Shown here piece by piece: positions 1 through 64,000 of a stretch of DNA of 64,000 bases. The first letter of the stretch is position 1; each line of letters starts with the position of its first letter. This DNA is from Desulfoscipio gibsoniae DSM 7213 (lineage in GTDB: Bacteria; Bacillota; Desulfotomaculia; Desulfotomaculales; Desulfallaceae), in assembly GCF_000233715.2 (NCBI RefSeq), contig NC_021184.1, positions 3,930,001 to 3,994,000 of the forward strand, read 5' to 3'. Under the pieces are notes generated by a model that was not told where the DNA came from, made no database searches, and saw only the letters and a list, made by a program, of their open reading frames with translations. Made by a program: the position numbers and the translations under genes.

Positions 1-89
1 ACTATTACAACGTCAGTAAAAGTGCCGCCCGTATCAACACCAATACTTGGAAAAAAATACTTTCTCACGTGTGTATCTTCATTTTTCAT
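1..89 (-). CDS. HyuA-like hydantoinase/oxoprolinase, N-terminus only (runs off left edge)
   Basis: The first 29 codons are visible. They contain the nucleotide-binding start of the hydantoinase A/5-oxoprolinase family (ASKHA fold), with GVDTGGTFTDVV at about residues 17-28. A perfect AGGAGG ribosome site lies seven bases before the ATG at 87-89. The rest lies beyond position 1. The protein differs from the full HyuA at 19825-21876, which begins with VGADVGGTFTDVY, so this is a second copy of the family. The PucR-like regulator upstream on the same strand may control it (inference). Confidence 0.8.
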   Translation of the reverse strand, partial: MKNEDTHVRKYFFPSIGVDTGGTFTDVVI

Positions 90-545
90 ACAGCAACCTC
101 CTCACATTTGTATTACCTTTAACTTCACAGCTAGCTCCGTTTAACAAGCTGGATCCTATTTAATCTCGCCTCCTTTTAAAAAAAGATATAAGCCCTGACA
201 GTAATTTGAATTAAAATAATTTAAATGTTTACTCAAACCTAAGTCTAGTAAATAATTACTGTTCTTAAATAATTGAATTTTCAAATATTTATGAATAGAT
301 TATAAACGCTAGTTAGTTATATTAGTAGGTGCTCAAATCACAAAGTTAATGCTGTGCTTTTGTAAGCGGAATACAAAACTTTATACTTAAAACTCGGTAT
401 TATTACTCTTTGAAAGCCGCTAATTTCGGGCTTAGTTCATGTGCAGGGCAATAGTAAATTCAAAACCATAAAGAAAATAACGGCACAATGTTTATCAAGG
501 AAAGTAAACACTTGCAACCGTTAACTTTAGTTATTATATCTAAAT
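90..545. other. Intergenic leader upstream of the HyuA-like gene
   Basis: AT-rich region between the regulator and the edge HyuA gene. Besides the ribosome site of the edge gene there is an AAAAGGAGGCGAG stretch near 165-180 on the minus strand, but no convincing reading frame follows it. I found no -24/-12 promoter and no clear terminator. Confidence 0.5.
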
Positions 546-2849
546 TTATTCATTTCTACTTGAATGCTCAAATAGATTAGGATAGTAAAACTTAGCTATT
601 TGTAATGACATTTGCATGTCAAACCTACGCTCAATATCGTCTACATTCATCCGGGAAAGTTTTTTAGCGCGGCCCAAACGGTAGCGGACGGTGTTGACGT
701 GGCAAAAAAGTATTTCCGCGGCTGTCTTGATGCAACAGCCTGCTGTAAAGTATTCGTCTAGAGTTTTCAGATAGGTAGTGCCCTTGTTTTTGTCTGACTC
801 CAACAGCGGCCCTAACAGCTCTTGCATAAGATTATAAAGATGTCCGGCTGCGTTTTCATCTACTAGCGCTTGATACAATCCCAGATCCCTGAAAGCAACT
901 ACCTGGTTCTTCTGTTTTGTCTGCCTTATGTACTTAATACTGAATAATGCATCTTTGTAGGAACCTTCTAGGTCTTTTATTCCCTGAGCGACACGTCCGA
1001 TGCCTATGTACACTTTCCTACCAGTTATTCTTTCAAGCTCCTTCCATATTATTTGCGCGGTGTTCAGCAGGCTATTCTGTTCCCTTGACTTCTGTGAGGG
1101 GCTGTACGACAGCAGAATAATCAATTGCTCCTTTAATGCCACAGCAAAGCTTTGGGGGTAGTGATGCTTCAGGTAAAGGTTTATTTCATAAAGAGAAGGC
1201 CTCCAAAATGATACTAGGATATTTTGTCCCTGACAAACATTGGAGTCTAATTCCGCAACCACTACTACGCGGGGTATGGATATGTCGTAGCCCAGCCCTG
1301 AGGCCTGACGGAAAATCTGTTCTTCGACATACTTGCCATCTAAAAGGGCACTTACAAAGTCACCCTCGATATTTTGCATAACCTCCCGGGCAACTTGCTC
1401 CTTGAGCAGTTCCAAAGCATAGACCGGTATTGTCCGCTGGATGACCGAAAGATAGTCCTCGTTATATTTGGCAGGCTCCATTATCACAAAAAGATATCCT
1501 AGTAGGTTCCCGTCAACGTCAATCGAGGCTGCGACCACTTCTCTGGACAAGTCCTCCTTATACCGTAGTTTAAAAGGAACCCATCCGCCGCTGCCAGGCT
1601 TAAAAGTCCTTCCTTTCATATCTAGTAACTGTGAAGGGTCAAAGTCTTTCAGTTCATTGGTATCCTGCGGCGACCAGGCTCTTTTTACTAGCCTGTTGTC
1701 GCAGAATATAACCCCGGCAGTTAAATAGAGGGCTATTGTATTAGTTATAGCCTGGATACCAGCACTTTTCAAAACCAGACGCAGAAGCCGTTCGTTTAAT
1801 TCAATAAATCGCTGAAGTCTCTTGGCCATTTTCTTTTCCCGATCATAGAGATATGCGTTTTCAAGTGCTATGGCCAGTTGGGAAACAAACATCTTGATGA
1901 TCCCTAGATCCCCACTGGAAAACCCACCTGGCTTATTTATTACGTGAAACACCCCAATACACTTATTACTTACCTTAACTGGCGTGCTGACAATGTTTCG
2001 CACATTAAAAAGTCTTGCCAAACTTTGAATTATGCGAGGGTCCTCAGGCACATTGTTTGATAGATAAGGTTCTTGACTCTGAAAAACCTTTACTGCGTTT
2101 CCTCCGTCCTCGATCGTAACCTTATAAAGGTTAATCAATTGGTCATCATATGACCCGAAAGCAGGCTTTTGCAGGGTAAGACTTTTTGTTTCCTCGTCAT
2201 AAAAAAGAAAACCGGCCCCCTCTGCCCCCAAAATGTTGTTTACGCCATTAAAAACACTGGCCAGAGCTGATTCAAAACTTCCGTTTTCCAGGATAATCTT
2301 GTTTACATCAGAAAGGCTTTCCAGAGCGTGGGACAGTAGTCTTTTTTCCTTTTGTGTCTTGCTTAACTCAAAGTTCTTGCCTAGCATGTCCAGTATGCTT
2401 TGGTCGGTAAAATTCCACACAAGACTTGCCTTATGACCGGCTAGGGCTACCGCCGCTATATGCTCTACAGCTAGCAACATGTGCAACAATACTACCGGAT
2501 AATGGCCGCTTTCACTAAAGAGATCCAGCATAAGTTCGGCCTTTATAGAATTTGTTTTACCGTTATTTTGACTGAGGATGTTATATAACTGTGAGTTTTT
2601 TTCCGAGGGAATGGCTATAGTTTTGAACTGCTCTGGTTCAAAATTCTTTTTGACCATATACGCCCGGCCAATTTTATTTTCCGTCAACAGTACAAAGACA
2701 GTTACATCGGCTTTTGTTTTTAAAAAAGAAAGTATAACCTTGATAAGGTCTTCTATGTCTTTGGGTGGATCTTCATTAAATTCTAAGTTACAGTGAAATT
2801 CTATATCATTTGTTGTCTGGTGTTGTTGTTTTTCATACATATTTAACAC
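546..2849 (-). CDS. PucR/CdaR-type transcriptional regulator with GAF domain
   Basis: 767 residues. A GAF-like sensor domain occupies about residues 190-335. A GGDEF-like CdaR region follows at about 540-640. The C-terminal PucR-type helix-turn-helix (about 690-750) has the typical pattern of TAAEILFCHVNTVRYRLGRA. Proteins of this family are cytoplasmic DNA-binding activators of purine, hydantoin or other catabolic genes. The first ~180 residues are not recognised. It lies ~460 bases upstream of the edge HyuA-like gene on the same strand, which fits a role in controlling that gene. The ligand cannot be told from sequence. It ends with TAA. Confidence 0.8.
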   Translation of the reverse strand: MLNMYEKQQHQTTNDIEFHCNLEFNEDPPKDIEDLIKVILSFLKTKADVTVFVLLTENKIGRAYMVKKNFEPEQFKTIAIPSEKNSQLYNILSQNNGKTNSIKAELMLDLFSESGHYPVVLLHMLLAVEHIAAVALAGHKASLVWNFTDQSILDMLGKNFELSKTQKEKRLLSHALESLSDVNKIILENGSFESALASVFNGVNNILGAEGAGFLFYDEETKSLTLQKPAFGSYDDQLINLYKVTIEDGGNAVKVFQSQEPYLSNNVPEDPRIIQSLARLFNVRNIVSTPVKVSNKCIGVFHVINKPGGFSSGDLGIIKMFVSQLAIALENAYLYDREKKMAKRLQRFIELNERLLRLVLKSAGIQAITNTIALYLTAGVIFCDNRLVKRAWSPQDTNELKDFDPSQLLDMKGRTFKPGSGGWVPFKLRYKEDLSREVVAASIDVDGNLLGYLFVIMEPAKYNEDYLSVIQRTIPVYALELLKEQVAREVMQNIEGDFVSALLDGKYVEEQIFRQASGLGYDISIPRVVVVAELDSNVCQGQNILVSFWRPSLYEINLYLKHHYPQSFAVALKEQLIILLSYSPSQKSREQNSLLNTAQIIWKELERITGRKVYIGIGRVAQGIKDLEGSYKDALFSIKYIRQTKQKNQVVAFRDLGLYQALVDENAAGHLYNLMQELLGPLLESDKNKGTTYLKTLDEYFTAGCCIKTAAEILFCHVNTVRYRLGRAKKLSRMNVDDIERRFDMQMSLQIAKFYYPNLFEHSSRNE

Positions 2850-3344
2850 CTCTATTAACGGCCATTTTGCTCATAATCTTAATCAACGATGACTCTCAAA
2901 TAAAAAAACTTTAATGTAAAAACAAAGTTCAGCAATCTGTTTATAACAATAAACAGCAGAACCATCCCTGTTTAGCACTGGTGATTCGTCAAGCCTTATC
3001 TAACTGCAGTTGGCACATGCACATTTTACCAATTTCTTACCTAATAATATTTGTCTTGATACTTATTTATCCTTCCATGTTAGCATTGCAATTGCATATT
3101 TTCTAATATTTATAGCAAAGCATTTTTTCCCTTTACCATAGGCTGTTTTCTTGCCCTGAGATCTTGCTGACTGCCGGCGTGGAACAATTAAAAAACTTCC
3201 CTTGGTTGTTTTGAACGTATTGTCTACGAAAGGTGTAACTTAAAAAAGTAACGTTCCAAAGTGGCACGCTTCATCGCACTGAAACAGTAAAAAACCAGCT
3301 CGAAGTTAAGTATTAGATGAACAAAAAAATATATTGAATTATGA
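2850..3344. other. Intergenic region, no gene seen
   Basis: About 500 AT-rich bases upstream of the PucR-like regulator. I see no coding frame with homology, no tRNA and no strong hairpin. It should contain the regulator's promoter, but no single site stands out. Confidence 0.4.
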
Positions 3345-3526
3345 GACATTTGATCCTCAGCTTTCCTGGAAAATCTGAGGCGACACCCGGATTTGCTACA
3401 AAGTCGTGGAACTTAGCCCTAGGAAATAAAGTTAATTTTTGATTAAAAATAAGCATAGATAATAGTTTCACCTAATAAAATAGCCCCTGCGTCGCTTATC
3501 GAGCGCGGTCAGGGGCGCCAATTTTC
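3345..3526 (+). repeat. Dispersed repeat, copy 1 (shortest)
   Basis: One of three related segments, with copies 2 and 3 at 4950-5222 and 55820-56085. Each has a core starting near CTCAGCTTTCCTGG and, about 100-130 bases later, a GC-rich hairpin reading GCCCCTGCG...CAGGGGC. In copies 2 and 3 the core encodes the C-terminal peptide ATPGFVTK-x-WNL-x-PGNIAS followed by a stop; this copy is frameshifted. It is probably the 3' end of an unidentified mobile or gene family. Confidence 0.6.
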
Positions 3527-3787
3527 GGGTTGTGTCACATGTTTATCATTGATTGTTATAGTACTTTATAATCCAGTAAAACTAAGGTTTTAATTTTACA
3601 TAAGTATATATACCTTCCAGAGGTCTTTATAGCCAAGGCTACCTGGTCAGCGGAAAGTTTTGAGTTGGTTAAGAGTAAATACTTACCATCATAGCGCAGG
3701 CCAAAACCATCCCGAGCACTTTTCCCTGAGAATGCAACATGCCCTTACCCGTTTTATCAGGGGTAAAGGCCAAACTCACTTCTCGCT

Positions 3788-4789
3788 TTAGTTTTCTAGA
3801 TCTTTCTTTAGTTCCATTATGGTCTCCAGGGACAGTCCGGTTATTTTACAGATAATATCAACATTTAAACCTTCTCTTAATGCAGCTCTGGCTGTTTCGA
3901 CTTTACCTTCAAGTTTGCCTTTTGTTTGACCTTTTTCCATTCCCCTTGCTTCAGCCGCCCTTTGCATCTCGTCCAGCGTCCGCTCAATGTTGGTGATCAT
4001 TTTTTCCACCTCCCGGGGCTCGGTTTTATCTAGTATACGTTCAATTTCCTTCTGCAGTGATCCTGGCAATTTGCGCTTTATTACGTTCCTCAGCCACACT
4101 GTTATTTGCCGGAATTGTTCCTGGTCCATTTCTTTCAATACGTCGGCCAAATTCCTGAGACGAGACACTAATTCACGGGGGTCCACAGTCTGATCCAGGT
4201 AGAATACGCTGGACACCACGTTGGCTGCCCGGTGCAGGTCTTCCTCGCTATAGCGAACTACATCAAATAGGATGTAGGAAAAGTCAAGTAAACGTCCGGG
4301 GAATTGTTCGTGTCCCGACTGGTACTCTCTGAAGCTTTGGTGGGCCGTCCAGCCTTTCTTGCCGTTATAGAGAACGGCGGGCACAATAGGCGGTAGTTTG
4401 AAATTCTTGCGTCTCCATTCCTTTTTCGGGGTATTTTTGTAGATGTCCCGCCATATCTCAACCATGTATTGCAGCAAGCGGAAGGGCATTGTGTGGTCTA
4501 CGGTTGACTGTAGTTCTAAGAGTATGTAGAAGATTATTTCGGTTCCGCCCAGCCGCATTCTGTACACTATGTCGGCCTCTTTGGCACTAAAGTCCTACGA
4601 TACGAAGGATTTGTTGACCAGCGTCAGGTCATCCTCTTTTATTTCACGCACCCAACCCTCTGCCACGAAGGTCTGTAGCAGTTCCAGGAAAGTCTTTTTG
4701 TTAGTCAGTAGCTGCCTGTATCCTTTGTCGTGAGGGTGGTAGGCGTTTTTTGTGCCACTTTTCCTCGGTCTGGCAATTTGTTCACTTCC
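3788..4789 (-). pseudogene. Rpn-family nuclease/transposase-like gene with in-frame TAG
   Basis: The reading frame downstream of 4567 (259 residues) matches the Rpn family of PD-(D/E)XK recombination-promoting nucleases. It has the family's LYNGKKGWTA segment and a C-terminal variable region with an EKGQTKGKLEGK tract. The homologous frame continues upstream to 4789, including NAYHPHDKGYRQLLTNKK and LTLVNKSFVS, but is broken by a TAG at 4595-4597 just before DFSAKEADIVYRM. No good start codon precedes the N-terminal part. It is most simply a decayed gene with an amber mutation; because this organism encodes tRNA-Pyl, some readthrough is conceivable. Rpn proteins promote DNA exchange and breakage in family members studied. 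Confidence 0.7.
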
Positions 4790-4949
4790 TTACTGGTATT
4801 ATATCATGGGATTAACCGGGTTGACAGAGGGGATTGGAAAATACTATATAGTTCTAGCTAGATGTAGATTCAGTTGTTTTTGCCACATCATCTCGCAATC
4901 CTTCGAAATATGAATGATTACTAAAAAATTCCTGGATCCATTATATTTC

Positions 4950-5222
4950 CGAGTAGTTACTGCCAAACTTGAGTTAGAACAATTAAGCCCAGCAATTATA
5001 AAGGCGATAAAAAACAAAAAAACCGAGGATATAGTTCCTCAGCCTTCCTGGAAAAATCTGGAGGCGACACCCGGATTTGTTACAAAGCTGTGGAACTTAG
5101 TCCCAGGAAATATTGCAAGCTAGCGCCCGTGAAGAAAGTTGATTTTTGATTAATGATAATAATGCAATATAAATATACACCTCTATTAAGATAGCCCCTG
5201 CGTTGCTTATCGAGCGGGGTGT
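4950..5222 (+). repeat. Dispersed repeat, copy 2
   Basis: Second copy of the repeat family. It contains an open frame from about 4914 to 5123 whose last ~50 codons are shared with copy 3. It ends in PGNIAS-stop and is followed by a GC-rich hairpin sequence near 5193-5220. The encoded peptide is not recognised. It may be a transposase C-terminus with the element's end, but no matching 5' half is present in the window. Confidence 0.6.
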
Positions 5223-5403
5223 TATTGCTGCCCTATGAAGTCCAGAAGTTGACAATATAGTTGTCCATGAGTTGCCAAACATTTGGCCATGTTCGGCCCG
5301 GGCCAGAATAGTCTTCATTTTTTATTTTTTAAATAAGAATATTTATTTCAATTAAAACAACCCTTTCTCAAACAAATGCGATTTTTCCGGTTAAGCCGTT
5401 TCC

Positions 5404-6360
5404 TTATGTTTTTTGTTTATTTTTTAAGTTTTTTCTGTAAAACTTTTTCCCTTCATACAAAAACTCAACAATCATATCCCGTTTTAGCAGATCGTCTATC
5501 ACTGCTTTATCTACATTCCTTTTTTCGAGAATTTCGTTAACAATATCTTCTCGAACCGGGTGTACAGATGAAATGCTTAAAAGATCATTGACAATATCCT
5601 CGCTAAAGAAAAAACCTTCTTCTTTTTCATCGCCGGTTATGCATTCAACATGCGCTCCGGATATGCTCCGAATGATTTCGGCAGCATTGACAAGGCTCTC
5701 TCTTGAAGATCTTTTGATGCTGTTTTCTGCTGGCGGGCGGGTAGGGACCAATAAATAAGCCTTTTTCGGATGTATCACCCCCAAATGCTCCGCCACCTTT
5801 TTTATGCATGCATCATGATCATTTACACCGTCTACAAGCATAGTCTCAGTAACAAGTGTGCCTTTATATGTTTTAGAAAACTCAATAATGCCATTAAAAA
5901 TATCCTGTTGTCTCAATGAGCCGTGTGGCCTGTCTATTTTACGCCAGGTATCCTCATCCACAGCATCGATGCTTACAGATACCCAGTCCGCTTTCATCAA
6001 ATCTTCCTTTACATCATCCATCCAAATAAGCGATGCATTGGTTATAACTGCTATTTTTATATCAAAATATCTCAAAAGGTCAATCTCTGTTCCCAGGTTT
6101 ATATCAAGAGTTGGTTCCCCGTCAGGGACAAACGAAAAATAATCGACATGTTCATTTTTACTATTGAGCTGTTTAATTTTTAATTCAGCTCCATGAAAAA
6201 TTTCTTCCGGCTTATAAAATTCACGTCTTTTTACCTGCATTCTGTCAGTTCTTCCGAGTTGACAATAAATACAGGAGTATGAGCAAGTCTTCGGTGGAAT
6301 ATTATTTATTCCAATACTGTGGCCTAAGCGTCTTGATGGCACCGGCCCGTAAACAATCAT
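5404..6360 (-). CDS. Radical SAM protein (COG0731-like)
   Basis: 318 residues. The radical SAM cluster motif CSYSCIYC is at about residues 27-34. Upstream is the typical GPVPSRRLGHSIGIN start, and downstream a glycine-rich FVPDGEPTLD segment. The C-terminal ~70 residues form a winged-helix-like tail. Members of this group are cytoplasmic iron-sulfur enzymes, mostly of unassigned function. It follows pdxS on the same strand after ~220 bases, but no functional link is evident. It ends with TAA. Confidence 0.8.
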   Translation of the reverse strand: MIVYGPVPSRRLGHSIGINNIPPKTCSYSCIYCQLGRTDRMQVKRREFYKPEEIFHGAELKIKQLNSKNEHVDYFSFVPDGEPTLDINLGTEIDLLRYFDIKIAVITNASLIWMDDVKEDLMKADWVSVSIDAVDEDTWRKIDRPHGSLRQQDIFNGIIEFSKTYKGTLVTETMLVDGVNDHDACIKKVAEHLGVIHPKKAYLLVPTRPPAENSIKRSSRESLVNAAEIIRSISGAHVECITGDEKEEGFFFSEDIVNDLLSISSVHPVREDIVNEILEKRNVDKAVIDDLLKRDMIVEFLYEGKKFYRKNLKNKQKT

Positions 6361-6585
6361 TTATTTTTACCTCCAATGTCAAATTATTTTTACGATGTCT
6401 CTCTCTGCAAATATTTGGAACATTAATAATGTAACCTGGGTCTGATGTCTAAGTCCTACAAGCGAAAGCGGCTTTTCCTACCGCTTGTGGCACGAGAACT
6501 ACTCTAATTCCCGAGAGCCTACAATTAACGATATATTTTTATATGCTTACGGGCCAAATCTTTTAAATTATTCGGACAACTGAAC

Positions 6586-7470
6586 CTACCACCCGCGGTC
6601 CTGCATCCTTTGCTCTGGCAAAATTGTGGCTATCTCCAGGCCGGGCATGGCTTCGCCCAGATCCTTGGATACCTCTGTCAGGATTTGCGGGTCGTTGTAA
6701 TGGGTGGTGGCGGCCACAATGGCCTTGGCCCGGGCAGTTGGGTTATTGGACTTGAATATGCCGGACCCCACAAAGATGCCGTCGCAACCCAGTTGCATCA
6801 TGAACGCGGCGTCTGCTGGAGTGGCAATACCCCCTGCGGCGAAGTTCACCACGGGCAGGCGACCCATTTCGGCAACCTGCGCTAGCAGATCGTACGGCGC
6901 ACCCATTTCCTTGGCCGCAGACATAAGTTCCTCTTTGGGCAAATGCTGAACCCTGCGGATTTCACCCATTACCATCCGCATATGCCTGGCGGCTTCTACA
7001 ACGTTGCCGGTGCCGGGCTCTCCCTTGGTCCGGATCATTGCCGCTCCCTCGCTGATCCTCCTTAACGCCTCACCCAGATTTCTGGCACCGCAAACAAAGG
7101 GCACTCTATAGGCATGTTTGTTGATATGGTGGGTTTCATCTGCCGGGGTCAGCACTTCACTTTCGTCAATATAATCCACGCCCAGAGACTCTAGGATCTG
7201 CGCTTCGACAAAGTGGCCGATACGCGCTTTCGCCATGACCGGGATAGTTACAGCACCCATTATCCGCTGGATGATGGTGGGGTCTGCCATTCTGGCTACT
7301 CCCCCGGCAGCCCGGATATCCGCCGGGACACGCTCCAGGGCCATCACGGCGCAAGCACCCGCATCTTCCGCTATCTTAGCCTGCTCTGGGGTTGTGACAT
7401 CCATAATCACTCCACCCTTTAGCATTTCCGCCATGCCTTTTTTAACAGTCCAGGTTCCTTTTTCGACCAT
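6586..7470 (-). CDS. pdxS: Pyridoxal 5'-phosphate synthase, lyase subunit PdxS
   Basis: 294 residues, full length for PdxS. It makes PLP from ribose 5-phosphate, glyceraldehyde 3-phosphate and ammonia, normally with the glutaminase PdxT. Visible family signatures include [16 protein letters not shown] at about 80-95 and, near the C-terminus, [18 protein letters not shown] followed by [11 protein letters not shown]. No pdxT is adjacent; the next gene downstream is a radical SAM protein, so pdxT must lie elsewhere or is absent. The gene suits a window rich in PLP enzymes (aminotransferases, cysteine desulfurase). It ends with TAG. Confidence 0.97.
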
Positions 7471-7639
7471 GCAAAATGCCTCCTTAAAGCTGATAGCTAA
7501 AAATTGTTAGAATTAAAGTCATCATCAAGAGAATTGTTATCTGTGGAATATCTACCTGGCGGCCTGATAAAAGACGTATGGATTGCGACGGAACCATCTT
7601 CTGATCTTTAAACAATGGTCCAGGTCACTGCAGCAGGCG

Positions 7640-8035
7640 ATATTTTTTTAGTGCCCAAGTCGAACAAAGTGAGAAAGATTTTAGCTGCCAGCTAGGCATC
7701 CCCTATCGCGGTATGCCTGCCTTCTTTCTCAATGCCAAAATGAACCAGTAAGCCATCCAGGGAATAGTCCGGCAGAGATGGGAGTATTACCCTGGACAGA
7801 TCTGCAATGTTAAGAAATTTGTTATAAATTTTGGTGCGGTTGGCTTTAGCTTGCAATTTAAAAAATTGAGGTCGAATTGAACCGTATGGCCGATAAGTAC
7901 ATTTTCCCCGACAAAGCTTAAAAATCGGGAAGCACCTGGTAAATGGAATTGGCCTCCCTGACTTGGCCTTGACTGATCCCCGTCAGACGGACGATGGTTT
8001 CCGGGATGTTACGGTAGGGATTGACTAGCCGGTGG
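7640..8035 (-). pseudogene. Remnant of a DnaQ/PolC-type 3'-5' exonuclease domain
   Basis: Several frames of the minus strand carry pieces typical of the DEDD exonuclease of DNA polymerase III: VNPYRNIPETIVRLTGIS near 7975-8030, then PDYSLDGLLVHFGIEKEGRHTAIGDA near 7690-7780. They are interrupted by stops and frameshifts, so the gene is dead. Confidence 0.55.
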
Positions 8036-8094
8036 TAAGATTGTTTGCTTTGAATCTTGCCTCCCTGGATAAGCACAGACCGCGAGTTATTACG

Positions 8095-8515
8095 GATTTA
8101 ATTTTTCGTTACCTTGACATTGTCTGGATTTACAAGAGCATTCTTTTCAAGCAATGCTTTGAAGTCCTTGATGAAGTAATGGACAATAACAGCAATATTT
8201 TCACAGATAAAACCAAACACTGCGCCGAAAGTCACCAATTCAGAAATGAAATCCAGGCTTATAATAAGGGCACCTATAAGCCCAAGAACAGCCATAAATT
8301 AGATACTGTACGATGGAGTCCTATATATAGGATGCAAGTAGGCAAAAAACCTCGTCGGTATCATTTTATACCTGCCCATACCGTACAATGGACGGCTAGC
8401 TGCTGTCTGTCCTACCATGGCTGTTGCCGCACGTATTACCAGGTTATAAAGACCCGGAACCATTTCCCACCTACAGTTAGAACTATTTCAAAGAATGCAG
8501 CATCAGGATTTTTAA
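8095..8515 (-). pseudogene. Remnant of an amino-acid permease (APC family)
   Basis: A 65-codon open stretch (8098-8295) encodes two hydrophobic helices, with VLGLIGALIISLDFISELV followed by FGAVFGFICENIAVIVHYF. It resembles the C-terminal membrane part of an APC-type permease. Upstream, NPDAAFFEIV and GGKWFRVFIT pieces continue the resemblance in broken frames. A related remnant lies at 36720-36905. Confidence 0.5.
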
Positions 8516-8577
8516 ATTGAAGTATAATCAGGGGTTACTAAAGTGGCAAAATAGGCTATGAATATATAAATAACTGT

Positions 8578-8965
8578 TTGAATACCACAGACGATGAGTA
8601 TTGCTTGACCATTTTTTTTGCGGATACAGCGGCTTCCTCAGTCAATATGTTATGGCAGAGCGATTTGGAAGCCCGCCCGGTATATGTTTCAAGAGAAGAT
8701 CATATACAAGCTTTCTTTCTTACCTGTTTTATAGCACTTGTTATTGCAAGAATTCACGAGATGAAGCTTGAACATAAATATAGTATAGGCCAGATGCTCG
8801 AGAGTCTTAGTAAGGCAGATTGCACACATATGAAACAGAACTATCTATTATCTATTTGATTATTACGATGATGTTCTTAAAGATATGGAAAACTTTATTG
8901 AAATCGATTTTCCCAAAAGAGTACGAAGTCTAGGAGAAATAAAAAAATTTTGGCCAATACCATAA
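8578..8965 (+). pseudogene. C-terminal remnant of an IS1634-like transposase
   Basis: The frame from 8578 includes RPVYVSREDHIQAFFLTCFI and then SLSKADCTHMKQNYLL. After a frameshift near 8850 it continues as FDYYDDVLKDMENFIEIDF. This is the C-terminal pattern of IS1634-type DDE transposases. The N-terminal two thirds are missing. Confidence 0.6.
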
Positions 8966-9465
8966 AAGATAAAAATACGCTATGATTGAAAGAAAAAACA
9001 AAGCAGCCTGAGATCTTTGTTAATAAGGGTTTAAGGCAAAAGTCAGGTATTAACATTATTTTAAAAAATTGTCCAGTAAAATTGTACCATGCATATTGCT
9101 TATTATAAAAACCCAGCTTGCGGGCCTGATGGGGCCCGCAATGCCATCGAAAAGAGGTAATACCGCAACCGGCGCATGTCAAAACCGGTAACGGAATATT
9201 AAAAGGAGGTTAAAGGCCCTGCCAAGGTAAGCCTTTTACCAACAAAAAATGCCATGAGATATCAGAGGATGCTCTAGCCTTATCAACCAGCCGATCAAAT
9301 GCGCATACCTAAAATGGTTCTTGCTGTACGCAGGATCATATGAATGAATACAAACATCCATTTTAAAATCTCGCAAAAAACATGCCAAGATTGATGATGA
9401 AACACCCCTTACAGAATCGGCATTTCACGTTATCAAGTTTGCCAAACAATGATACTTGTCATTAT
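8966..9465. other. Intergenic region, no gene seen
   Basis: About 500 bases between the transposase remnant and the 3' end of the aminotransferase gene. An AAAGGAGG sequence occurs near 9203-9212 on the plus strand, but no recognisable frame follows. No clear terminator was found. Confidence 0.4.
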
Positions 9466-10854
9466 TTACAATGTCTTTTCATCGTTTGCCAAGTATTCCT
9501 CCCAGGCTTGTTTGATGGAAGTTTCCAATTTTTCTACAAGTTCGTCGATTTCGGTTTCACTGATAATCAGCGATGGGGACAACTGGAGTGCATCATCAAT
9601 CAGTGGCCGGAGAATTAATCCGTTTTCCCAACCGAGGAAAGAAACTCTCTTGGCAAAACCGACGCTGGGTGCAAACTTTTCCCTGGTTTCGCGGTTTTTG
9701 ACCAATTGAACCCCGTTAATCATTCCAATACCCCTTACCTCACCAATACAAGGTAAATCTAAGGCCCTGACCTTCTGACGAAGGATTTCACCTTTGATCC
9801 GGGCATTTTCGACAAGGTTTTCTTTTTCCACAATTTCTAGGTTCGCCAATGCCGCAGCACATGCCACAGGATGGCCGGTATAGGTATAGCCGTGCATAAA
9901 AATACCATGTTTTTTAATCGGTTCGTAGATCTTCCCCGTCAGTGCCACAGCACCCATCGGAATATATCCGCTGGTGATTCCTTTTGCCAGCATCATCAGA
10001 TCCGGTTTAACGCCCCAGTTTTCAATGCCAAAGTTTTTTCCGGTCCGACCGAAACCGCAAATCACTTCGTCGGCTATCAATAAGACATCATACTTGTTAC
10101 AAATTTCCCGAACCCTCGGATAATATCCATTAGGAGGAACAATAGCACCACCCGTACCGATTACAGGCTCCGCAGAAAAACCGGCTACTTTTTCAGGGCC
10201 AATTTCAAGAATCTTTTCCTCCACTGCTTTGGCACATTCGTAATCACAACTTCCTTCTTCCTTTCCCCACGCGCAAAAATAGCAATGAGGATGGTCGGTA
10301 TGATGAAAGCCAGGTACCAAGGGCCTGAACCCATCCCAAAAACCGGGTAAAGAAGTAGCACTGGTAGCTCCATAGGCAACACCATGATAAGCCTTTGTTC
10401 TGCAAATTATTTGATTCTTTTCGGGTCTGCCTGTTAGATTAAAATAGAGACGGGCAAGTTTATAAGCTGAATCATTTGACTCGGAACCACCACTAGTGAA
10501 GAAAATTCTCGCGTTCTCCACGGGTACCATTTTCGCAAACTTTTTGGCAACTTCAATAGCCAAAGGATGAGTGTACCCATTGAAGGATTGAAAATAATGA
10601 AGCTTTTCCATTTGTTTGCTAGCTGCCTCAACGATTTCCTTTCTTCCGGTTCCAACATTATTCAGCCAGAGCCCAGCACCACAGTCAATATAGGTTTTCC
10701 CCTCAACACTTTTTACCCTTACCCCCTCCCCCTCCGAGATAATGCGCGGACCACCCCAAGCCTCCATATCGGGGATAGAGCTGGTAGGATGTAGATGGTA
10801 ACTGAAATCATCTTCTTTCATTTGTAAAATCTGTTCTTCTGAATAAATTGACAC
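9466..10854 (-). CDS. Class III PLP aminotransferase (taurine/omega-amine:pyruvate type)
   Basis: 462 residues from the GTG at 10852-10854, chosen because an AAGAGGTG ribosome site lies just upstream. The fold-type I class III signature is present: LLIADEVICGFGRTG, then LMMLAKGITSGYIP with the PLP lysine. It transfers an amino group from an amine to pyruvate or another oxo-acid. It sits 55 bases downstream of alanine dehydrogenase in what looks like one operon. That arrangement is known for taurine:pyruvate aminotransferase plus Ald, where Ald regenerates pyruvate, but the amine here could also be beta-alanine or another omega-amine. Two broken paralogous fragments lie at 23642-24110 and 33880-34170. 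It ends with TAA. Confidence 0.85.
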   Translation of the reverse strand: MSIYSEEQILQMKEDDFSYHLHPTSSIPDMEAWGGPRIISEGEGVRVKSVEGKTYIDCGAGLWLNNVGTGRKEIVEAASKQMEKLHYFQSFNGYTHPLAIEVAKKFAKMVPVENARIFFTSGGSESNDSAYKLARLYFNLTGRPEKNQIICRTKAYHGVAYGATSATSLPGFWDGFRPLVPGFHHTDHPHCYFCAWGKEEGSCDYECAKAVEEKILEIGPEKVAGFSAEPVIGTGGAIVPPNGYYPRVREICNKYDVLLIADEVICGFGRTGKNFGIENWGVKPDLMMLAKGITSGYIPMGAVALTGKIYEPIKKHGIFMHGYTYTGHPVACAAALANLEIVEKENLVENARIKGEILRQKVRALDLPCIGEVRGIGMINGVQLVKNRETREKFAPSVGFAKRVSFLGWENGLILRPLIDDALQLSPSLIISETEIDELVEKLETSIKQAWEEYLANDEKTL

Positions 10855-10909
10855 AATAATCACCTCTTCGTTAAATAACTCGACCAGCCTAAGCAATGGC
10901 AGACATGGG

Positions 10910-12034
10910 CTATATTCCGACTACTACCTTTTCTAGGGGTGTATACTCGATATTTAAAGATTTAGCAACAGCTTCATAGGTTAGTTTTCCGTCTATGACG
11001 TTAACACCAAGCGCCAAAGCTTTATTTTCTTTGACAGCAGCTTCATAGCCCTTATTGGCAATTTCCAGCGCATAATGCAGTGTTACATTAGTCAACGCAA
11101 AAGTTGATGTCCTTGCGACTGCACCAGGCATATTGGCAACTGCATAATGAACAACTCCATACATTTCATACACAGGAGAACTATGGGTAGTAACTCTGTC
11201 AATAGTAGCAATAGAACCGCCCTGATCAATAGCTACATCTACAATTACAGAGGTAGGCTGCATATTCTTAACCATTTCCTCGGTCACCAGGTGAGGAGCT
11301 TTAGCACCCGGAACGAGAACCGCACCGATGAGAAGATCTGCTTTAGATACAGCTTGAGCAATGTTATAGGTGTTTGACATGAGAGTCTTTATATTGTTCC
11401 CGAAAATATCATCCAGGTACCTTAACCTGTCAGCATTCTTATCAATAATGGTTACATTGGCACCCATTCCAATTGCCATTTTGGCAGCGTTTGTACCAAC
11501 AACACCACCACCAATAATTACAACTTCAGCAGGCAGTACTCCAGGCACTCCCCCAAGCAGTACACCTTTGCCACCCTGGGGCTTTTCGAGGAACCGTGCA
11601 CCGATCTGAACAGACATTCGGCCAGCTACTTCGCTCATGGGCTTTAATAACGGCAGTGAACCGTTTTCCATCTGAATGGTTTCGTAGGCAATACCTATAA
11701 TTTTTTTATCAAGTAACGCCTGAGTAAGTTCTAGTTCGGTAGCCAGGTGCAAGTAAGTAAAGAGAATCTGACCTTCTTTAAAATAATCCCACTCTTGGGG
11801 TTGGGGCTCTTTAACTTTTATAATCAGATCAGATGCAGCAAAAACATCTGAAGGATCCGAGAGTAACTGTGCACCGGCTGAAACATATTCTTCATTGCTA
11901 ATGCCGCTGCCAACACCCGCCCTATCTTCAATATATACTTGATGACCAGCTTTAACCATCTCTTCAACGCCTGCGGGTGTAATTGCTACCCTGTTTTCAT
12001 TGTTCTTAATTTCCTTTGGTACACCGACAATCAT
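10910..12034 (-). CDS. ald: Alanine dehydrogenase
   Basis: 374 residues, the usual length. It catalyses NAD-dependent interconversion of alanine with pyruvate and ammonia in the cytoplasm. It opens with [20 protein letters not shown] and has the NAD-binding glycine-rich segment [19 protein letters not shown] at about 170-188. A -24/-12 promoter (12085-12100) lies about 50 bases upstream. The aminotransferase follows directly, so Ald probably recycles the pyruvate acceptor and releases ammonia. It ends with TAG, with further in-frame codons to TAG ten codons on. Confidence 0.95.
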
Positions 12035-12084
12035 AATTTTTATCCCCCTTTAAAGAATGAATAGTTTACTTGGTTTGATTAAAT

Positions 12085-12100
12085 TGCAATAATCATGCCA
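12085..12100 (-). promoter_or_regulatory. Sigma-54 (-24/-12) promoter of ald-aminotransferase operon
   Basis: On the minus strand it reads TGGCATGATTATTGCA, a match to TGGCAY-N5-TTGCW with exact spacing. The expected start of transcription is about 12073, giving a leader of about 40 bases before ald. Confidence 0.85.
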
Positions 12101-12298
12101 ATAATCCAAAGCAAAAAAAGAAGGCACTTTCTAAATAAAACCGCTTAATCAGCACTTTTTCCATCACAAGCTACCTTAAAATTATGGAAAATAAAGAACT
12201 GATGATTTTTTCCATCAGCCTGGCATAGCTGATTCAAAATCATCAGAAAACTACTCCGAACTTGACCTTATTAATACTGCACAATTTCATTGTGTAAA

Positions 12299-12314
12299 AA
12301 TGAAAATTTTCATT
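12299..12314. promoter_or_regulatory. Palindromic putative activator site (AATGA-N6-TCATT)
   Basis: AATGAAAATTTTCATT, a perfect 16-base palindrome about 200 bases upstream of the ald -24/-12 promoter. This is a normal position for a sigma-54 enhancer-binding protein. The same pattern recurs upstream of mtbB and of the pylBC cluster. Confidence 0.65.
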
Positions 12315-12459
12315 ACTTGGGCGATTTAGATTAGGGTGGTACCATTACGACTGTTGGTTGTTTCTTTATTCTTATAGTCATATTTACTATAACCTAATAT
12401 CATTCGGAAGGTTTACACCGTTTATTTTACACTCTCACTTTTGTGAATTAGTATACAAG

Positions 12460-12497
12460 AAAACCGCTGCGGAAAACCTATCTTCCACAGCGGTTTT
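12460..12497. terminator. Strong hairpin terminator, works either way
   Basis: AAAACCGCTG pairs perfectly with CAGCGGTTTT across an 18-base loop, giving T-tracts on both strands. It lies downstream of the corrinoid activator and its trailing remnant. Confidence 0.75.
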
Positions 12498-12509
12498 AAA
12501 TTGATTCCA

Positions 12510-12640
12510 TAAACTCATGATCTTGAAGCTCCGGCAGGCCCATAGATAGAAACTCATATTCAACCTCAGCTTTTGTAGCTACTGATTACAACTCTTCCTT
12601 CATAACTTCGCAGGCGATAATCCTCTTTGTTCCCAGATTT
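12510..12640 (-). pseudogene. Short remnant, possibly DUF1638-like
   Basis: Directly after the corrinoid activator is a GGAGG site, then the frame GTKRIIACEVMKEEL, a TAA, and in the same frame VATKAEVEYEFLSMGLPEL. The start resembles DUF1638 proteins, which occur near corrinoid methyltransferase genes. The assignment is from memory of the family and is weak. Confidence 0.35.
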
Positions 12641-12650
12641 TGCCTCCGCT

Positions 12651-14288
12651 TTAGCTCGGAAAATTCATATGGTCCACATAGTTATCCATAAATTCCGGCG
12701 CATAAGAAAGTTCTAATGACTCTATATCATTCTGTAAAGTTATTATTTCATCGGCTGCAGCCTGGTTCACCATACAAAGCCGTGCACCTTCCTTAGCGGT
12801 GTTCCCGACAAATTCAACCTCCGAGTTTAGCCCCGAGGGTAAAAGACCAATTATTTTTAATGCCTCCTTTTTCAAATGATAACCAAAAGCGCCGGCAATA
12901 TAGACCTTTTCCACGGCATCAAGTTCCACTTTCAAACGTTGAAATAATATATCAATTGCGGCAGCAATTGCAGCTTTTGCCAACTGAACTTGACGAACAT
13001 CTTTCTGGGTTAGCATAGTCATTGAGTTAGAATCCAGTAAAAATGCAGGTTGCCCATCATGCTCAATTAGTCTCTGGGCCAGTAATCCAGGTAAATTAGT
13101 GGACTGGGCAAATCTTCCGGTAGGAAGGATAACCCCGGCCTTAACTAATTCAGCAACTAATTCCACCAGTCCACTCCCACACAACCCTTTTATTTTCGCT
13201 GAGCCAATTGTTACAATATAAATTTGCCCGTTCTCCTCGATCCGAACACCGGAAATAGCACCATCCTCAGCCCGGCAGCCGCAATAAATATTCATACCCT
13301 CTAAGGCCGGCCCGGCTGCTGAAGAAGTAGCGATCAGCTTTCCATTGACATTGGCAACTATTTCTCCATTCGTACCAATATCAATAAATAAAGCAGGTAC
13401 TGCTATTTTATGAAAATCTATTGCAATAACACCTGCAAGAATATCAGCACCAACAAAAGCAGACAAGGAAGGTAATAAACTCACAACGGCATTTGGAACA
13501 GCAATGCCCAGTTCAGTGGAATTATACTCTTGGTAGTCGACAAAGATGGGCTCATAGGGGGTTACTGCAAGAGGAAAGGGATCTACACCAACCAACAAGT
13601 GCAGCATTGTATTGTTTGCGGCAACTGTAATATGGTAAATTTCCTGTAACTGCACACCTTTTTCATTACATACTTTGGAAATTAAATTATTGATTCCATT
13701 AAGCACCAATTCCTTTAATTTTAAAACATTTTGCGCATACTGATGGGCATAAGTAATCCGTGTTATTACATCTGCACCATATTGAGTCTGTGGATTAAGA
13801 CAGGCTGAAGTTGTAATTTCTTTTCCATCAGAGTTCAGATCAATTAATCCGACCACTATACTGGTAGTGCCAATATCAACAGCAATTCCGTATGCACGTT
13901 TTGGTAAAAAGAAACTTTCACCGGACTTGCCAAGAATCCTTATAATTAACGGGTCAAAGATATATTCTTTGTTTTTCCCCCCTGAGATTGTCCTAAATTG
14001 CTGCTTTTCTGTTAAAAACACTTCTACATTTCCTAATACTTTTGCCTGACATGCCAGGCGCCAACTATCAGAAAGCATACTTCCCAGCCTTTCTTTTTCA
14101 TCAGTCTGCGGTTGACTCAGCATACCTGATGCTTGGACTAAACATTTACCGCAGGTACCCCTCCCGTTACACATCCCTTCCAAGGGTAAATTATTTTTTA
14201 CAGCTGTCTCGATAATAGTTGTGTTTTCAGGTACTTTAACCTTTACCCCCAATGGTTTAAATGTTATTTCACATAATTTCTCTTTCAT
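12651..14288 (-). CDS. Reductive activator of corrinoid proteins (RACo-like, 2Fe-2S + ASKHA ATPase)
   Basis: 545 residues if the ATG at 14288 is used; a GTG six bases upstream is the alternative. The N-terminal ~90 residues form a plant-type 2Fe-2S ferredoxin domain with CNGRGTCGKC and a later Cys (WRLACQAK). A linker leads to a C-terminal ASKHA ATPase domain with IAVDIGTTSIVVGLID at about 137-152 and FIDIGTNGEI. Proteins of this build use ATP to return accidentally oxidised Co(II) corrinoid to active Co(I). Here it would serve MtbC-type corrinoid proteins. A broken paralogue lies at 45530-45670. It ends with TAA. Confidence 0.9.
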   Translation of the reverse strand: MKEKLCEITFKPLGVKVKVPENTTIIETAVKNNLPLEGMCNGRGTCGKCLVQASGMLSQPQTDEKERLGSMLSDSWRLACQAKVLGNVEVFLTEKQQFRTISGGKNKEYIFDPLIIRILGKSGESFFLPKRAYGIAVDIGTTSIVVGLIDLNSDGKEITTSACLNPQTQYGADVITRITYAHQYAQNVLKLKELVLNGINNLISKVCNEKGVQLQEIYHITVAANNTMLHLLVGVDPFPLAVTPYEPIFVDYQEYNSTELGIAVPNAVVSLLPSLSAFVGADILAGVIAIDFHKIAVPALFIDIGTNGEIVANVNGKLIATSSAAGPALEGMNIYCGCRAEDGAISGVRIEENGQIYIVTIGSAKIKGLCGSGLVELVAELVKAGVILPTGRFAQSTNLPGLLAQRLIEHDGQPAFLLDSNSMTMLTQKDVRQVQLAKAAIAAAIDILFQRLKVELDAVEKVYIAGAFGYHLKKEALKIIGLLPSGLNSEVEFVGNTAKEGARLCMVNQAAADEIITLQNDIESLELSYAPEFMDNYVDHMNFPS

Positions 14289-14294
14289 TTTCAC

Positions 14295-14527
14295 CTATCC
14301 TTACTGGTAAACAATTTATTGATTACACTCGAAGATTATTATATAAAAAATCAGTAGTGTTGCATTAAAATATATTTCCATATTTAGGGTACTTCCCAAA
14401 ATCGTAAGACATGTAGTGGATTTGCAAAACTAGTGTATACAGTTAAATGGTTTTATTTCACCGTGTTAAAGGAACAATCAAGTAACAAGTAGTCCTCATC
14501 CACATTTTGACATTAATATACTTTTTA
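14295..14527. other. Upstream region of the corrinoid activator
   Basis: AT-rich. No -24/-12 promoter and no copy of the AATGA-N6-TCATT palindrome were seen here, unlike upstream of ald and mtbB. Confidence 0.4.
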
Positions 14528-14850
14528 TTACACTAAAAAATCGACTGTTGAGTAAACTGTTATGCCCGCTTCCACTTGCTTTACGACTTCTTGAAAAGTG
14601 GCTTCGTGATCTATTTTACGTCGCCCTTTTGATTTGCGTTGAGGCTTACAGTAAAGCTTTTGGACGATTACGGTAAAAGGTTCATAAAGACAGGTATCCA
14701 ACAATCTTTTAATATTTAGTAGTGGTCCCTTATACCCCGTTCTCAACTTGAGTAACATTAACAGACAATAAGTAATTAGCGCTATGAACAACTGATTTTG
14801 CACCGCTTGCTGGCTTGTGCCGTAGAAGTGCTTAACTATGCTTTTTAATT
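14528..14850 (-). pseudogene. C-terminal remnant of an IS4-type transposase
   Basis: The frame VKHFYGTSQQAVQNQLFIAL continues into ITYCLLMLLKLRTGY and KGPLLNIKRLLDTCLYEPF. This is a typical IS4-family C-terminus. Nothing upstream restores the catalytic part. Confidence 0.6.
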
Positions 14851-14859
14851 AAACCTGTT

Positions 14860-15179
14860 GAATCTACCGGAAATTTCACTTGCTGGTTCCGGGCTGGGGT
14901 GAAATTATTTAAGCTTAAAACATGAAATCAAAACGTTATGTATTGAACATAGCCTAACAGCAATTTGTGATTTGTGATTTGTGATTTAATGAATATATTT
15001 ATTTGCTCTGATAAACGACCTTGAGCATCAAAAGTGGGTTACGGAATCCCCTTAAATATAAAACCATGACTTATAGTAATTTTTATCAAAATATAAATAT
15101 ATTACGATTGCTTTTAAAGAAATATTAAGCTAAGATTAATAGGCTAAATCCGGGAAAGAACTTTTGGAATGGTGTACTA
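14860..15179. other. Intergenic region between IS remnants
   Basis: AT-rich with a short tandem TTTGTGA-type repeat near 14965-14988. No gene seen. Confidence 0.4.
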
Positions 15180-15456
15180 GGGCCATCCGTACAGGTTTAG
15201 CCGCCTGGCCGCGTTCACTGGGAAAGTGTTCTGCGTAACGATCCTCAATGATATCCCAGGGAACAATTTTAGATAATTTTACCTAGCGATTGTTGGCGTT
15301 AAGTTTGCCCCAAAGGGCATTATGAATTCTTCGAGATATATTTCTTTTTCCACTTTCCGGAACATATTTTACCTCCAAGTGCAAGCTTTTTGTAGCATTT
15401 GTCGCATTTTCCATGCACTTTATTTCGACAAATATGCTCTTTCATTCAGCAAGTCC
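15180..15456 (-). mobile_element. Truncated end of the same IS type found at 56190-57853
   Basis: The minus strand encodes a degenerate N-terminus, FRKVEKEIYLEEFIMPF, followed by a frame with stops. This matches the start of the transposase at 56215-57732 (FRKVENQYYLEEFILPF). The outer end, 15445-15456, carries the same terminal inverted-repeat sequence (GGACTTGCTGAA on the minus strand). Only about 270 bases of the ~1.66-kb element remain. Confidence 0.7.
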
Positions 15457-15466
15457 TAATTAGAAA

Positions 15467-15500
15467 TGAGATTCGTCTTTGGAGAAAAAGACGAATCTCA
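15467..15500. terminator. Long perfect hairpin after hyuB
   Basis: TGAGATTCGTCTTT and AAAGACGAATCTCA form a 14-base-pair stem with a six-base loop, 38 bases beyond the hyuB stop. It probably ends the hyuA-hyuB transcript. Confidence 0.7.
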
Positions 15501-15537
15501 CCTGAATTATTCAATGATAATTCTAGTTACTAAAAAT

Positions 15538-17262
15538 CTACAAAATAGATTGTAATAACAAATAATCCTTTCTTACTCCCTGAATATATTGTTTAAATTC
15601 TTCAGACATACTTAGTTGTTTTCTTAACGTCATCGTTTCTTCATAATCTATTGCCATAGTTTTAGGATCGATAACCACACCATAATCTTTTCTTGCTCCT
15701 TCAATAGATACATATTGATCTATCACATCCTGCAATACCTTTTCGGGATCTCGCTCGAGAGGATCTCCATAGCCTCCTCCTCCTGAAGTGAGCAAAACAA
15801 ATGAAGTCCCTTCTTCAAAACGCATATTTGCCTGCAGACTCATATGCCACTTTCCTTCTTTTTCCAAATCATTACCCATCACGGTTTCCAATTTGCCATC
15901 AGGATATTGTTTCAATACATATTGGATGGAACCCCTTCCTCCTCCTTCTACGCCAGGTGCCCCAATTTTCGTTCTCGATGTTTCCATGCTTAATTCCATA
16001 TCTCCCAAAGGCTTAAACTTAAAGATCATTCCTACTCCGCCCCTATATTTTCCGGGACCACCGGAGTCTGTTCTCATCCCATAGTGTTGCCAATAAACAG
16101 GATGAGCCATTTCCGCAACCTCTGCAGACATAAGCAACGCATTGACGATATGTGGATCATTTGCAGCGTTCATTCCATCGTGTTCAGAGGTAGCTCCCCA
16201 ACCGCCAGAAGGTAAATCTGACACAAGCATTGGCAAGCCGGTTTCCGGATCTTTGACAGAAGCAATATACCAGTTGCATTCGCCGTAAGTAGAACCAATT
16301 GCTTTTTTGGGATCAATTTTGGATAACGCCATCCACACTGATGTCGCGATCTTTGTTGCAGTATGCGTGGTTGACCCTATTGTGGGGTGAGGCCACCGCG
16401 CATTCAACCAACAACCCTCAGGCACTTTGATATCTATACAATCATAAATCCCTTCATTAATAGGTAAACCCGGTGCCAGCATACCTATTGAGGAATATAA
16501 AACTGCACCATGTGTATTTGCCAGCGGGGAATTTATCGCGCCTTCTACCAGTGGATCTGTCCCCTTAAAATCTACGGTTAATTGATCTCCTTTTATAGTT
16601 ATTTTGGTCTTAATAGCTACGGACTTTTCGCGGACTCCATCGGTTTCCGCAAAGTCTACTCCTTCATATTCACCGTCTGGTAATTTTTCAATTATTGAAC
16701 GAAATACATATTTTGTATACTCCCTAATTTCCTTCATAGCTATCTTCACTGTCTCTACATCAAATCTTTCAATCAATTTTACCATTTCCATTTGCGCAAC
16801 TCCACAGGCGCCAATTTGGGCCATGAAATCGCCTTCAACTCCCTGAGGCGCTCTCACTTGATTCTTAACTAATTCAACAAATTCTTTATTTATTTTGCCT
16901 TTTTCTACGAGCTTCATGGGAAATATTCTAAATCCCTCTGTTGCTATATGGGTACCCCAGGCTTGGCTGCCTACTCCTCCTCCACCCATATCAACCCAGT
17001 GTGCACGTGCACACGCATATCCCATAATCTCTCCTTTATAATACATAGGTGCAACACATGTCACATCCGGTGTATGAGTACCACCTGCATAGGGATCATT
17101 AATTATGACTACATCGCCTTCATCAAGCTTCGGAAATTTAGCCACACAAGCTTTAGTGCTAAAACTCATTGCTCCCAAATGAATTGGACACCCGGCATAT
17201 TGGCCAATCAGATTTGTCTCCGCATCATAGATCGAAACCGAAAAGTCGGCAATATCATAGAT
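15538..17262 (-). pseudogene. hyuB: HyuB (hydantoinase/oxoprolinase B), 3' part cut off by IS66
   Basis: This holds residues ~44 to 614 of a hydantoinase B-type protein, including DEGDVVIINDPYAGGTHTPD and later CNWYIASVKDPETGLPMLVS, with a C-terminal GGGGYGDPLERDPE. With HyuA it would hydrolyse a cyclic amide (hydantoin, oxoproline or similar) using ATP, or act as a related carboxylase. The 5' end lies at 19696-19823, beyond an IS66 element. Removing the IS and one 8-bp copy of the target duplication restores an uninterrupted 614-codon frame. As it stands the gene is inactive unless a separate fragment is made. It ends with TAG. Confidence 0.9.
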
Positions 17263-17313
17263 GTAAGCGTAAAATAAGCCCCACCTCGTAAACAGGGTAG
17301 GGCACGACTTAAA

Positions 17314-18879
17314 CTATTTATTGTTTACTCGACAAGTCGAAGGCAAAGCAACCGACCAGGGAAGTAGCTCATCTAGGGCATTTCGGTTTTCGATATCTAT
17401 ATTGGGAAGCCTTTCAAAAAGATATTGCAGATAGCTAAACGGATTTAAGCCATTTTCCTTAGCCGATTCAACAATGCTGTAAATCGTTGCACTGGCATTG
17501 GCGCCACGCGGGGTGTTGGCAAATAGCCAATTTTTGCGTCCGATCACAAACGGTTTAATCGAACGCTCACTTCGATTGTTATCCAGCTCCAGTCGTCCGT
17601 CTTGCAGGAAGGCTGCGAGCTTGTTCCATTGGTTGTGGCAGTAATGAATAGCTTGACCAAAAGCGCTTTTAGGCAGCACTCTAGGACTTTGGTATTTTAG
17701 CCATGCTGAAAAAGCCTCTAGCAATGGACGGCTGCGCTCTTGGCGGGCTACATGGCGTTCCTCGGGAGTGGCCTCGCGAAGCTCATGTTCTATAGCAAAA
17801 AGTCGGTTGCAGAAATTCAGCCCCTCTTTGGCGGCTACTACTGCACCGCGCTGTTCAGCTGGTAAGGCTTTTAGCGCTTCATCAAACTTACGCCGGGCAT
17901 GGGCCCAGCATCCAACCAGAGTCACGTCCGGCAATCCATTGTAACCGGCATAGCCGTCTACATGCAAGTAACCCTTGAAGCCGGCTAAGAACCGGCGCGG
18001 ATGCTTGCTTGCCCGGGTCGTTTGGTAGTCGTAAAGAACCATTGCCGGCCCTGCCCGCCCGGTACGGTATAGCCATATGTAAGAGGTGCTTCCTGCTGAC
18101 CGGCCTTGTTCATGCAGCACCTGCAGAGTAGTCTCATCGGCATGCAGGATATCTTGTTTCAACAGATGCTCATGCATCCTATCGTAAAGTGGGCGAAGCC
18201 ATCTGTTGGCACCCTGGAGCATCCAATTGGCCAAGGTCTGACGGGACAGCCCTATTCCAAGACGGGCCAATTGCTGTTCCTGACGATAAAGCGGCATACC
18301 TTCAACATACTTTTGGGTCATGATGTGGGCCATAGCGGAAGGGGAAACCAGACTCCCCGGCAGTACAGGCGCCGGCATAGGTGCAGTCACGATAGGGGTT
18401 TTGGTGTCTTTTTGTTCGCAGCGGCGGCAAGCGTAGACGTGACGTACATGTCTGACGACACTTACCTGGGCCGGAATAATCTTAAGCTCTTGCCTGACCT
18501 CGGTGCTCATTTCATGTAATGGTCCACCGCAACATGAACATACCTGCTCTTGGGCAGGTAGATAGTAGTCGATGGTTTCCACCGGCAAATCTTCCAGCAG
18601 CTGCTCACGGTGTCCCTGTTTCTTACGGCGGCGGTAGGTAATTTCCTCAACGCTAGGTTCCTCTGAAGGCGGTTTAGCTTCTATTTCGGGCTCATTAAAA
18701 AACTGCAGCTGTAATTGCTCCGGTTGGCTCTGTTCACTGGAGCGACCGAAACGACGCTGTTGGCTTAGACGAAACTGTTCTTCAAACCATCTGACTTTAG
18801 CCATTAATTCAGCATTTTTTTGCTCCAACTCAGTGCATTTATTTTGAAGTTCTTCAACTATTTTAGCTGTGCTGTTCAT
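17314..18879 (-). CDS. tnpC: IS66 transposase TnpC
   Basis: 521 residues from the ATG at 18877-18879. An N-terminal coiled coil (about 1-40) is followed by a zinc-binding CSCCGGPL segment and the DDE catalytic domain. The latter shows [13 protein letters not shown] and [11 protein letters not shown] (aspartates) and [13 protein letters not shown] (glutamate). It has full family length and looks intact. It ends with TAG. Confidence 0.93.
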
Positions 18880-18945
18880 ATGGTTAATATTCGATATATA
18901 ACCATGAAAACCCTTTAAAATCAAGGATTTATCCCATGTTTTTAG

Positions 18946-19305
18946 TCATAAAATTGTTCTTGCCGTAACCTCGGGATGGGCTTGCTGTTGATTGAGCGAT
19001 AGACCATCCAATAGCCAACGTAACTCACGGTGGCTAACAGATGTAACCGTTCCCGCACTATCTTTGGCCGGCCATTGAAACTTTCCTTTCTCCAGCCGGC
19101 GATAATGAAGCCAAAAACCATTATGCTCCCACTGGAGGATCTTGAGTTTATCGCGTTTCCGGTTACAGAACACAAAGATGCAGGTAGAGAACGGGTCCAG
19201 TGCAAATGCTTCTTTTACTAAAACCGCCAATCCGTCAATTGATTTACGCAAGTCGGTGCTGCCGCAGGCCAGGTAAACCCGTTCCAGGCCAGTGTTGGTC
19301 AGCAT
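18946..19305 (-). CDS. tnpB: IS66 accessory protein TnpB
   Basis: 119 residues. It has the typical sequence RVYLACGSTDLRKSIDGLAV near the N-terminus and CNRKRDKLKILQWEHNGFWL in the middle. It overlaps tnpA by seven bases, suggesting translational coupling. It is required with TnpA for IS66 transposition in studied members. Confidence 0.92.
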   Translation of the reverse strand: MLTNTGLERVYLACGSTDLRKSIDGLAVLVKEAFALDPFSTCIFVFCNRKRDKLKILQWEHNGFWLHYRRLEKGKFQWPAKDSAGTVTSVSHRELRWLLDGLSLNQQQAHPEVTARTIL

Positions 19306-19610
19306 ACTTTAAGTGTTTGCACTACTTCTTTGAGTAATGCCGGATTAAAGCCAGGTTGCACTTCTATAACCGCAGGACCTACTTTAATCAATAATCCGTT
19401 TCCGGTGGGGTCGGACTCATTTATCTCCACTGACACCCACTGCGTCTGCGTAATTGATGGATTCTCTGCGGATTTAATCTTTTTTAGCCAATACCATAGT
19501 TGATTAGGTCTTATATTATGGGCTGCGCACCAAGCTGCTCCGCTTTGCCCGCTTGCTCTAAAATCGGCTATCCGGGTTTCCCATTCTTGCCGTAATTCTG
19601 ATTTGGCCAT
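19299..19610 (-). CDS. tnpA: IS66 accessory protein TnpA
   Basis: 103 residues. An N-terminal helix-turn-helix region covers RIADFRASGQSGAAWCAAHN and NQLWYWLKKIK, as in IS66 orfA proteins. It is the first gene of the element, and its end overlaps tnpB. Confidence 0.88.
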   Translation of the reverse strand: MAKSELRQEWETRIADFRASGQSGAAWCAAHNIRPNQLWYWLKKIKSAENPSITQTQWVSVEINESDPTGNGLLIKVGPAVIEVQPGFNPALLKEVVQTLKVC

Positions 19611-19695
19611 TGAATAATCCCCCCAATATGTTTGTTTGAGGAGATTATCTCATAAATAAAGTGGTAAACCCAGGTGTAATCTTTTTGACGCTTAC

Positions 19696-19823
19696 TCATA
19701 GATAATTGGAGTAAAAGACGTCCGTTGTAAGGTAAAAAACATCCTTTCCGGAATATAGTTAAATCCGCCCCTAAGTACTTCAAATGTAACTGGATCCAAT
19801 GTTTTTTCAAATTTTTTGGCCAT
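19696..19823 (-). pseudogene. hyuB: HyuB 5' fragment, upstream side of the IS66 insertion
   Basis: The ATG at 19821-19823 starts MAKKFEKTLDPVTFEVLRGG and reads to TPIIYE before running into the IS and an immediate TAA. It begins one base after the hyuA stop, so hyuA and hyuB were translationally coupled. Confidence 0.88.
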
Positions 19824-19824
19824 T

Positions 19825-21876
19825 TTACTCTCCCCCTTTATTCTCCAGCACAATATTCTTATACTCATCCAACGATACTGCCCAATTTGGAGTTATAACT
19901 ATACTTGACTCGTTCATCTCGATAATTGCCGGTCCTTCCAAGTAATGCCCATTCATTAATCGATCTATATCGTAAATTGGCGTATCTATGAATTTCCCGT
20001 CAAAATAAACTTCCCTTCTACCTTTTAGTGCCCTTTCGACTTCATATGTGGCTTTGGGATATGTGGGTAAACTTACAGAAGAATGGACGCCAACACCAAT
20101 AACCCTAATATTAACAATTTCTACATCGAATTCACTATTCGATGTAAAGTATTCTTTTCTGTGAACATCGTCAAAATCTTCCCGGATCATTTTTAGCTTA
20201 TTATCATCAAAATTGCGATCATCTTTAACCGGGACTGTTACTTCATAATTTTGGCCAACATATCTCATATCTAATTCTATAGATGTTGTAATACTGTTTT
20301 TGTCCACTCCTTGGCGTTCAACACTAACAACTATCTCTTTTTTCATATTAGCCACTGTATTATTTATTTTGGCAATATCCACGTTATTAAGAACCATGGG
20401 CATCGTTTTTTCAGCGGATGCTCTAATAGGCATCATCATGGCGCCCATTGCGGAAGCCACTCCGGACATAATGGGAATAGCTGCTTTCTTAATACCTAAT
20501 TCATCGGCAATAAAACATATATGCATTGACCCCGCCCCACCAAAAACAATAGGCATAAACTTTCTCGGATCTCTACCTCTTGAGGTGGTGACAAGGGAAT
20601 TGGCCATGGCCATATTCGCACTGCTGATTTTAATTGCACCTTCAGCGGCTTCCTCGACGCTTAAACCTAATGGATCAGCTATTTTTTCTTTGAAAACATT
20701 GATAGCCCGATCTAAATCCAATTCCATTTTACCGCCTAAGGTTTTGTCAATACGCCCTAATATTAAATTAGCATCTGTAACACTCGGTTGTTGCCCTCCC
20801 AACCCATAACAAACCGGTCCGGGCTTTGCTCCACTACTTTGTGGGCCTACTCTTAAAGACCCCCCCTCGTCAATCCAAATAAGGCTTCCGCCTCCCGTAC
20901 CAATAGACCTTACATCTGTCATGGGGATTGATAAGGGCATATCAAAATCAATTTCATAATCCGTAGTTCTTAAATACTCCCCATCCTCAATAATACATAC
21001 GTCGTAACTTGTCCCTCCCATGTCCTGAGTGAGAGCATTCTTTACACCTAATGATTGTCCACAAATTAAGCCGGCAAATGCACCGGCAGCAGGACCGGAT
21101 TGCAACAATAGTTCAGGACATTCTTTAATAACATCTGCCGTAGCAGTTCCGCCATCACCCTTAACAATTAAGAGTGTTCCTCGAAAACCAAGTTCTTTTA
21201 AATCTTTTTCCAGTTTATCCATATAATCAGAGATAATCGGTATTAGAAGTGTCCGAAGTGCCGTCGTAATCATACGCGGTAACTCGCGAAATTTGGGGGA
21301 GATATCTGTTGAAATAGATATGGGAGTACCAGGTAACTCTTTTTGTAGAATTTCTTTGGCTCTTTTTTCGTTTGCCGGATTAGTATAAGCATTATTAAAG
21401 GTTATACCTACTGAATCTACCTGCATTGCTTTGAGTTCCCGAGCAAGTTCGATTAAAGCTGTTTTATCAACTTCTTCTACTACCCTACCATCGGAATCAA
21501 CCTTTTCCGAAATTTCAAATCTGGAACGTCGTTCAATTAGTGGTTTTGGTGCCACCCCATACATATCAATAATATGTTGATTCCGCGCCCTTCTGATTTC
21601 CAAGGTGTCTCTAAATCCCTTTGTGGCAATAAAGGCTACTTTGGGCCACCACCCATAATAAGTCCGCACAAGAATGGAATTTGTCGCAATTGTAGTTCCA
21701 TACACGAATACATCAATATCCTCTATTTTGATGTCGGCTGCTCTCATAGCATTAATAAGCCCTTCAGCACTACCCGGTGTTGTAAGACGCTTTCCTATAT
21801 ATACTTTGTTTTTCTTGTCATCAAGACCATAAACATCCGTGAATGTACCTCCTACGTCTGCCCCTACTTTAAGCAT
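19825..21876 (-). CDS. hyuA: HyuA (hydantoinase/oxoprolinase A)
   Basis: 683 residues, full length. It has VGADVGGTFTDVYGLDDKK at the N-terminus (ASKHA phosphate-binding loop), TQDMGGTSYDVCIIEDG at about 290, and GRDPRKFMPIVFGGAGSMHI at about 440. The family uses ATP to open hydantoin-like or oxoproline rings, or to carboxylate ketones. The presence of an AmiS/UreI-like channel upstream hints at an amide or urea-type substrate or product. N-methylhydantoin (from creatinine), which yields methylated amines, would fit the rest of the window, but that is speculation. It is intact although its partner hyuB is split. It ends with TAA. Confidence 0.88.
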   Translation of the reverse strand: MLKVGADVGGTFTDVYGLDDKKNKVYIGKRLTTPGSAEGLINAMRAADIKIEDIDVFVYGTTIATNSILVRTYYGWWPKVAFIATKGFRDTLEIRRARNQHIIDMYGVAPKPLIERRSRFEISEKVDSDGRVVEEVDKTALIELARELKAMQVDSVGITFNNAYTNPANEKRAKEILQKELPGTPISISTDISPKFRELPRMITTALRTLLIPIISDYMDKLEKDLKELGFRGTLLIVKGDGGTATADVIKECPELLLQSGPAAGAFAGLICGQSLGVKNALTQDMGGTSYDVCIIEDGEYLRTTDYEIDFDMPLSIPMTDVRSIGTGGGSLIWIDEGGSLRVGPQSSGAKPGPVCYGLGGQQPSVTDANLILGRIDKTLGGKMELDLDRAINVFKEKIADPLGLSVEEAAEGAIKISSANMAMANSLVTTSRGRDPRKFMPIVFGGAGSMHICFIADELGIKKAAIPIMSGVASAMGAMMMPIRASAEKTMPMVLNNVDIAKINNTVANMKKEIVVSVERQGVDKNSITTSIELDMRYVGQNYEVTVPVKDDRNFDDNKLKMIREDFDDVHRKEYFTSNSEFDVEIVNIRVIGVGVHSSVSLPTYPKATYEVERALKGRREVYFDGKFIDTPIYDIDRLMNGHYLEGPAIIEMNESSIVITPNWAVSLDEYKNIVLENKGGE

Positions 21877-22462
21877 ATAATTTTTCCCCCTTTATTTAAA
21901 ATTTTTAGTTTGTTGCAAGTTGTGATCACAGGCATCGCAAAGTCTGGTATTGTGGACATTTTGGAATTTAAGAATTCCGATGAATATCAGTATTTATAAG
22001 AGCTTTTCGAGGATTACTTTTTTAAACAATCAGCTTAAAAACCTAGAAAAAGCCAGCTAAACATTAACAATAGGCGTAACATAATTACATGAAAGCTAAC
22101 TGAAAATTGAATCAAAGGTTATTTGAGGGGTGCGAAACTTCAGGTATGACAATACCGTAACATAGAACCACATCAACTCCAACTTTAGATTTTCCCCTAA
22201 AAACATCCTCTGTAGGTTATTTATTTAATTTCAAGGCTAGGGTAACCTATTGTTGATCCGCGTTTCCCCTCCTTCTGCCAACATGCCAGGAAAAACATGC
22301 CACTCTATCAATTGGCACCGGTTTAAAGATTTACGCTCACTATACCCATACCGGAGCGGAAGCCAATGATTTATTTCAATAATAATCCGATATTTTGGGT
22401 TATTCTGCCCATTCTAACGACTGAATTTTGGCATGATCAATTGATGTTTTTTTATCAGGGCT
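21829..22462. repeat. hyuA 5' end plus leader, copy adjoining hyuA
   Basis: The hyuA start region and the segment 22250-22462 recur at 22983-23345. In this copy the sequence corresponding to the -12 part of the -24/-12 promoter is missing. Only GGAAAAACATGCCACTC remains, where the other copy has GCAATAAACATGCCACTC. Confidence 0.75.
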
Positions 22463-22470
22463 ATACCATC

Positions 22471-22965
22471 CTACCATTTACCGATAAACATAAGAAAAGC
22501 TGGAATCAAAAGGGTAACTATCGATTCAACAGCTAACAACCATCCAATAAATTTACCCCACGCTTTTTGCAGTGCCAGACTCCCAAAGGCTGCAAGAAAT
22601 AACACGGCCCATGAAATAGCAAATATTCCGAATCTCACATCCCCAGCAGTAAAGTAAAAGTAAGATGCCAGTGCTACATATACCCCTGCACCCAGACAAT
22701 ACCATCCCAATCCAGCTAGGTCATAATCCCCGAATAAATCCCATGCCAAAATTAGATAGAATATACAAAAAGCCATCGCTAAACCCGATGTAATCAGACT
22801 TACTGAATCTTTTGCTGAAGAGGCTAAAAAAATAGCTGCTACAAGCATTACAAAGCCAACGACGGCATTTACCGTAGCTGCACCTTGTGGCTTTACTTTA
22901 CCAAGCATAAAAGCTGCATCAACCAAAAAAATAAAAGCTGCCAGTAACAGAATTATTGCTCCCAT
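22471..22965 (-). CDS. AmiS/UreI-family small channel protein
   Basis: 164 residues with about six hydrophobic segments; it starts MGAIILLLAAFIFLVDAAFM and contains FCIFYLILAWDLFGDYDLAG. The length and pattern match AmiS/UreI channels, which pass short amides or urea across the cell membrane. A GAGGAGG ribosome site precedes the ATG. It lies between two copies of the hyuA leader and upstream of hyuA, so the two may share a transcript. It ends with TAG. Confidence 0.8.
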   Translation of the reverse strand: MGAIILLLAAFIFLVDAAFMLGKVKPQGAATVNAVVGFVMLVAAIFLASSAKDSVSLITSGLAMAFCIFYLILAWDLFGDYDLAGLGWYCLGAGVYVALASYFYFTAGDVRFGIFAISWAVLFLAAFGSLALQKAWGKFIGWLLAVESIVTLLIPAFLMFIGKW

Positions 22966-22982
22966 AAACTCTTTACCTCCTC

Positions 22983-23345
22983 AATAAACATCCGTGAATG
23001 TACCTCCTACGTCTTCTCCTACTTAAGCATATATATTTTCCCCCCTTCTTTTTTTGAATTTTTAGTTTTCTTCTAACCGCCTTTTTCCTCCTTCTGCCAG
23101 TATGTTAGAAAATAACACATACCCGGCCATTTTCCCAATGTACAATTAATTTGCAATAAACATGCCACTCTTATCAATTGGCACCGGTTTGTGATTTACG
23201 CTCTTTTGTACCCATACCCGATTAAAGCCAATGATTTCTTTTATCGGTTATCTATTATAATTTACCGAAATAATCTTATATTTTGGATTATTCAGCCCAT
23301 TTCTAACGACTGAATTTTGGCATGATCGATTGATGCTATTTTTCA
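22983..23345. repeat. Second copy of the hyuA 5' end and leader
   Basis: 22983-23075 repeats the first codons of hyuA and its ribosome-site region with small changes. 23085-23345 repeats the farther leader. This copy retains a full -24/-12 promoter. It shows that a hyuA 5' segment was duplicated around the AmiS gene. Confidence 0.75.
23152..23167 (-). promoter_or_regulatory. Sigma-54 promoter upstream of AmiS/hyuA
   Basis: On the minus strand it reads TGGCATGTTTATTGCA, an exact -24/-12 match. It lies about 190 bases upstream of the AmiS start. No AATGA-N6-TCATT site is nearby; instead a different partial palindrome (AATAATC...GATTATT) occurs near 23265-23290. Confidence 0.8.
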
Positions 23346-23394
23346 TCCATTAACTGCCTTTCCTCATGGGCAATAGCTTTTACAGGCTTATAAC
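23345..23394 (-). pseudogene. Short internal fragment of mtbB
   Basis: These 50 bases match positions 33236-33290 inside mtbB (around codons 111-128). They join directly to a copy of the mtbB upstream region, so this is an mtbB copy reduced to almost nothing by deletion. Confidence 0.7.
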
Positions 23395-23824
23395 TCCTTG
23401 GGTCATGACCTATTCTAAAATCCTGACTATAAAACTCAGCAATTCCCATGCCATCTTTAAAGCAATTAATTACCTTTATAAGACAAGTAAAAGACAAGAT
23501 TTTTCATGGTTTACCGAGATGAGTAATGAAATTTTTCATCAACTCAAAAAAGTTTTGAATTTTAAGAAATTGTCTGATACTTAGAGCCATACTAAGGCTC
23601 GTAATTAATGATTTTTATCATTGTACCAATGAGGATTTTCATTACTTACTGCAGTATTCCTGGTAAGCTTGATCTATGGAAGCACCTAATTTAGCAACAA
23701 GCTCATCAAATTGTTTTTCCGTAATGACCACAGACGGCGATATCTGCAGGCCATCGTCAATGAGGGGCCTTAAAATCAATCCGTTTTCCCACCCAAGATA
23801 AGATACGCGCTTGGCAAAGCCTGC
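23395..23824. repeat. ~429-bp direct repeat, left copy (mtbB promoter region + aminotransferase 3' end)
   Basis: It is nearly identical to 33634-34062, with a few substitutions and a one-base length change. It includes a duplicate of the mtbB sigma-54 promoter at 23438-23453 and three AATGA-N6-TCATT-type sites (23525-23540, 23607-23622, 23628-23643). The two copies have the same orientation and are about 10.2 kb apart. Confidence 0.92.
23438..23453 (-). promoter_or_regulatory. Duplicate sigma-54 promoter without intact gene
   Basis: It is identical to the mtbB promoter (TGGCATGGGAATTGCT on the minus strand). Downstream is only the short mtbB fragment and then the AmiS region, so transcripts from here could run into AmiS and hyuA. 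Confidence 0.7.
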
Positions 23825-24110
23825 ATTAGCCTCGAATTTTTCCCTTGTTTCACGATTCTTAACTAATTGAACCCCGTTAATCATCCCTATACCCCTTACC
23901 TCGCCAATGGCGGGCAAGTCAAGGGCCCTGATCTTCTCCCTGAGTAGTTCCCCTTTAACCCGGGCTTGGTCAGGGATATTTTCATTTTCCACGATGTCTA
24001 AATTAGCAATGGCAGCAGCTGCCTGTCCGGCCAAAACCGCAGATAACCTCGTCTGCCATAAGCAGAACATCATTTTAGTCAATAAGTTGATAAGTAAGAG
24101 CCTGACTTCG
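23642..24110 (-). pseudogene. Aminotransferase pseudogene with internal deletion
   Basis: The last ~130 codons are paralogous to the C-terminus of the aminotransferase at 9466-10854 (GMINGVQLVKNRETREKF, GWENGLILRPLIDDGLQISP). Just upstream, DVLLMADEVICGFGRTG is present in another frame and joins directly to AAAIANLDIVEN, so about 70 residues with the PLP lysine are missing. Confidence 0.8.
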
Positions 24111-24145
24111 ATTTTTTCAAAAGATGGCATTTTTGTATACCAGCG

Positions 24146-25303
24146 TTATCGGCCTGACGATATAGCATCCATTGCCTCTAACGCACGATCTATATCTTCG
24201 TTTGTATTGAACCGGCCCAAACTGAAACGTATGGCTCCATTAGTGTCCGTCCCCAGATCTACGTGTACCAGAGGTGCACAATGCAACCCGGTTCTGACCG
24301 CGATCCCATAATCACCATCCATAATAGCCCCCACATCCTCGGATGATAACCCCTTTACCGAACAAGTGAGTACCGGCACATCCTGCTCCGTAAGCATCGG
24401 ACTGTGAATTACCACCCTGGAAATTAAACTCAGACCTTCATACAATCGTTTGATCATGGCCATCTCCTTTTGATGACCTCGTTCCATATCTTCATTTTCC
24501 AGGTAGTCAAGACCGGCTAAAAGGCCGAAAACGCCAAGGAGATTAAGCGTACCGGCTTCAAGCCTGTGAGGAAACGTCTGGGTGTGAATGAGAGTGCGCG
24601 AGTCAATGCCTGTTCCACCAAACCGGGTAGATTTGATTTCCAGATGGGGAGAAAGAACCAGGCCGCCGATTCCGCTCGGTCCCAAAAGAGCCTTATGACC
24701 GGTAAAAGCTATAGCATTTACGTTCCATTTGCTCATATCAATGGGGACGTATCCCGCGCTCTGAGCAGCATCTATTAACAGTGGAATCTCACGTTCGACA
24801 CATGCACGGGCTATATCGGACACAGGCTGTACGGTCCCCAAAACATTGGATGCGTGATTGCAGATTACCAGCCTGGTGTTGGACCGTATAGTACTTGCTA
24901 TTTCGTCCAGGTTAATATATCCGTGCTCATCAAAACCAACCAGATCATACTCTATCCCGCTTTGCTTAGCCAGGTGGAATAATGGCCGGAGCACCGAATT
25001 GTGCTCCAGCCGCGTGGTTATTACATGATCACCGGGTCTAACAAGGCCCAAAATTGCCAGGTTCAGGGCATCTGTTGCGTTAGCCGCGAAAATAACCCGT
25101 TCCGGGTCGGGAGCCCCAAAAAAACGGGCTAACTTCTGTCTGGTTTGAAAAACAAGATCAGCAGCTTCCATTGACAGATCATAGCTGCCCCGACCGGGTG
25201 AAACACCCAGCCGGGTATAGGTCTCAACCATCCGGTCGATTACTTTCCGGGGTTTGGGGAATGATGTCGCCGCATTGTCCAAATAAATTAATTTATTGTC
25301 CAT
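24146..25303 (-). CDS. Cysteine desulfurase family protein (class V aminotransferase)
   Basis: 385 residues. It starts MDNKLIYLDNAATSFPKP and has the PLP-lysine region AIAFTGHKALLGPSGIGG at about residue 200. The active-site loop RTGLHCAPLVH carries the catalytic Cys. It removes sulfur from cysteine as a persulfide. Lying directly downstream of a DsrC/TusE-like gene and a molybdenum hydroxylase, it probably supplies sulfur to that enzyme's cofactor or to the small sulfur carrier; this is inference from context. It ends with TAA. Confidence 0.87.
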   Translation of the reverse strand: MDNKLIYLDNAATSFPKPRKVIDRMVETYTRLGVSPGRGSYDLSMEAADLVFQTRQKLARFFGAPDPERVIFAANATDALNLAILGLVRPGDHVITTRLEHNSVLRPLFHLAKQSGIEYDLVGFDEHGYINLDEIASTIRSNTRLVICNHASNVLGTVQPVSDIARACVEREIPLLIDAAQSAGYVPIDMSKWNVNAIAFTGHKALLGPSGIGGLVLSPHLEIKSTRFGGTGIDSRTLIHTQTFPHRLEAGTLNLLGVFGLLAGLDYLENEDMERGHQKEMAMIKRLYEGLSLISRVVIHSPMLTEQDVPVLTCSVKGLSSEDVGAIMDGDYGIAVRTGLHCAPLVHVDLGTDTNGAIRFSLGRFNTNEDIDRALEAMDAISSGR

Positions 25304-25312
25304 GAATTACAC

Positions 25313-25688
25313 CTACAAACAGGCTTTGGGATTGGGTAAACCGGCAAGACGACGGGCACCGTATTTAAATCCCGCCGGGGAAAAGCGCCTCTATGGTCAG
25401 CATACTCATTTCCGTACCCTTCGCCAACTGGCGGTTTAACGGCGCCCGGCCGTTTTGGAAATAGAAATCGCGCAGAAACCTGATCACTTTCCAGTGTTCG
25501 TCATTGAGCTTTTCAAGGCTGCACTCACGGGCCAGGGCCTCGGCGATATCTTCACGCCAGTCGCCGGGATGCCACAAGAAGTCTTCTTCGTCAAACAGTA
25601 ATTTATGTCCGGCAACTAAACGATATTTACGACCGGTTCCGGCAGGCCGGCTGGAATTGCCCGCTGGTGTGCTTTTATCTTCAGCCAC
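25313..25688 (-). CDS. DsrC/TusE-family sulfur carrier, frameshifted near its C-terminus
   Basis: The 107-codon frame reads LLFDEEDFLWHPGDWREDIA and later NDEHWKVIRFLRDFYFQNG, the core of the DsrC/TusE family. It stops at 25365 after ALFPGGI. In the neighbouring frame the expected C-terminal arm continues: GFKYGARRLAGLPNPKACL then TAG at 25313-25315, including the conserved near-terminal cysteine that carries the persulfide. A single-base change in CCCCGGCGGGATTT would fuse the two. It may be a sequencing error, a real mutation or slippage. The gene overlaps the end of the molybdenum hydroxylase by eight bases. Confidence 0.75.
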
Positions 25689-28338
25689 GCTGCTGCAAAG
25701 CCGCCTTTATTTTATCCGGCGTTGCCGGTAAATTGCAGATCCAAACTCCGATAGCGTCCTTAATCGCACTAATGATCGCCGGAGCGGTCGGTACCATAGT
25801 CATCTCGCCAACTCCTGTAGAGCCCTTACCGGTACCCCGCAACCTTGGTGTTTCCCTTATGATCGATTCCATTTCAAAGGCGGTTTTAATACTGGGGAAC
25901 TTGAACGTTACCCAATCTTTGGTCTGGCCTGCGATATATTGCTCGCGCAGTGCAAAACCGGCACCCATATCCGCCCCGCCTTCCAGCTGCCCCTCGAAGT
26001 TTAGCGGGTTGATCACCGGTCCGCTGTCAACCGCAGTGGTCATTTTGAGCACCTTAACCTCGCCTGTTTCGGTATTTACCTCCACTTCGGCCATTTGCAG
26101 CGCATGCACCACAGATTCAAAGGACGGTCCCTGACCGGTCTCAGGGTCCAGCGGCCCGGCTTCGAGTGTGGTCCTGGTTCCGGTATACCGGGCCGGGCGG
26201 CCGGCTTCTTTTAGTTCCCGGTACGTGGTCGCCCCGGCATCTTTCATAGCCTGCTTTAGCTGCTGGGCGGCGTTGACCAAAGCCCCTCCCACCATGTAAG
26301 TCATACGGCTGCCGGCAGCTGGTCCGGTAGCGGTAGTCTGGTCCGAATCCTTGGTCATCAGGTGAATTTTGTCCAGAGGCAGTCCCAGGCCGTCGGCAGC
26401 TAACTGGGTAAGCATTGAATCGTTGCCCTCGCCGGGGTCGGCAACAGCCGCGTAGATGGTCACTCCATCGTCGGGATCAAGTTCTATGGCAACAATAGCT
26501 TGATCACCGGGTCCTCCGATACCAAATGCGCCGGCCCCCAGTCCGACACCGCGCCGGATCACTCCGCTTTTATACTCCCGGGTTTCAAGGAGACTACGTT
26601 TATAGTGAGGGCGCATGGCTTCACAGAGTTCGGGGAACGGCCACTGCTCCACCACACTGCCGGTGGATTTGGACTGCCCGGGCTGCAGTGAGTTGAGTAT
26701 CCGCATTTCCAACGGGTCTTTTCCCAATTTATCCGCCAGCATGTTAACAGCACATTCAAGAGCGAAATTAGCTTGCGGCGGGCCGGCCCCCCGCGCGGCT
26801 GATCCCCAGGGATTGTTGGTGTAAACCAGTTTGCTGACGGCGTGAACATTGGGTATATTGTACGCACCCGATAGCATTTGCGTGGCCCGGTTGATTATAA
26901 CATCACCGTTGGAGTGATAGGCGCCGTTGTCCACTATTATGTTAATGTCGTAAGCGGTAATGCGCCCTTCGCTGTCTGCGCCGAGCTTCACCTTCATATC
27001 GAAGGGATGGCGTTTCGGCGTCATTAGCATTGACTCGGCCAGACCGGGGATGTAACGAACCGGTCGCTTAAAGTGAAGTGCAGCCCCCGCGGCAATGCCT
27101 TCGGATGAGATTTCTAATTTCAGGCCGAACTGCCCGCCCGTGTAGGCTTCCTCGTAGCGCATATTCTCCCAGCCAAGGGCATCTTGAAGCATACTCAGAT
27201 GCTTGTGGATGACGATACTTCGCCCGATGACCACAAGCTGGGCATCCTCACCCTCGCCTTCAAGATAGGAAACGCAGGCTTCCGGCTCGAGGGGAGCCTG
27301 GTGGTTGATCTGAGTGGTTAAGTGAGTCTCAATTACTGTTGGCGACTCAGCCAGAGCTTTTTGCGCATCACCCTTGATCTGGGGTTGGATAAAACACAGG
27401 TTGGGCCTGTCGTCATGCAGCTGTATTGCGCCTTCGGCCATCGCCTCTTCCGGCGAGCCCAAAACCGGCAGCGGTTCATACTCCACTTGCACCGCTTTGG
27501 CCGCCTCTACCGCCTGCTGCCGGGTTACCGCCGCGATAACCGCCACGGGGTCACCTATATAGCGAACTTTATCTTCGCAAAGAACAGGACGGTCGGCAAC
27601 AGTGTATTTCAAGCGGTTGGTACCCTTAATATCCTTCGCCGTCATAACGCCTATCACACCCGGCATTTGCTCAGCGGCTGCAAAGTCTATTTTCTTAATT
27701 AAAGCGTGAGGGTGCGGGCTGCGCACAGTCGCCAGCTCCAAGGCGCCGGGAACGATTATGTCCGCCGTAAATTGCGCCGTGCCGCAGGCTTTAGCCAATC
27801 CCGAGGGGCGGGGGTGGGAAACACCATACTTGGGGCCGTCGGGATCAGGACGGATATCTTCAGGTGAAATCTCATTGCGGATAAACCGGCCGGCCAGTTT
27901 AACCGCATCGATGATTTTGGTGTAACCTGTACAACGGCACAGATTATGGCGCAGGGCTTTTTTGATCTCTTCCGTGCCTGGATCGGGATTAACGTCCAGT
28001 AACGCCTTGGCGGACATGATTATACCGGGCGTACAGAAACCACACTGAACGGCCCCTGCCAGCACCATAGCTTCCTGAATCAGATGCGGGTTATCCGGTG
28101 TGCCCAGGCCCTCAACAGTGATTACCTCGGCACCGTCCAATTTGGCTACTTTTAGTAAACAGGATCTAACCGCTTTGCCGTTGACTATGACCGTGCAAGC
28201 GCCGCATTGGCCTGCCTTGTCGCATGATTGTTTAGCCCCGGTCAATTTAAACTCATCCCGGAGCAGATCAAGTAGTGTTAAGCTCTTATCGGCCACCACC
28301 TGCTGTAATCTTCCGTTAACTTTAAGCTTTACTTTCAT
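25681..28338 (-). CDS. Xanthine dehydrogenase-family molybdenum hydroxylase (Mop/aldehyde oxidoreductase type)
   Basis: 885 residues from the ATG at 28336-28338, which has GGAGGG eight bases upstream. Two 2Fe-2S domains come first: CDKAGQCGACTV with a later CLLK cysteine, then CGFCTPGIIMSA and RHNLCRCTGYTK at about residues 100-145. A long molybdopterin-binding region follows. Near the C-terminus GVGEMTMVPTAPAI holds the catalytic glutamate. The one-chain layout without FAD domain matches Desulfovibrio-type aldehyde oxidoreductase, which oxidises aldehydes to acids. Upstream lies an aminotransferase and downstream a cysteine desulfurase, so an amine-aldehyde-acid route is plausible. It ends with TGA. 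Confidence 0.9.
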   Translation of the reverse strand: MKVKLKVNGRLQQVVADKSLTLLDLLRDEFKLTGAKQSCDKAGQCGACTVIVNGKAVRSCLLKVAKLDGAEVITVEGLGTPDNPHLIQEAMVLAGAVQCGFCTPGIIMSAKALLDVNPDPGTEEIKKALRHNLCRCTGYTKIIDAVKLAGRFIRNEISPEDIRPDPDGPKYGVSHPRPSGLAKACGTAQFTADIIVPGALELATVRSPHPHALIKKIDFAAAEQMPGVIGVMTAKDIKGTNRLKYTVADRPVLCEDKVRYIGDPVAVIAAVTRQQAVEAAKAVQVEYEPLPVLGSPEEAMAEGAIQLHDDRPNLCFIQPQIKGDAQKALAESPTVIETHLTTQINHQAPLEPEACVSYLEGEGEDAQLVVIGRSIVIHKHLSMLQDALGWENMRYEEAYTGGQFGLKLEISSEGIAAGAALHFKRPVRYIPGLAESMLMTPKRHPFDMKVKLGADSEGRITAYDINIIVDNGAYHSNGDVIINRATQMLSGAYNIPNVHAVSKLVYTNNPWGSAARGAGPPQANFALECAVNMLADKLGKDPLEMRILNSLQPGQSKSTGSVVEQWPFPELCEAMRPHYKRSLLETREYKSGVIRRGVGLGAGAFGIGGPGDQAIVAIELDPDDGVTIYAAVADPGEGNDSMLTQLAADGLGLPLDKIHLMTKDSDQTTATGPAAGSRMTYMVGGALVNAAQQLKQAMKDAGATTYRELKEAGRPARYTGTRTTLEAGPLDPETGQGPSFESVVHALQMAEVEVNTETGEVKVLKMTTAVDSGPVINPLNFEGQLEGGADMGAGFALREQYIAGQTKDWVTFKFPSIKTAFEMESIIRETPRLRGTGKGSTGVGEMTMVPTAPAIISAIKDAIGVWICNLPATPDKIKAALQQRG

Positions 28339-28515
28339 TATGATTTCCCTCCAATGCACTTCCTAACTCGCGGGAGAAATGGATAACGATGACAATCCCC
28401 TAAAATCGTTAATAATGGTATCAGCGAATGTCATTGCCTCTTTACATTCACCACCTGGGATAGCTTGCCGTAAAACATTACATGTATTAACACACCCATG
28501 GCTGTTACGCAAAGA

Positions 28516-29817
28516 TTAACCTTGGCATTTGGCAACGGCCTGCTCCAGGACATCCAATCCCCGGTCAAGCTGCTCATCGGTAATGGCAAGCGGGACCAGC
28601 GTTCTGATGACGTTGCTGAAAATGCCCGCTCCGATAACAATGACACCGTTTTTCATACAATATTTAGAGACGGCAGCCGCCTCGTCCTTGGCCGGTTCCT
28701 TGGTTTCACTGTTCTTGACCAGTTCCATGGCATTCATGGCACCCAGTCCGCGAACATCACCGATGACCGGATATTTCTCCTTCATTTCGAGCATGCGGGC
28801 GCGCGTTTTTTCACCAATCTCCCGGGCACGTTCCACCAGTTTTTCCTGCTGCATGTAGTCAATGGTGGCCAACGCGGCTGCGCAGGATACCGGGTTGCCA
28901 CCATAAGTACCGCCGATATGTCCCGGATCGGGAGCGTTCATAATTTCGGCCTTACCTACAACACCGCTGAGGGGCATACCTGAGGCAATCGATTTGGCCA
29001 TGGTCATCAGATCGGGTTCGAGTCCCCAGTGCTCGCAGGCGAACATCTTACCGGTCCGGCCAAAACCTGTTTGAACTTCGTCAGCGATCAGAACAATACC
29101 GTGCTTATCGCAGATTTTCCTCAGACCCGGCAGGAATTCCGGTGGCGGAACGATGAAGCCGCCCTCACCCTGAATAGGTTCGATAATTATTGCTGCAACG
29201 TTCTCGGGAACAACTTCGGCGGCAAACATTCTGTCGAATTGCTCCAAGCAGTGCATGCCGCAGCCGGGATAAGTCGACCTGTAGTAGCAGCGGTAGCAAT
29301 AAGCAGAGGGGATTTTATAAATCTCGGGAGCGTAAGGACCAAACCCGAATTTGTAAGGTCTAACTTTACTGGTAAGGCTCATGGTCATTAAGGTGCGACC
29401 GTGAAACGCGCATTCAAAAGAGATTACACCGGTCCTTTTGGTATGGAACCTGGCAATTTTTACGGCGTTTTCCACGCACTCGGCACCACTGTTGACAAAC
29501 ATAGCTCTTTTTTCATAACTACCCGGTGAGATTTCAATTAGCTTTTCTGCCAGATCAAGATATGGCTCGTACATGGTAACCATAAAACATGTATGCAGTA
29601 GTTTTTCCGCCTGCTCCTTAATAGCAGCAACTACGGGTGGGGGGCAGTGCCCGGCATTGAGAGTGCCGATACCGGCGTAAAAGTCAATATATTCGTTGCC
29701 TTCCACGTCAATTATGGTCGCTCCCCTGGCCTCCTTAACAAAAATATTGGTAGAATTGGAGATACCACGGGCCACCAGGCTGTTTTTTCTTGCCAGAAGC
29801 TCTTCATTTCTTCCCAT
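28516..29817 (-). CDS. Class III aminotransferase (4-aminobutyrate/omega-amine type), copy 1
   Basis: 433 residues, full length, with AAAGGAGG before the ATG. The signature LIADEVQTGFGRTGKMFACE is at about 240, followed by LMTMAKSIASGMPLSGVVG with the PLP lysine. Cysteine-rich YCYRCYYRSTYPGCGMHCLE at about 175-195 is unusual and shared with the second copy. It would convert a primary amine or omega-amino acid to an aldehyde. It lies upstream of the molybdenum hydroxylase and downstream of the broken tungsten oxidoreductase. It is closely related to 47905-49206. It ends with TAA. Confidence 0.88.
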   Translation of the reverse strand: MGRNEELLARKNSLVARGISNSTNIFVKEARGATIIDVEGNEYIDFYAGIGTLNAGHCPPPVVAAIKEQAEKLLHTCFMVTMYEPYLDLAEKLIEISPGSYEKRAMFVNSGAECVENAVKIARFHTKRTGVISFECAFHGRTLMTMSLTSKVRPYKFGFGPYAPEIYKIPSAYCYRCYYRSTYPGCGMHCLEQFDRMFAAEVVPENVAAIIIEPIQGEGGFIVPPPEFLPGLRKICDKHGIVLIADEVQTGFGRTGKMFACEHWGLEPDLMTMAKSIASGMPLSGVVGKAEIMNAPDPGHIGGTYGGNPVSCAAALATIDYMQQEKLVERAREIGEKTRARMLEMKEKYPVIGDVRGLGAMNAMELVKNSETKEPAKDEAAAVSKYCMKNGVIVIGAGIFSNVIRTLVPLAITDEQLDRGLDVLEQAVAKCQG

Positions 29818-29913
29818 TTTTTTAACCTCCTTTTTTTAAATAGCCTCTCGGCATTCGCCGAGTCAGACGGCAAAAGGCTTTGCTTGAGCCATCTTTATTA
29901 AATTCCTCCTACT

Positions 29914-30478
29914 TAACTTGGGCGTGGTTGATAAGTTTTTGCTTGATGCCGCCCATGACCCGGTCCTATTTATGATTTATTGCTGCACCAGAATATTAAA
30001 CCTTTTATCGATCTTAATGTGCGTGGTAAGAAGAACATGGAAACCAACTGTGATATTCATATTTCGCCCAAAGGTATTCCAATTTGCCCCGCCGGAAAGG
30101 AGATGAAGCATGACGGCTTCGACTATTCCCAGAAACGGCATAAGTGGAAATGTCCGATGATGAAGAAGCGGACAACGAACACCTGCAAAAAGCCTTGTTC
30201 AAACGCTAAGTTCGGTAAAACGTTCCATACCTACATGAAGACAACCCTCATCTGTTTCCGAATACACCAAGGGATTCGGATAAGTGGAAACTTATTTATA
30301 AGCGACGTACGACCGCCAAGCATACAAATAAACGAGAAAAGGTCGATTATAAGCTGGAAGCCGGTCTTCACCGTTCTTCTATGATGTGGTACGTTCGTAT
30401 TTACGGCATCATGATGTGCCAGCACATTGATGCACGGTATTCGCACCAGCAGGAAGATTTAAAAGATTCTAGGCCAGT
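29914..30478 (+). pseudogene. Transposase remnant
   Basis: Broken frames on the plus strand carry ISPKGIPICPAGKEMKHDGF and RHKWKCPMMKKR, then KKVDYKLEAG and MMWYVRIYGIMMCQHIDA. This looks like the C-terminal half of a DDE transposase with cysteine pairs. No intact frame remains. The sequence from 30479 to 30644 is not recognised. Confidence 0.5.
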
Positions 30479-30644
30479 AAATTTGTGTTGAACCGACGTG
30501 TGGTAGAACGGTTTCCGGCTCGACGGGGCATGTTCATTTCCTGTGCCGGCACTACGATACCGGGGGTGTTTGACGGGAAGATGCTGGACGTGGACCTGGC
30601 CGGAACGTTCTGTTACCAAGGGGTGGATAAAAAGAGAGAAATTA

Positions 30645-31290
30645 GTTCGGGATGGACTGGTTCTGTTTTTGATTTACCGTGGAAAACTAAAGCCTTAACC
30701 TTTTTCAAGCCCATTACAGCTCCGACTCCACTCCTTCCCGCTGAACGCCAGTATTTATTTTCAACACAGGCAAACCGTATTAGGTTTTCCCCGACTGGTC
30801 CAATTACCACTGCCTGAGCGTTAGGAACACCTACTTCCGCCAAAACGGTATCTTCTGTCGTATAAGTATCTTTGCCCCACAGCTTATCTGCGTCATGGAA
30901 GGACACCTGTTCATCACTTATCTCCAGGTATACAGGTTTATCCGAAGCCCCTTCCAAAATTATGGCATCGTAACCCGTCCAATGTAAGGCAGGAGCCACT
31001 TTGCCGCCGGAAGAAGCCTCCCCAAAGAGCCCTGTGAGGGGAGATTTGGTAAAAATGGAATACCGGCTGGACCCGTACATTTTAGTTCCTGTGGAAATAC
31101 CATTAACAAAAATTAACTAGTTATCTGCAGATAAAGGGTCGATACCTGGCCGAACTTCCTGTAACAACAGGTAGTAACCAAGTCCTCTCCCCCCAAGGTA
31201 TTTCTGAAAGATTTCCTCGTGGATTTCCTTAACGCTATAGCTTTTTTCCGTCAAATTTATCCGCAGAAAGCGGCCAAAGAACCACTTCAT
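30645..31290 (-). pseudogene. Aldehyde ferredoxin oxidoreductase N-terminal fragment with in-frame TAG
   Basis: It starts at an ATG (31288-31290) behind AAGGAGTG and aligns with the first ~215 residues of the tungsten enzyme at 46007-47740: FQKYLGGRGLGYYLLLQEVR and then GSSRYSIFTKSPLTG. Codon 58 is TAG (31117-31119), exactly where the paralogue has lysine (PLSPDNKLIF). The gene is cut off near 30645 by unrelated sequence, so the enzyme cannot be functional. A -GKLWGKDTY-like region and GRSGVGAVMGLKKVKALVFH are still recognisable. Confidence 0.8.
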
Positions 31291-31380
31291 CGTCTCACTC
31301 CTTGCAAGGGAATTCTCTAACCGCCGTTTATCAGGGGAAAATGGATCCTAAGATTGCCAATAAATCCCTTACGATTGTCA

Positions 31381-31412
31381 CCTGCCCGATTCACACTTCG
31401 AAATCGGGCAGG
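31381..31412. terminator. Hairpin terminator after mtbC
   Basis: CCTGCCCGATT and AATCGGGCAGG form a perfect 11-base-pair stem with a ten-base loop, about 140 bases beyond the mtbC stop. Confidence 0.7.
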
Positions 31413-31551
31413 TTGTTACCATATTCATAAAGGGGATAGTTCAACTTCATGTTACCTTTTTCACAGAATTCACCTTTACTTATTTGTTTTTATATAACCC
31501 GTTTTTATGGGTGTTAATTAACTCTCCAATTATTAGCACTTCAAATTCTCC

Positions 31552-32199
31552 TTACTTCAACGCTAAAAGTTCCAGAGCCTTTTCAACGGCGTCAGCGGCA
31601 TCTTCTGCATACGCATCTGCGCCGATTTTTTCTGCCCAACGCTGGGTAACGGGCGCACCGCCAACCATTGTTTTAAACCTATCTCTAAGATTACGGGCCC
31701 GCAGCTCGTCTTCCAGTTTCTTCTGGGCCATAATGGTGGTAGTTAGTAAAGCACTGGTGCCGATAATATCGGCATTTACTTCCAGAGCCTTTTCTATGAT
31801 TTTATCAGTTGAAACATCCCGCCCAAGATCAATAACCTCGATGCCCTGGGTTTTTAGGAGGGAAACAACGATGCCTTTTCCAATATCATGGGCATCTCCT
31901 TCAACTGTCGCTATTAAAAAGGTGCCTTTTTTGGTGGACCCGCCTTTTTCAGCAATAGCCTCTTCCAATATTCCCGTTGCAGCCTTCATAGTTTCGGCAG
32001 CCAGTATTAACTGGGGAAGAAAAACCTCACCTGTTCCGAAACGCTCACCCACTTCCCTTATTCCAACGCTAAAGCCTTCGTTTAGCATTGTTACAGGATC
32101 CACCCCGGCTTCAACTGCCTTTTTAGCAACTTCGGTTGCAGCTTCACGGTTATAATCTAATATAGAATCTATCGCTTCTTTTATTAATTCCTGACTCAA
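31552..32199 (-). CDS. mtbC: Dimethylamine corrinoid protein MtbC
   Basis: 215 residues. An N-terminal four-helix cap domain (about 1-90) is followed by a B12-binding Rossmann domain. The cobalt-ligating DxHxxG motif is seen in VEGDAHDIGKGIV at about 120-132, and MVGGAPVTQRWAEKIGADAY near the C-terminus. It accepts the methyl group from dimethylamine via MtbB and passes it on. It begins 35 bases after the mtbB stop and is co-transcribed with it. Remnants of paralogues lie at 50412-50640 and 53565-53810. It ends with TAA. Confidence 0.93.
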   Translation of the reverse strand: MSQELIKEAIDSILDYNREAATEVAKKAVEAGVDPVTMLNEGFSVGIREVGERFGTGEVFLPQLILAAETMKAATGILEEAIAEKGGSTKKGTFLIATVEGDAHDIGKGIVVSLLKTQGIEVIDLGRDVSTDKIIEKALEVNADIIGTSALLTTTIMAQKKLEDELRARNLRDRFKTMVGGAPVTQRWAEKIGADAYAEDAADAVEKALELLALK

Positions 32200-32234
32200 T
32201 CAACTTACCTCCTTGCAAGAATTATCGGCATATT

Positions 32235-33620
32235 TTATAAGCCTGCTTTGGACTTGAACCTGTTAACGGAATTGATTTCAATATCTAGCAGTTTGGCAAT
32301 CCGCATCTTGGCTTCCATACCTATGGCAGCCCCAGGACGGGCCAAAACATGCCCTATGTTCAATTCCTCTCTCAGTTCTTTCATTAAGGCCTCATCAGAA
32401 AGATCGAATAAAGATACTCTCAACTTACTGGCCACATATTTTTTGGCTTCCCTGATTTTTTTACCCTTGGCGGTAACACGTGCTACCAGATCTCCGGCAG
32501 TACGGACTCCACCCATCCCGGAAGCCATTTCGTGACCGAAAGCCATGGCGAAAGTATCCCCGTGGCCAATCTATAACCCGTCAGCTTTTCCGATTTCAAC
32601 CAGGGCCTTTGATGCCCTGGACATGGCGTCCATAGGGCAGGTATTGGTAAGGGGGATTCCCCCTACCCCCATCCCTGCATTGGGGTGAATAGGAATGCTT
32701 GCCGCTTCAGCACAGGCTTTGGTAAATGTTACTGCCCTGGCGAGGTTCCACGGAAAAGATTTACTGCTGTTAGTGTTGATAACAGGTCCAAAGATGGTTA
32801 CCCCGGCTTTTTCAGCAATTTTGACCTGCTGGTGTGGGTATAAACCGGCCAGTCTCTGGCCGTCGTAGGTTAATTCTCCATGCATGCCAAGGACAAATTC
32901 GCCCGCCATGCCCATTTCAATTTCCATATCGGGAAACTTGTTTTTCAAGTATTCCACCGCCTTTAGGGCAGCCAGGAAATCGGCATCACCAGAAGCCCCG
33001 ACGGAGTCAAAGTTCATACCGTCAGCTCCGCCTTCATACATGATTTCTGAAACATATATCATATCCTTTGTTGCATGCTTCGTAGCTTCTTCCTGAGCTT
33101 CCTGGGCCTCTTTAATTTTGGCCATTGGCAGCAACTCAGCCCAGTTTTCAATAGGTCCATCTGGTTTGGTATATAAGCCAACATTAGACATAGCTCCATA
33201 TAAGACCGGAATGATAGTGTTTAATTGAACCTGTTCCATTAACTGCCTTTCCTCATGGGCAATAGCTTTTACAGGCTTATAACTGTAATCTATATGAGCA
33301 AGCTCCATGGAATCAGAGGCAAAAGCCCGCTCATGGGCAAGAATAGTTGCAAGCCTGTCGACGGGAACCCCTCCCCTGATTCCAAATTTCAGGGTCCCTG
33401 CGTCAAAACTATGGGTAACCTCATTACCGCGTTCAACACTAACCACCTTATTGGGGTCGGTCATAATCTCATAAAGCCGCTCCATGTCTTCTGCTGTTAG
33501 CTCTGGCACTTTGCCGCGTTTTACAGCTTCTTGCATGCCAGCTTCCAAATCGGCCCTGACTTCGGCTTCCGACATCCAGATACCAGAGCCATCCCCCATA
33601 CGGGTGAAAATTTTACTCAT
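32235..33620 (-). CDS. mtbB: Dimethylamine methyltransferase MtbB, contains pyrrolysine (TAG codon 350)
   Basis: 461 residues when TAG at 32571-32573 is read as pyrrolysine. The frame before it ends EIGKADGL and the frame after continues IGHGDTFAMAFGHEMASG, both in register, as in archaeal MtbB where Pyl lies at the equivalent place (residue 356 of 467 in Methanosarcina barkeri, from memory). It removes a methyl group from dimethylamine and puts it on MtbC. The ATG has AAGGAG upstream. A sigma-54 promoter lies 57 bases upstream of the start, with three palindromic putative activator sites farther up. The real stop is TAA at 32235-32237. The pyl genes in the same window support decoding. Confidence 0.96.
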
Positions 33621-33676
33621 CAGATTTACTCCTTCCTTGGGTCATGACCTATTCTAAAATCCTGACTATAAAACTC

Positions 33677-33692
33677 AGCAATTCCCATGCCA
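33677..33692 (-). promoter_or_regulatory. Sigma-54 promoter of mtbB-mtbC
   Basis: On the minus strand it reads TGGCATGGGAATTGCT, with GG and GC at exact -24/-12 spacing. Expected transcription start is about 33665. Confidence 0.88.
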
Positions 33693-33763
33693 TCTTTAAA
33701 ACAATCAATTACCTTTAAAAGACAAGTAAAAGACAAGATTTTTCATGGTTTACCGAGATGAGT

Positions 33764-33881
33764 AATGAAATTTTTCATCAACTCAAAAAAGTTTTGAATT
33801 TAAGAAATTGTCTGATACTTAGAGCCATACTAAGGCTCGTAATTGATGATTTTTATCATTGTACCAATGAGGATTTTCATT
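33764..33881. promoter_or_regulatory. Three palindromic putative activator sites upstream of mtbB
   Basis: Sites at 33764-33779 (AATGAAATTTTTCATC), 33845-33860 (GATGATTTTTATCATT) and 33866-33881 (AATGAGGATTTTCATT) follow AATGA-N6-TCATT with at most one change. They lie 70-200 bases upstream of the -24/-12 promoter, as expected for a sigma-54 activator. Confidence 0.7.
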
Positions 33882-34170
33882 ACTTACTGCAATATTCCTG
33901 GTAAGCTTGATCTATGGAAGCACCTAATTTGGCAACAAGCTCATCAAATTGTTTTTCCGTAATGACCACAGACGGCGATATCTGCAGGCCATCGTCAATG
34001 AGGGGCCTTAAAATCAATCCGTTTTCCCACCCAAGATAAGATACGCGCTTGGCAAAGCCTGCTTTGACACATTCGAAAGTACAGCTTTCTTTTTCCTTTC
34101 CCCAGGTACCAAAAGACCTACGGTAATATGTCAAGACCCTAAGGTCAAAAATTTCAAGTAAAATTCCTAA
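33880..34170 (-). pseudogene. Aminotransferase fragment with internal deletion
   Basis: The C-terminal 80 codons (AGFAKRVSYLGWENGL onward) are paralogous to the aminotransferase at 9466-10854. They join directly to YYRRSFGTWGKEKESCTFEC, a segment that lies about 215 residues earlier in the intact protein. The catalytic middle is missing. Confidence 0.8.
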
Positions 34171-34244
34171 AAAAGGCAACAAAAAACACCCTGTTTCCAA
34201 CAATGCATGGAACCAAATAACAGGACTGGGAATTAGTAAATGTG

Positions 34245-34734
34245 TTAGGCGGGATCACTCCTTTGCCCCTGGGGCTTGTAAAGTTGGTTGCTGCGCAGCA
34301 GAGCATCAATCATTCGTAATAATTTACGTGCAGTAAGGACCAACGCGCGGCGATGATGATGGATTTTACTTTCCCGGTATTTCCGGGCATAGAACTGCCG
34401 ATATTCAGGCTCAGATTGTCGGACGAGATTTGCAGCTTGTACCAAGTAATAACGCAAATAAGAATTGCCTGTCTTTGTAAGTGGTGTCTCATCGGCCTCC
34501 AAATTCACCGGACTGGTGACCATGCCAAGTTAAACCGGCATATTTAGCTAAAGCAGAGTCATTGGGAAAGCGACGAATGTCACCGATTATCCGGGTAATT
34601 GCTGACCGGTTACGCTTCGGTAGGCTCCCGGACTGGTTGGGACCGTACCGGACGCTTCGTATGAGGATGAATATTCCCAATTGACACCTTATGAGGTTAT
34701 TTAGTAATTTGTTTGGGGCAACTTCGGAAGCCAT
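34245..34734 (-). pseudogene. C-terminal remnant of an IS110-family transposase, frameshifted
   Basis: ITRIIGDIRRFPNDSALAKY is followed after a frameshift near 34500 by DETPLTKTGNSYLRYYLVQA and HHHRRALVLTARKLLRMIDA. This is the C-terminal (helix-hairpin-helix, serine) domain of IS110 transposases. The N-terminal DEDD domain is absent. Confidence 0.75.
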
Positions 34735-34784
34735 ATTAACTATCGGGTAACGCTGCTGGGAGTGAAGGACTGCTTTTCATTAAT

Positions 34785-34902
34785 CAGTAGTCAGAATATA
34801 GATTATACTGAAGCTATACTTTTACTGATTGATTAACTTTTTCAATACCAGTAGAACCTTATATGTTTTCATTGGTTTTACCATTCTAACTACTGACTAC
34901 TG
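34785..34902. repeat. Short inverted repeat around ~100 bp
   Basis: CAGTAGTCAG at 34785-34794 and its complement CTGACTACTG at 34893-34902 bound an AT-rich segment with no gene. It could be a small mobile-element scar; the evidence is weak. Confidence 0.3.
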
Positions 34903-34916
34903 GATTCAGCCTCTTG

Positions 34917-35150
34917 TTATAAAGGAAAAAGTTTTATTTTATCACCGGGCCCCAATAAAGAGTCCCAATCTTTTCTTTCGCCGTTAACGGTAACAAAACT
35001 GATATGTTCTCCGGGTATTCCCAAAAAAATCTACCAGGTTACATACAGTAAAGGGTTCCGGAAGGGGTACGGTGATTTTGGATGGGCTTTTGGCAACCCA
35101 GTGCTTTGACAAATTTCGCCAGCACCATACCCAAAGCCACAGTAAACAGA
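34917..35150 (-). pseudogene. Remnant of a MoaD/ThiS-like ubiquitin-fold protein
   Basis: The end reads EHISFVTVNGERKDWDSLLG then PGDKIKLFPL-stop, the C-terminal half of a MoaD/ThiS-like beta-grasp protein. The preceding part, SKITVPLPEPFTVCNLVDFF, is in another frame, separated by a run of seven T. Such genes often accompany tungsten aldehyde oxidoreductases. Confidence 0.5.
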
Positions 35151-35176
35151 AAAAATACCGGCACTGCCCATGCTTA

Positions 35177-36643
35177 TCATTCCTTAACGAGATATTTTTT
35201 CATTTTGCGTACCACTGTTGATTGATTGATTCCTAAAGCCTCAGCCATACGATAAGTGTTCCTATACTTACTGTGCGCTTTTTCCAATAGCTGAGTTTCA
35301 ATTTGCTCTATGGCATCCTTCATGGGACAAAGGTCGACAACCATAACCTTGTTTTTACCCGAACTGTCGTCAGCCCGATTAAGATGTTCGGGTAGGTCTA
35401 TAGCGGTAATAATATTTCCGATAGAAGTTATCATTAATCTCTCAACTAAATTTTCAAGCTCCCGGATATTGCCCGGCCAATCATATGCTATAAGGGTATT
35501 CATAACTTCCGTATTTATCGATTTCCTGGTACTCAGCTGCTCATTAAACTTTCTTACAAAATGATTAATTAAATAGGTAATATCCTCTCTACGGTGTCTT
35601 AGAGGAGGAATAACTATGGGTACTACGTTTAGTATGTAATACAGACCTTCCCGAAACAATTTTTCATCAATCAGTTTATACAGATCTTTATTGGTTGCGG
35701 CGATAATTCTAATATTTACCTCTTTATAATCGGAGGATCCCACCGGCATGATTTTTTTATCTTGAATTACATGCAATATTTTTACCTGCAAAGGCAGCGG
35801 AAGCTCGGAAATTTCATCCAAAAAAACAGTACCGCCATGCGCCATTTCAATGAGTCCTTTTTTACCTTCCTGATAGGCACCGGTTAATGCCTCCGCGGAA
35901 TATCCAAACAGTTCTGATTCAATCAGATTTTCCGGAATGGCCCCACAGTTGATCACAATAAAGGGGCCTTTGGCTCTCCTGCTGGCGCGGTGAATTCTTA
36001 AAGCTAGCAGACCCTTACCAACCCCGGACTCATCCTCCACCAAGACGGTGGAATCAGCCTGGGCAACTCTTTCGGCAGTTTCAAGAATTTGCTTCATCAA
36101 CTGGCTTTCGGCAACAATTACATCACGCGGCAAGCTGGCATTTCTAAGCTGGGCAATTTCTTCACGGTAAGTTTGAACCAATTTCCGGGCATCCTCCAGT
36201 TGCTGCTGCAGGTTCGTTAATTCCGTGATATCTCTGGAATTACAAACAACCCTTGTAATACGTCCCGCATCATCAAATATTGCTTTTAATTCCTGGTACA
36301 GGCTTTTTACTGAGCCTAATTCCTCAATGATCCCTTCCAGTTCCCTGATATCACTTAAGGTAATTACTAAACCAGCAGGGTCTGTATCACGAAAAACTAT
36401 CTTGGAACACAAAATTAATGTTTTTCCCGCAACTTCCAAGACCTGATTTTTTTGCTCCTGATCACTGTTTTTTAGGTTAAAATTAAACCTGGGCAGGACA
36501 TCGGAAACCATGAGACCCGCCCACGACTTGTTTTTTAAGTTCAGGTACCCTCTGGCTGCAGAGTTAATGTAGGTGATTGCACCGGAAGCGTCCACCATCA
36601 GAATTCCGTTACAAACGTTCTCCAACCCGTCCTCCAGCCTCAT
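35177..36643 (-). CDS. Sigma-54 activator with PAS sensor, degenerate ATPase motifs
   Basis: 488 residues. A PAS-like sensor region occupies about residues 1-140, an AAA+ sigma-54 interaction domain about 170-400, and a Fis-type helix-turn-helix (AEALGINQSTVVRKMKKYL) the end. Two key motifs deviate: the Walker A loop reads VEDESGVGKG where GESGxGKE is usual, and the sigma-54-contacting GAFTGA loop reads EALTGA. Walker B (GGTVFLDEISELP) looks normal. It may therefore bind DNA but activate poorly, or act as a modulator of the intact paralogue at 41822-43573. The second half of the PAS region also looks shortened. It ends with TGA. Confidence 0.85.
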   Translation of the reverse strand: MRLEDGLENVCNGILMVDASGAITYINSAARGYLNLKNKSWAGLMVSDVLPRFNFNLKNSDQEQKNQVLEVAGKTLILCSKIVFRDTDPAGLVITLSDIRELEGIIEELGSVKSLYQELKAIFDDAGRITRVVCNSRDITELTNLQQQLEDARKLVQTYREEIAQLRNASLPRDVIVAESQLMKQILETAERVAQADSTVLVEDESGVGKGLLALRIHRASRRAKGPFIVINCGAIPENLIESELFGYSAEALTGAYQEGKKGLIEMAHGGTVFLDEISELPLPLQVKILHVIQDKKIMPVGSSDYKEVNIRIIAATNKDLYKLIDEKLFREGLYYILNVVPIVIPPLRHRREDITYLINHFVRKFNEQLSTRKSINTEVMNTLIAYDWPGNIRELENLVERLMITSIGNIITAIDLPEHLNRADDSSGKNKVMVVDLCPMKDAIEQIETQLLEKAHSKYRNTYRMAEALGINQSTVVRKMKKYLVKE

Positions 36644-36719
36644 CGGGATACCTCCTTAAGTTAAAAAATTGCCGGCGCCGCGCAGCGCCGCCTATTAGCA
36701 TGAGGCCTACAAGCGCATT

Positions 36720-36905
36720 ACCTAATTGTAAATATCAATTGCAAAAAGGCTGCCAGCTTGATGCCCAGGTAATTTACCATCACCAGTAAACCGCCAAACA
36801 AAAAGGCCAGAATCGCGCCGATGGAGCACGCGGAACTGACCCACAAACCCGCAAGCACAACCCGACCCCAGCCGATCATGGCCCCAAAAGCCAGGGGCAG
36901 AACGT
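36720..36905 (-). pseudogene. Remnant of an amino-acid permease
   Basis: The minus-strand frame VLPLAFGAMIGWGRVVLAGL is followed by SIGAILAFLFGGLLVMVNYL and then KLAAFLQLIFTIR-stop. This is the N-terminal membrane region of an APC-type permease, cut at both ends. Confidence 0.5.
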
Positions 36906-36924
36906 TCTTTCTTTACCGCCATTA

Positions 36925-37130
36925 TTTCCGGACCTTCCGATCAAGAACTGGCCCAAGGCTTACTACGGCGGTAACTTCGACCGGCTGACCCGGTTGAAGG
37001 ACAAATACGACACGAGGAACGTTTTCTTAATTACCCGCAGAGAATTCCGCCTGCCTGAGGAGATTTATGATATAGATTTTTCCTCTCTAAGTATTTCCAG
37101 TACAACCTTTGTTTTAAAATTTACTGGATA
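36925..37130 (+). pseudogene. C-terminal remnant of a berberine-bridge-type FAD oxidase
   Basis: The plus-strand frame KNWPKAYYGGNFDRLTRLKD then KYDTRNVF matches the conserved end of FAD-linked oxidases with a BBE domain. Only about 30 residues are recognisable. Confidence 0.45.
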
Positions 37131-37235
37131 TTTTTTACGGACTCTCATTTAGAGATTAAGACCCCCTGTTTTTGTGTCTGAAATCTTGGGTCCATTATAT
37201 ATTTTCGTGAGGGAAAAGGTATTAGCTTTGACAAG

Positions 37236-37679
37236 ATGGATTTTTCCTGTTTTTCAAGGAGTAGCATTTATGATTTTCTAATGTGGCTTAAAAATGCCAG
37301 GAACAGTTCAACACAGACGCTTAACCTTAGGCTATCAGCCATTAAAGCATTTCTAAAGTACTGCAGTGAGGAAGATATAGAACTGATGCCAGTATACCTT
37401 GATGTTTCCAGCATACATGCCTTCAAAGGAAAAAAGCCTTGTGTAGAATACCTGACGCAGGTACAGTTGAAGCTCTTGTTCTCACTGCCGGATATAACAA
37501 CACGGCTTGGCAGGCGTGACCGTTTCTTCCTGATTTTTGCCTACGAGACAGGAGCAAGGATGCAGGAACTGCTCAATCTGAAAATCAGTTGTATCATCCG
37601 CAGCGATGCAGCTTCAAACAATTCCGTTGCCAGAATTGCATGTGCTATTAGGCTACTGCTGACGGAACAGCAGGTTTAA
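37236..37679 (+). pseudogene. Tyrosine recombinase (XerC/D-like), truncated
   Basis: 147 codons. The N-terminal SAM-like domain (LNLRLSAIKAFLKYCSEEDI) and the start of the catalytic domain with the first active arginine (FAYETGARMQELLNLKIS) are present. The His-x-x-Arg and tyrosine boxes are missing, so the protein cannot recombine DNA. Confidence 0.65.
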
Positions 37680-37687
37680 TCAATTAA

Positions 37688-37923
37688 TTGTTGAACAATT
37701 GTTTAAGCGACCTCGTGTCGTACGAAATGGATAGCATCAAGGAAAACAATAGGGTATATACGGTCAAGTGTCCGGGACTGCCACTCTTTCATGATGGATA
37801 CCTCTCGCTGGTTTTATTTTACCAGCCATTTGGTGTGTCCATCAAACTAGGGCAAAGTCAGTTTAATGCAAATTGCAAAGTGTAGAAGGGGTGACTTATG
37901 AGTCACCCCTATTTTCTCAAAAC
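37688..37923. other. Unassigned region
   Basis: An open frame of 65 codons occurs on the plus strand, but its product is not recognised and no ribosome site is seen. It may be a diverged continuation of the recombinase remnant. Confidence 0.35.
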
Positions 37924-38548
37924 TTAAATTTTATAACCTTCCGACAGCCAAGAATTTACAAGCTCTTTATTGTTTTCAACAAATTTTTTTGCTGCATCCT
38001 TTGGCTTCATTCCATTTTGATTAATATCTAACATTACACTTTTCATGTTTTTTGGCTCCCAGTGGAAATTATCAAGCATTTGGTAAGCAGCTGGGGCCTC
38101 ATCCTTCAAGCCTTTTTTAACCATAGTAGCAATATATTGTGTTTCTTTGCCTTGGATAATATATTTAGGATCGTCTAAGTATTTTAGGTCCCACCTAGCA
38201 AACATCCAGTGGGGTGTCCAACCTGTAACTACAATCCACTTATGATTATCGATAGCTTCTTTAAGTGCAGCAACCCGTTCCTGAACTTTCAACTAATTTA
38301 TAGCCATTTAGACCATAATCTTTTATAGCATGTTGACTTGTTTGCATGATACCGGCACCTGGTTCAATACCATAAATCTTCCCGTCAAACTTATCCCTGA
38401 CTTTTGGGTCTTTCATATCTTCAATAGAATTAATATCTACATAATCAGGCACTACCCAGCCGCACTTAGTTGGTTTTAAATTCATACCAAGCTCAACAAG
38501 CTTGTCCTTGGTTTTATTATAATAATCTTTGTGGGTAAGCGGCAGCCT
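37924..38548 (-). pseudogene. Glycine betaine ABC transporter substrate-binding protein, truncated and frameshifted
   Basis: LPLTHKDYYNKTKDKLVELG then KPTKCGWVVPDYVDINSIED and, after a one-base frameshift near 38275, AALKEAIDNHKWIVVTGWTP. This is the C-terminal half of an OpuAC/ProX-type betaine-binding protein, ending WLSEGYKI. The signal peptide and N-terminal half are missing. Betaine is a source of dimethylglycine and methylamines, which fits the surroundings. Confidence 0.8.
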
Positions 38549-38562
38549 ATTTTACTAGATAT

Positions 38563-40004
38563 CTACTTAACATTGTTAGTTTCGTATTGAATTTCTCTGG
38601 CTACTCCGGTTCGTTTAGCTTCTCTTTTTACCGCCTCTGCCACAACGGAAGCTACATTCGGGTTAAAAATTGAGGGAATGATGTTTTCAGCATTAAGTTG
38701 TTCTTTTGTAATAATACCTGCCAATGCATTCGCTGCAGCCAAACACATTTGATTGTTAATGGTCCGGGCATGGCAGTCAAGTACTCCCCTGAAAATTCCG
38801 GGAAAAGCCAGGGCATTATTAACCTGATTAGGGTAATCAGACCTTCCGGTGGCAATAACTGCAGCAATATCTGCTATTTTTTCGGGCTCAATTTCAGGTT
38901 CAGGATTGGCTAGGGCAAATACAACCGGCTTTACAGCCATTTTTAAAATATCTTCCCTTTGCAACAATCCTGGGGCAGATACACCTATAAATAAATCAGC
39001 CCCATAGATAACTTCATTTAATTTCCCTTTTATACACATTTCATTCGTATGCTCTGCCAGCCATTGCTTGGCAGGTATGCTGTAGTGGTTGACCTTTGCA
39101 ATAGCTCCTTTTCTATCACAGACAATTAGATTACGTATTCCTGCCCCAAGCAGAATTTTGGCTATTGCCACCCCGGCGGCGCCGGCACCACTTAAGACAA
39201 CTTTTATATCACTTAACTTTTTGCCGACTACTTTTATGGCATTTAATATGCCTGCCAGGGTAACAATAGCCGTTCCATGCTGGTCATCATGAAAAACAGG
39301 TATATCTATCATCTCGGAAAGCTTCTCTTCAATTTCAAAACACTGGGGGGAGGCGATATCTTCTAAATTAATTCCTCCAAAAGCAGGTGCCAAAGCTACT
39401 ACGGCATTAATAATTTGCTGCGGGTCATGTACATCCATGCATATAGGTACAGCATCAACATTCCCAAATTGTTTAAAAAGGACTGCTTTGCCTTCCTAAC
39501 AGGCAGAGCTGCTAATGGACCAAGATTTCCTAGTCCCAAAACAGCTGAACCATCTGTAACAATAGCCACGGAATTTCCCTTCATGGTCAATTTATAAGCT
39601 AAATTTCGATCCCTGTCTATTGCTTTACAAATTGATGCAACTCCTGGAGTGTAGATCATTGAAAGATCTTCCCGGTTATGAATTGGCCTTTTGGGGTTAA
39701 TTTCAATTTTACCGCCCAAATGACTGGTAAATACCCTATCAGCAATGTAAATGCTTTGAACCCCGGGAATTTGTCTTAAAGAATCAACAACTCTTTCCAG
39801 ACTGTTATTGTTCAATCTAACTATTAACTCTCTAATAAGATATGTTGGACTTGCAGAAATTAAGTCAATTGCACCAAGGCTTCCTCCTTCCTGGCCGATA
39901 ACTGTTAAAACTTTTGCTAGTGTTCCCGGCTGGTTAGCTAATTTTAACCTGATAGTTATATTTGATGCTATCATGTTTATTCCCATTCCTTTCGCTTCGC
40001 TCAA
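38563..40004 (-). pseudogene. NAD(P)-dependent malic enzyme with ACT domain, one-base frameshift
   Basis: The N-terminal part (to about 39497) holds an ACT domain, NQPGTLAKVLTVIGQEGGSL, and the start of the malic enzyme fold, including LSMIYTPGVASICKAI. The C-terminal part continues DDQHGTAIVTLAGILNAIKV and VVLSGAGAAGVAIAKILLGA (NAD-binding). The two frames meet at GTTA|GGAAGG near 39496-39497, where a missing T would restore ALPVMEGKAVLFKQFG. It would decarboxylate malate to pyruvate. The start is uncertain: the ATG at about 39974 or one 15 bases upstream. An IS110-type gene abuts the 5' end. It ends with TAG. Confidence 0.88.
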
Positions 40005-40017
40005 GGCACAAAACGTA

Positions 40018-41190
40018 ATGAAATGTGTTGGCTCCGAGCTACTCTTCTATTATTCTAAGTGCTTTTCTACCTTTACTAAAGGACTGAAAGAGCTGTCACA
40101 GTGGCTTTGTGATAACAACTGTAAAGATGTTTGTATGGAATATACCAGGAAGTACTGGATTCCCGTGTTTAATGTACTTGAAGATTCCTGCAATATCACC
40201 CTGGCACATCCCAAATATGTCAAAGCCATCCGTGGTAAGAAGACTGATAAAAAAGACGCTAAATGGATTGCCAATCTATTTAAGCATGACCTTATAGCTG
40301 GAAGCTATATGCCACCTCTTGCTATCAGGCAGCTTCGTGACCTTATGCGTTACCGTTTTAAACTCACTAACTTTATGTCAAGCGAAAAAAACCGGCTTCA
40401 AAACTGTTTAACTATATCCAATATTCAACTTGGAAATGTTGTTTCGGATACTTTTGGCAAAAGTTCTATGAACATTATTAACAGGCTTTTGGCAAACCCT
40501 TTGGATAATAGTTTTGACATCGCACCTCTTATTCACGGTTCTATGAAGGATAAGCTCCCCGAATTAGAGCTTGCCATTGATGGTTTTTTCACGCCAGAAC
40601 AGGCTGGAAAACTTAAGGTTATTAAACAGCATTATGAAGATCTTAAGTCACGTAAGGCTGATCTTGAAAAAATTATCCTTTCCCTTTCCGCGCCCTACGC
40701 CGAGGAAATTAATCTGATCTTAACTGTTCCGTCCTTTAAGAACATCTTTTCAGCCATAGCGGTGGTCTCTGAAATAAGTGCCAATATGGACGTGTTCCCG
40801 ACAGCTAAGCATCTATGCTCCTGGGCAGGGCTTACACCTACGAATAACGAAAGTGCCGGAAAAAAAAAGTCAGTAAGGATTTCAAGAGCGGGCTGTTACA
40901 TAAAGCCGCTTCTGGTACAGTGTGCCACCGCTGTAGTTAAAAGCGTAAAGCATCCTGAAATCCGTAACCGCTATTTAAGACTTAAACAGCGTCGTGGTCA
41001 TAAGCGAGCGATCATTGCCATTGCAAGAATGCTCCTTACAGCTATTTACAATATCCTCAAGAAGAAAGAACCATATAATGCAGAATTGTATAGAAAATCA
41101 GATGTTCTTCCAGTGAACCGTGAAATCACAGTAGAACAAGCGATTTTATTGGCTAGAACACAAGGTTACCGCATTAAGGCGGCGTCTTGA
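40018..41190 (+). CDS. IS110-family transposase, N-terminus apparently shortened
   Basis: 390 residues from the ATG at 40018. The body matches IS110: EYTRKYWIPVFNVLEDSCNI, GKKTDKKDAKWIANLFKHDL, and the C-terminal SWAGLTPTNNESAGKKKS with CYIKPLLVQCATAVVKSV. The start reads MKCVG and then jumps to SELLFYYSKCFSTFTKGLKE, so the usual D-V-x-K segment with the first catalytic aspartate of the DEDD centre seems deleted. It is likely inactive. The gene is divergent from, and abuts, the 5' end of the malic enzyme gene. IS110 elements have no standard terminal repeats, so exact ends are not given. It ends with TGA. Confidence 0.82.
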   Translation: MKCVGSELLFYYSKCFSTFTKGLKELSQWLCDNNCKDVCMEYTRKYWIPVFNVLEDSCNITLAHPKYVKAIRGKKTDKKDAKWIANLFKHDLIAGSYMPPLAIRQLRDLMRYRFKLTNFMSSEKNRLQNCLTISNIQLGNVVSDTFGKSSMNIINRLLANPLDNSFDIAPLIHGSMKDKLPELELAIDGFFTPEQAGKLKVIKQHYEDLKSRKADLEKIILSLSAPYAEEINLILTVPSFKNIFSAIAVVSEISANMDVFPTAKHLCSWAGLTPTNNESAGKKKSVRISRAGCYIKPLLVQCATAVVKSVKHPEIRNRYLRLKQRRGHKRAIIAIARMLLTAIYNILKKKEPYNAELYRKSDVLPVNREITVEQAILLARTQGYRIKAAS

Positions 41191-41448
41191 TTTCTTCTAT
41201 TCCATACTTTTCTTTTTAAGGCAGTCATTGGGTGGCTTATTTGCTATGCCCGTTACTTTACAGGTAACCCCAGACAACTATTTTCAGACTTTAACTTCCT
41301 GCCTTTCAATCAATTATGACGTTAAATATTCATTAAACTTATTTAAGATCTAGTACTATGAAATTCTATTTTTCGCTTAAGTTTGAAATCCTACCTAAAA
41401 CGGTAGGACAAAAAGTTTAAAAGTATAATTATTTCTACTTTGGCAACA
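41191..41448. other. Region downstream of the IS110 gene
   Basis: No gene seen. It may include the right end of the IS110 element. Confidence 0.4.
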
Positions 41449-41494
41449 GCCCCGGAAGGAGGGGCATTACAGCCTCTCCTCCCCTTTTGGGGCA
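41449..41494. terminator. GC-rich hairpin
   Basis: GCCCCGGAAGG pairs with CCTTTTGGGGC (11 pairs, two of them G-U) around an inner GC-rich loop. It lies downstream of the regulator and the oxidoreductase remnant on the minus strand. Confidence 0.55.
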
Positions 41495-41540
41495 CCTTAC
41501 TTATCTATTTGAGCCCACCCAAACAAAGTCTATACAAGGT

Positions 41541-41808
41541 TTAATGTAACTCCTTTTCCACAAGAGACCAACCTGCCTTCAATGCTTTTCGGTTTAAATC
41601 TTCAGTTCCCTTGGGGATGCGGGAAAGCAGCGCTTCGGTCAAAGCTTCCTGGGAGACGACACCGGTAATTCTTGCAATACCAGGGCTACCACGTTGGCAA
41701 CCATTTCTTTTCCAATTTTATCTCTGGCTGTCATGCTTATGGGTAGTTTATAGATAACCCCTTCCACGTTGGGTAGGGTATGTACGTAAGTCGTGTCAAC
41801 AATCATTA
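41541..41808 (-). pseudogene. 2-oxoacid:ferredoxin oxidoreductase gamma-subunit remnant
   Basis: MIVDTTYVHTLPNVEGVIYK then TARDKIGKEMVANVVALV, and after a frameshift ARITGVVSQEALTEALLSRI followed by PKGTEDLNRKALKAGW. This is the C-terminal half of a gamma subunit (indolepyruvate/pyruvate type). Confidence 0.65.
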
Positions 41809-41821
41809 CTCCACTCAAAAA

Positions 41822-43573
41822 TTATTTGTACTTCTTCAGCAATTTAACAATTGTGGACTGATCAACTTCTAATACTTTAGCAGCTTTATAAGTTGATTTG
41901 TATATTTCATAAGCCGTCTTTACAAGTTGTTCTTCTAACTCTCTTTTTGCTTGTTTAAGGGGAATCAGATCGGTACAAATTACTTTTTTAGACGTAGCTT
42001 TAATCTCAAGAAAATTTTCTACTGTATTTATTTTAACAATATCAGACTCACTAATCACTATGGCTCTCTCCATGACATGTTCTAATTCACGTACATTACC
42101 AGGCCAATTATAACTATAAAAAATATCTATTAATCCAGGTTCAATCATCTTATTCATTCCGTATTTCTGGTTAAACTTTTTAAGAAAAAAATCAACAAGA
42201 ACCGGGATATCTTCACGTCTTTCCCTCAGGGGAGGAATAATTAAAGGAATAACATTCAGGCGGTAATATAAATCCTTTCTAAAGGTTCCTTCTTCTACCA
42301 TTTCCGGCAAACTTCTATTCGTCGCAGCTATAACTCTAGTATTTATTTTAATTTTTTTTGTACCACCAACCTTGCAAATTTCCCTGTCCTGCAAAAATTC
42401 TAACAACTTAACCTGGATCATTAGCGGAAATTCTCCAATTTCATCTAAAAAAAGAGTACCATTATTAGCTAGTTCAATCTTTCCGAGCTTTCCACCTTTA
42501 GTAGCACCTGTGAAAGCACCACTTTCATAACCAAATAGTTCAGATTCAATCAAGTTCTCCGGAATCAGGCCACAATTGATTTTAATAAACGGATGTTTAC
42601 GTCTTGCGCTTAAGGCATGAATTGCTTTCGTGATAACTTCTTTTCCCACACCTGACTCACCTTGGATTAAAACCGTTAAATCAAGACCTGCAACCTTAGC
42701 AATCGTCTCTTTAATATAATGCATTTCTTTGCTTTTGTATATAAAGTTAACAGATGAAAGGATCTCTTCTCTTAACGCATTGATTTCACTGGTTTTCCTC
42801 ATAATTTCATTATCTCGTTCTTCTAATTTCAACTGTAGTTTTGTAAGTTCTTCGAGATCCTTTGATGTGCTGATAACCCTGACAATTTCTCCCTCAGCAT
42901 TAAAAACAGGAACAGCTGTACCTATTACCTTTTTTCCCGATTTCATCTGTTGAATCATATTTACTTTTTTCTTCTGATGAAGAACAGGCATCGTAATACT
43001 GGAAGAATAATACCCTTCTCTCTCTAATTCTGTAACGTGCCTGCCTACTGCTTCACTGTTTTTCAAACCACAAATGCGTTCGGCAGCAGGGTTAAGACGG
43101 ATAATATAACCATTTTGGTCTGAAACAAATATTTCTTCATCAAGGTTCTCAAAAATTTTTTCATACTCTAAAAGTGTTTCTTTAATGTCCTGATTGTAGT
43201 CCAAAAACGATTCAATTAATTGTTTAATTTTTGACAGATCATCAATAATGCCTGTAATAGATTTTGATTCATCAATTAATACAATTACTTCTGCATCAAT
43301 ACTTTGCAAATCTATAAACTCAATATCTTGTAAATACACTGCAAATTGGATAGAAGGAGTCATGTTATCTATATTAATTTGGGAACAATCTATATTCTTT
43401 AAATAATCTCTGCAAAGGGCGGAAACATTAAACACCCTATTGACTAACCCATTATTTGTTAAAACGATATATCGAATATTTTCCGCTAGCATATCCTCAT
43501 CTATATTAATTAAATTCCCAGTTTCTTGCAAAACAATAAATTCCTTTCCAGCAATATCATAAGGCATAAGCAT
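41822..43573 (-). CDS. Sigma-54 activator with PAS sensor, intact core
   Basis: 583 residues from the ATG at 43571-43573, which has GGTGG seven bases upstream. An unassigned N-terminal region (about 1-130) is followed by a PAS domain (about 135-250, EKIFENLDEEIFVSDQNGYI), then the AAA+ domain with normal GESGVGKE, a canonical GAFTGA loop (YESGAFTGATKGGK) and GTLFLDEIGEFP. A Fis-type helix-turn-helix (AAKVLEVDQSTIVKLLKKY) ends it. It starts just downstream of tRNA-Pyl, so it is the best candidate for activating the -24/-12 promoters of mtbB, the pylBC cluster and ald through the AATGA-N6-TCATT sites (inference). It ends with TAA. Confidence 0.92.
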   Translation of the reverse strand: MLMPYDIAGKEFIVLQETGNLINIDEDMLAENIRYIVLTNNGLVNRVFNVSALCRDYLKNIDCSQINIDNMTPSIQFAVYLQDIEFIDLQSIDAEVIVLIDESKSITGIIDDLSKIKQLIESFLDYNQDIKETLLEYEKIFENLDEEIFVSDQNGYIIRLNPAAERICGLKNSEAVGRHVTELEREGYYSSSITMPVLHQKKKVNMIQQMKSGKKVIGTAVPVFNAEGEIVRVISTSKDLEELTKLQLKLEERDNEIMRKTSEINALREEILSSVNFIYKSKEMHYIKETIAKVAGLDLTVLIQGESGVGKEVITKAIHALSARRKHPFIKINCGLIPENLIESELFGYESGAFTGATKGGKLGKIELANNGTLFLDEIGEFPLMIQVKLLEFLQDREICKVGGTKKIKINTRVIAATNRSLPEMVEEGTFRKDLYYRLNVIPLIIPPLRERREDIPVLVDFFLKKFNQKYGMNKMIEPGLIDIFYSYNWPGNVRELEHVMERAIVISESDIVKINTVENFLEIKATSKKVICTDLIPLKQAKRELEEQLVKTAYEIYKSTYKAAKVLEVDQSTIVKLLKKYK

Positions 43574-43625
43574 ATAAATTCCACCCACTAGTTTACTTTT
43601 AGACCATTTTGTTAGTAGAAGGATT

Positions 43626-43697
43626 TGGCGGGGAGTCCGGGAGTTACACCCGGCTGCATAGATTTAGAGTCTATGTGATCCTTCCGATCAACCCCCC
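43626..43697 (-). tRNA. pylT: tRNA-Pyl (anticodon CUA, amber suppressor)
   Basis: 72 nucleotides including encoded CCA. The acceptor stem is GGGGGGU with ACUCCCC. The anticodon stem has six base pairs (CAUAGA/UCUAUG) around the loop CUCUAAA, giving anticodon CUA, and the D region is very small. These are hallmarks of tRNA-Pyl, and the sequence closely resembles the Desulfitobacterium pylT as I recall it. It lies 16 bases downstream of pylD and upstream of a sigma-54 regulator, so it is probably processed from the pylSc-pylD transcript. Confidence 0.97.
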
Positions 43698-43713
43698 GTA
43701 ATATTAAAAGTTC

Positions 43714-44517
43714 TTATTTAAGAACCATTGCCAACATTGTAGCAACTCCTATTTGAAGTGGATCATGTACAAGGCGTGAACTGTATTCTATTCTGCTTTC
43801 CGGTGTAAGTCCAAGGGGTACTCCTGGTGCTGCAATTGCAGCTCTCGGATGTAAATAGTTTCGATCCAAAAAATCTGCTTGGGGTGTAGCATCTAAAATG
43901 TATTGATAATTTGGCAGTATCTTATATAAGTCCCTTTCTACACAAACGCCTGATAAATCTATAACCTTAGACTGATCAGAATCGACTACTGTTACATAAG
44001 CGCCAAATTCCTTTAGAATATCAATAGCTGCGCGTCCTACGGGTCCAGCGCCAATAACTAAAGCTTTTTTACCTTTTAATCCTGAGGCAAGTCCGTAAAG
44101 TACTGAACCAAATCCTCGTCCTGTCGCTTCAGTATTATCAATCAGATGTCCATTAAACTTGTTAAATGCCAAGAAACGGTTATCATCAGCCATGAACAAT
44201 ACACTTGCACCCTGTTCTAGACCCTCTGCAAACCCTGCAACATCAGTCGCTTCCGAAATAAAAACTTCAAAGCCCAAATATTTGATAATAGCAGCGACAG
44301 ATTGTACGAAGCCACCTATCAAACCTTTTCCTGCAGTAATAGGGATGACTGCAATCGAGTGATCTTTTACTAATGTATCAAAATATGTAACTTTTATCCC
44401 AGCTGCCTTACAGGCAATTTCCTTTAAACTATATCCTAATTTAGACAGTAATTCATCTTCATAATCACGAAGTTCTGTCTCCAAACCAAGCAGGTTAGTT
44501 TCTGTAAGTCTGGTCAA
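43714..44517 (-). CDS. pylD: Pyrrolysine synthase PylD
   Basis: 267 residues from a TTG start with GGAGG eight bases upstream. It has a Rossmann NAD-binding segment, GKKALVIGAGPVGRAAIDIL, at about residues 150-170, and a PylD-typical N-terminal domain with LGYSLKEIACKAAG. It oxidises 3-methylornithyl-lysine, which then cyclises to pyrrolysine. It follows pylSc by 28 bases and precedes pylT. It ends with TAA. Confidence 0.95.
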   Translation of the reverse strand: MTRLTETNLLGLETELRDYEDELLSKLGYSLKEIACKAAGIKVTYFDTLVKDHSIAVIPITAGKGLIGGFVQSVAAIIKYLGFEVFISEATDVAGFAEGLEQGASVLFMADDNRFLAFNKFNGHLIDNTEATGRGFGSVLYGLASGLKGKKALVIGAGPVGRAAIDILKEFGAYVTVVDSDQSKVIDLSGVCVERDLYKILPNYQYILDATPQADFLDRNYLHPRAAIAAPGVPLGLTPESRIEYSSRLVHDPLQIGVATMLAMVLK

Positions 44518-44545
44518 ATTAGATTCCTCCTTATCTGGTTTAGAG

Positions 44546-45379
44546 CTAAATGTTCAAAAGGGAACCGTCTAAATAAGTTAAGCCACGCCCTACCCGGCGT
44601 ATATTACGGTGTCCCTGCAAGGTCATAGCTAACCGTTCCAAACCAAAGCCAATTCCGACCCACGGCTCAAATATACCCCATTGCTCATCCATCTTCAAAG
44701 GACCAAAAGCCCCGGAACCCAATTCCAAATCGTCGAAAACAACATCCACTGTGATTCCATATATTTCCGATTCAGTTTCTACAAATTCATAATTTTTTAC
44801 CCCAATTTCTTCCATAACCAATGAGCCTAATTCTTTTAAGCGTTCCGTTTGTTTACCCTTATCCACACCTAGTTCTACAAGGTTAAGCATAGTGAATTCA
44901 TTTAAATGCTGTGCCCCCTGCGATTCTTTTCGAAAGCATGGACCTATCTCAAAAATTCGCACAGGTTTGGACCATAATCTATCCAATATTTTTAAATAAT
45001 GATATAGATTAGGCGCCAGCATCGGACGCAAACATTTATTGTTATCCACCCAAAAAACCTGTTTATATAAAGGATGTTCGGGCGTAATTGTCATTTTGTG
45101 AAGCATTGCTTTAGGCAATATGATTGGAGTATTGACCTGAACAAATCCAGTTTTACAGAGTAAATTGGAAAGCTGGATTTCCAAACTGGAAAGCAAAGGA
45201 CGATGAATAACTTCTTTTAGTTCAAGTAAATGGTCTTTGTTCTTTTTGACCAGTTCTTTTTCGATTTTCTGAAACGTTTGGTCCCTCTTTTGCTTATCCT
45301 GAAATCTTAGGTCCAGAAGCTCAGATTTTCCATTTAATTCAATTAATTTTTGTTTCTGAGAAATGCTCCAATTGATCAA
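44546..45379 (-). CDS. pylSc: Pyrrolysyl-tRNA synthetase catalytic subunit PylSc
   Basis: 277 residues from a TTG start behind GGAGGAG. This is only the class II catalytic domain, as in bacteria; the tRNA-binding part is encoded separately as pylSn at 50736. Motif 2 is visible in EIGPCFRKESQGAQHLNEFT with the following MLNLVELG, and motif 3 in GIGFGLERLAMTLQGH. The amino-acid pocket segment MLAPNLYHYLKILDRLW is conserved. It charges tRNA-Pyl with pyrrolysine. Its own gene ends with TAG followed by CTC TAA, so misreading would add only two residues. Confidence 0.96.
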   Translation of the reverse strand: MINWSISQKQKLIELNGKSELLDLRFQDKQKRDQTFQKIEKELVKKNKDHLLELKEVIHRPLLSSLEIQLSNLLCKTGFVQVNTPIILPKAMLHKMTITPEHPLYKQVFWVDNNKCLRPMLAPNLYHYLKILDRLWSKPVRIFEIGPCFRKESQGAQHLNEFTMLNLVELGVDKGKQTERLKELGSLVMEEIGVKNYEFVETESEIYGITVDVVFDDLELGSGAFGPLKMDEQWGIFEPWVGIGFGLERLAMTLQGHRNIRRVGRGLTYLDGSLLNI

Positions 45380-45529
45380 AAAAACTCCTCCAAGTCCAAG
45401 TTAGAGATCTGGCTATATAATAAATTTACGACATTTTTGCTCTTTTATTAGTTAAAGTATTTCGAGCATTTGATTATAAATCCTTTAATAAAAATTTTAT
45501 TTGTTTTTTATTTTCAGAATAATTCAAAT

Positions 45530-45670
45530 TGATGCTCAATGTCCGCATTGATAACATCAGCACCAAAAACATTCTGGGCATTTGTGGCGGACGCTGTCGC
45601 CACTAATTCACCTGTAGTCATATCAATCAAAGAACTAACCACTGTAAACTGTACCAATATCTACGGCTAA
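45530..45670 (-). pseudogene. Remnant of a RACo-like corrinoid activator
   Basis: LAVDIGTV, then DMTTGELVATASATNAQNVF and GADVINADIEHQF in neighbouring frames. This is the start of an ASKHA activator domain like that at 12651-14288. The rest of 45380-46006 is AT-rich without a gene. Confidence 0.55.
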
Positions 45671-46006
45671 GCAAAATATTTTTGGGTTGTATTGCCTACT
45701 TCAACAGCTAATAGCATGTTTTCCCTTCTTCTCTTAGCAAATGAGGCATGAAAACTAGAGCAATAACTTTAATCTGGAGAGATTCATTATACAGACCTCG
45801 CAAAAACTGGATAGCGTCTGTAAACTAATTTTCAAGTTATGGCTTTTCTGGTAGACACAGTTGCACCTGGTTCAATTATAGTAACATCAATTTTGTTTTG
45901 AAAAGATCCACTTTCTTTAATAAATATGGGGTTTTTGCAGCAAAATCACTATATGCAAAGCCCAAAATTGTAATAATTCCGAGGCTTTTGATATTTTATT
46001 AGAAAA

Positions 46007-47740
46007 TTAATACCAGCCGCGCAACTGATAATAGTCATCAATCATACGGTTAAGCTCGTCTAGAGTTATTCCGTTCTGACCGTCGTTAACCTTTTCATTA
46101 AACAACCTGTCAGGCAGTGTATCATCTTGCCTGTTAAGACCCTGCTGCTGGTTAAAGGTGTGGGTCGCATTTATTATTCTGTCGGCAACCGCCCACAGTT
46201 CTTCTTTGGTGAACTCCAGGCCGGTTATAGCCTTGTTTAGCTCGATTAAGGTCTCCCAGGTGATTAAATCCCTGAAAAACACACATAGTATTTGAGTGTT
46301 GAAAATGGTCAGCCTGTTTTCAAAATCGATAAACAGCTCGGCTTTGCCCTCGGTAGTGGCAGGGTCAATCATACCGGCCAACTCGGGTTTGTAGAATGTA
46401 GCCCTTAAATGACAAGCGCCTCTGGCCGAGGTGGCGTAAGCAAGCCCCATTCCTTTGAGCACCCTGGGGTCATACCCGGGAGGCTCCATTCCTTTGACAT
46501 GAATGGCTATATCCTGCAGGCCCAACTTTGGGGCTGCCTCCTTAATGCCAAGGGATAAAGTTTCACCCAACCCGGTGCGCTGGGCCATTTGCATAATCAA
46601 TTCGGCAGCGGCCCCGGCATCTCCGTATCTGACCGGGGTATCGATTAGGCCGCGCTCATTACCTTCCATAACCAGTCCCACCAGGTTGCCGGCAGTAATT
46701 GTATCCATACCCAGCCGGTCACACAGGTCGTTAAGATATGCCACCTGATCCAGCCGGTTAATTGAACAAAGTCCCCCAAAGGCGTATATGGTTTCGTACT
46801 CGGGACCCTCAATTTCCAGGCCGGCATGTTCGCCCGAGTCAATAGATACATGCTTACCGCAGGCCATAAAGCAGTTGGGACAGGCAGTAGGCCTAACCTT
46901 ATACTGCTGCAAAAACGTGTCACCGCTCAGGCTCTCCCATTCGGGGTCAACCGCCCTGTTCCAGTACCGGTTGGGGAAAGCTTTGGCGCCGTTCATGATC
47001 TTAACCATAACCGTGGTGCCGTAATTACGGTAATTTTCGACCCCGGGGTTGCCCTTGCCAAGATCACGGATTTTTTTAACCACTTCTTTAAGCATGTCCG
47101 GGTCGGCAACTTCCGCTTTGGCGCAGCCGTGAAACACTACCGCTTTAAGTTTTTTTGAGCCCATCAGCGCGCCCATGCCGGCACGGCCGGCGGATCTCCA
47201 CCGGTTATTTTCGATACAGGTAAACCGGACCAGGTTCTCGCCGGCAGGACCGATTACCAGCGCCTGGGCACCCTGAATGTCAACCTGCTTCAGCACTTCT
47301 TCCTCGGCTGCATATGTGTCCAGCCCCCATAGGCCGGAGGCGTCGTGAAACAATACGCTCGAATCGCTTATTTCCACCATTACCGGCTTATCTGCAGCGC
47401 CTTCAAAGATAATGGCGTCATAGCCGGTGCGGCGCATAACCGGAGCCACTCTGCCTCCGGCATAGGATTCAGCATAGCCGCCGGTAAGCGGCGATTTGCC
47501 AAACACACCGTAACGGCTGCTGCCTACCATTGCTGTGTCGGTAGACGGGCCGGTGGTGAATATGAGTTTGTTGTCTGGGGAAAGTGGATCGATGCCAGGC
47601 TTAATGTTCTGCAGCAGCAGATAGGAACCCAAGCCTTTACCACCTAGATATTGCTTGAAAACTCTGTCCGGAATAGTCTCTTGTACATAACTTTGCCGGG
47701 TCAGGTCTATTCGCAACAGTTTTCCAAAAAATCCTTTCAT
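46007..47740 (-). CDS. Tungsten-dependent aldehyde ferredoxin oxidoreductase
   Basis: 577 residues. The N-terminal tungstopterin domain has FKQYLGGKGLGSYLLLQNIK and PDNKLIFTTGPSTDTAMVGS. The 4Fe-4S cysteines ACPNCFMACGKHV lie at about 290-302, and MEPPGYDPRVLKGMGLAYAT at about 420. Enzymes of this family oxidise aldehydes to acids, reducing ferredoxin. It follows an aminotransferase gene (47905-49206), suggesting an amine-aldehyde-acid route. A truncated paralogue lies at 30645-31290. It is slightly shorter than typical members (~600 residues). It ends with TAA. Confidence 0.92.
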   Translation of the reverse strand: MKGFFGKLLRIDLTRQSYVQETIPDRVFKQYLGGKGLGSYLLLQNIKPGIDPLSPDNKLIFTTGPSTDTAMVGSSRYGVFGKSPLTGGYAESYAGGRVAPVMRRTGYDAIIFEGAADKPVMVEISDSSVLFHDASGLWGLDTYAAEEEVLKQVDIQGAQALVIGPAGENLVRFTCIENNRWRSAGRAGMGALMGSKKLKAVVFHGCAKAEVADPDMLKEVVKKIRDLGKGNPGVENYRNYGTTVMVKIMNGAKAFPNRYWNRAVDPEWESLSGDTFLQQYKVRPTACPNCFMACGKHVSIDSGEHAGLEIEGPEYETIYAFGGLCSINRLDQVAYLNDLCDRLGMDTITAGNLVGLVMEGNERGLIDTPVRYGDAGAAAELIMQMAQRTGLGETLSLGIKEAAPKLGLQDIAIHVKGMEPPGYDPRVLKGMGLAYATSARGACHLRATFYKPELAGMIDPATTEGKAELFIDFENRLTIFNTQILCVFFRDLITWETLIELNKAITGLEFTKEELWAVADRIINATHTFNQQQGLNRQDDTLPDRLFNEKVNDGQNGITLDELNRMIDDYYQLRGWY

Positions 47741-47904
47741 ACTCTACCTCCCCGGAGATTAAATTTGGATCTTTTTGTTTGGTAGCGGGCGGACAGAGTC
47801 TGCCCCTACAGGGTGCTGGCCGGAATGTTGCCTGGTTTCGTTAATCGTTTAAGGGCAGACAGCTAACAGTCTCTAGCCCTGCATAGTTAGTTAATTCAAC
47901 GTGC

Positions 47905-49206
47905 TTATTTTGAGGCGTGGGCTATAGCCTGCTCCAGAACGTCCAGACCCCGCTCCAGCTGCTCGTCGGTAATAACCAGAGGAATCAGGGTGCAGATTAC
48001 GTTGCTGAAGATACCCGCGCTGATGACAATAACACCGTTGTCGACGCAGTACTTGGTAACGGCCGCCGTCGCTTCCTTGGCCGGCTCCTTGGTTTCCCTG
48101 GCTTTAACCAGCTCGATGGCGTTCATGGCGCCAAGACCACGCACATCACCGATGATGGGGTATTTCTCTTTCATTTCCAGCATCTTTTCCCTGGTCTTAT
48201 TACCGATTACATTGGCGCGTTCCATCAGCTTCTCCTGCTGAATGTAGTCAATGGTGGCCAAGGCTGCCGCGCAGGATACCGGATTGCCACCGTAAGTTCC
48301 GCCGATGTGTCCCGGGTCGGGGGCGTTCATGATCTCAGCCTTACCGACTACACCACTAAGAGGCATGCCGACGGCAATTGACTTGGCGACTGTCATTAGG
48401 TCGGGTTCCAAGCCCCAGTGTTCGCAGGCAAACATTTTACCGGTCCGGGCAAAGCCTGTTTGAACTTCGTCGGCAATTAATACGATACCGTGCTTATCGC
48501 AGATTTTTCTCAGTCCGGGCATAAATTCCGGCGGCGGAACAATAAAGCCACCTTCACCCTGAACAGGTTCGATGATCATTGCCGCAATGTTTTCTGGTGC
48601 TACTTCGGCGGCAAACATTCTGTCGAATTGTTCAAGGCAGTGCATGCCACAGCCCGGGTAGGTTGATCTGTAGTAGCAGCGGTAGCAATAAGCGGAGGGA
48701 ATTTTATAAACTTCGGGAGCGTAGGGGCCAAAGCCGAATTTGTAGGGCTTAACCTTACTGGTCAGGCTCATAGTCATCAAGGTGCGGCCGTGAAACGCGC
48801 ATTCAAAAGAGATAACCCCGGTTCTTTTGGTATGGAACCTGGATATTTTAACGGCGTTTTCAACACATTCGGCACCGCTGTTGACGAACATGGCTCTTTT
48901 TTCATAGCTGCCCGGTGAGATTTCAATTAGCTTTTCTGCCAGATCTAAATAAGGCTCGTACATGGTAACCATAAAGCAAGTATGCAAAAGTTTTTCCGCC
49001 TGCTCCTTGATAGCAGCAACTACAGGCGGGGGACAGTGACCAGCGTTGAGTGTGCCAATACCGGCGTAAAAGTCAATATATTCGTTACCTTCCACATCAA
49101 TTATAGTTGCACCCCTGGCCTCCTTAGCAAAAATTCAGGTGGAATTAGAGATGCCGCGGGCCACCAGCGCATTCTTTCTTGCCAGAAGCTCTTCAGTTCT
49201 TCCCAT
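47905..49206 (-). pseudogene. Class III aminotransferase, copy 2, with in-frame TGA at codon 24
   Basis: It is near-identical to the gene at 28516-29817 over its whole length, with ATG at 49204-49206, LIADEVQTGFARTGKMFACE and MTVAKSIAVGMPLSGVVG. Codon 24 is TGA (49135-49137) where copy 1 has AAT (GISNST-N-IF). Translation could restart only at a downstream GTG or other site, such as the valine before EGNEYIDFYAGIGTLNAG, giving a 396-residue protein that still contains the whole catalytic core but lacks the N-terminal arm. It is either a recent pseudogene, a shortened active gene or a sequence error. Confidence 0.8.
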
Positions 49207-49412
49207 TTTTTTAAAACTCCTTTTTTTAGAGTTAGGGTGGATTTGGGGTTAGACCCCAGTAACTAATGCTGTTATTTGTTAGTGTTAATGTGTTTGCGTG
49301 TTCGGGAGTGATACAGTTACTTTTGGCTTTTGGTAGCTATGAAAAAATTCTACTGCACCAAAAGACAAGTAATTTCACCCAGAAGAACGATGTTTTGCAA
49401 TATATTTAAAAC

Positions 49413-49433
49413 AGGGGCTTTTAAAATGCCCCT
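49413..49433. terminator. Hairpin terminator
   Basis: AGGGGC and GCCCCT pair around a nine-base loop, with T-rich sequence on both sides. It lies 110 bases beyond the methyltransferase stop. Confidence 0.6.
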
Positions 49434-49544
49434 ATATCTTTTTAACCATCCATATAGCATGTTGATTTTATACCTAATCCCTTGCAACAGAATCTACTGA
49501 TCCTTTAGAAGCTTCTACCCCGTGTTATAGCTTCAATTTTTACT

Positions 49545-50345
49545 TTAGGATTCATATAATCCATTGCGATGTGCAGTTAAGTAGTTGGTACAATAAGTAT
49601 CTTTACCTAAAAGGGTCTGACCGGCATGAACAAATCCCATCATACTTTTATCCAAAGGATTAAGAATGTAACTGTCCATACCTACTGTCATAGTTTGAAC
49701 CATAAACAACTGATTAAGAATTTTTCGATTTGGAAGCCCGAATGAAACATTACTCAAGCCACATACTTTGTGAACATTGGGATATTTTTCGGAAATTAGT
49801 CTGACCGTTTCAAGAACTTCAAGTCCTGCCTTATCACCGGTACTTACAGGTTTCACTAGCGGATCAAAGTATATATCATCCTCAGGAACACCTGCCTTAG
49901 TTAAATTTTCATACAGATTAACGGCCACTTTCATTCTATCCTCAGCCGTTTCAGGCATGCCACTGTCATCCATACACAAAGCAACAACTTTAGTCTTATA
50001 TTTCAAGACCATAGGGAAAATTTGTTCATAACGTTCCTTTTCACCAGTAATCGAATTAACAAGGGGCTGCCCGTAGCGAGCTAATGCCAATCCAGCTTCA
50101 ATAGCTAAAGGATTTGGACTGTCAATACATAGTGGTACTTGTACAGCCTCCTGGACAGTATTAACAAGCCATTCCATGGTTTCAACCTCATCAAAAACCA
50201 TTGTTCCGCAGTTCACATCAATATAGTTAGCCCCTGCCGCAACTTCATCTTGTGCAATTTTCTTAATATAATCAGCATCTTTTTTTTCAACTGCTTCATT
50301 AATGATCTTTCTACTCGTATTAATAAGCTCTCCTATGATCAACAT
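49545..50345 (-). CDS. Methylcorrinoid:tetrahydrofolate methyltransferase (MtgA/AcsE-like)
   Basis: 266 residues forming a pterin-binding TIM barrel. It has MLIIGELINTSRKIINEAVE at the start, NYIDVNCGTMVFDEVETMEW, and VCGLSNVSFGLPNRKILNQL near the end (pterin-binding asparagine region). It likely moves methyl groups between corrinoid protein and tetrahydrofolate, as MtgA does in betaine-using Desulfitobacterium. Here it would take the methyl group from MtbC into the folate pool. A corrinoid-protein remnant lies just upstream. It ends with TAA. Confidence 0.88.
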   Translation of the reverse strand: MLIIGELINTSRKIINEAVEKKDADYIKKIAQDEVAAGANYIDVNCGTMVFDEVETMEWLVNTVQEAVQVPLCIDSPNPLAIEAGLALARYGQPLVNSITGEKERYEQIFPMVLKYKTKVVALCMDDSGMPETAEDRMKVAVNLYENLTKAGVPEDDIYFDPLVKPVSTGDKAGLEVLETVRLISEKYPNVHKVCGLSNVSFGLPNRKILNQLFMVQTMTVGMDSYILNPLDKSMMGFVHAGQTLLGKDTYCTNYLTAHRNGLYES

Positions 50346-50411
50346 CTAATCCGCTCCTTTATTCCTTCTTCACTGAATTTATACTTGATGTTTATTCCAA
50401 CTAATTCTATA

Positions 50412-50640
50412 TCATAAGTCTTTAGCAGTTATTACACCAGAACAATACCCATCTGCACCGATTTCATCAGCAAAACTTTTGAAACGGGTGCCCCTCCAAC
50501 TAGACTTTCACCTAGTTCACGGAGTCCTTCTTCCTTAATTAATTCAATTGTATTTTCATCTTTAGCATTGCCGTCATTAAAACCACATTCCAACAATATC
50601 CGGTTTTTGATCTCTTATAGCTGGACAAATCCTTCAGGAG
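50412..50640 (-). pseudogene. Corrinoid-protein C-terminal remnant
   Basis: ENTIELIKEEGLRELGESLV then GGAPVS, and after a frameshift FADEIGADGYCSGVITAKDL-stop. This is the end of the B12-binding domain of an MtbC/MtgC-like protein. It precedes the folate methyltransferase gene. Confidence 0.7.
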
Positions 50641-50735
50641 AAATTCCGTATCTAAATTGATTACTTAAAAACCTGCACTTTATAAAATCATGTCAATTAC
50701 TGCTTGTGATAAACTATTCATAAATTCTTACCGGT

Positions 50736-51095
50736 TCATTTCATCAACTTTAAGCTTACTGACTGTTTTGAATAAAGCTGAGAACCATAATGCTGCTTAA
50801 AAAAGGTAGAGGAAAATTTATTAAGCTTCCAGTCAGGTATTTTGCAATCTTTGCAGGAACCAACAACCCATTTATTGCGAATCCAGCGTGCTGCTCTTCC
50901 ATTTTTTGAGTTATGCACTAATATCTTTTTTTCGCAATGTGTTGTGATATAAGCATACTCACCCTTTGTTTCCATCTCTTTAATTCCGTGCAAAGTTCCA
51001 TTTCTTGAAGGCCAAAGTTTTATCTTAGCTAACAAAAGTAAAAAATCCACTCGTTTCCGGTAATATTTTTTTTTGGCTTGTTTTTTATCTGTCAT
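50736..51095 (-). CDS. pylSn: Pyrrolysyl-tRNA synthetase tRNA-binding subunit PylSn
   Basis: 119 residues from the ATG at 51093-51095, chosen for its GGAGG eight bases upstream; an ATG 27 bases earlier is the alternative. It has the PylSn pattern KIKLWPSRNGTLHGIKEMET, CEKKILVHNSKNGRAARWIR and KDCKIPDWKLNKFSS. It binds tRNA-Pyl and helps PylSc. It lies about 5.4 kb from pylSc, next to pylC and pylB. It is basic, consistent with RNA binding. It ends with TGA. Confidence 0.93.
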   Translation of the reverse strand: MTDKKQAKKKYYRKRVDFLLLLAKIKLWPSRNGTLHGIKEMETKGEYAYITTHCEKKILVHNSKNGRAARWIRNKWVVGSCKDCKIPDWKLNKFSSTFFKQHYGSQLYSKQSVSLKLMK

Positions 51096-51242
51096 ACCAG
51101 TTTCCTCCATAATTATACCCATGGGGAACTCTGATCCCTCCCAAAGTTAGTAAATCCTACCGGGTAGTCTGCAGGATTACATCATTCTTAGGATTGTGTT
51201 CAGCTATAAAGATTGTTCTGGGATTTAAACTGAAATTTGAAA

Positions 51243-52409
51243 TTAATTGTTCGGAAAGGGATCAAGATATAAATTCAATTGACAATGCTTCATAATGTTA
51301 GCAATAACATCACAACGTTTTTGCCAAGCTTCCCAACGTGTATTGCCAGTAATAATCAACGTAGCTACCCATTGCCTAATCCCAACCGAATAATTGGTCA
51401 GCGCTTCATCTGCGCCAAAAAAGTCTTCCGTTAAATATAAAGGACCGGATCCACCCATAATATGCTCACCTATAGTTTCGATCCGGTCATCTCTGACCCA
51501 AACATGTTCGTAAATCACAGCGTACTCATTACCAGGATCAACAACATTCACGATTGGGGTTTGCTGTTTAACCCAAACATCATATAAACTCTCCAACATG
51601 TTAATACCAGTTGATTTATAAACTACAGTAGGTGTCTGGCTCGGTAAACGGGCATCAATTTCCAGTACTTTAAGTACTCCATGGTGTTCAATAACCTCCA
51701 CATCCATAATTCCTTTTAGATTAAGCAGGCGGGCGAGCCGTGATGCCATTTTCCGAAAGTTTTTTTCAAGAGTGTCATCTAATACCGTTGGGGCAGAAAC
51801 TCTTTTGCAATCATATCCTGCATCCATTGCCAAATCAGTCACCTGAAAAGTCACGGGAATTCCGTTAAAAGCCATAACTTCCAGTGAATAGGACGGACCC
51901 TCCAGAAATTCTTGAATAATCCAGCTTTCGTTATAATCCTTTTGCGTGAGCAAATGCTCAAATTCAAATGGATCATAAACTTTTTTTACCCCTTGACTAC
52001 CACTAAGCGAAGATGGTTTTATAATTACCGGCAGTTCACAATTTGGCCAGTAGGTAGGAAATGGAATGTGATATTTTGCAAAAAGTTCATCAGATTTTTT
52101 TTTAGATGACGAAATCTCATAAGCCTCACTGTTAAAGGCTACTGGACACCCTGTACGTAATGTTATCTGGTTTAATAGTGATAAAACCGTTTGATCTTCT
52201 ATAGCTGGAATAACTAAATCTACTTTCTGACAAATATCTGACAGTACATCCGAGTTATGCAAAATATCGACGGATAAAAATTGATCACATAACTCACTTG
52301 CTGGGGAGTTCCTGTTTTTATCAAGTACAATAACTTCCCATCCTGCTTTATGTGCCAGATAGGTTGCCTCAATTCCTTGTAACTTCCCGCCAACAACTGC
52401 AATTTTCAT
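51243..52409 (-). CDS. pylC: 3-methylornithine-lysine ligase PylC
   Basis: 388 residues from the ATG at 52407-52409, one base after the pylB stop. It is an ATP-grasp enzyme, with MKIAVVGGKLQGIEATYLAH at the start, PVIIKPSSLSGSQGVKKVYD in the ATP-binding region and VLEIDARLPSQTPTVVYKST near the metal site. It joins 3-methylornithine to lysine using ATP, the second step of pyrrolysine synthesis. It is tightly coupled to pylB. It ends with TAA. Confidence 0.95.
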   Translation of the reverse strand: MKIAVVGGKLQGIEATYLAHKAGWEVIVLDKNRNSPASELCDQFLSVDILHNSDVLSDICQKVDLVIPAIEDQTVLSLLNQITLRTGCPVAFNSEAYEISSSKKKSDELFAKYHIPFPTYWPNCELPVIIKPSSLSGSQGVKKVYDPFEFEHLLTQKDYNESWIIQEFLEGPSYSLEVMAFNGIPVTFQVTDLAMDAGYDCKRVSAPTVLDDTLEKNFRKMASRLARLLNLKGIMDVEVIEHHGVLKVLEIDARLPSQTPTVVYKSTGINMLESLYDVWVKQQTPIVNVVDPGNEYAVIYEHVWVRDDRIETIGEHIMGGSGPLYLTEDFFGADEALTNYSVGIRQWVATLIITGNTRWEAWQKRCDVIANIMKHCQLNLYLDPFPNN

Positions 52410-52410
52410 C

Positions 52411-53520
52411 TCAGCCACCAATTTCGCTCATGCAATGAATCGTTAAACTGCTCCGTTTGTTCAATACCCAATTTTTATATTCTTTTTTTGATGCAGCTTT
52501 TAAATCAAGATCCTTCAATACAGGTAATATCCCTTTAACTGTACGTGCTCCTTGGTTAATATCTTTAGTACTTTGGGCAACGCCGGCAAGACCCATGTAC
52601 GGAGGAATTAACGAAGTAATAACATTGGCTCCTGCATTTAATCTGGCCTGTAGACCTTCTATACCGTCAACATCTAATGAAGCCGGAATTAAGCGGTCAT
52701 GGAACAGCAAACGCAATATTGCAATCACTTTTAGTTCAACCTGACGGTTTGGTGTAGGCCACTCACTCATGGCACTTCCATCTTGAGGTACAAAACTCAT
52801 AACTCTGACCTGTTGAGCCCCAAGCATATTCATCTTTTCTAGAGAAGTCGCTATATCTGACCAAGACTCTCCGACTCCGACCATGATTCCCTCTTCAGCC
52901 AGCATTCCCAATTCAAGTGCCGTTTTTTTACTATGATAACGCAGGTCATAACTTTGGCTCAGTCGAAGTTTAGTAAAAAGGTTCCTGTTATGAGTTTCTT
53001 GATAGCAAGCATACCAATCAGCTCCTGCTTTCATTACCTCTTGTAACATTTTTTCTGAAGCAACTCCAGGCGATATCATCACATGCAAATTGGTTAACCG
53101 TTTAACTTCTCGGACAATATGGGCTAACTCTGCAACTCCTTTCCGATCCCTAAAGTAAGGATCTTCACCCATGGTGAGATCTATCAGGTGTACTCCTGAA
53201 TTAGCTAAACTCACTGCGGCTTGCAAAATTTCTTCCGGGGATTTCCGGTATCGATGAGGAAGAGAATTTGTACGCCGATAAAAGCAGAAGGAGCAATCAT
53301 TACGACACCAAGTTGAAAAATATATAAACCCATATAAAAATATTTTGTTAGAAAAATGTTTTTCTCTAATCAACCGGGCAACCCGGAAAAGTTCCTTTAA
53401 GTCTTGCTTCCTAGATAACTTAAGTAAAAAAATAACTTCTTCCCTGGACAATACAAAACCGTTTAAAGCCTTATCCAGAATATCGTTTAAACTAATTTGG
53501 CACCTAATTGTTTTGATCAC
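52411..53520 (-). CDS. pylB: 3-methylornithine synthase PylB (radical SAM)
   Basis: 369 residues from a GTG start with AGGATG upstream. The radical SAM cluster motif CRNDCSFCFY is at about residues 72-81, and the family region HLIDLTMGEDPYFRDRKGVA follows. The end has LIPASLDVDGIEGLQARLNA and VITSLIPPYMGLAGVAQST. It converts lysine to 3-methylornithine. It comes after a truncated mtbC and is the first intact gene behind the sigma-54 promoter at 53872-53887. It ends with TGA. Confidence 0.96.
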   Translation of the reverse strand: MIKTIRCQISLNDILDKALNGFVLSREEVIFLLKLSRKQDLKELFRVARLIREKHFSNKIFLYGFIYFSTWCRNDCSFCFYRRTNSLPHRYRKSPEEILQAAVSLANSGVHLIDLTMGEDPYFRDRKGVAELAHIVREVKRLTNLHVMISPGVASEKMLQEVMKAGADWYACYQETHNRNLFTKLRLSQSYDLRYHSKKTALELGMLAEEGIMVGVGESWSDIATSLEKMNMLGAQQVRVMSFVPQDGSAMSEWPTPNRQVELKVIAILRLLFHDRLIPASLDVDGIEGLQARLNAGANVITSLIPPYMGLAGVAQSTKDINQGARTVKGILPVLKDLDLKAASKKEYKNWVLNKRSSLTIHCMSEIGG

Positions 53521-53564
53521 CTAAGATTCATCCTTTCTTAGGCCCATCAACGAAGTATTGCAAG

Positions 53565-53810
53565 TTATTTATTCAGTAATCTTAACGCCTTGGTTACTGC
53601 TTCGGCAGCATCTTCAGCATACGCATCGGCCCCAATACGGTCAGCCCAGCGTTGAGTTGCAGGAGCTCCGCCTACCATTGTTTTAAACCTGTCTTTAAGA
53701 CCATTCTTCTTCAGTTCATCTTCAAGGTTCTTTTGATATATCAATGTCGTAGTTAACAAGGCACTGGTTCCGATAATATCTGCATTAACTTCGAAAGCCT
53801 TTTCAATAAT
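53565..53810 (-). pseudogene. Truncated mtbC (C-terminal ~80 codons)
   Basis: IIEKAFEVNADIIGTSALLT to RFKTMVGGAPATQRWADRIG closely matches the end of MtbC at 31552. The N-terminal cap and the DxHxxG motif are missing and an in-frame TAA precedes it. It sits between the promoter and pylB. Confidence 0.85.
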
Positions 53811-53871
53811 TTAATTTATTCAGTACTTTTAACAAAGCCCCCCCCCTTTCCTATCGTACCTTTAATATGTA

Positions 53872-53887
53872 AGCAAAAACTATGCCA
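53872..53887 (-). promoter_or_regulatory. Sigma-54 promoter of the mtbC'-pylB-pylC-pylSn cluster
   Basis: On the minus strand it reads TGGCATAGTTTTTGCT, an exact -24/-12 match. It lies about 350 bases upstream of pylB. Confidence 0.88.
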
Positions 53888-53938
53888 AACTCGTTGATAG
53901 TGAGTTTTACCCTTTTTTAATGGTTATTAAGCTAAACC

Positions 53939-54054
53939 AATGAAAGTTTTCATCATTTAGCCAAACGGAACTTTTAGAATTCTCTGACTTGTCTTAATGT
54001 AGGTCAGAATCTACCAATGAAATACATCATTATCTTCTAATGAAATATTTCATT
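53939..54054. promoter_or_regulatory. Three palindromic putative activator sites upstream of the pyl cluster
   Basis: Sites at 53939-53954 (AATGAAAGTTTTCATC), 54016-54031 (AATGAAATACATCATT) and 54039-54054 (AATGAAATATTTCATT) follow AATGA-N6-TCATT. They lie 50-180 bases upstream of the -24/-12 promoter and also upstream of the divergent URO-D-like gene. Confidence 0.7.
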
Positions 54055-54413
54055 GTTTCTTTTCACAAAAAAGCCTTTCAGAGATAGGCCCCAAAAGGCA
54101 TAAATGTATAATTTTTCTTTTAATAAGACCCTTCTTCTTAGGAAAATTGGAGGTAATTTATCAATTCATCTACTTTTTATATTGCCGGAGCCCGCATCTC
54201 AAGAAGATTATGTGGTCGACGACCAACCACCTTTTTTTTGGTCTCCGCATTTTTATTACGTATGGCCTCTGAAATTGCTTTGCGGCTGGCATAGTTTGTG
54301 AAATTAGTTATATTTTGAGTTATCTAAAACAGTGGTTGACTTATAAAAAAATGTTTGGTTATAATGCACTAAGGAAACCATATATATTTTTAGTTTCGAT
54401 AGAAGGTCTTAAA
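54055..54413. other. Region between activator sites and URO-D-like gene
   Basis: A small hairpin (GCCTTT/AAAGGC, 54073-54099) occurs. On the plus strand TGGCATAGTTTGTGAA at about 54284-54299 has a good -24 element but lacks the GC of the -12 element, so it may be a damaged sigma-54 promoter for the gene to its right. The 65-codon frame at 54104-54301 looks non-coding. Confidence 0.45.
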
Positions 54414-55280
54414 GTGAAAAATTTACTGTGCTTGTTAAAAGAAAAAAAGACATCCAGAGTTCTCCGTGGTGAACTCTGGATATCAGGTACCGTATTAGAT
54501 GAACTGGGTCTTGAAAGAAAGCAGGATTCTATAGTTACTATCAGCCGCGAGATTGATGCTAACCTATGCTTTTTAAGCTACACCAATCCAATTCAGCAGC
54601 TTTCGGTTGAGTCAAAGGAAATGGAAATTAACATTAAAAAAGCCCACGCTTTAGAATTGTTTTGCGGAGTCACTGTAGATGGTCCCTTTGAACGTACGGT
54701 TAAAGAACATGGTTTTGAAGAAACTATGAAACTGTTTTTTAATGAAAAACACCTGAATAGTCAACTTGAAAAACACACAGCAGCAACTGCTTTTGAACTG
54801 GCCGCAGCTGAAAAAGCGGGTGCCGACCTGTTGATTCTATGTGATGATATAGCTTATACCCAGGGGCTATATTTTTCGCCTCAAAAGTTTAAAAGCAATA
54901 TATTGCCGCTTTACCAAAAACTGAGGAATTTAGTAAAAGAAACAGTTATGGGTTTTCATTCTGATGGCAACGTTGAATCAATATTAAATTTACTGCTAGA
55001 CCATGGGTATACTATGTTTTCCCTGGAGCCGGAAGCTATGGATTTAGTCACTTTAAGCCGAGTTCTTCCATCAAACATCGCTCTGATGTCCGGTATAAAA
55101 TCAGATTGGTTAATGAATTCGGGCTTTAATCTTCACCAAAATAAAAAAGAAATATTGATTTATATCGAAGAACTGTCTAAAGGTTGCGGTTTGATTCTGT
55201 CTTCTTTATGCGGTCTTAGCAATACTGCAAGTCTAAATCAATTAAAGCTTTTATACCGCTTGTTAAACGAAAACTGCTGA
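54414..55280 (+). CDS. URO-D-family methyltransferase-like protein
   Basis: 288 residues from the GTG at 54414, with AGAAGG eight bases upstream; the frame is open further upstream. It has the uroporphyrinogen decarboxylase/MtaA-MtbA fold pattern: RVLRGELWISGTVLDELGLE at the start, ADLLILCDDIAYTQGLYFSP in the middle, and VMGFHSDGNVESILNLLLDH, then GLILSSLCGLSN. In methylotrophic systems such proteins move methyl groups from corrinoid proteins. It is shorter than MtbA (~340), and the zinc-site His is present (HSDG). It is transcribed divergently from the pylB cluster. Its exact role is uncertain. It ends with TGA. Confidence 0.72.
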   Translation: MKNLLCLLKEKKTSRVLRGELWISGTVLDELGLERKQDSIVTISREIDANLCFLSYTNPIQQLSVESKEMEINIKKAHALELFCGVTVDGPFERTVKEHGFEETMKLFFNEKHLNSQLEKHTAATAFELAAAEKAGADLLILCDDIAYTQGLYFSPQKFKSNILPLYQKLRNLVKETVMGFHSDGNVESILNLLLDHGYTMFSLEPEAMDLVTLSRVLPSNIALMSGIKSDWLMNSGFNLHQNKKEILIYIEELSKGCGLILSSLCGLSNTASLNQLKLLYRLLNENC

Positions 55281-55819
55281 CTTGGAAAGTCAAAAGGTGA
55301 AAACTATTAGAGATAAGCCGGAATTCAGCGCTACTATTCAAAGAAGCCTCATGATTCCCTTCTAAAAGGCAAAAAACGGCAGCTTGGTTTCTGACAAAAG
55401 AAGAAATAGATGCTTTTCTGGGTGCCTGTTCTATAAAAGAAGCCCTTGGCCGCCATCATTCAAGAGTTTTGAATCACATTCAACATATTCTTAAAACGTC
55501 ATATTAATTTGCTAACTATAAAACTACGCGGCCCATAGGTGTAATTTTGAGGAGTACCTAAAGGAACATTCCAAAAATAATCAAAGTATCTTTGCTGCAT
55601 TTAGTATAATCTTCAATCTTATATACCCACAAAGCATTACTATCTAAAAATTATCTTATCAGGAAAATCAGGTCAACATACATGTTGCCCCAAAAGTTCA
55701 TTACCTATAAATTGTCTCCTCAAAAACTTGAAATACTTATCGATAAACGGTCCAAAGTTATCGGTAAAGCGTTTGCTGGAGTAGTGCATCCCGCTGCCTT
55801 AATTAAATATTCAGCTAAG
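55281..55819. other. Intergenic region, no recognised gene
   Basis: A 50-codon frame ending near 55507 (AAWFLTKEEIDAFLGACSIK...) is open but has no ribosome site and is not recognised. The rest is AT-rich. Confidence 0.4.
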
Positions 55820-56085
55820 TCAAGTAACTACTGCTAAACTTTAACTAGAACAATTAGCCCGACAAAATGTAAAAAAGCCGAGGATATTAGTTCCTCAGCT
55901 TTCCTGGGAAAATCTGGAGGCGACACCCGGATTTGTTACAAAGCCGTGGAACTTAGCCCCAGGAAATATTGCAAGTTAACGGCCCGTAAAAATAGTTAAT
56001 TTTGTTTAAAAATAATATAGATAATAATATCCACCTTTATTAAAATATCCCCTGCGCTGCTTATCGAGTGCGGCCAGGGGTGTTT
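55820..56085 (+). repeat. Dispersed repeat, copy 3
   Basis: It matches copy 2 from GTAACTACTG through the C-terminal peptide region (LEATPGFVTKPWNLAPGNIA then stop) to the GC-rich hairpin near 56050-56082. It lies ~105 bases left of a complete IS element. Confidence 0.6.
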
Positions 56086-56189
56086 AATTTCTCCGGTGAC
56101 CGGGATCGCTCTTATATGCCAATTATTAATACGGAAAAAACCTCCGCCAGCGTGGTAGTTTGTATTTTGCTAATCTCACTATTACTTTA

Positions 56190-57853
56190 GGACTTGCTGA
56201 ACCGACCTTAATTTTTAATTAAAACAGTATAATGACGGTTCCTGACAACCCAGATTATACCGAAACAGACGCCGCATAAAAAAGAACAAAAGAACACGGA
56301 GTTTATGCTCCAAGTTCATCACTAGGAACTGCAAGCAGATCACGCTTTCAGCGGTCTCTTTTAGACGTGCCATAATACGTGCCAAACCATAGCGACGCTT
56401 GCCTTCTCCAAATTTGGCTTCTACAGCATTGCGTTCGCTGGCATCTTGCCGTTCTATGCGTCTCTGCTCTTTCTGTAGCACTTTATCAATCAGTGGTCTT
56501 CCTAGCCGTGGTCCACTGAGCCGTATGTTATATCTATCGCAGAAGCGCAGGTTTTCCCTATTCCGGTATGTTTTGTCGGCTTGAACGGCTTCAGGGTAGT
56601 ACCCGTACTTTTGGCGGTAATATTCCACCGATTCTTGCAAGGTTACTCCTTCATTAAAGGCGTCCCAACTTAGCGTTTCCACGAAGGCGTAACCATCTAT
56701 CATACTGATAGCGACTTTGGCACCGAACTCGACATCAGCTGTGGCTTTACCTCGGACAATGGGACGCACATGCGGCTGGCTGATGCTTACAATGCGATCA
56801 TTTATCTTGTGTTTGCGGTAGGTATACATATGGAGTTGTTGTTCATAGACCATACGTATGGTGCGCAATGTATCCTGTTGTTTCTGACTCAGACCATGAC
56901 TATCACCGGCCATAGCTAGTAGGCGGTCTACAGCACTTAGGTTGCGCCTCACATAGCGCAGCTGCTTGCCGATGGCTTTTCGGATAGCTTTTTTACCAGG
57001 CTTTCTGTTGTGAACAATGTTAAGGTAGGCTTTACGAGCTATTTGACGATAAGTACGTGGTCTTCTACCTGGCTTACCAAGAGTCTTGTGCACGAGATCG
57101 ATAATGTTATCCAACTTCTCCCTAGCTTCGTTAAGCAAGGATAAGTCAGTGGGGTAGCGTATGTCTGCCGGGGCGCAGGTGGCATCCAAGATGAGTTTGC
57201 CTTTGTTTGCCGGATATACCTCAAAAGAAGAGGCTTTGCTTTTTGGGCTATTTGGTTCTTTCGCGTGCGTTTTTTTGCCACCTGAAGGTGGTTTAGGCTT
57301 GTTGTCATCGTCCTTCTTTTGCTCTTCCGCTTTCTTGGCGGCACGACAGATTTCTTCGTTGATATCTTTTAGGGTTTCAGAGCCAAAACGCTTACGAAAG
57401 TGGACCATTAGTGAAGAATCAAATGGCGGCCGATCATGGTATTCCCTTAGACCGATAAAGTATTGCAAATAGGGATTCTCAGTGATCTGCTCCACTGTTT
57501 CACGGTCACTATAGCCACATTTCTCTTTAATGATTAAGGCACCAAGGGCCATTCTGACGGGTTTAGCCAACTGTCCACGGTTGCTGGGAAAAAGATTGGC
57601 ATAGCGTTCTTCGATGCTTTCCCAGGGGATAATTTTAGCTAGTTTTACCCAGCGGTTATCAGCTCTTAATTTGCCTTCAAAAGGCAATATAAATTCTTCA
57701 AGATAATATTGGTTTTCCACTTTACGGAACATATTTTTTGCCTCCAGGTGCACGGTTTTTGCAATCTTTACCGCATTTTCCATGCATCTTATTTCGACAA
57801 ATATGCTCCTAAATCCTTGATTTTATTGGGTTTTTGTTTAGTTCAGCAAGCCC
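56190..57853 (-). mobile_element. Complete IS5/IS1182-like element (1664 bp) with 7-bp target duplication
   Basis: The terminal inverted repeats are GGACTTGCTGAAC (56190-56202) and GTTCAGCAAGCCC (57841-57853), with one mismatch. Identical 7-bp copies of TACTTTA flank it at 56183-56189 and 57854-57860. It carries one transposase gene. A truncated relative is at 15180-15456. Confidence 0.92.
56215..57732 (-). CDS. IS5/IS1182-like DDE transposase
   Basis: 505 residues from the ATG at 57730-57732, which has GGAGG upstream; an earlier ATG adds 17 residues. The N-terminal domain is GALIIKEKCGYSDRETVEQI and MVHFRKRFGSETLKDINEEI. The DDE residues are probably in LILDATCAPADIRYPTD, YYPEAVQADKTYRNRENL and ERNAVEAKFGEGKRRYG. 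The gene appears intact and the element may still be active. It ends with TAA. Confidence 0.92.
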   Translation of the reverse strand: MFRKVENQYYLEEFILPFEGKLRADNRWVKLAKIIPWESIEERYANLFPSNRGQLAKPVRMALGALIIKEKCGYSDRETVEQITENPYLQYFIGLREYHDRPPFDSSLMVHFRKRFGSETLKDINEEICRAAKKAEEQKKDDDNKPKPPSGGKKTHAKEPNSPKSKASSFEVYPANKGKLILDATCAPADIRYPTDLSLLNEAREKLDNIIDLVHKTLGKPGRRPRTYRQIARKAYLNIVHNRKPGKKAIRKAIGKQLRYVRRNLSAVDRLLAMAGDSHGLSQKQQDTLRTIRMVYEQQLHMYTYRKHKINDRIVSISQPHVRPIVRGKATADVEFGAKVAISMIDGYAFVETLSWDAFNEGVTLQESVEYYRQKYGYYPEAVQADKTYRNRENLRFCDRYNIRLSGPRLGRPLIDKVLQKEQRRIERQDASERNAVEAKFGEGKRRYGLARIMARLKETAESVICLQFLVMNLEHKLRVLLFFFMRRLFRYNLGCQEPSLYCFN

Positions 57854-58115
57854 TACTTTAACTTATTAACGTAATGAGGGATAGACCCCCATTTGGTAGT
57901 ATTTGGGTTACTAAAACATTTCACCATATTCAGTAAATAGCCATCTTTTTTCTTCTTTCCCAAAAATTATATTACTAATCATAGCAGCAATAATTAGTAA
58001 TAATAACTAAACCTAGGGTATTTAATGACACCGGAAAGGTTCATTTCATAAGTCATAAGTAGGAAGTTTTACTATTTCGAATTTAAGCTTACTAACGTTT
58101 CTCTCATTCTACCTA

Positions 58116-59375
58116 CTAATTTTTTACTAGATAGATAGCCTCCTGCTCTATCGTTCGTTTGTGTTTTAACATTTGGTGAATAACGTCATGAAAAATATTA
58201 TACTCTTCTTGTTCCAACAGTTTTTTAATTTGCGAAAGGTCCGTTTCTTTAATTGGCTTGCCATCACTCAAATGGTTTATATAAGTTGATTCATCCATAA
58301 ATAATGGTCTAAAGTCAATTCCCGTCTTATTCCTTAAATGCTTCCAAATATGAAATCCATGTAAATCTATATCACCCCAATGATAAAATGGTACTGAATA
58401 ATGATTTCTTTTTAAAAAATCATTCAATTTATTTAATATCAGACGCCGGCCATAATTATGGTAACCTCCAAGATATAACACAATTTGATTAACTTGATGT
58501 TTAGCTTTATGGTATAAGTAGTCATAATAGGAAGTTAAATTTTCAACTGTAATTATCGCATCTGCCTCTATTATCTCAATATCACAGTCGTCGAAGAATC
58601 TTGGATTAACCCCAAAGTCTGGTTTGAATAGAGAAAAGTCTATAGTTTTCCCATTTTTATTCATAATGATATTTCCGGACATGAGAATAAGTTGAGGATT
58701 ATTTAAAATACCATACTCCCCCAACAATTGATTGTCTTCTAAAAAATCACTTTCATCGGTTAAAAGATAATCCCGAACAACTTTTATAATTTTACCCTGT
58801 AACTTCTCCCATTTTTTTGAATCCTGGTATAACTTTATACTCCAATTTCTCCTCGGAATTTCTTCTTTGTTTTTTATTAACTCATGCAACCCGTAAAGTG
58901 CATCTTTAGTTTCAATTTCAGAATCAATATTTATAATTGAAGGAAGCTCTGCAAACTCCTTAAACCGAGATTTTAAATCACTGTAAAATGATAACAGGAG
59001 TTTTGGTGCTGTTACAATAAAATCCTCTACGATTTTATCAATACGCTCATACTTTACCTGTTTGGGTGTCCTTCCTAACAGTTCATATATTTGAAGAAGG
59101 TTTTCCTCTAATAATATCAGCTTCTCTATCACTTCTTTTTCGCTAAATCTTTCCCATGCAATTTTTATGAAACACTGATCTGCTAATGCTTCTGCATCAA
59201 GATTAAACTCTCGTTTGAAACTGCTGTCACTAACATGAAAATAATCTGGGAAGTTTTTCTTATTAACATGCAGCATTGTTCTTCTCCCATTTTTTTCAGA
59301 CCTGCCGTAATCCTTACGTGTTTCATATTTGCTAACAAGCGTATCTAATATATTTGCTTGTAACGGGCTAACCAC
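58116..59375 (-). CDS. jetD: Wadjet nuclease subunit JetD
   Basis: 419 residues from the GTG at 59373-59375, which overlaps the jetC stop by eight bases and has GGAGG upstream. The C-terminal TOPRIM-like domain has IEADAIITVENLTSYYDYLY (conserved Glu) and HWGDIDLHGFHIWKHLRNKT (D-x-D). JetD cuts plasmid DNA held by the JetABC motor in Wadjet systems. It ends in a double TAG followed by GTA GAA TGA, so amber decoding would add only a few residues. Confidence 0.9.
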   Translation of the reverse strand: MVSPLQANILDTLVSKYETRKDYGRSEKNGRRTMLHVNKKNFPDYFHVSDSSFKREFNLDAEALADQCFIKIAWERFSEKEVIEKLILLEENLLQIYELLGRTPKQVKYERIDKIVEDFIVTAPKLLLSFYSDLKSRFKEFAELPSIINIDSEIETKDALYGLHELIKNKEEIPRRNWSIKLYQDSKKWEKLQGKIIKVVRDYLLTDESDFLEDNQLLGEYGILNNPQLILMSGNIIMNKNGKTIDFSLFKPDFGVNPRFFDDCDIEIIEADAIITVENLTSYYDYLYHKAKHQVNQIVLYLGGYHNYGRRLILNKLNDFLKRNHYSVPFYHWGDIDLHGFHIWKHLRNKTGIDFRPLFMDESTYINHLSDGKPIKETDLSQIKKLLEQEEYNIFHDVIHQMLKHKRTIEQEAIYLVKN

Positions 59376-62300
59376 TCCCCATTCCCTCCTCCTCAATCCA
59401 GTTAATAACGTCATTTCGTGAAAAACGTTCAACATAACTAACAAAATTATCCTTCATGACGATAAGGGTATTTGGCAGATGAGGTGCCAATAATTGAATC
59501 TTACCAGTTGGTGCTACTATGATTGCCTGAAACCCCATTTTTAAAATAAACCTAATGGATTCCTCAACACGGTCAGCGTCCATTCGATTAAACGCCTCAT
59601 CAAAAATAACCAACCTCAATGTATCGGTTGTTCGATACATTTGATACGTATGATAAAAAGATGCCAAGATAGCGACATAAAACGGAACTTGGGTTTCTCC
59701 GCCGGATTTCTCCAGGGCAACTTTTGAAAATTTAGTTTCACGTCCCTTTTCATCAATTATTTCTAATTCAAAATCCAGGTAACTCCTATAATCGGTGTAG
59801 AAGTTTAATGACTCAGAAAATTGATCTTGTTCCTCTGCAATTTTTAAGAAGAGGTCCTCAACTACCTCACCATGCTTTTCCTTAAAAACATGACTAAATA
59901 AGGAATGTCCCAAATATAAATCAGGATCAGTTATCATCCGATAATAATGGAGCATATCATATTTACCATGCAACCTAAATCTATAGCAGTCTGTCCCGAA
60001 CTGCATATCTTTCATAGCTTGATCAAGCCTTTTAAAATTTGCCTGTGCGCGTTCGATATTTTCTTTTAGCTTTGCGATGAAGTGCTCCTGAAACGTCTCC
60101 TGAGCCTTTTTACGTGCTTCCTCCGCTTTGCCCTTATACTCAATTAAGCTGGATTCTCTAAGGAAGGACAATCGTTTCTGATACTCTTCATTACTATCAC
60201 TTGTTGGATCTCCACCAAAGCCAAAATGCCCATTGAATTCAGTTCGCAGTCGGACAAATGGCGTAAATAGTTTTGCTCTCTTAGTATTTAAGCCCTGTGT
60301 ACTCTCATCGTAGTTTTTAAAAATTGTCTGCTCATTTTTTCTCCGAATCTCATTTAACCACTTTTCATCACATATCTTAATGAGTTCATCCGACAATTGC
60401 TCCAGATACGTGTGATAATCCCTCTTCTTTTCATTTACTGCTTCTTGAACAACATCACTTTCCTCTAACCAATCCTTAATATTTATCCTACAACTAGTGA
60501 TCGAGCTGCTATTTTCTTCAATTTTTGTGGCGAGATTCTCATCTCTCTCTTCAATAAGTTGGCCTTTTTCTTCTTCCAATTTTTCAACTTCTGTTTTATC
60601 TAAATGCAATAATTCCTGCTTTTTATTTAATAACTCTTCTTCAATCTGACCTTGCTTTGAAATATCTGACCACATTTTAAACCAGCTAGCATAGCGATCA
60701 CGTTTATCCGGTACCGTTTTTAAAATCCTATCAACACTGTTTATCTTTTCTGAAATTTTCGATATATCCTCTTCTATATTCTTTAGCTCTTTGATTTTTT
60801 GTTGCAACTGCACCTGTATGGCTTCTTTACCAATGTATGGAACTTCATATCTTTCTCTGGCAATTTGCCTTGCTGTATGATTTTGATAGACCATACACGT
60901 TGCTGTAATACTACGTTTATATTTTTTTAGCTCCCGTTCAGACTCACACTTGATTAATGCACCTAACAGCCGATTGACATATGCTTGTACATAATCAATA
61001 TTAGTTGTCACCTCTTCGGCTAAGCTTCTGAAAAGCGGCCTCCTTTGCTCTTCTATAATTTTATCGGTGTTGACCAATCCAACCCTTTCAATCTGATGTG
61101 TAAACTTATATCTCTCGTAACAAGACAGTGCGTCATCAAAATATCCAGTTGGCACTAACAAATCAAACTTTTGCGTGTGCAAATAGCCTTCCACTGCATT
61201 CTTCCATGTTTCATTTTTCACATCTATCACTTCACATAAAATATGTACCGGCACTTCAGCCCCATTCGCTGCAACAAGATTTTCCTTTAAGAGCTGTTTC
61301 AGTTTCATAGATGGATGATCGCTTGTTAATATTTGGTTCCTTTTTAATTCCTTGATTTTCTTTTCAACATCATACTTCGCTTCATAGTACTCTTTTTTTT
61401 GTTTCTGCCATTGCCTTTGTTGGTCTTGTAACCAATTAAATCCTGCTTTCCATTGTTGATTATGAAGTGAATAATTTTTAGGAAAATGCTCTAGTTCTCC
61501 TGTTTCCGTTAAATAATGCCAAACCGTGGAACCATCCAGGACGACCTTAATAATTTCGTAAGGCGCACCATTCTCTTGAAGTTTACTGAGGAGCTCTGAG
61601 CGTTCCTTTGTCTCCACGGATATATTAAAAAGAAGATTCTTTCTTTTATCTTTAATATCTTCTAAATCTTTATTTAATTGCTCTATTTTTTTCTTTAAAT
61701 CCTGCTCTTTGATCGTTATATCGTGCTTTGCAATTCTAGTCGTTAAAGAGTCAATAGCTGTATTTAACTTATTAAACTCATCTTTTAATATTTTTTTCTT
61801 TGCTTCATGTTGGCCCAAAGCTACTTTCTCTTTTTCTACCTTCTCTTGCAATGAGTTAAATTTAATCTCCTGTTGTTTCCAAGCCGAACGTTTAATCATA
61901 TAATAGCCAATGGTAATATTTCGATCCGTTTTAGCGATTTCTACATACTGAGCTTCAATTTCTTCAAGAGCTCTTATTTCTTTTTCTGTTTCAATAATGA
62001 TGGATTCCAGTTCTTTAAACTTTTCAAAGTAATCCTGCATGGTTTCAACATCAACGGGCTCTTCGTCCAAAATATAATCATAAACAAATTTCCGTAAATT
62101 TGTAATTGGCGTAAAAGAAATGCCCTTTTGGATTATTGAAGAAAACGAGTCTCTGACACCACCACACAATTGGCGCAAATCGCTTAAATATTCTCCAATG
62201 TTATTTTTGTATTGCTTATACTTTATCCCCTGTTGCTTTAGGTATTGAAAAAATTGTTCTCTGTTACGGGCAAGTCCTTCCTCAACATAGAATAAATTAT

Positions 62301-62712
62301 CACGTAATGCCTCTTCATCTATTTTGAAGAAAGTATGCTCCTCATCATTATTTAGAACGCTAACATCAAAAACCACACCAATAAGATATGATTTACCGGT
62401 CACTGAATGCATTATTTCTAACACCAAATAAGACGAAAAGTCATCTGTATTTCTTAAATATTCTTGTGAGCCTTCCGTTCCTGTTTTGCCCCTCAAATAT
62501 GTTTTGATTGTTCGCTTTGTATTCTGGTCATGTGCAGAGGAATTGAACTTTATTTGTTTAAGGTTTGCAACAAATAATACCTGTAGAGCATCAATAATAG
62601 TTGACTTTCCGGCTCCATTATCACCTGTAATTAACGTACTCGTTTCAAAGTTAATAGTCTCATCCTGAAAATAATGCCAATCAATCATCTTCAGTTTGTT
62701 CAAAATCCTCAT
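59368..62712 (-). CDS. jetC: Wadjet SMC-like ATPase JetC
   Basis: 1114 residues from the ATG at 62710-62712. The Walker A loop ITGDNGAGKSTIIDALQVLF is at about residues 27-46. Long coiled-coil arms surround a hinge, the ABC signature region is KVALEKSGGETQVPFYVAIL, and Walker B is RLVIFDEAFNRMDADRVEES. It acts as the loop-extruding motor with JetA and JetB. It overlaps jetB and jetD. It ends with TAG; reading through would add eleven residues to the next TAG. Confidence 0.95.
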   Translation of the reverse strand: MRILNKLKMIDWHYFQDETINFETSTLITGDNGAGKSTIIDALQVLFVANLKQIKFNSSAHDQNTKRTIKTYLRGKTGTEGSQEYLRNTDDFSSYLVLEIMHSVTGKSYLIGVVFDVSVLNNDEEHTFFKIDEEALRDNLFYVEEGLARNREQFFQYLKQQGIKYKQYKNNIGEYLSDLRQLCGGVRDSFSSIIQKGISFTPITNLRKFVYDYILDEEPVDVETMQDYFEKFKELESIIIETEKEIRALEEIEAQYVEIAKTDRNITIGYYMIKRSAWKQQEIKFNSLQEKVEKEKVALGQHEAKKKILKDEFNKLNTAIDSLTTRIAKHDITIKEQDLKKKIEQLNKDLEDIKDKRKNLLFNISVETKERSELLSKLQENGAPYEIIKVVLDGSTVWHYLTETGELEHFPKNYSLHNQQWKAGFNWLQDQQRQWQKQKKEYYEAKYDVEKKIKELKRNQILTSDHPSMKLKQLLKENLVAANGAEVPVHILCEVIDVKNETWKNAVEGYLHTQKFDLLVPTGYFDDALSCYERYKFTHQIERVGLVNTDKIIEEQRRPLFRSLAEEVTTNIDYVQAYVNRLLGALIKCESERELKKYKRSITATCMVYQNHTARQIARERYEVPYIGKEAIQVQLQQKIKELKNIEEDISKISEKINSVDRILKTVPDKRDRYASWFKMWSDISKQGQIEEELLNKKQELLHLDKTEVEKLEEEKGQLIEERDENLATKIEENSSSITSCRINIKDWLEESDVVQEAVNEKKRDYHTYLEQLSDELIKICDEKWLNEIRRKNEQTIFKNYDESTQGLNTKRAKLFTPFVRLRTEFNGHFGFGGDPTSDSNEEYQKRLSFLRESSLIEYKGKAEEARKKAQETFQEHFIAKLKENIERAQANFKRLDQAMKDMQFGTDCYRFRLHGKYDMLHYYRMITDPDLYLGHSLFSHVFKEKHGEVVEDLFLKIAEEQDQFSESLNFYTDYRSYLDFELEIIDEKGRETKFSKVALEKSGGETQVPFYVAILASFYHTYQMYRTTDTLRLVIFDEAFNRMDADRVEESIRFILKMGFQAIIVAPTGKIQLLAPHLPNTLIVMKDNFVSYVERFSRNDVINWIEEEGMGSG

Positions 62713-63307
62713 ACCCATCACCCCCATCATCAGCTTTGGCCTGTAACCATTCTGTTATCTTATCAAGTGCCCGGTTCGAAACCGCTACAATTAATGAAGG
62801 ATAAAGAACAATCGTAGCATCATAATCAGTCCAGCCACCAGACACTAATTCAACTAATGAATGATTTTGAAACAACTTCAGTGTCCGCGTATACTCATCT
62901 TGAGCCGGAAGTCTCTGTTTAATATTTAAGGCTACATACTTTTCATAAATGTCACGGTTATTAATTATAACTTGCTGGGTAAGATTTAATTCCTTTACTT
63001 TTTCATCATATAAAAGTCTAATAATAAATAGAAAAAGAGTGTCCGATAATACAAACTTGTGCCGGTTATTATCAAGTTGATTATGCACAGATATGACACC
63101 CTGGGCCTTTAAATGATTGAGCTGCCAGCCAGATAACAATAAATAATTCTTAATAAGATCGAACCGCCGTTCACAGAACCGGTATAACGGTAAATCCTTC
63201 TTCCTTTTAGCTACCAGGTATGTCTGGGCTAGCAAGGTATTAGTACATTCCTTAAAAAAATGCTTCTCCTTTTCCGCCATTACCTCATATTCCTTTAACC
63301 ATTCCAT
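62681..63307 (-). CDS. jetB: Wadjet kite subunit JetB (DUF4194-like)
   Basis: 208 residues. It has winged-helix character, including LKAQGVISVHNQLDNNRHKF and LNIKQRLPAQDEYTRTLKLF, and VSNRALDKITEWLQAKADDG at the end, as in JetB/MksE-like kite proteins. It lies between jetA and jetC, overlapping jetC by 32 bases and starting at the last base of jetA. It ends with TGA. Confidence 0.88.
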   Translation of the reverse strand: MEWLKEYEVMAEKEKHFFKECTNTLLAQTYLVAKRKKDLPLYRFCERRFDLIKNYLLLSGWQLNHLKAQGVISVHNQLDNNRHKFVLSDTLFLFIIRLLYDEKVKELNLTQQVIINNRDIYEKYVALNIKQRLPAQDEYTRTLKLFQNHSLVELVSGGWTDYDATIVLYPSLIVAVSNRALDKITEWLQAKADDGGDGYEDFEQTEDD

Positions 63308-64000
63308 TAATTATCCCTCTTTTTTAAAATAAATCGATTTGGAATAATACCATTTTTGACCCGATATGTACGCTGATCTTCATTTTTTTTAGAAATGCCA
63401 TAATCTGCCTTTCTCGAAGTGCTAAATAAGACTGAATAAATTAACTTTATCCAGTCTTTTTTCGTATATAATGGCATTTCCGATAAATGTAATTTATCCT
63501 TTGTATCTAATACAGCTAATACATATTTATTAATCTGATTAATCGTTACCTCATCAGATACACGCTGTCTAAACTTGTCCAACTGCTTCTTTTTGACTTC
63601 CGGATCTAACTCCCTCCGCTTCATCGGCTTAGGTTTATGTTTTTTCACCGCTCCTACAGGTAGACGAACACTCTTTTCATCAATGATACTTTGTTTAAAA
63701 ACCTCCACAACTTGATTAATCTCATCATCCGTTTCGGCCTTTTCCCCAATATTACGAATTTGGTCTGCTAAATAAGTTAGCACCATATTTAGTTTCCCTT
63801 CCATACTCCCAGATTGCAAAAGATGAAATCTTACTTGTTGGCTGGCTGCCCTGGCATATTGGCGATTGCGCGTGTCAATTTCCTCTAATATCTCGTCCAT
63901 ATGCTCAAATGAGCGTTCAATGACATCTAACCACTCATAAATCTGGTTTTCGCCTTCAATATCTGAGTTCACTTGTTTTTCCTGAACCATCAAGCGTGCT
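63307..64000 (-). CDS. jetA: Wadjet kleisin-like subunit JetA, C-terminal part (runs off right edge)
   Basis: About 231 codons are visible and the frame stays open to the window edge. It is helix-rich, with ASQQVRFHLLQSGSMEGKLN and NQINKYVLAVLDTKDKLHLS. The position upstream of jetB and jetC, its size and its character fit JetA (DUF5716), which is about 480 residues, so roughly half is missing from the window. It ends with TAA. Confidence 0.82.
   Translation of the reverse strand, partial: ARLMVQEKQVNSDIEGENQIYEWLDVIERSFEHMDEILEEIDTRNRQYARAASQQVRFHLLQSGSMEGKLNMVLTYLADQIRNIGEKAETDDEINQVVEVFKQSIIDEKSVRLPVGAVKKHKPKPMKRRELDPEVKKKQLDKFRQRVSDEVTINQINKYVLAVLDTKDKLHLSEMPLYTKKDWIKLIYSVLFSTSRKADYGISKKNEDQRTYRVKNGIIPNRFILKKRDN

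Follow-up and report, generated by a model that had tools for sequence, protein, structure and literature searches.

A predicted pyrrolysine codon in mtbB of Desulfoscipio gibsoniae DSM 7213 and a conserved RNA hairpin downstream of it

The mtbB gene of Desulfoscipio gibsoniae DSM 7213 is predicted to encode a dimethylamine:corrinoid methyltransferase in which an in-frame UAG codon specifies pyrrolysine at residue 350 (probability of about 0.93, judged from the sequence). In bacterial copies of the gene, a hairpin placed 69-96 nt past this codon is maintained by selection, as indicated by covariation at third codon positions. The DNA analyzed (64,000 nt, referred to as the window) comprises bases 3930001-3994000 of one 4,855,529-base contig; the features discussed are collected in Table 1.

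Table 1. Features of the window related to mtbB, pyrrolysine coding and methyl transfer
Feature	Coordinates	Strand	Remarks
RamA/AcsV-like corrinoid reductive activase	12651..14294	-	Distant, putative role; NF040756 348 bits, TIGR04270 117 bits, both below cut-off
mtbC-like corrinoid protein gene	31552..32199	-	35 nt after mtbB; TIGR02370 231.1 bits, cut-off 215.3
mtbB	32235..33620	-	461 codons + TAA, single in-frame TAG
Rfam PYLIS_2 (RF02509) match	32474..32573	-	49.1 bits, gathering 36
Conserved RNA hairpin, 69-96 nt from U of UAG	32478..32505	-	Window copy forms 10/12 pairs
In-frame TAG, predicted pyrrolysine, residue 350	32571..32573	-	80/80 named loci fetched; predicted barrel strand 348-351
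Class III aminotransferase, C-terminal remnant, upstream of mtbB	33880..34203	-	Homologue directly upstream of mtbB in L029, L021
pylT, tRNA-Pyl (CUA)	43626..43697	-	ARAGORN, anticodon CTA
pylD	43714..44517	-	TIGR03911 246 bits, cut-off 150
pylSc	44546..45379	-	TIGR02367 338 bits, cut-off 178
Corrinoid:tetrahydrofolate-type methyltransferase	49545..50345	-	In pyl cluster; NF005719 379.5 bits, cut-off 259
pylSn	50736..51122	-	TIGR03912 123 bits, cut-off 51
pylC	51243..52421	-	TIGR03909 458 bits, cut-off 248
pylB	52411..53520	-	TIGR03910 486 bits, cut-off 348

The mtbB gene and the pyrrolysine coding system

The upstream part of mtbB is an open reading frame of 349 codons (33620..32571, minus strand) halted by TAG at 32573-32571, beyond which the same frame continues to a TAA (32237-32235), giving 461 residues in all, with the TAG as residue 350. 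A preliminary description of this DNA had taken the flanking frames for two parts of a dimethylamine methyltransferase, joined in register without lost residues and closed by TAA, with tRNA-Pyl in the same window, and the present analysis bears this out. The Pfam family Dimeth_Pyl covers residues 6-457 of 461 (656 bits), the dimethylamine methyltransferase equivalog TIGR02368 matches the same residues at 553.3 bits (cut-off 369.1), an alignment of 13 bacterial MtbB copies has no gap at the TAG site, and ARAGORN recognized the tRNA.

The genome paper of D. gibsoniae lists mtbB as a possible dimethylamine methyltransferase, and the word pyrrolysine is absent from its main text (PMC4148979). A literature search coupling "pyrrolysine" with "gibsoniae" found only PMC3639795, in a table of which the organism appears as a potential pyrrolysine user with pylS and a methyltransferase, and with a dash for tRNA-Pyl, in contrast to the tRNA detected here.

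The pyrrolysine system of the window is composed of tRNA-Pyl (CUA), a split synthetase (PylSn/PylSc), PylB, PylC and PylD, all of the proteins scoring above curated cut-offs. Pyrrolysine would be made from lysine by PylB, PylC and PylD and loaded onto tRNA-Pyl(CUA) by PylSc and PylSn, and ordinary elongation, competing with termination, would then place it at UAG; this is the simple model of amber suppression by Pyl-tRNA that has been argued for archaea (PMC2933860). The pylSc gene itself stops at TAG, with TAA one codon later, and read-through would extend the protein by two residues. No pyrrolysine methylamine methyltransferase other than MtbB was found in the genome, where searches for the MtmB and MttB families gave no match. 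The genome is thus a minimal case of pyrrolysine use, in which a single codon may be the reason for retaining the whole pyl cassette.

An AlphaFold model of MtbB with Lys in place of Pyl (mean pLDDT 94.6, pTM 0.93) predicts a barrel in which residue 350 lies in strand 348-351. The best solved matches to this barrel are cobalamin-linked methyltransferases, namely MetH and the Methanosarcina mazei methyltransferase 4ay7/4ay8 (Z about 18, 249-261 residues, rmsd 3.3-3.6). A solved MtbB structure was sought by sequence and none was found (one chance match, E 0.23); MtmB and MttB are absent among the Foldseek and VIA-align matches listed, which has no bearing on a difference in fold. Pyrrolysine on the last barrel strand would bind the amine, and the methyl group would pass to the neighboring corrinoid protein.

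Conservation and reading of the UAG codon

The TAG lies at the UAG position of the family, in agreement with the preliminary description, which had placed it where archaeal MtbB has pyrrolysine: the UAG of the PYLIS_2 model is in register with it (archaeal sequences being compared through the Pfam, TIGRFAM and Rfam models), and TAG occupies the homologous mtbB codon in 80/80 related loci (the best 80 of 151), which belong to several phyla according to record titles. These comprise 76 loci read by motif scan, three read by alignment (L033, L044 and L068) and L021, whose TAG was read immediately before a run of N. The named loci were found with two DNA patterns, one of which required a Lys codon at the TAG site; no Lys variant was found with it among the best 80 of 151 loci, and there are no archaeal-titled records among the best 80 of 151 mtbB relatives in named genomes. 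Viral contigs and plasmids were also searched for mtbB relatives and none were found.

Across this genome and 199 relatives there are 13 family matches, that of the window among them, and each contains exactly one internal TAG; PylD is present in all 5 other MtbB-bearing genomes among the 199. MtbB and PylD are both absent from 6 same-genus and 9 same-family genomes, which suggests lateral gain or repeated loss.

A codon alignment was built from 78 loci and the window, with L021 (run of N) and L051 (broken match) excluded from the 80. No further stops occur downstream of the TAG in the 78 loci, and the differences at the three codon positions are 0.35/0.23/0.62 downstream and 0.31/0.22/0.63 upstream, i.e., substitutions after the TAG are third-position biased, like those before it; dS is saturated or undefined in most pairs. 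In the same loci, the codon preceding UAG is TTG or TTA in 66/78, and its sharing (0.52 vs. 0.21 expected) marks a second constraint, at UAG itself.

UAG also serves as a stop codon. TAG terminates 9/38 other gene calls of the window (counted on a gene list assigned within this analysis), so that termination at codon 350 must compete. The stop of mtbB itself is TAA in 46, TGA in 18 and TAG in 13 of the 77 relatives with a readable end; UAG can thus act as sense and as stop within one mRNA. In two of the loci (L012 and L093) mtbB ends in UAG with the frame open into mtbC, and read-through would yield an MtbB-MtbC fusion. Elsewhere in the window, a set of Wadjet-type defense genes (58116-63993, minus strand) comprises JetD, which ends with TAG TAG, JetC, JetB and part of JetA, which runs off the window end.

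The intact frame, the equivalog score, the full pyl set with tRNA-Pyl and the TAG in 80/80 loci make it very likely that the mtbB UAG is read as pyrrolysine, so the earlier view of this TAG as a recoding site stands, and we infer that pyrrolysine is inserted at MtbB residue 350 in vivo. Were the TAG a plain nonsense mutation, mtbB would be a pseudogene yielding only a 349-residue fragment; the working UAG stops of the window and the gene fragments and transposase genes in the neighborhood would suit such a view, but the same-codon TAG across relatives, the downstream region with its coding-like substitution and lack of other stops, and the complete pyl system render it very improbable. It is equally hard to credit that UAG 350 is read through near-cognate suppression as a standard residue (Gln, Lys or Tyr). 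The identity of the residue is deduced from sequence, which leaves some room for this reading, but the window contains a dedicated CUA tRNA with intact synthetase and biosynthesis genes, and no fetched relative has a sense codon in place of TAG, although such replacements should occur if a standard residue sufficed. In the metaproteome of Ca. Formimonas warabiya, seven pyrrolysine-containing proteins of the MttB superfamily were reported (PMC9768040), and this organism also has MtbB loci with TAG (L020, L028, L044 and L093). As regards D. gibsoniae, aminotransferase remnants and transposase genes mark damaged surroundings of mtbB; the pathway may therefore be decaying, despite intact mtbB and pyl genes.

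Methyl acceptor and substrate

As is usual, mtbB is paired with a corrinoid protein gene that follows it; the corrinoid protein reaches 215.3 of the 350 bits required by the MtbC equivalog NF041607, missing that cut-off. The corrinoid:tetrahydrofolate-type methyltransferase of the pyl cluster is flanked by pylSn and an aminotransferase gene; a 75% identical relative adjoins pylB in Ca. Formimonas warabiya (L020); corrinoid:pterin methyltransferases have been noted near bacterial pyrrolysine genes (PMC2933860). This enzyme is likely to perform the methyl acceptor step and would carry the methyl group onward. The authors of the D. gibsoniae genome paper argued that growth on dimethylamine depends on mtbA, and they did not detect that gene (PMC4148979). 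With a folate-type methyltransferase encoded in the pyl cluster, this published argument against dimethylamine use is not decisive, and the gene content supports methyl transfer to folate in this pathway. A URO-D family protein encoded beside pylB (54315-55280, plus strand) is weakly MtaA/CmuA-like and has no homologue in the loci compared; it scores 45.1 of 400 with NF040654 and 34.5 of 235.4 with TIGR01463, far below the cut-offs of these MtaA/MtbA models.

Compared with archaeal and bacterial MtbB (TIGR02368/PF09505; Methanosarcina barkeri mtbB1-3), the gene shares the full-length match, the single in-frame UAG and the adjoining corrinoid gene. It differs from M. barkeri mtbB1-3 in its bacterial host, in the probable acceptor enzyme, which is folate-type rather than the CoM-methylating MtbA, and in encoding the sole pyrrolysine methylamine methyltransferase detected. 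Since MtmB was not found in the genome, monomethylamine would be an end product.

The substrate is less certain than the codon, given the aminotransferase and alanine dehydrogenase context of the nearest mtbB relatives and the remnant in the window. Pyrrolysine might be read at UAG while MtbB acts on another secondary N-methyl amine, whose primary amine product would be degraded by an aminotransferase, alanine dehydrogenase and aldehyde:ferredoxin oxidoreductase. Such a substrate would fit several contexts: (i) L029, the nearest locus by identity (83%; best 80 of 151), has alanine dehydrogenase and class III aminotransferase genes directly upstream of mtbB, (ii) L021 (81%) has an aminotransferase gene upstream and an aldehyde oxidoreductase gene downstream, (iii) ald and aminotransferase genes are intact at 9466-12034 of the window, which also has remnants of that aminotransferase (33880 and 23642) and, within the pyl cluster, a further aminotransferase and an oxidoreductase, and (iv) the genome is without detected MtmB and MttB. 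We nevertheless regard it as unlikely, since MtbB passes the dimethylamine methyltransferase equivalog cut-off, L021 carries after mtbC an mttB with an in-frame TAG, i.e., the usual methylamine set, and the close relatives L015-L020 show no such aminotransferase in the stretches compared.

Several further elements were observed in the window (all on the minus strand): two aminotransferase genes encoding 91% identical proteins (28516-29817 and 47905-49095), a recent duplication flanking mtbB; a hydantoinase/oxoprolinase-like pair split by an IS66-type element, named by inspection (15538-21876); and a match to the Rfam Group II intron D1-D4-7 (37569-37674; 60.3 bits).

The hairpin downstream of the UAG codon

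The hairpin was analyzed in 74 non-redundant bacterial mtbB genes including that of the window, with L029 (truncated) and near-duplicates excluded; subsets were A2 (49 loci and the window) and A4 (62/74). Synonymous-codon sharing in the 74 genes has its gene-wide peak at residues 370-378 (0.55 observed vs. 0.28 expected; z 6.1 among 448 nine-codon windows). When third-position pairs at most 200 nt apart were scanned, the nested pairs 72-93 and 75-90 ranked first of the 25,641 antiparallel two-step candidates (z 15.2). These pairs belong to a helix of 12 positions (69-80/85-96), in which 81.1% of cells are paired vs. 72.2% in shuffled alignments (0/500 as high) and at most 42.0% when the helix is slid, and 108 cells are changed on both sides vs. 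51 in shuffles. Parsimony on a FastTree protein tree counted 15 (72-93) and 16 (75-90) two-sided changes from one standard pair to another, and 11 and 13 breaks of the respective pairs. The helix is imperfect, as pairs 73-92, 74-91 and 69-96 form in only 40, 46 and 41 of the 74 genes.

The window copy has a folding energy of -12.7 kcal/mol (z -2.36). When synonymous codons are resampled, z is only -1.3 for this copy, with a median of -1.9 for the 74 genes and 69/74 below zero. Hairpin folds were also obtained for four other copies, at z values of -3.8 to -5.2 (five of six folds count, the L021 stretch being non-homologous), and RNAalifold alone predicts just the four innermost pairs. A hairpin-only model (R1) run on 53 sources gave 33 strong matches, all in mtbB and 3' of the in-frame UAG, including five from loci fetched for mttB that were recognized as mtbB by a translation check; three further matches have E from 0.24 to 0.65. 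In 38 non-redundant pyrrolysine mttB genes (from 41 loci, after removal of L124, whose longest frame is not mttB, and then of near-duplicates) no peak comparable to the mtbB hairpin was found. The best downstream helix candidate of mttB lies 255-294 nt after UAG and is weak (z 5.5, excess pairing 0.47).

The hairpin resembles bacterial SECIS in being an mRNA structure 3' of a recoded stop; bacterial SECIS lies close to UGA and is bound by SelB, and we know of no pyrrolysine-specific elongation factor. The Rfam family PYLIS_2, considered here together with the mtbB structure predicted in PMC3639795, matches over its full length, with the UAG of the model falling on the mtbB TAG, and has no other match in the whole genome; its second stem (positions 73-92) is the core of the 69-96 helix. 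The helix supported here is longer (12 positions vs. 7 pairs), and the first stem (positions 7-38), which adjoins UAG and is largely broken in the window copy, is not supported in the 74 bacterial genes: 60.2% of its cells pair, vs. 58.8% in shuffles, and pairs with two-sided change are fewer than shuffling gives; counter to this rejection, it contains 43 two-sided cells vs. 23.7 shuffled, 26 of the 43 in one pair. With the mtmB PYLIS (RF01982) the hairpin shares a post-UAG structure proposed to help pyrrolysine insertion, but it sits 69-96 nt away and covaries. According to PMC2933860, the mtmB element is non-essential, its covariance is limited, and nothing resembling it was seen in mtbB. 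A consensus structure for mtbB is put forward in PMC3639795 and described there as a reasonable approximation. Three papers were found that mention both PYLIS and mtbB, and the word "covariation" occurs in none of them.

The role of the hairpin is the least certain step of the proposed mechanism, in which it would favor sense reading of UAG. As a true cis-acting pyrrolysine signal, it would keep the internal UAG sense while the second, terminal UAG of 13/77 relatives still acts as a stop; we advance this as a tentative possibility. Since the hairpin begins 69 nt past UAG, it is too distant to touch a ribosome waiting there, and the routes that we can suggest are guesses: a queue of ribosomes might form behind one slowed at the hairpin, or the hairpin might protect the mRNA beyond UAG. 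The same distance speaks for a hairpin unrelated to UAG reading, i.e., one serving mRNA stability or processing, or a DNA-level inverted repeat, to which we give even odds. G-U cells are not above chance (47 seen vs. 53.8 expected), so the strand of the hairpin is only weakly indicated; however, A-C cells, the counterpart of G-U on the opposite strand, are below expectation (15 seen vs. 26.8), which leans to sense RNA, and the confinement of strong model matches to mtbB, 3' of the in-frame UAG, likewise argues against an unrelated function.

Recoding of the mtbB codon is of a known kind and extends a known pattern, of which this codon is a confirmed case; the hairpin is the part that deserves experiment. 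Whether an mRNA signal directs pyrrolysine insertion is a long-standing question, for which the available candidates were the non-essential mtmB element (PMC2933860) and an mtbB structure that was only predicted (PMC3639795). Strong third-position covariation of one hairpin is now seen across 74 bacterial genes, and genes in which UAG occurs both as a sense codon and as the stop provide an internal control for a signal. If the hairpin is such a signal, the meaning of UAG in these bacteria would depend at each site on mRNA structure as well as on competition between tRNA-Pyl and release factor.

Follow-up and report, generated by a model that had tools for sequence, protein, structure and literature searches.

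Gene order of a split pyrrolysine gene set in Desulfotomaculum gibsoniae, with a candidate cassette insertion and a putative sigma-54 regulon

Bacterial pyl loci have been described with the gene orders pylTScBCDSn or pylSnScBCD (PMC3941956), and in general they hold the same six genes, encode a two-part synthetase and are linked to methylamine methyltransferase genes. In Acetohalobium the expansion of the genetic code is reported to be limited to certain carbon sources (Prat et al. 2012, as cited by later papers). In the 64,000-nucleotide stretch of the Desulfotomaculum gibsoniae genome analysed here (the window; genome surveyed, 4,855,529 bp), six pyl genes lie on the minus strand at 43626-53520 in the order pylB-pylC-pylSn, 5,359 bp, pylSc-pylD-pylT. 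This insert-bearing order occurred in none of the 38 other pyl loci scored for gene order.

The pyl gene set and its order among bacterial loci

Gene identities were assigned with NCBIfam equivalog profiles, bit scores being read against the curated cut-offs. The pyl genes and what lies between them are:

52411..53520, minus strand: pylB, methylornithine synthase (TIGR03910, 486 bits, cut-off 348)
51243..52421, minus strand: pylC, 3-methylornithine--L-lysine ligase (TIGR03909, 458 bits, cut-off 248)
50736..51122, minus strand: pylSn, tRNA-binding small subunit of PylRS, single copy (TIGR03912, 123 bits, cut-off 51)
approx. 50420..50600, minus strand: degraded corrinoid-protein tail between pylSn and mtgA (weak, E 0.016)
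49545..50345, minus strand: mtgA-type methyl-THF:corrinoid methyltransferase (PRK07535/NF005719, 380 bits, cut-off 259)
47905..49224, minus strand: class III aminotransferase (GABA-transaminase-type), second copy, with TGA at 49137 and an open frame from 49095
46007..47740, minus strand: aldehyde:ferredoxin oxidoreductase (AOR), tungsten type (Pfam AFOR_N, AFOR_C)
45526..45645, minus strand: degraded RamA (corrinoid activator) piece between AOR and pylSc (weak, E 0.002)
44546..45379, minus strand: pylSc, catalytic subunit of PylRS, single copy (TIGR02367, 338 bits, cut-off 178)
43714..44517, minus strand: pylD, 3-methylornithyl-lysine dehydrogenase (TIGR03911, 246 bits, cut-off 150)
43626..43697, minus strand: pylT, tRNA-Pyl(CUA) (ARAGORN)

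The six components and the two clusters claimed by the first-pass annotation were all recovered with matching coordinates, strand and order, as were the folate methyltransferase, aminotransferase and tungsten oxidoreductase that it had placed between them; the remnants it named are real and of uneven strength. PylB, PylC and PylD all score above their cut-offs, and the synthetase is encoded as two polypeptides on separate genes, the pylSc product aligning over its full length with the solved structures 3DSQ/2ZNI. The tRNA-Pyl, with its CUA anticodon, looks normal and is the sole tRNA found within the window. Together with a methyltransferase gene carrying an in-frame UAG (mtbB, below), these genes form a complete, and probably working, bacterial system for pyrrolysine, of the class with a split synthetase (PylSn+PylSc). 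The first-pass annotation had allowed for a second complete pyl locus in the genome; this is excluded, since a whole-genome search gave one match each for PylSc, PylSn and the PylC N-domain. The interrupted aminotransferase was considered as a second Pyl gene read through TAG and rejected, its stop being TGA.

The set is not an uninterrupted operon, as mtgA, the aminotransferase, AOR and the remnants separate pylSn from pylSc, and the supposition that known bacterial loci are contiguous proved to be wrong. Among the 38 other loci the PylSc-PylSn gap ranged from 4 bp to 10.2 kb, with the two genes on opposite strands in two, and these gaps and orders reject contiguity as a bacterial rule. Bacterial pyl order is very labile and shuffling is common; a bacterial pyl system need not be free of foreign genes within its span. 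The highest PylSn and PylSc identities to the window were found in the genomes G383, of the same phylum, and G189, along with the pair G166/G204. G383 has pylC-Sn-Sc-D-T (loci L121 and L148) and G189 has pylC-Sn-Sc-D (L147), like the window minus its cassette, and L121 also shares the sigma-54 activator gene after pylT. These loci are unlike the window in that they are cassette-free, with an Sn-Sc gap of 115-163 bp. No pylB was seen on the G383 contigs, L121 and L148 ending at a contig edge before it, and in G189 pylB and pylT lie about 290 kb from the other pyl genes. Asked whether the order is common among relatives, the comparison gives a divided answer: the uninterrupted form is present in other genomes, and the interrupted form was not met again. 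In two Desulfosporosinus loci, L087 of D. nitroreducens and L090 of UBA8487, pylSc and pylSn also stand apart, by 10.2 and 8.1 kb respectively; mtgA, a gene for a corrinoid protein and other metabolic genes lie in the gap, and a sigma-54 site precedes mtgA-pylB. In contrast to the window, their order is T-Sc...mtgA-B(-C-D)-Sn and their genomes carry additional pyl loci.

The mtbB target and its sister module

The gene with the in-frame TAG belongs to a second, paralogous module at 28.5-33.6 kb; an mtbC remnant lies upstream of pylB:

32235..33620, minus strand: mtbB, dimethylamine-type methyltransferase (PF09505, 652 bits), one in-frame TAG at codon 350
31555..32187, minus strand: mtbC, intact corrinoid protein
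28516..29817, minus strand: intact aminotransferase copy (84% DNA identity to 47927-49228)
53574..53810, minus strand: mtbC remnant, last third of the corrinoid protein (E 9e-32, 80% identical to intact mtbC)

By family match the mtbB product is predicted to be MtbB, a dimethylamine methyltransferase. The gene is intact save its TAG and contains a PYLIS_2 match, and a TAG was present in 32 of 32 MtbB proteins among the matches listed. No MttB or MtmB was found in the genome, so that mtbB is the only Pyl-dependent gene among the three methylamine families searched. The two modules have decayed reciprocally: the sister module keeps mtbB, mtbC and the aminotransferase intact, the pyl-side module retains mtgA and the aldehyde oxidoreductase, and one intact copy each of mtbC and mtgA is left. 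An mtbB remnant upstream of pylB is not claimed, because self-comparison gave an echo of just 20 residues and tblastn gave no mtbB match there.

Sigma-54 promoters and the two synthetase halves

The pyl set and mtbB have the following promoter elements in common, and a candidate regulator is encoded next to pylT:

54040..54053, no strand: palindrome ATGAAATATTTCAT, candidate site for an activator, 153 bp upstream of the sigma-54 promoter of the pyl set
53940..53953, no strand: palindrome ATGAAANNTTTCAT, the other candidate site for an activator at the pyl promoter
53872..53887, minus strand: sigma-54 (-24/-12) promoter directed to pylB, exact match TGGCATAGTTTTTGCT
33765..33778, no strand: palindrome ATGAAANNTTTCAT, upstream of the mtbB promoter
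33677..33692, minus strand: sigma-54 promoter 57 bp before mtbB, exact match TGGCATGGGAATTGCT
41822..43588, minus strand: PAS/AAA+/HTH sigma-54 activator, candidate regulator, 37 bp after pylT (Pfam Sigma54_activat, 230 bits)

Exact matches alone were used, because the sigma-54 pattern with two mismatches sits at chance level (36 found, 32 expected); five exact sites occur in the window against 0.10 expected. The 14-bp palindrome, present twice at the pyl promoter, has seven exact copies genome-wide, five of them in the island, and neither of the two copies outside the island has an exact sigma-54 site within 3 kb around it. RpoN is encoded in the genome. Four other loci likewise have a sigma-54 site ahead of pylB, at a distance of 93-167 bp. 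In the other genomes the palindrome was not found at the promoter of pylB, and the activator site there may therefore differ. A promoter and palindrome common to the pyl set and to mtbB, its only known target, suggest co-induction, and the PAS/AAA+ activator probably binds the palindromes of both modules. No paper combining 'pyrrolysine' and 'sigma-54' was found in the literature searched.

These motifs bear on the question, raised in the first-pass annotation, of how synthetase halves split by 5.4 kb are made in balance. The split itself stands; a special stoichiometry problem does not follow, because bacterial order is labile and the uninterrupted order is present in relatives. The shared motifs suggest that the halves belong to one sigma-54 regulon, and the minus strand shows no terminator-like site from pylB to pylT, where the pyl genes possibly form one long transcript. 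With one inducible regulon and possibly one such transcript, balanced synthesis would need no new mechanism. The best surviving alternative, possible and yet on the doubtful side, is that pylSc has its own upstream promoter within the decayed ramA region, giving two independent transcripts and halves that are controlled apart. It could draw on a minus-strand site at 45904-45875 that resembles a sigma-70 promoter in 10 of 12 positions, on Desulfosporosinus L087, where the pylT-pylSc and mtgA-pylB blocks each have their own sigma-54 site, and on L150/L151, where the location of the halves on opposite strands makes separate transcripts unavoidable. Sigma-70-like sites are however at chance frequency here (38 found, 37.5 expected), for which reason that scan was discarded as promoter evidence, and the window has no exact sigma-54 site between pylSn and pylT.

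Origin of the insert and its meaning

With reasonable though not full confidence, the locus is read as a compact operon interrupted by a cassette, within a duplicated and reciprocally decayed island under a shared sigma-54 regulon. An ancestral pylB-C-Sn-Sc-D-T operon would have received, between pylSn and pylSc, a 5.4-kb methyltransferase cassette (corrinoid remnant, mtgA, broken aminotransferase, AOR and ramA remnant), and such an insertion into a once-compact operon seems the best reading of the split. The cassette genes would serve the same pathway, with MtgA moving the methyl group of the corrinoid protein onto tetrahydrofolate. The pyl locus would be one half of a duplicated methylamine island whose halves decayed reciprocally, and the activator encoded after pylT would act at the shared palindromes of both sigma-54 promoters, so keeping the synthetase halves in step through one regulon and perhaps one transcript.

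The affinities of cassette and pyl genes differ. A Desulfosporosinus UBA8487 island (L133 and L091) has the same parts list, with identities to the window of 82% for mtgA (in L091), 78% for alanine dehydrogenase, 71% for both the aminotransferase AT3 and a second aminotransferase, 69% for mtbC, 68% for mtbB, 62% for AOR and 61% for the activator, whose ortholog is in L133. It differs from the window in gene order and in its Pyl proteins, which are 44-53% identical, and no pylSc was found within the stretch examined. G383 has the opposite pattern (mtgA 52%, PylSn 65-69%). The edges of the insert showed short imperfect repeats only, with no direct repeats or target-site footprint, and the remnants at both ends are weak matches, all of which counts against insertion. 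Cassette loss in the relatives is also possible, because no outgroup roots the direction of change.

That the pyl locus is decaying and out of use, the split being a step of its loss, appears improbable. Broken pieces do lie nearby (the mtbC tail, the aminotransferase TGA, the corrinoid and ramA remnants), the genome paper of D. gibsoniae reports no mtbA, and other genomes of the genus have no PylSc; against this, the six pyl genes are full length with five protein families above cut-off, the tRNA is normal, mtbB is undamaged apart from its TAG, mtbC and mtgA are each kept in one intact copy, and the promoters retain their motifs.

Trees of both halves placed the window nearest to the same genomes, G166, G204 and G189. 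AU tests rejected its grouping with pyl carriers from the same taxonomic order (p-AU 4e-49 and 0.0003) and, with that grouping, vertical inheritance within the order; the clade with G166/G204/G189 was not rejected, its support not being strong, and the PylC, PylD and PylSn trees resolved weakly around the window. Separate acquisition of the clusters from different donors, with proximity by chance, is very improbable: although they are physically separate blocks, and such blocks can move, since B-C-Sn and Sc-D point in opposite directions in G204/G166, separate trees give both halves the same nearest relatives and reject their own order's clade, and L121, L147 and L148 have the two blocks side by side in the window's order.

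What is sensed may be a methylated amine, the activator inducing pyl and mtbB together, and MtbB may demethylate not free dimethylamine but an N-methylated amine or omega-amino acid. This tentative and rather unlikely proposal is drawn from the omega-aminotransferases, alanine dehydrogenase and aldehyde oxidoreductase of the island, and from related islands, which additionally encode MttB proteins and a transporter of the BCCT betaine/carnitine type. The split alone is another instance of a labile cluster, and it is the regulatory reading that would matter. Because the genome has a single pyl set with one known target, and base-level positions are available for the promoter, the activator site and the candidate activator, this organism allows a direct test of how code expansion is controlled.

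Gene set and gene order

The six pyl genes reported by the first-pass annotation were confirmed with curated models and ARAGORN, in two blocks on one strand.

53520-52411, minus strand, pylB (curated model)
52421-51243, minus strand, pylC (curated model)
51122-50736, minus strand, pylSn (curated model)
45379-44546, minus strand, pylSc (curated model)
44517-43714, minus strand, pylD (curated model)
43697-43626, minus strand, pylT (ARAGORN)

Spacing is tight in both blocks, pylB and pylC overlapping and pylC and pylSn being 120 bp apart in one, with 28 bp for pylSc-pylD and 16 bp for pylD-pylT in the other, and the pylSn-pylSc gap is 5,359 bp by aligned ends. PylSc, PylSn and PylC occur in one copy each in the whole 4,855,529-bp single-contig genome, of which the window spans positions 3930001-3994000. 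The alignment of PylSc with the solved bacterial chains 3DSQ and 2ZNI covers nearly the full length. PylSn retains the GxxH histidine and the zinc-domain CxxC and has a T-H/F-C motif in common with other bacterial PylSn, and like these it has no counterpart, at the aligned place, of the DH histidine seen in the structure from Methanosarcina. The tRNA-Pyl carries a CUA anticodon; its anticodon stem is 6 bp long, and its D-loop region is very short. D. gibsoniae was named as a Pyl organism already in 2013 (PMC3639795).

That the split is exceptional, as had been proposed, was unsupported by 38 other loci carrying both synthetase genes, several of them from one genome or close relatives and hence non-independent. 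The Sc-Sn gap was as small as 4 bp and as large as 10,159 bp, exceeding that of the window in two loci (L087 and L090, both Desulfosporosinus), the two genes were on opposite strands in loci L150 and L151, and the orders included T-Sc-B-C-D-Sn, Sc-Sn-D-T-B-C, T-Sn-Sc-B-C-D, C-Sc-D-T-Sn-B and T-B-C-D-Sn-Sc. The window order minus the insert was found as pylC-Sn-Sc-D-T in both loci of genome G383 (L121, with a sigma-54 activator after pylT, and L148) and as pylC-Sn-Sc-D in L147 of genome G189. We take G189 to be Thermacetogenium phaeum and G033 to be Desulfofarcimen acetoxidans. Desulfosporosinus nitroreducens has three pyl loci (L087, L088, L089), of which L089 is very divergent with long branches in all trees.

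The insert, its sister module and their probable origin

The following lie between pylSn and pylSc.

pylSn end, degraded corrinoid-protein tail (weak match, seen mainly in read-through frames)
insert, MtgA-type methyl-THF:corrinoid methyltransferase, intact
insert, GABA-transaminase-type class III aminotransferase carrying a TGA at 49137
insert, aldehyde:ferredoxin oxidoreductase (AOR)
pylSc end, decayed fragment of RamA, the corrinoid activator (weak match, mainly in read-through frames)

An intact copy of the insert aminotransferase, sharing 84% DNA identity with it, lies at 28.5-29.8 kb and adjoins a sister module with mtbB (UAG), mtbC, an mtgA remnant and an AOR fragment. In that remnant (31504-31540) an internal deletion left just the first and last few residues. 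An mtbC tail is found upstream of pylB. Because remnants and intact copies are distributed between the pyl-side insert with this tail and the sister module, these are two related modules with complementary decay; mtbB, mtbC, mtgA, aminotransferase and AOR each have at least one intact copy across both.

The nearest relatives of the window were identical in both separate trees (PylB+C+Sn and PylSc+D), being genomes G166, G204 and G189, and grouping with four pyl carriers from the taxonomic order to which it belongs was rejected (p-AU 0.0003 and 4e-49). PylSc was over the cut-off in 5 of 113 genomes of the order and in no other of the genus, which argues that the pyl system was probably acquired horizontally. 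Relative to Desulfosporosinus UBA8487 the insert is 82% (mtgA), 62% (AOR) and 71% (aminotransferase) identical, whereas the Pyl proteins are just 44-53% identical; with G383 the values are 52% for mtgA and 65-69% for PylSn. This difference in affinity, together with relatives sharing the order without the insert, supports a scenario in which a pathway cassette would have been inserted into a compact pyl operon, the direction being unrooted.

Elsewhere in the window, hydantoinase/oxoprolinase A and B genes (15538-21876), the B gene without a start, are separated by three ORFs, by their look presumably an IS66-type element. A malic-enzyme gene that appears fragmented (38563-41190) adjoins a transposase-like ORF (39808-41190), and a group II intron D1-D4-7 match of 60 bits lies at 37569-37674 on the minus strand.

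Methyltransferase target and proposed pathway

Of the three methylamine methyltransferase families searched, only MtbB yielded a Pyl-dependent gene, MttB and MtmB being absent. In the phylum sample MtbB occurred in 17 of 398 genomes, with exactly one TAG in all 32 matches listed. The genome paper on Desulfotomaculum gibsoniae Groll, which describes a circular chromosome and leaves Pyl unmentioned, reported one possible dimethylamine methyltransferase, Desgi_3904, plus a cobalamin protein, and mtbA as absent (PMC4148979). The methyl group would pass from the amine by MtbB to MtbC and then by MtgA to methyl-THF, MtgA, judging by family function, replacing the missing MtbA. On the other strand, a URO-D/MtaA-like gene (54315-55280) scoring under the MtaA cut-off might be a distant substitute for mtbA. 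A full-length RamA/RACo-type corrinoid activator (12651-14294) is the likely source of MtbC reactivation.

Related islands again contain aminotransferases, alanine dehydrogenase and AOR; in G166 (L127) and G189 (L123) they also have BCCT transporters, and L127 has MttB proteins as well. On these grounds we speculate that the substrate is an N-methylated omega-amino acid, demethylated and then subjected to transamination and aldehyde oxidation.

Sigma-54 sites and proposed regulation of both synthetase halves

The sigma-54 consensus TGGCAYRNNNNTTGCW has five exact matches in the window against 0.10 expected from shuffles, including those at pylB and mtbB.

53872-53887, sigma-54 site preceding the mtbC tail and pylB, exact consensus match
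33677-33692, sigma-54 site 57 bp before mtbB, exact consensus match
10910-12034, alanine dehydrogenase, downstream of a sigma-54 site with palindrome

The palindrome, ATGAAA-N2-TTTCAT (14 bp), is a candidate activator site lying 53-200 bp upstream at four of the five sites, with two copies at the pyl promoter. Only seven exact palindromes occur genome-wide, five of them inside one 42-kb stretch of the window. Two of the four palindrome-bearing promoters sit in a 98%-identical 430-bp duplication and were counted once. The duplication (23395-23824 and 33634-34062) contains the mtbB sigma-54 promoter and palindrome, and its first copy is close to the gene of an AmiS/UreI-type transporter (22471-22965), so that the duplication may have brought this gene into the mtbB regulon. 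At 9466-12100 a class III aminotransferase and the alanine dehydrogenase follow an exact sigma-54 site with palindrome; a like pair, 71% and 78% identical respectively, stands beside a sigma-54 activator in the Desulfosporosinus locus L133.

RpoN is encoded in the genome, and the island has two sigma-54 activator genes, one beginning 37 bp past pylT. An ortholog of this activator, 61% identical and with a very similar DNA-binding helix, is found in a similar island of Desulfosporosinus UBA8487, where mtbB has the exact palindrome and sigma-54 site. In contrast, four Desulfosporosinus/Sporomusa loci have exact sigma-54 sites 93-167 bp before pylB with the palindrome absent, and since it is missing there the activator at these promoters may differ.

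Terminator-like sites were absent on the minus strand from pylB to pylT. Together with the shared promoter, palindrome and activator arrangement, this points to one regulon, possibly a single transcript, that would serve both synthetase halves, and it is on this regulatory finding, not on the split itself, that the main weight of the result lies.
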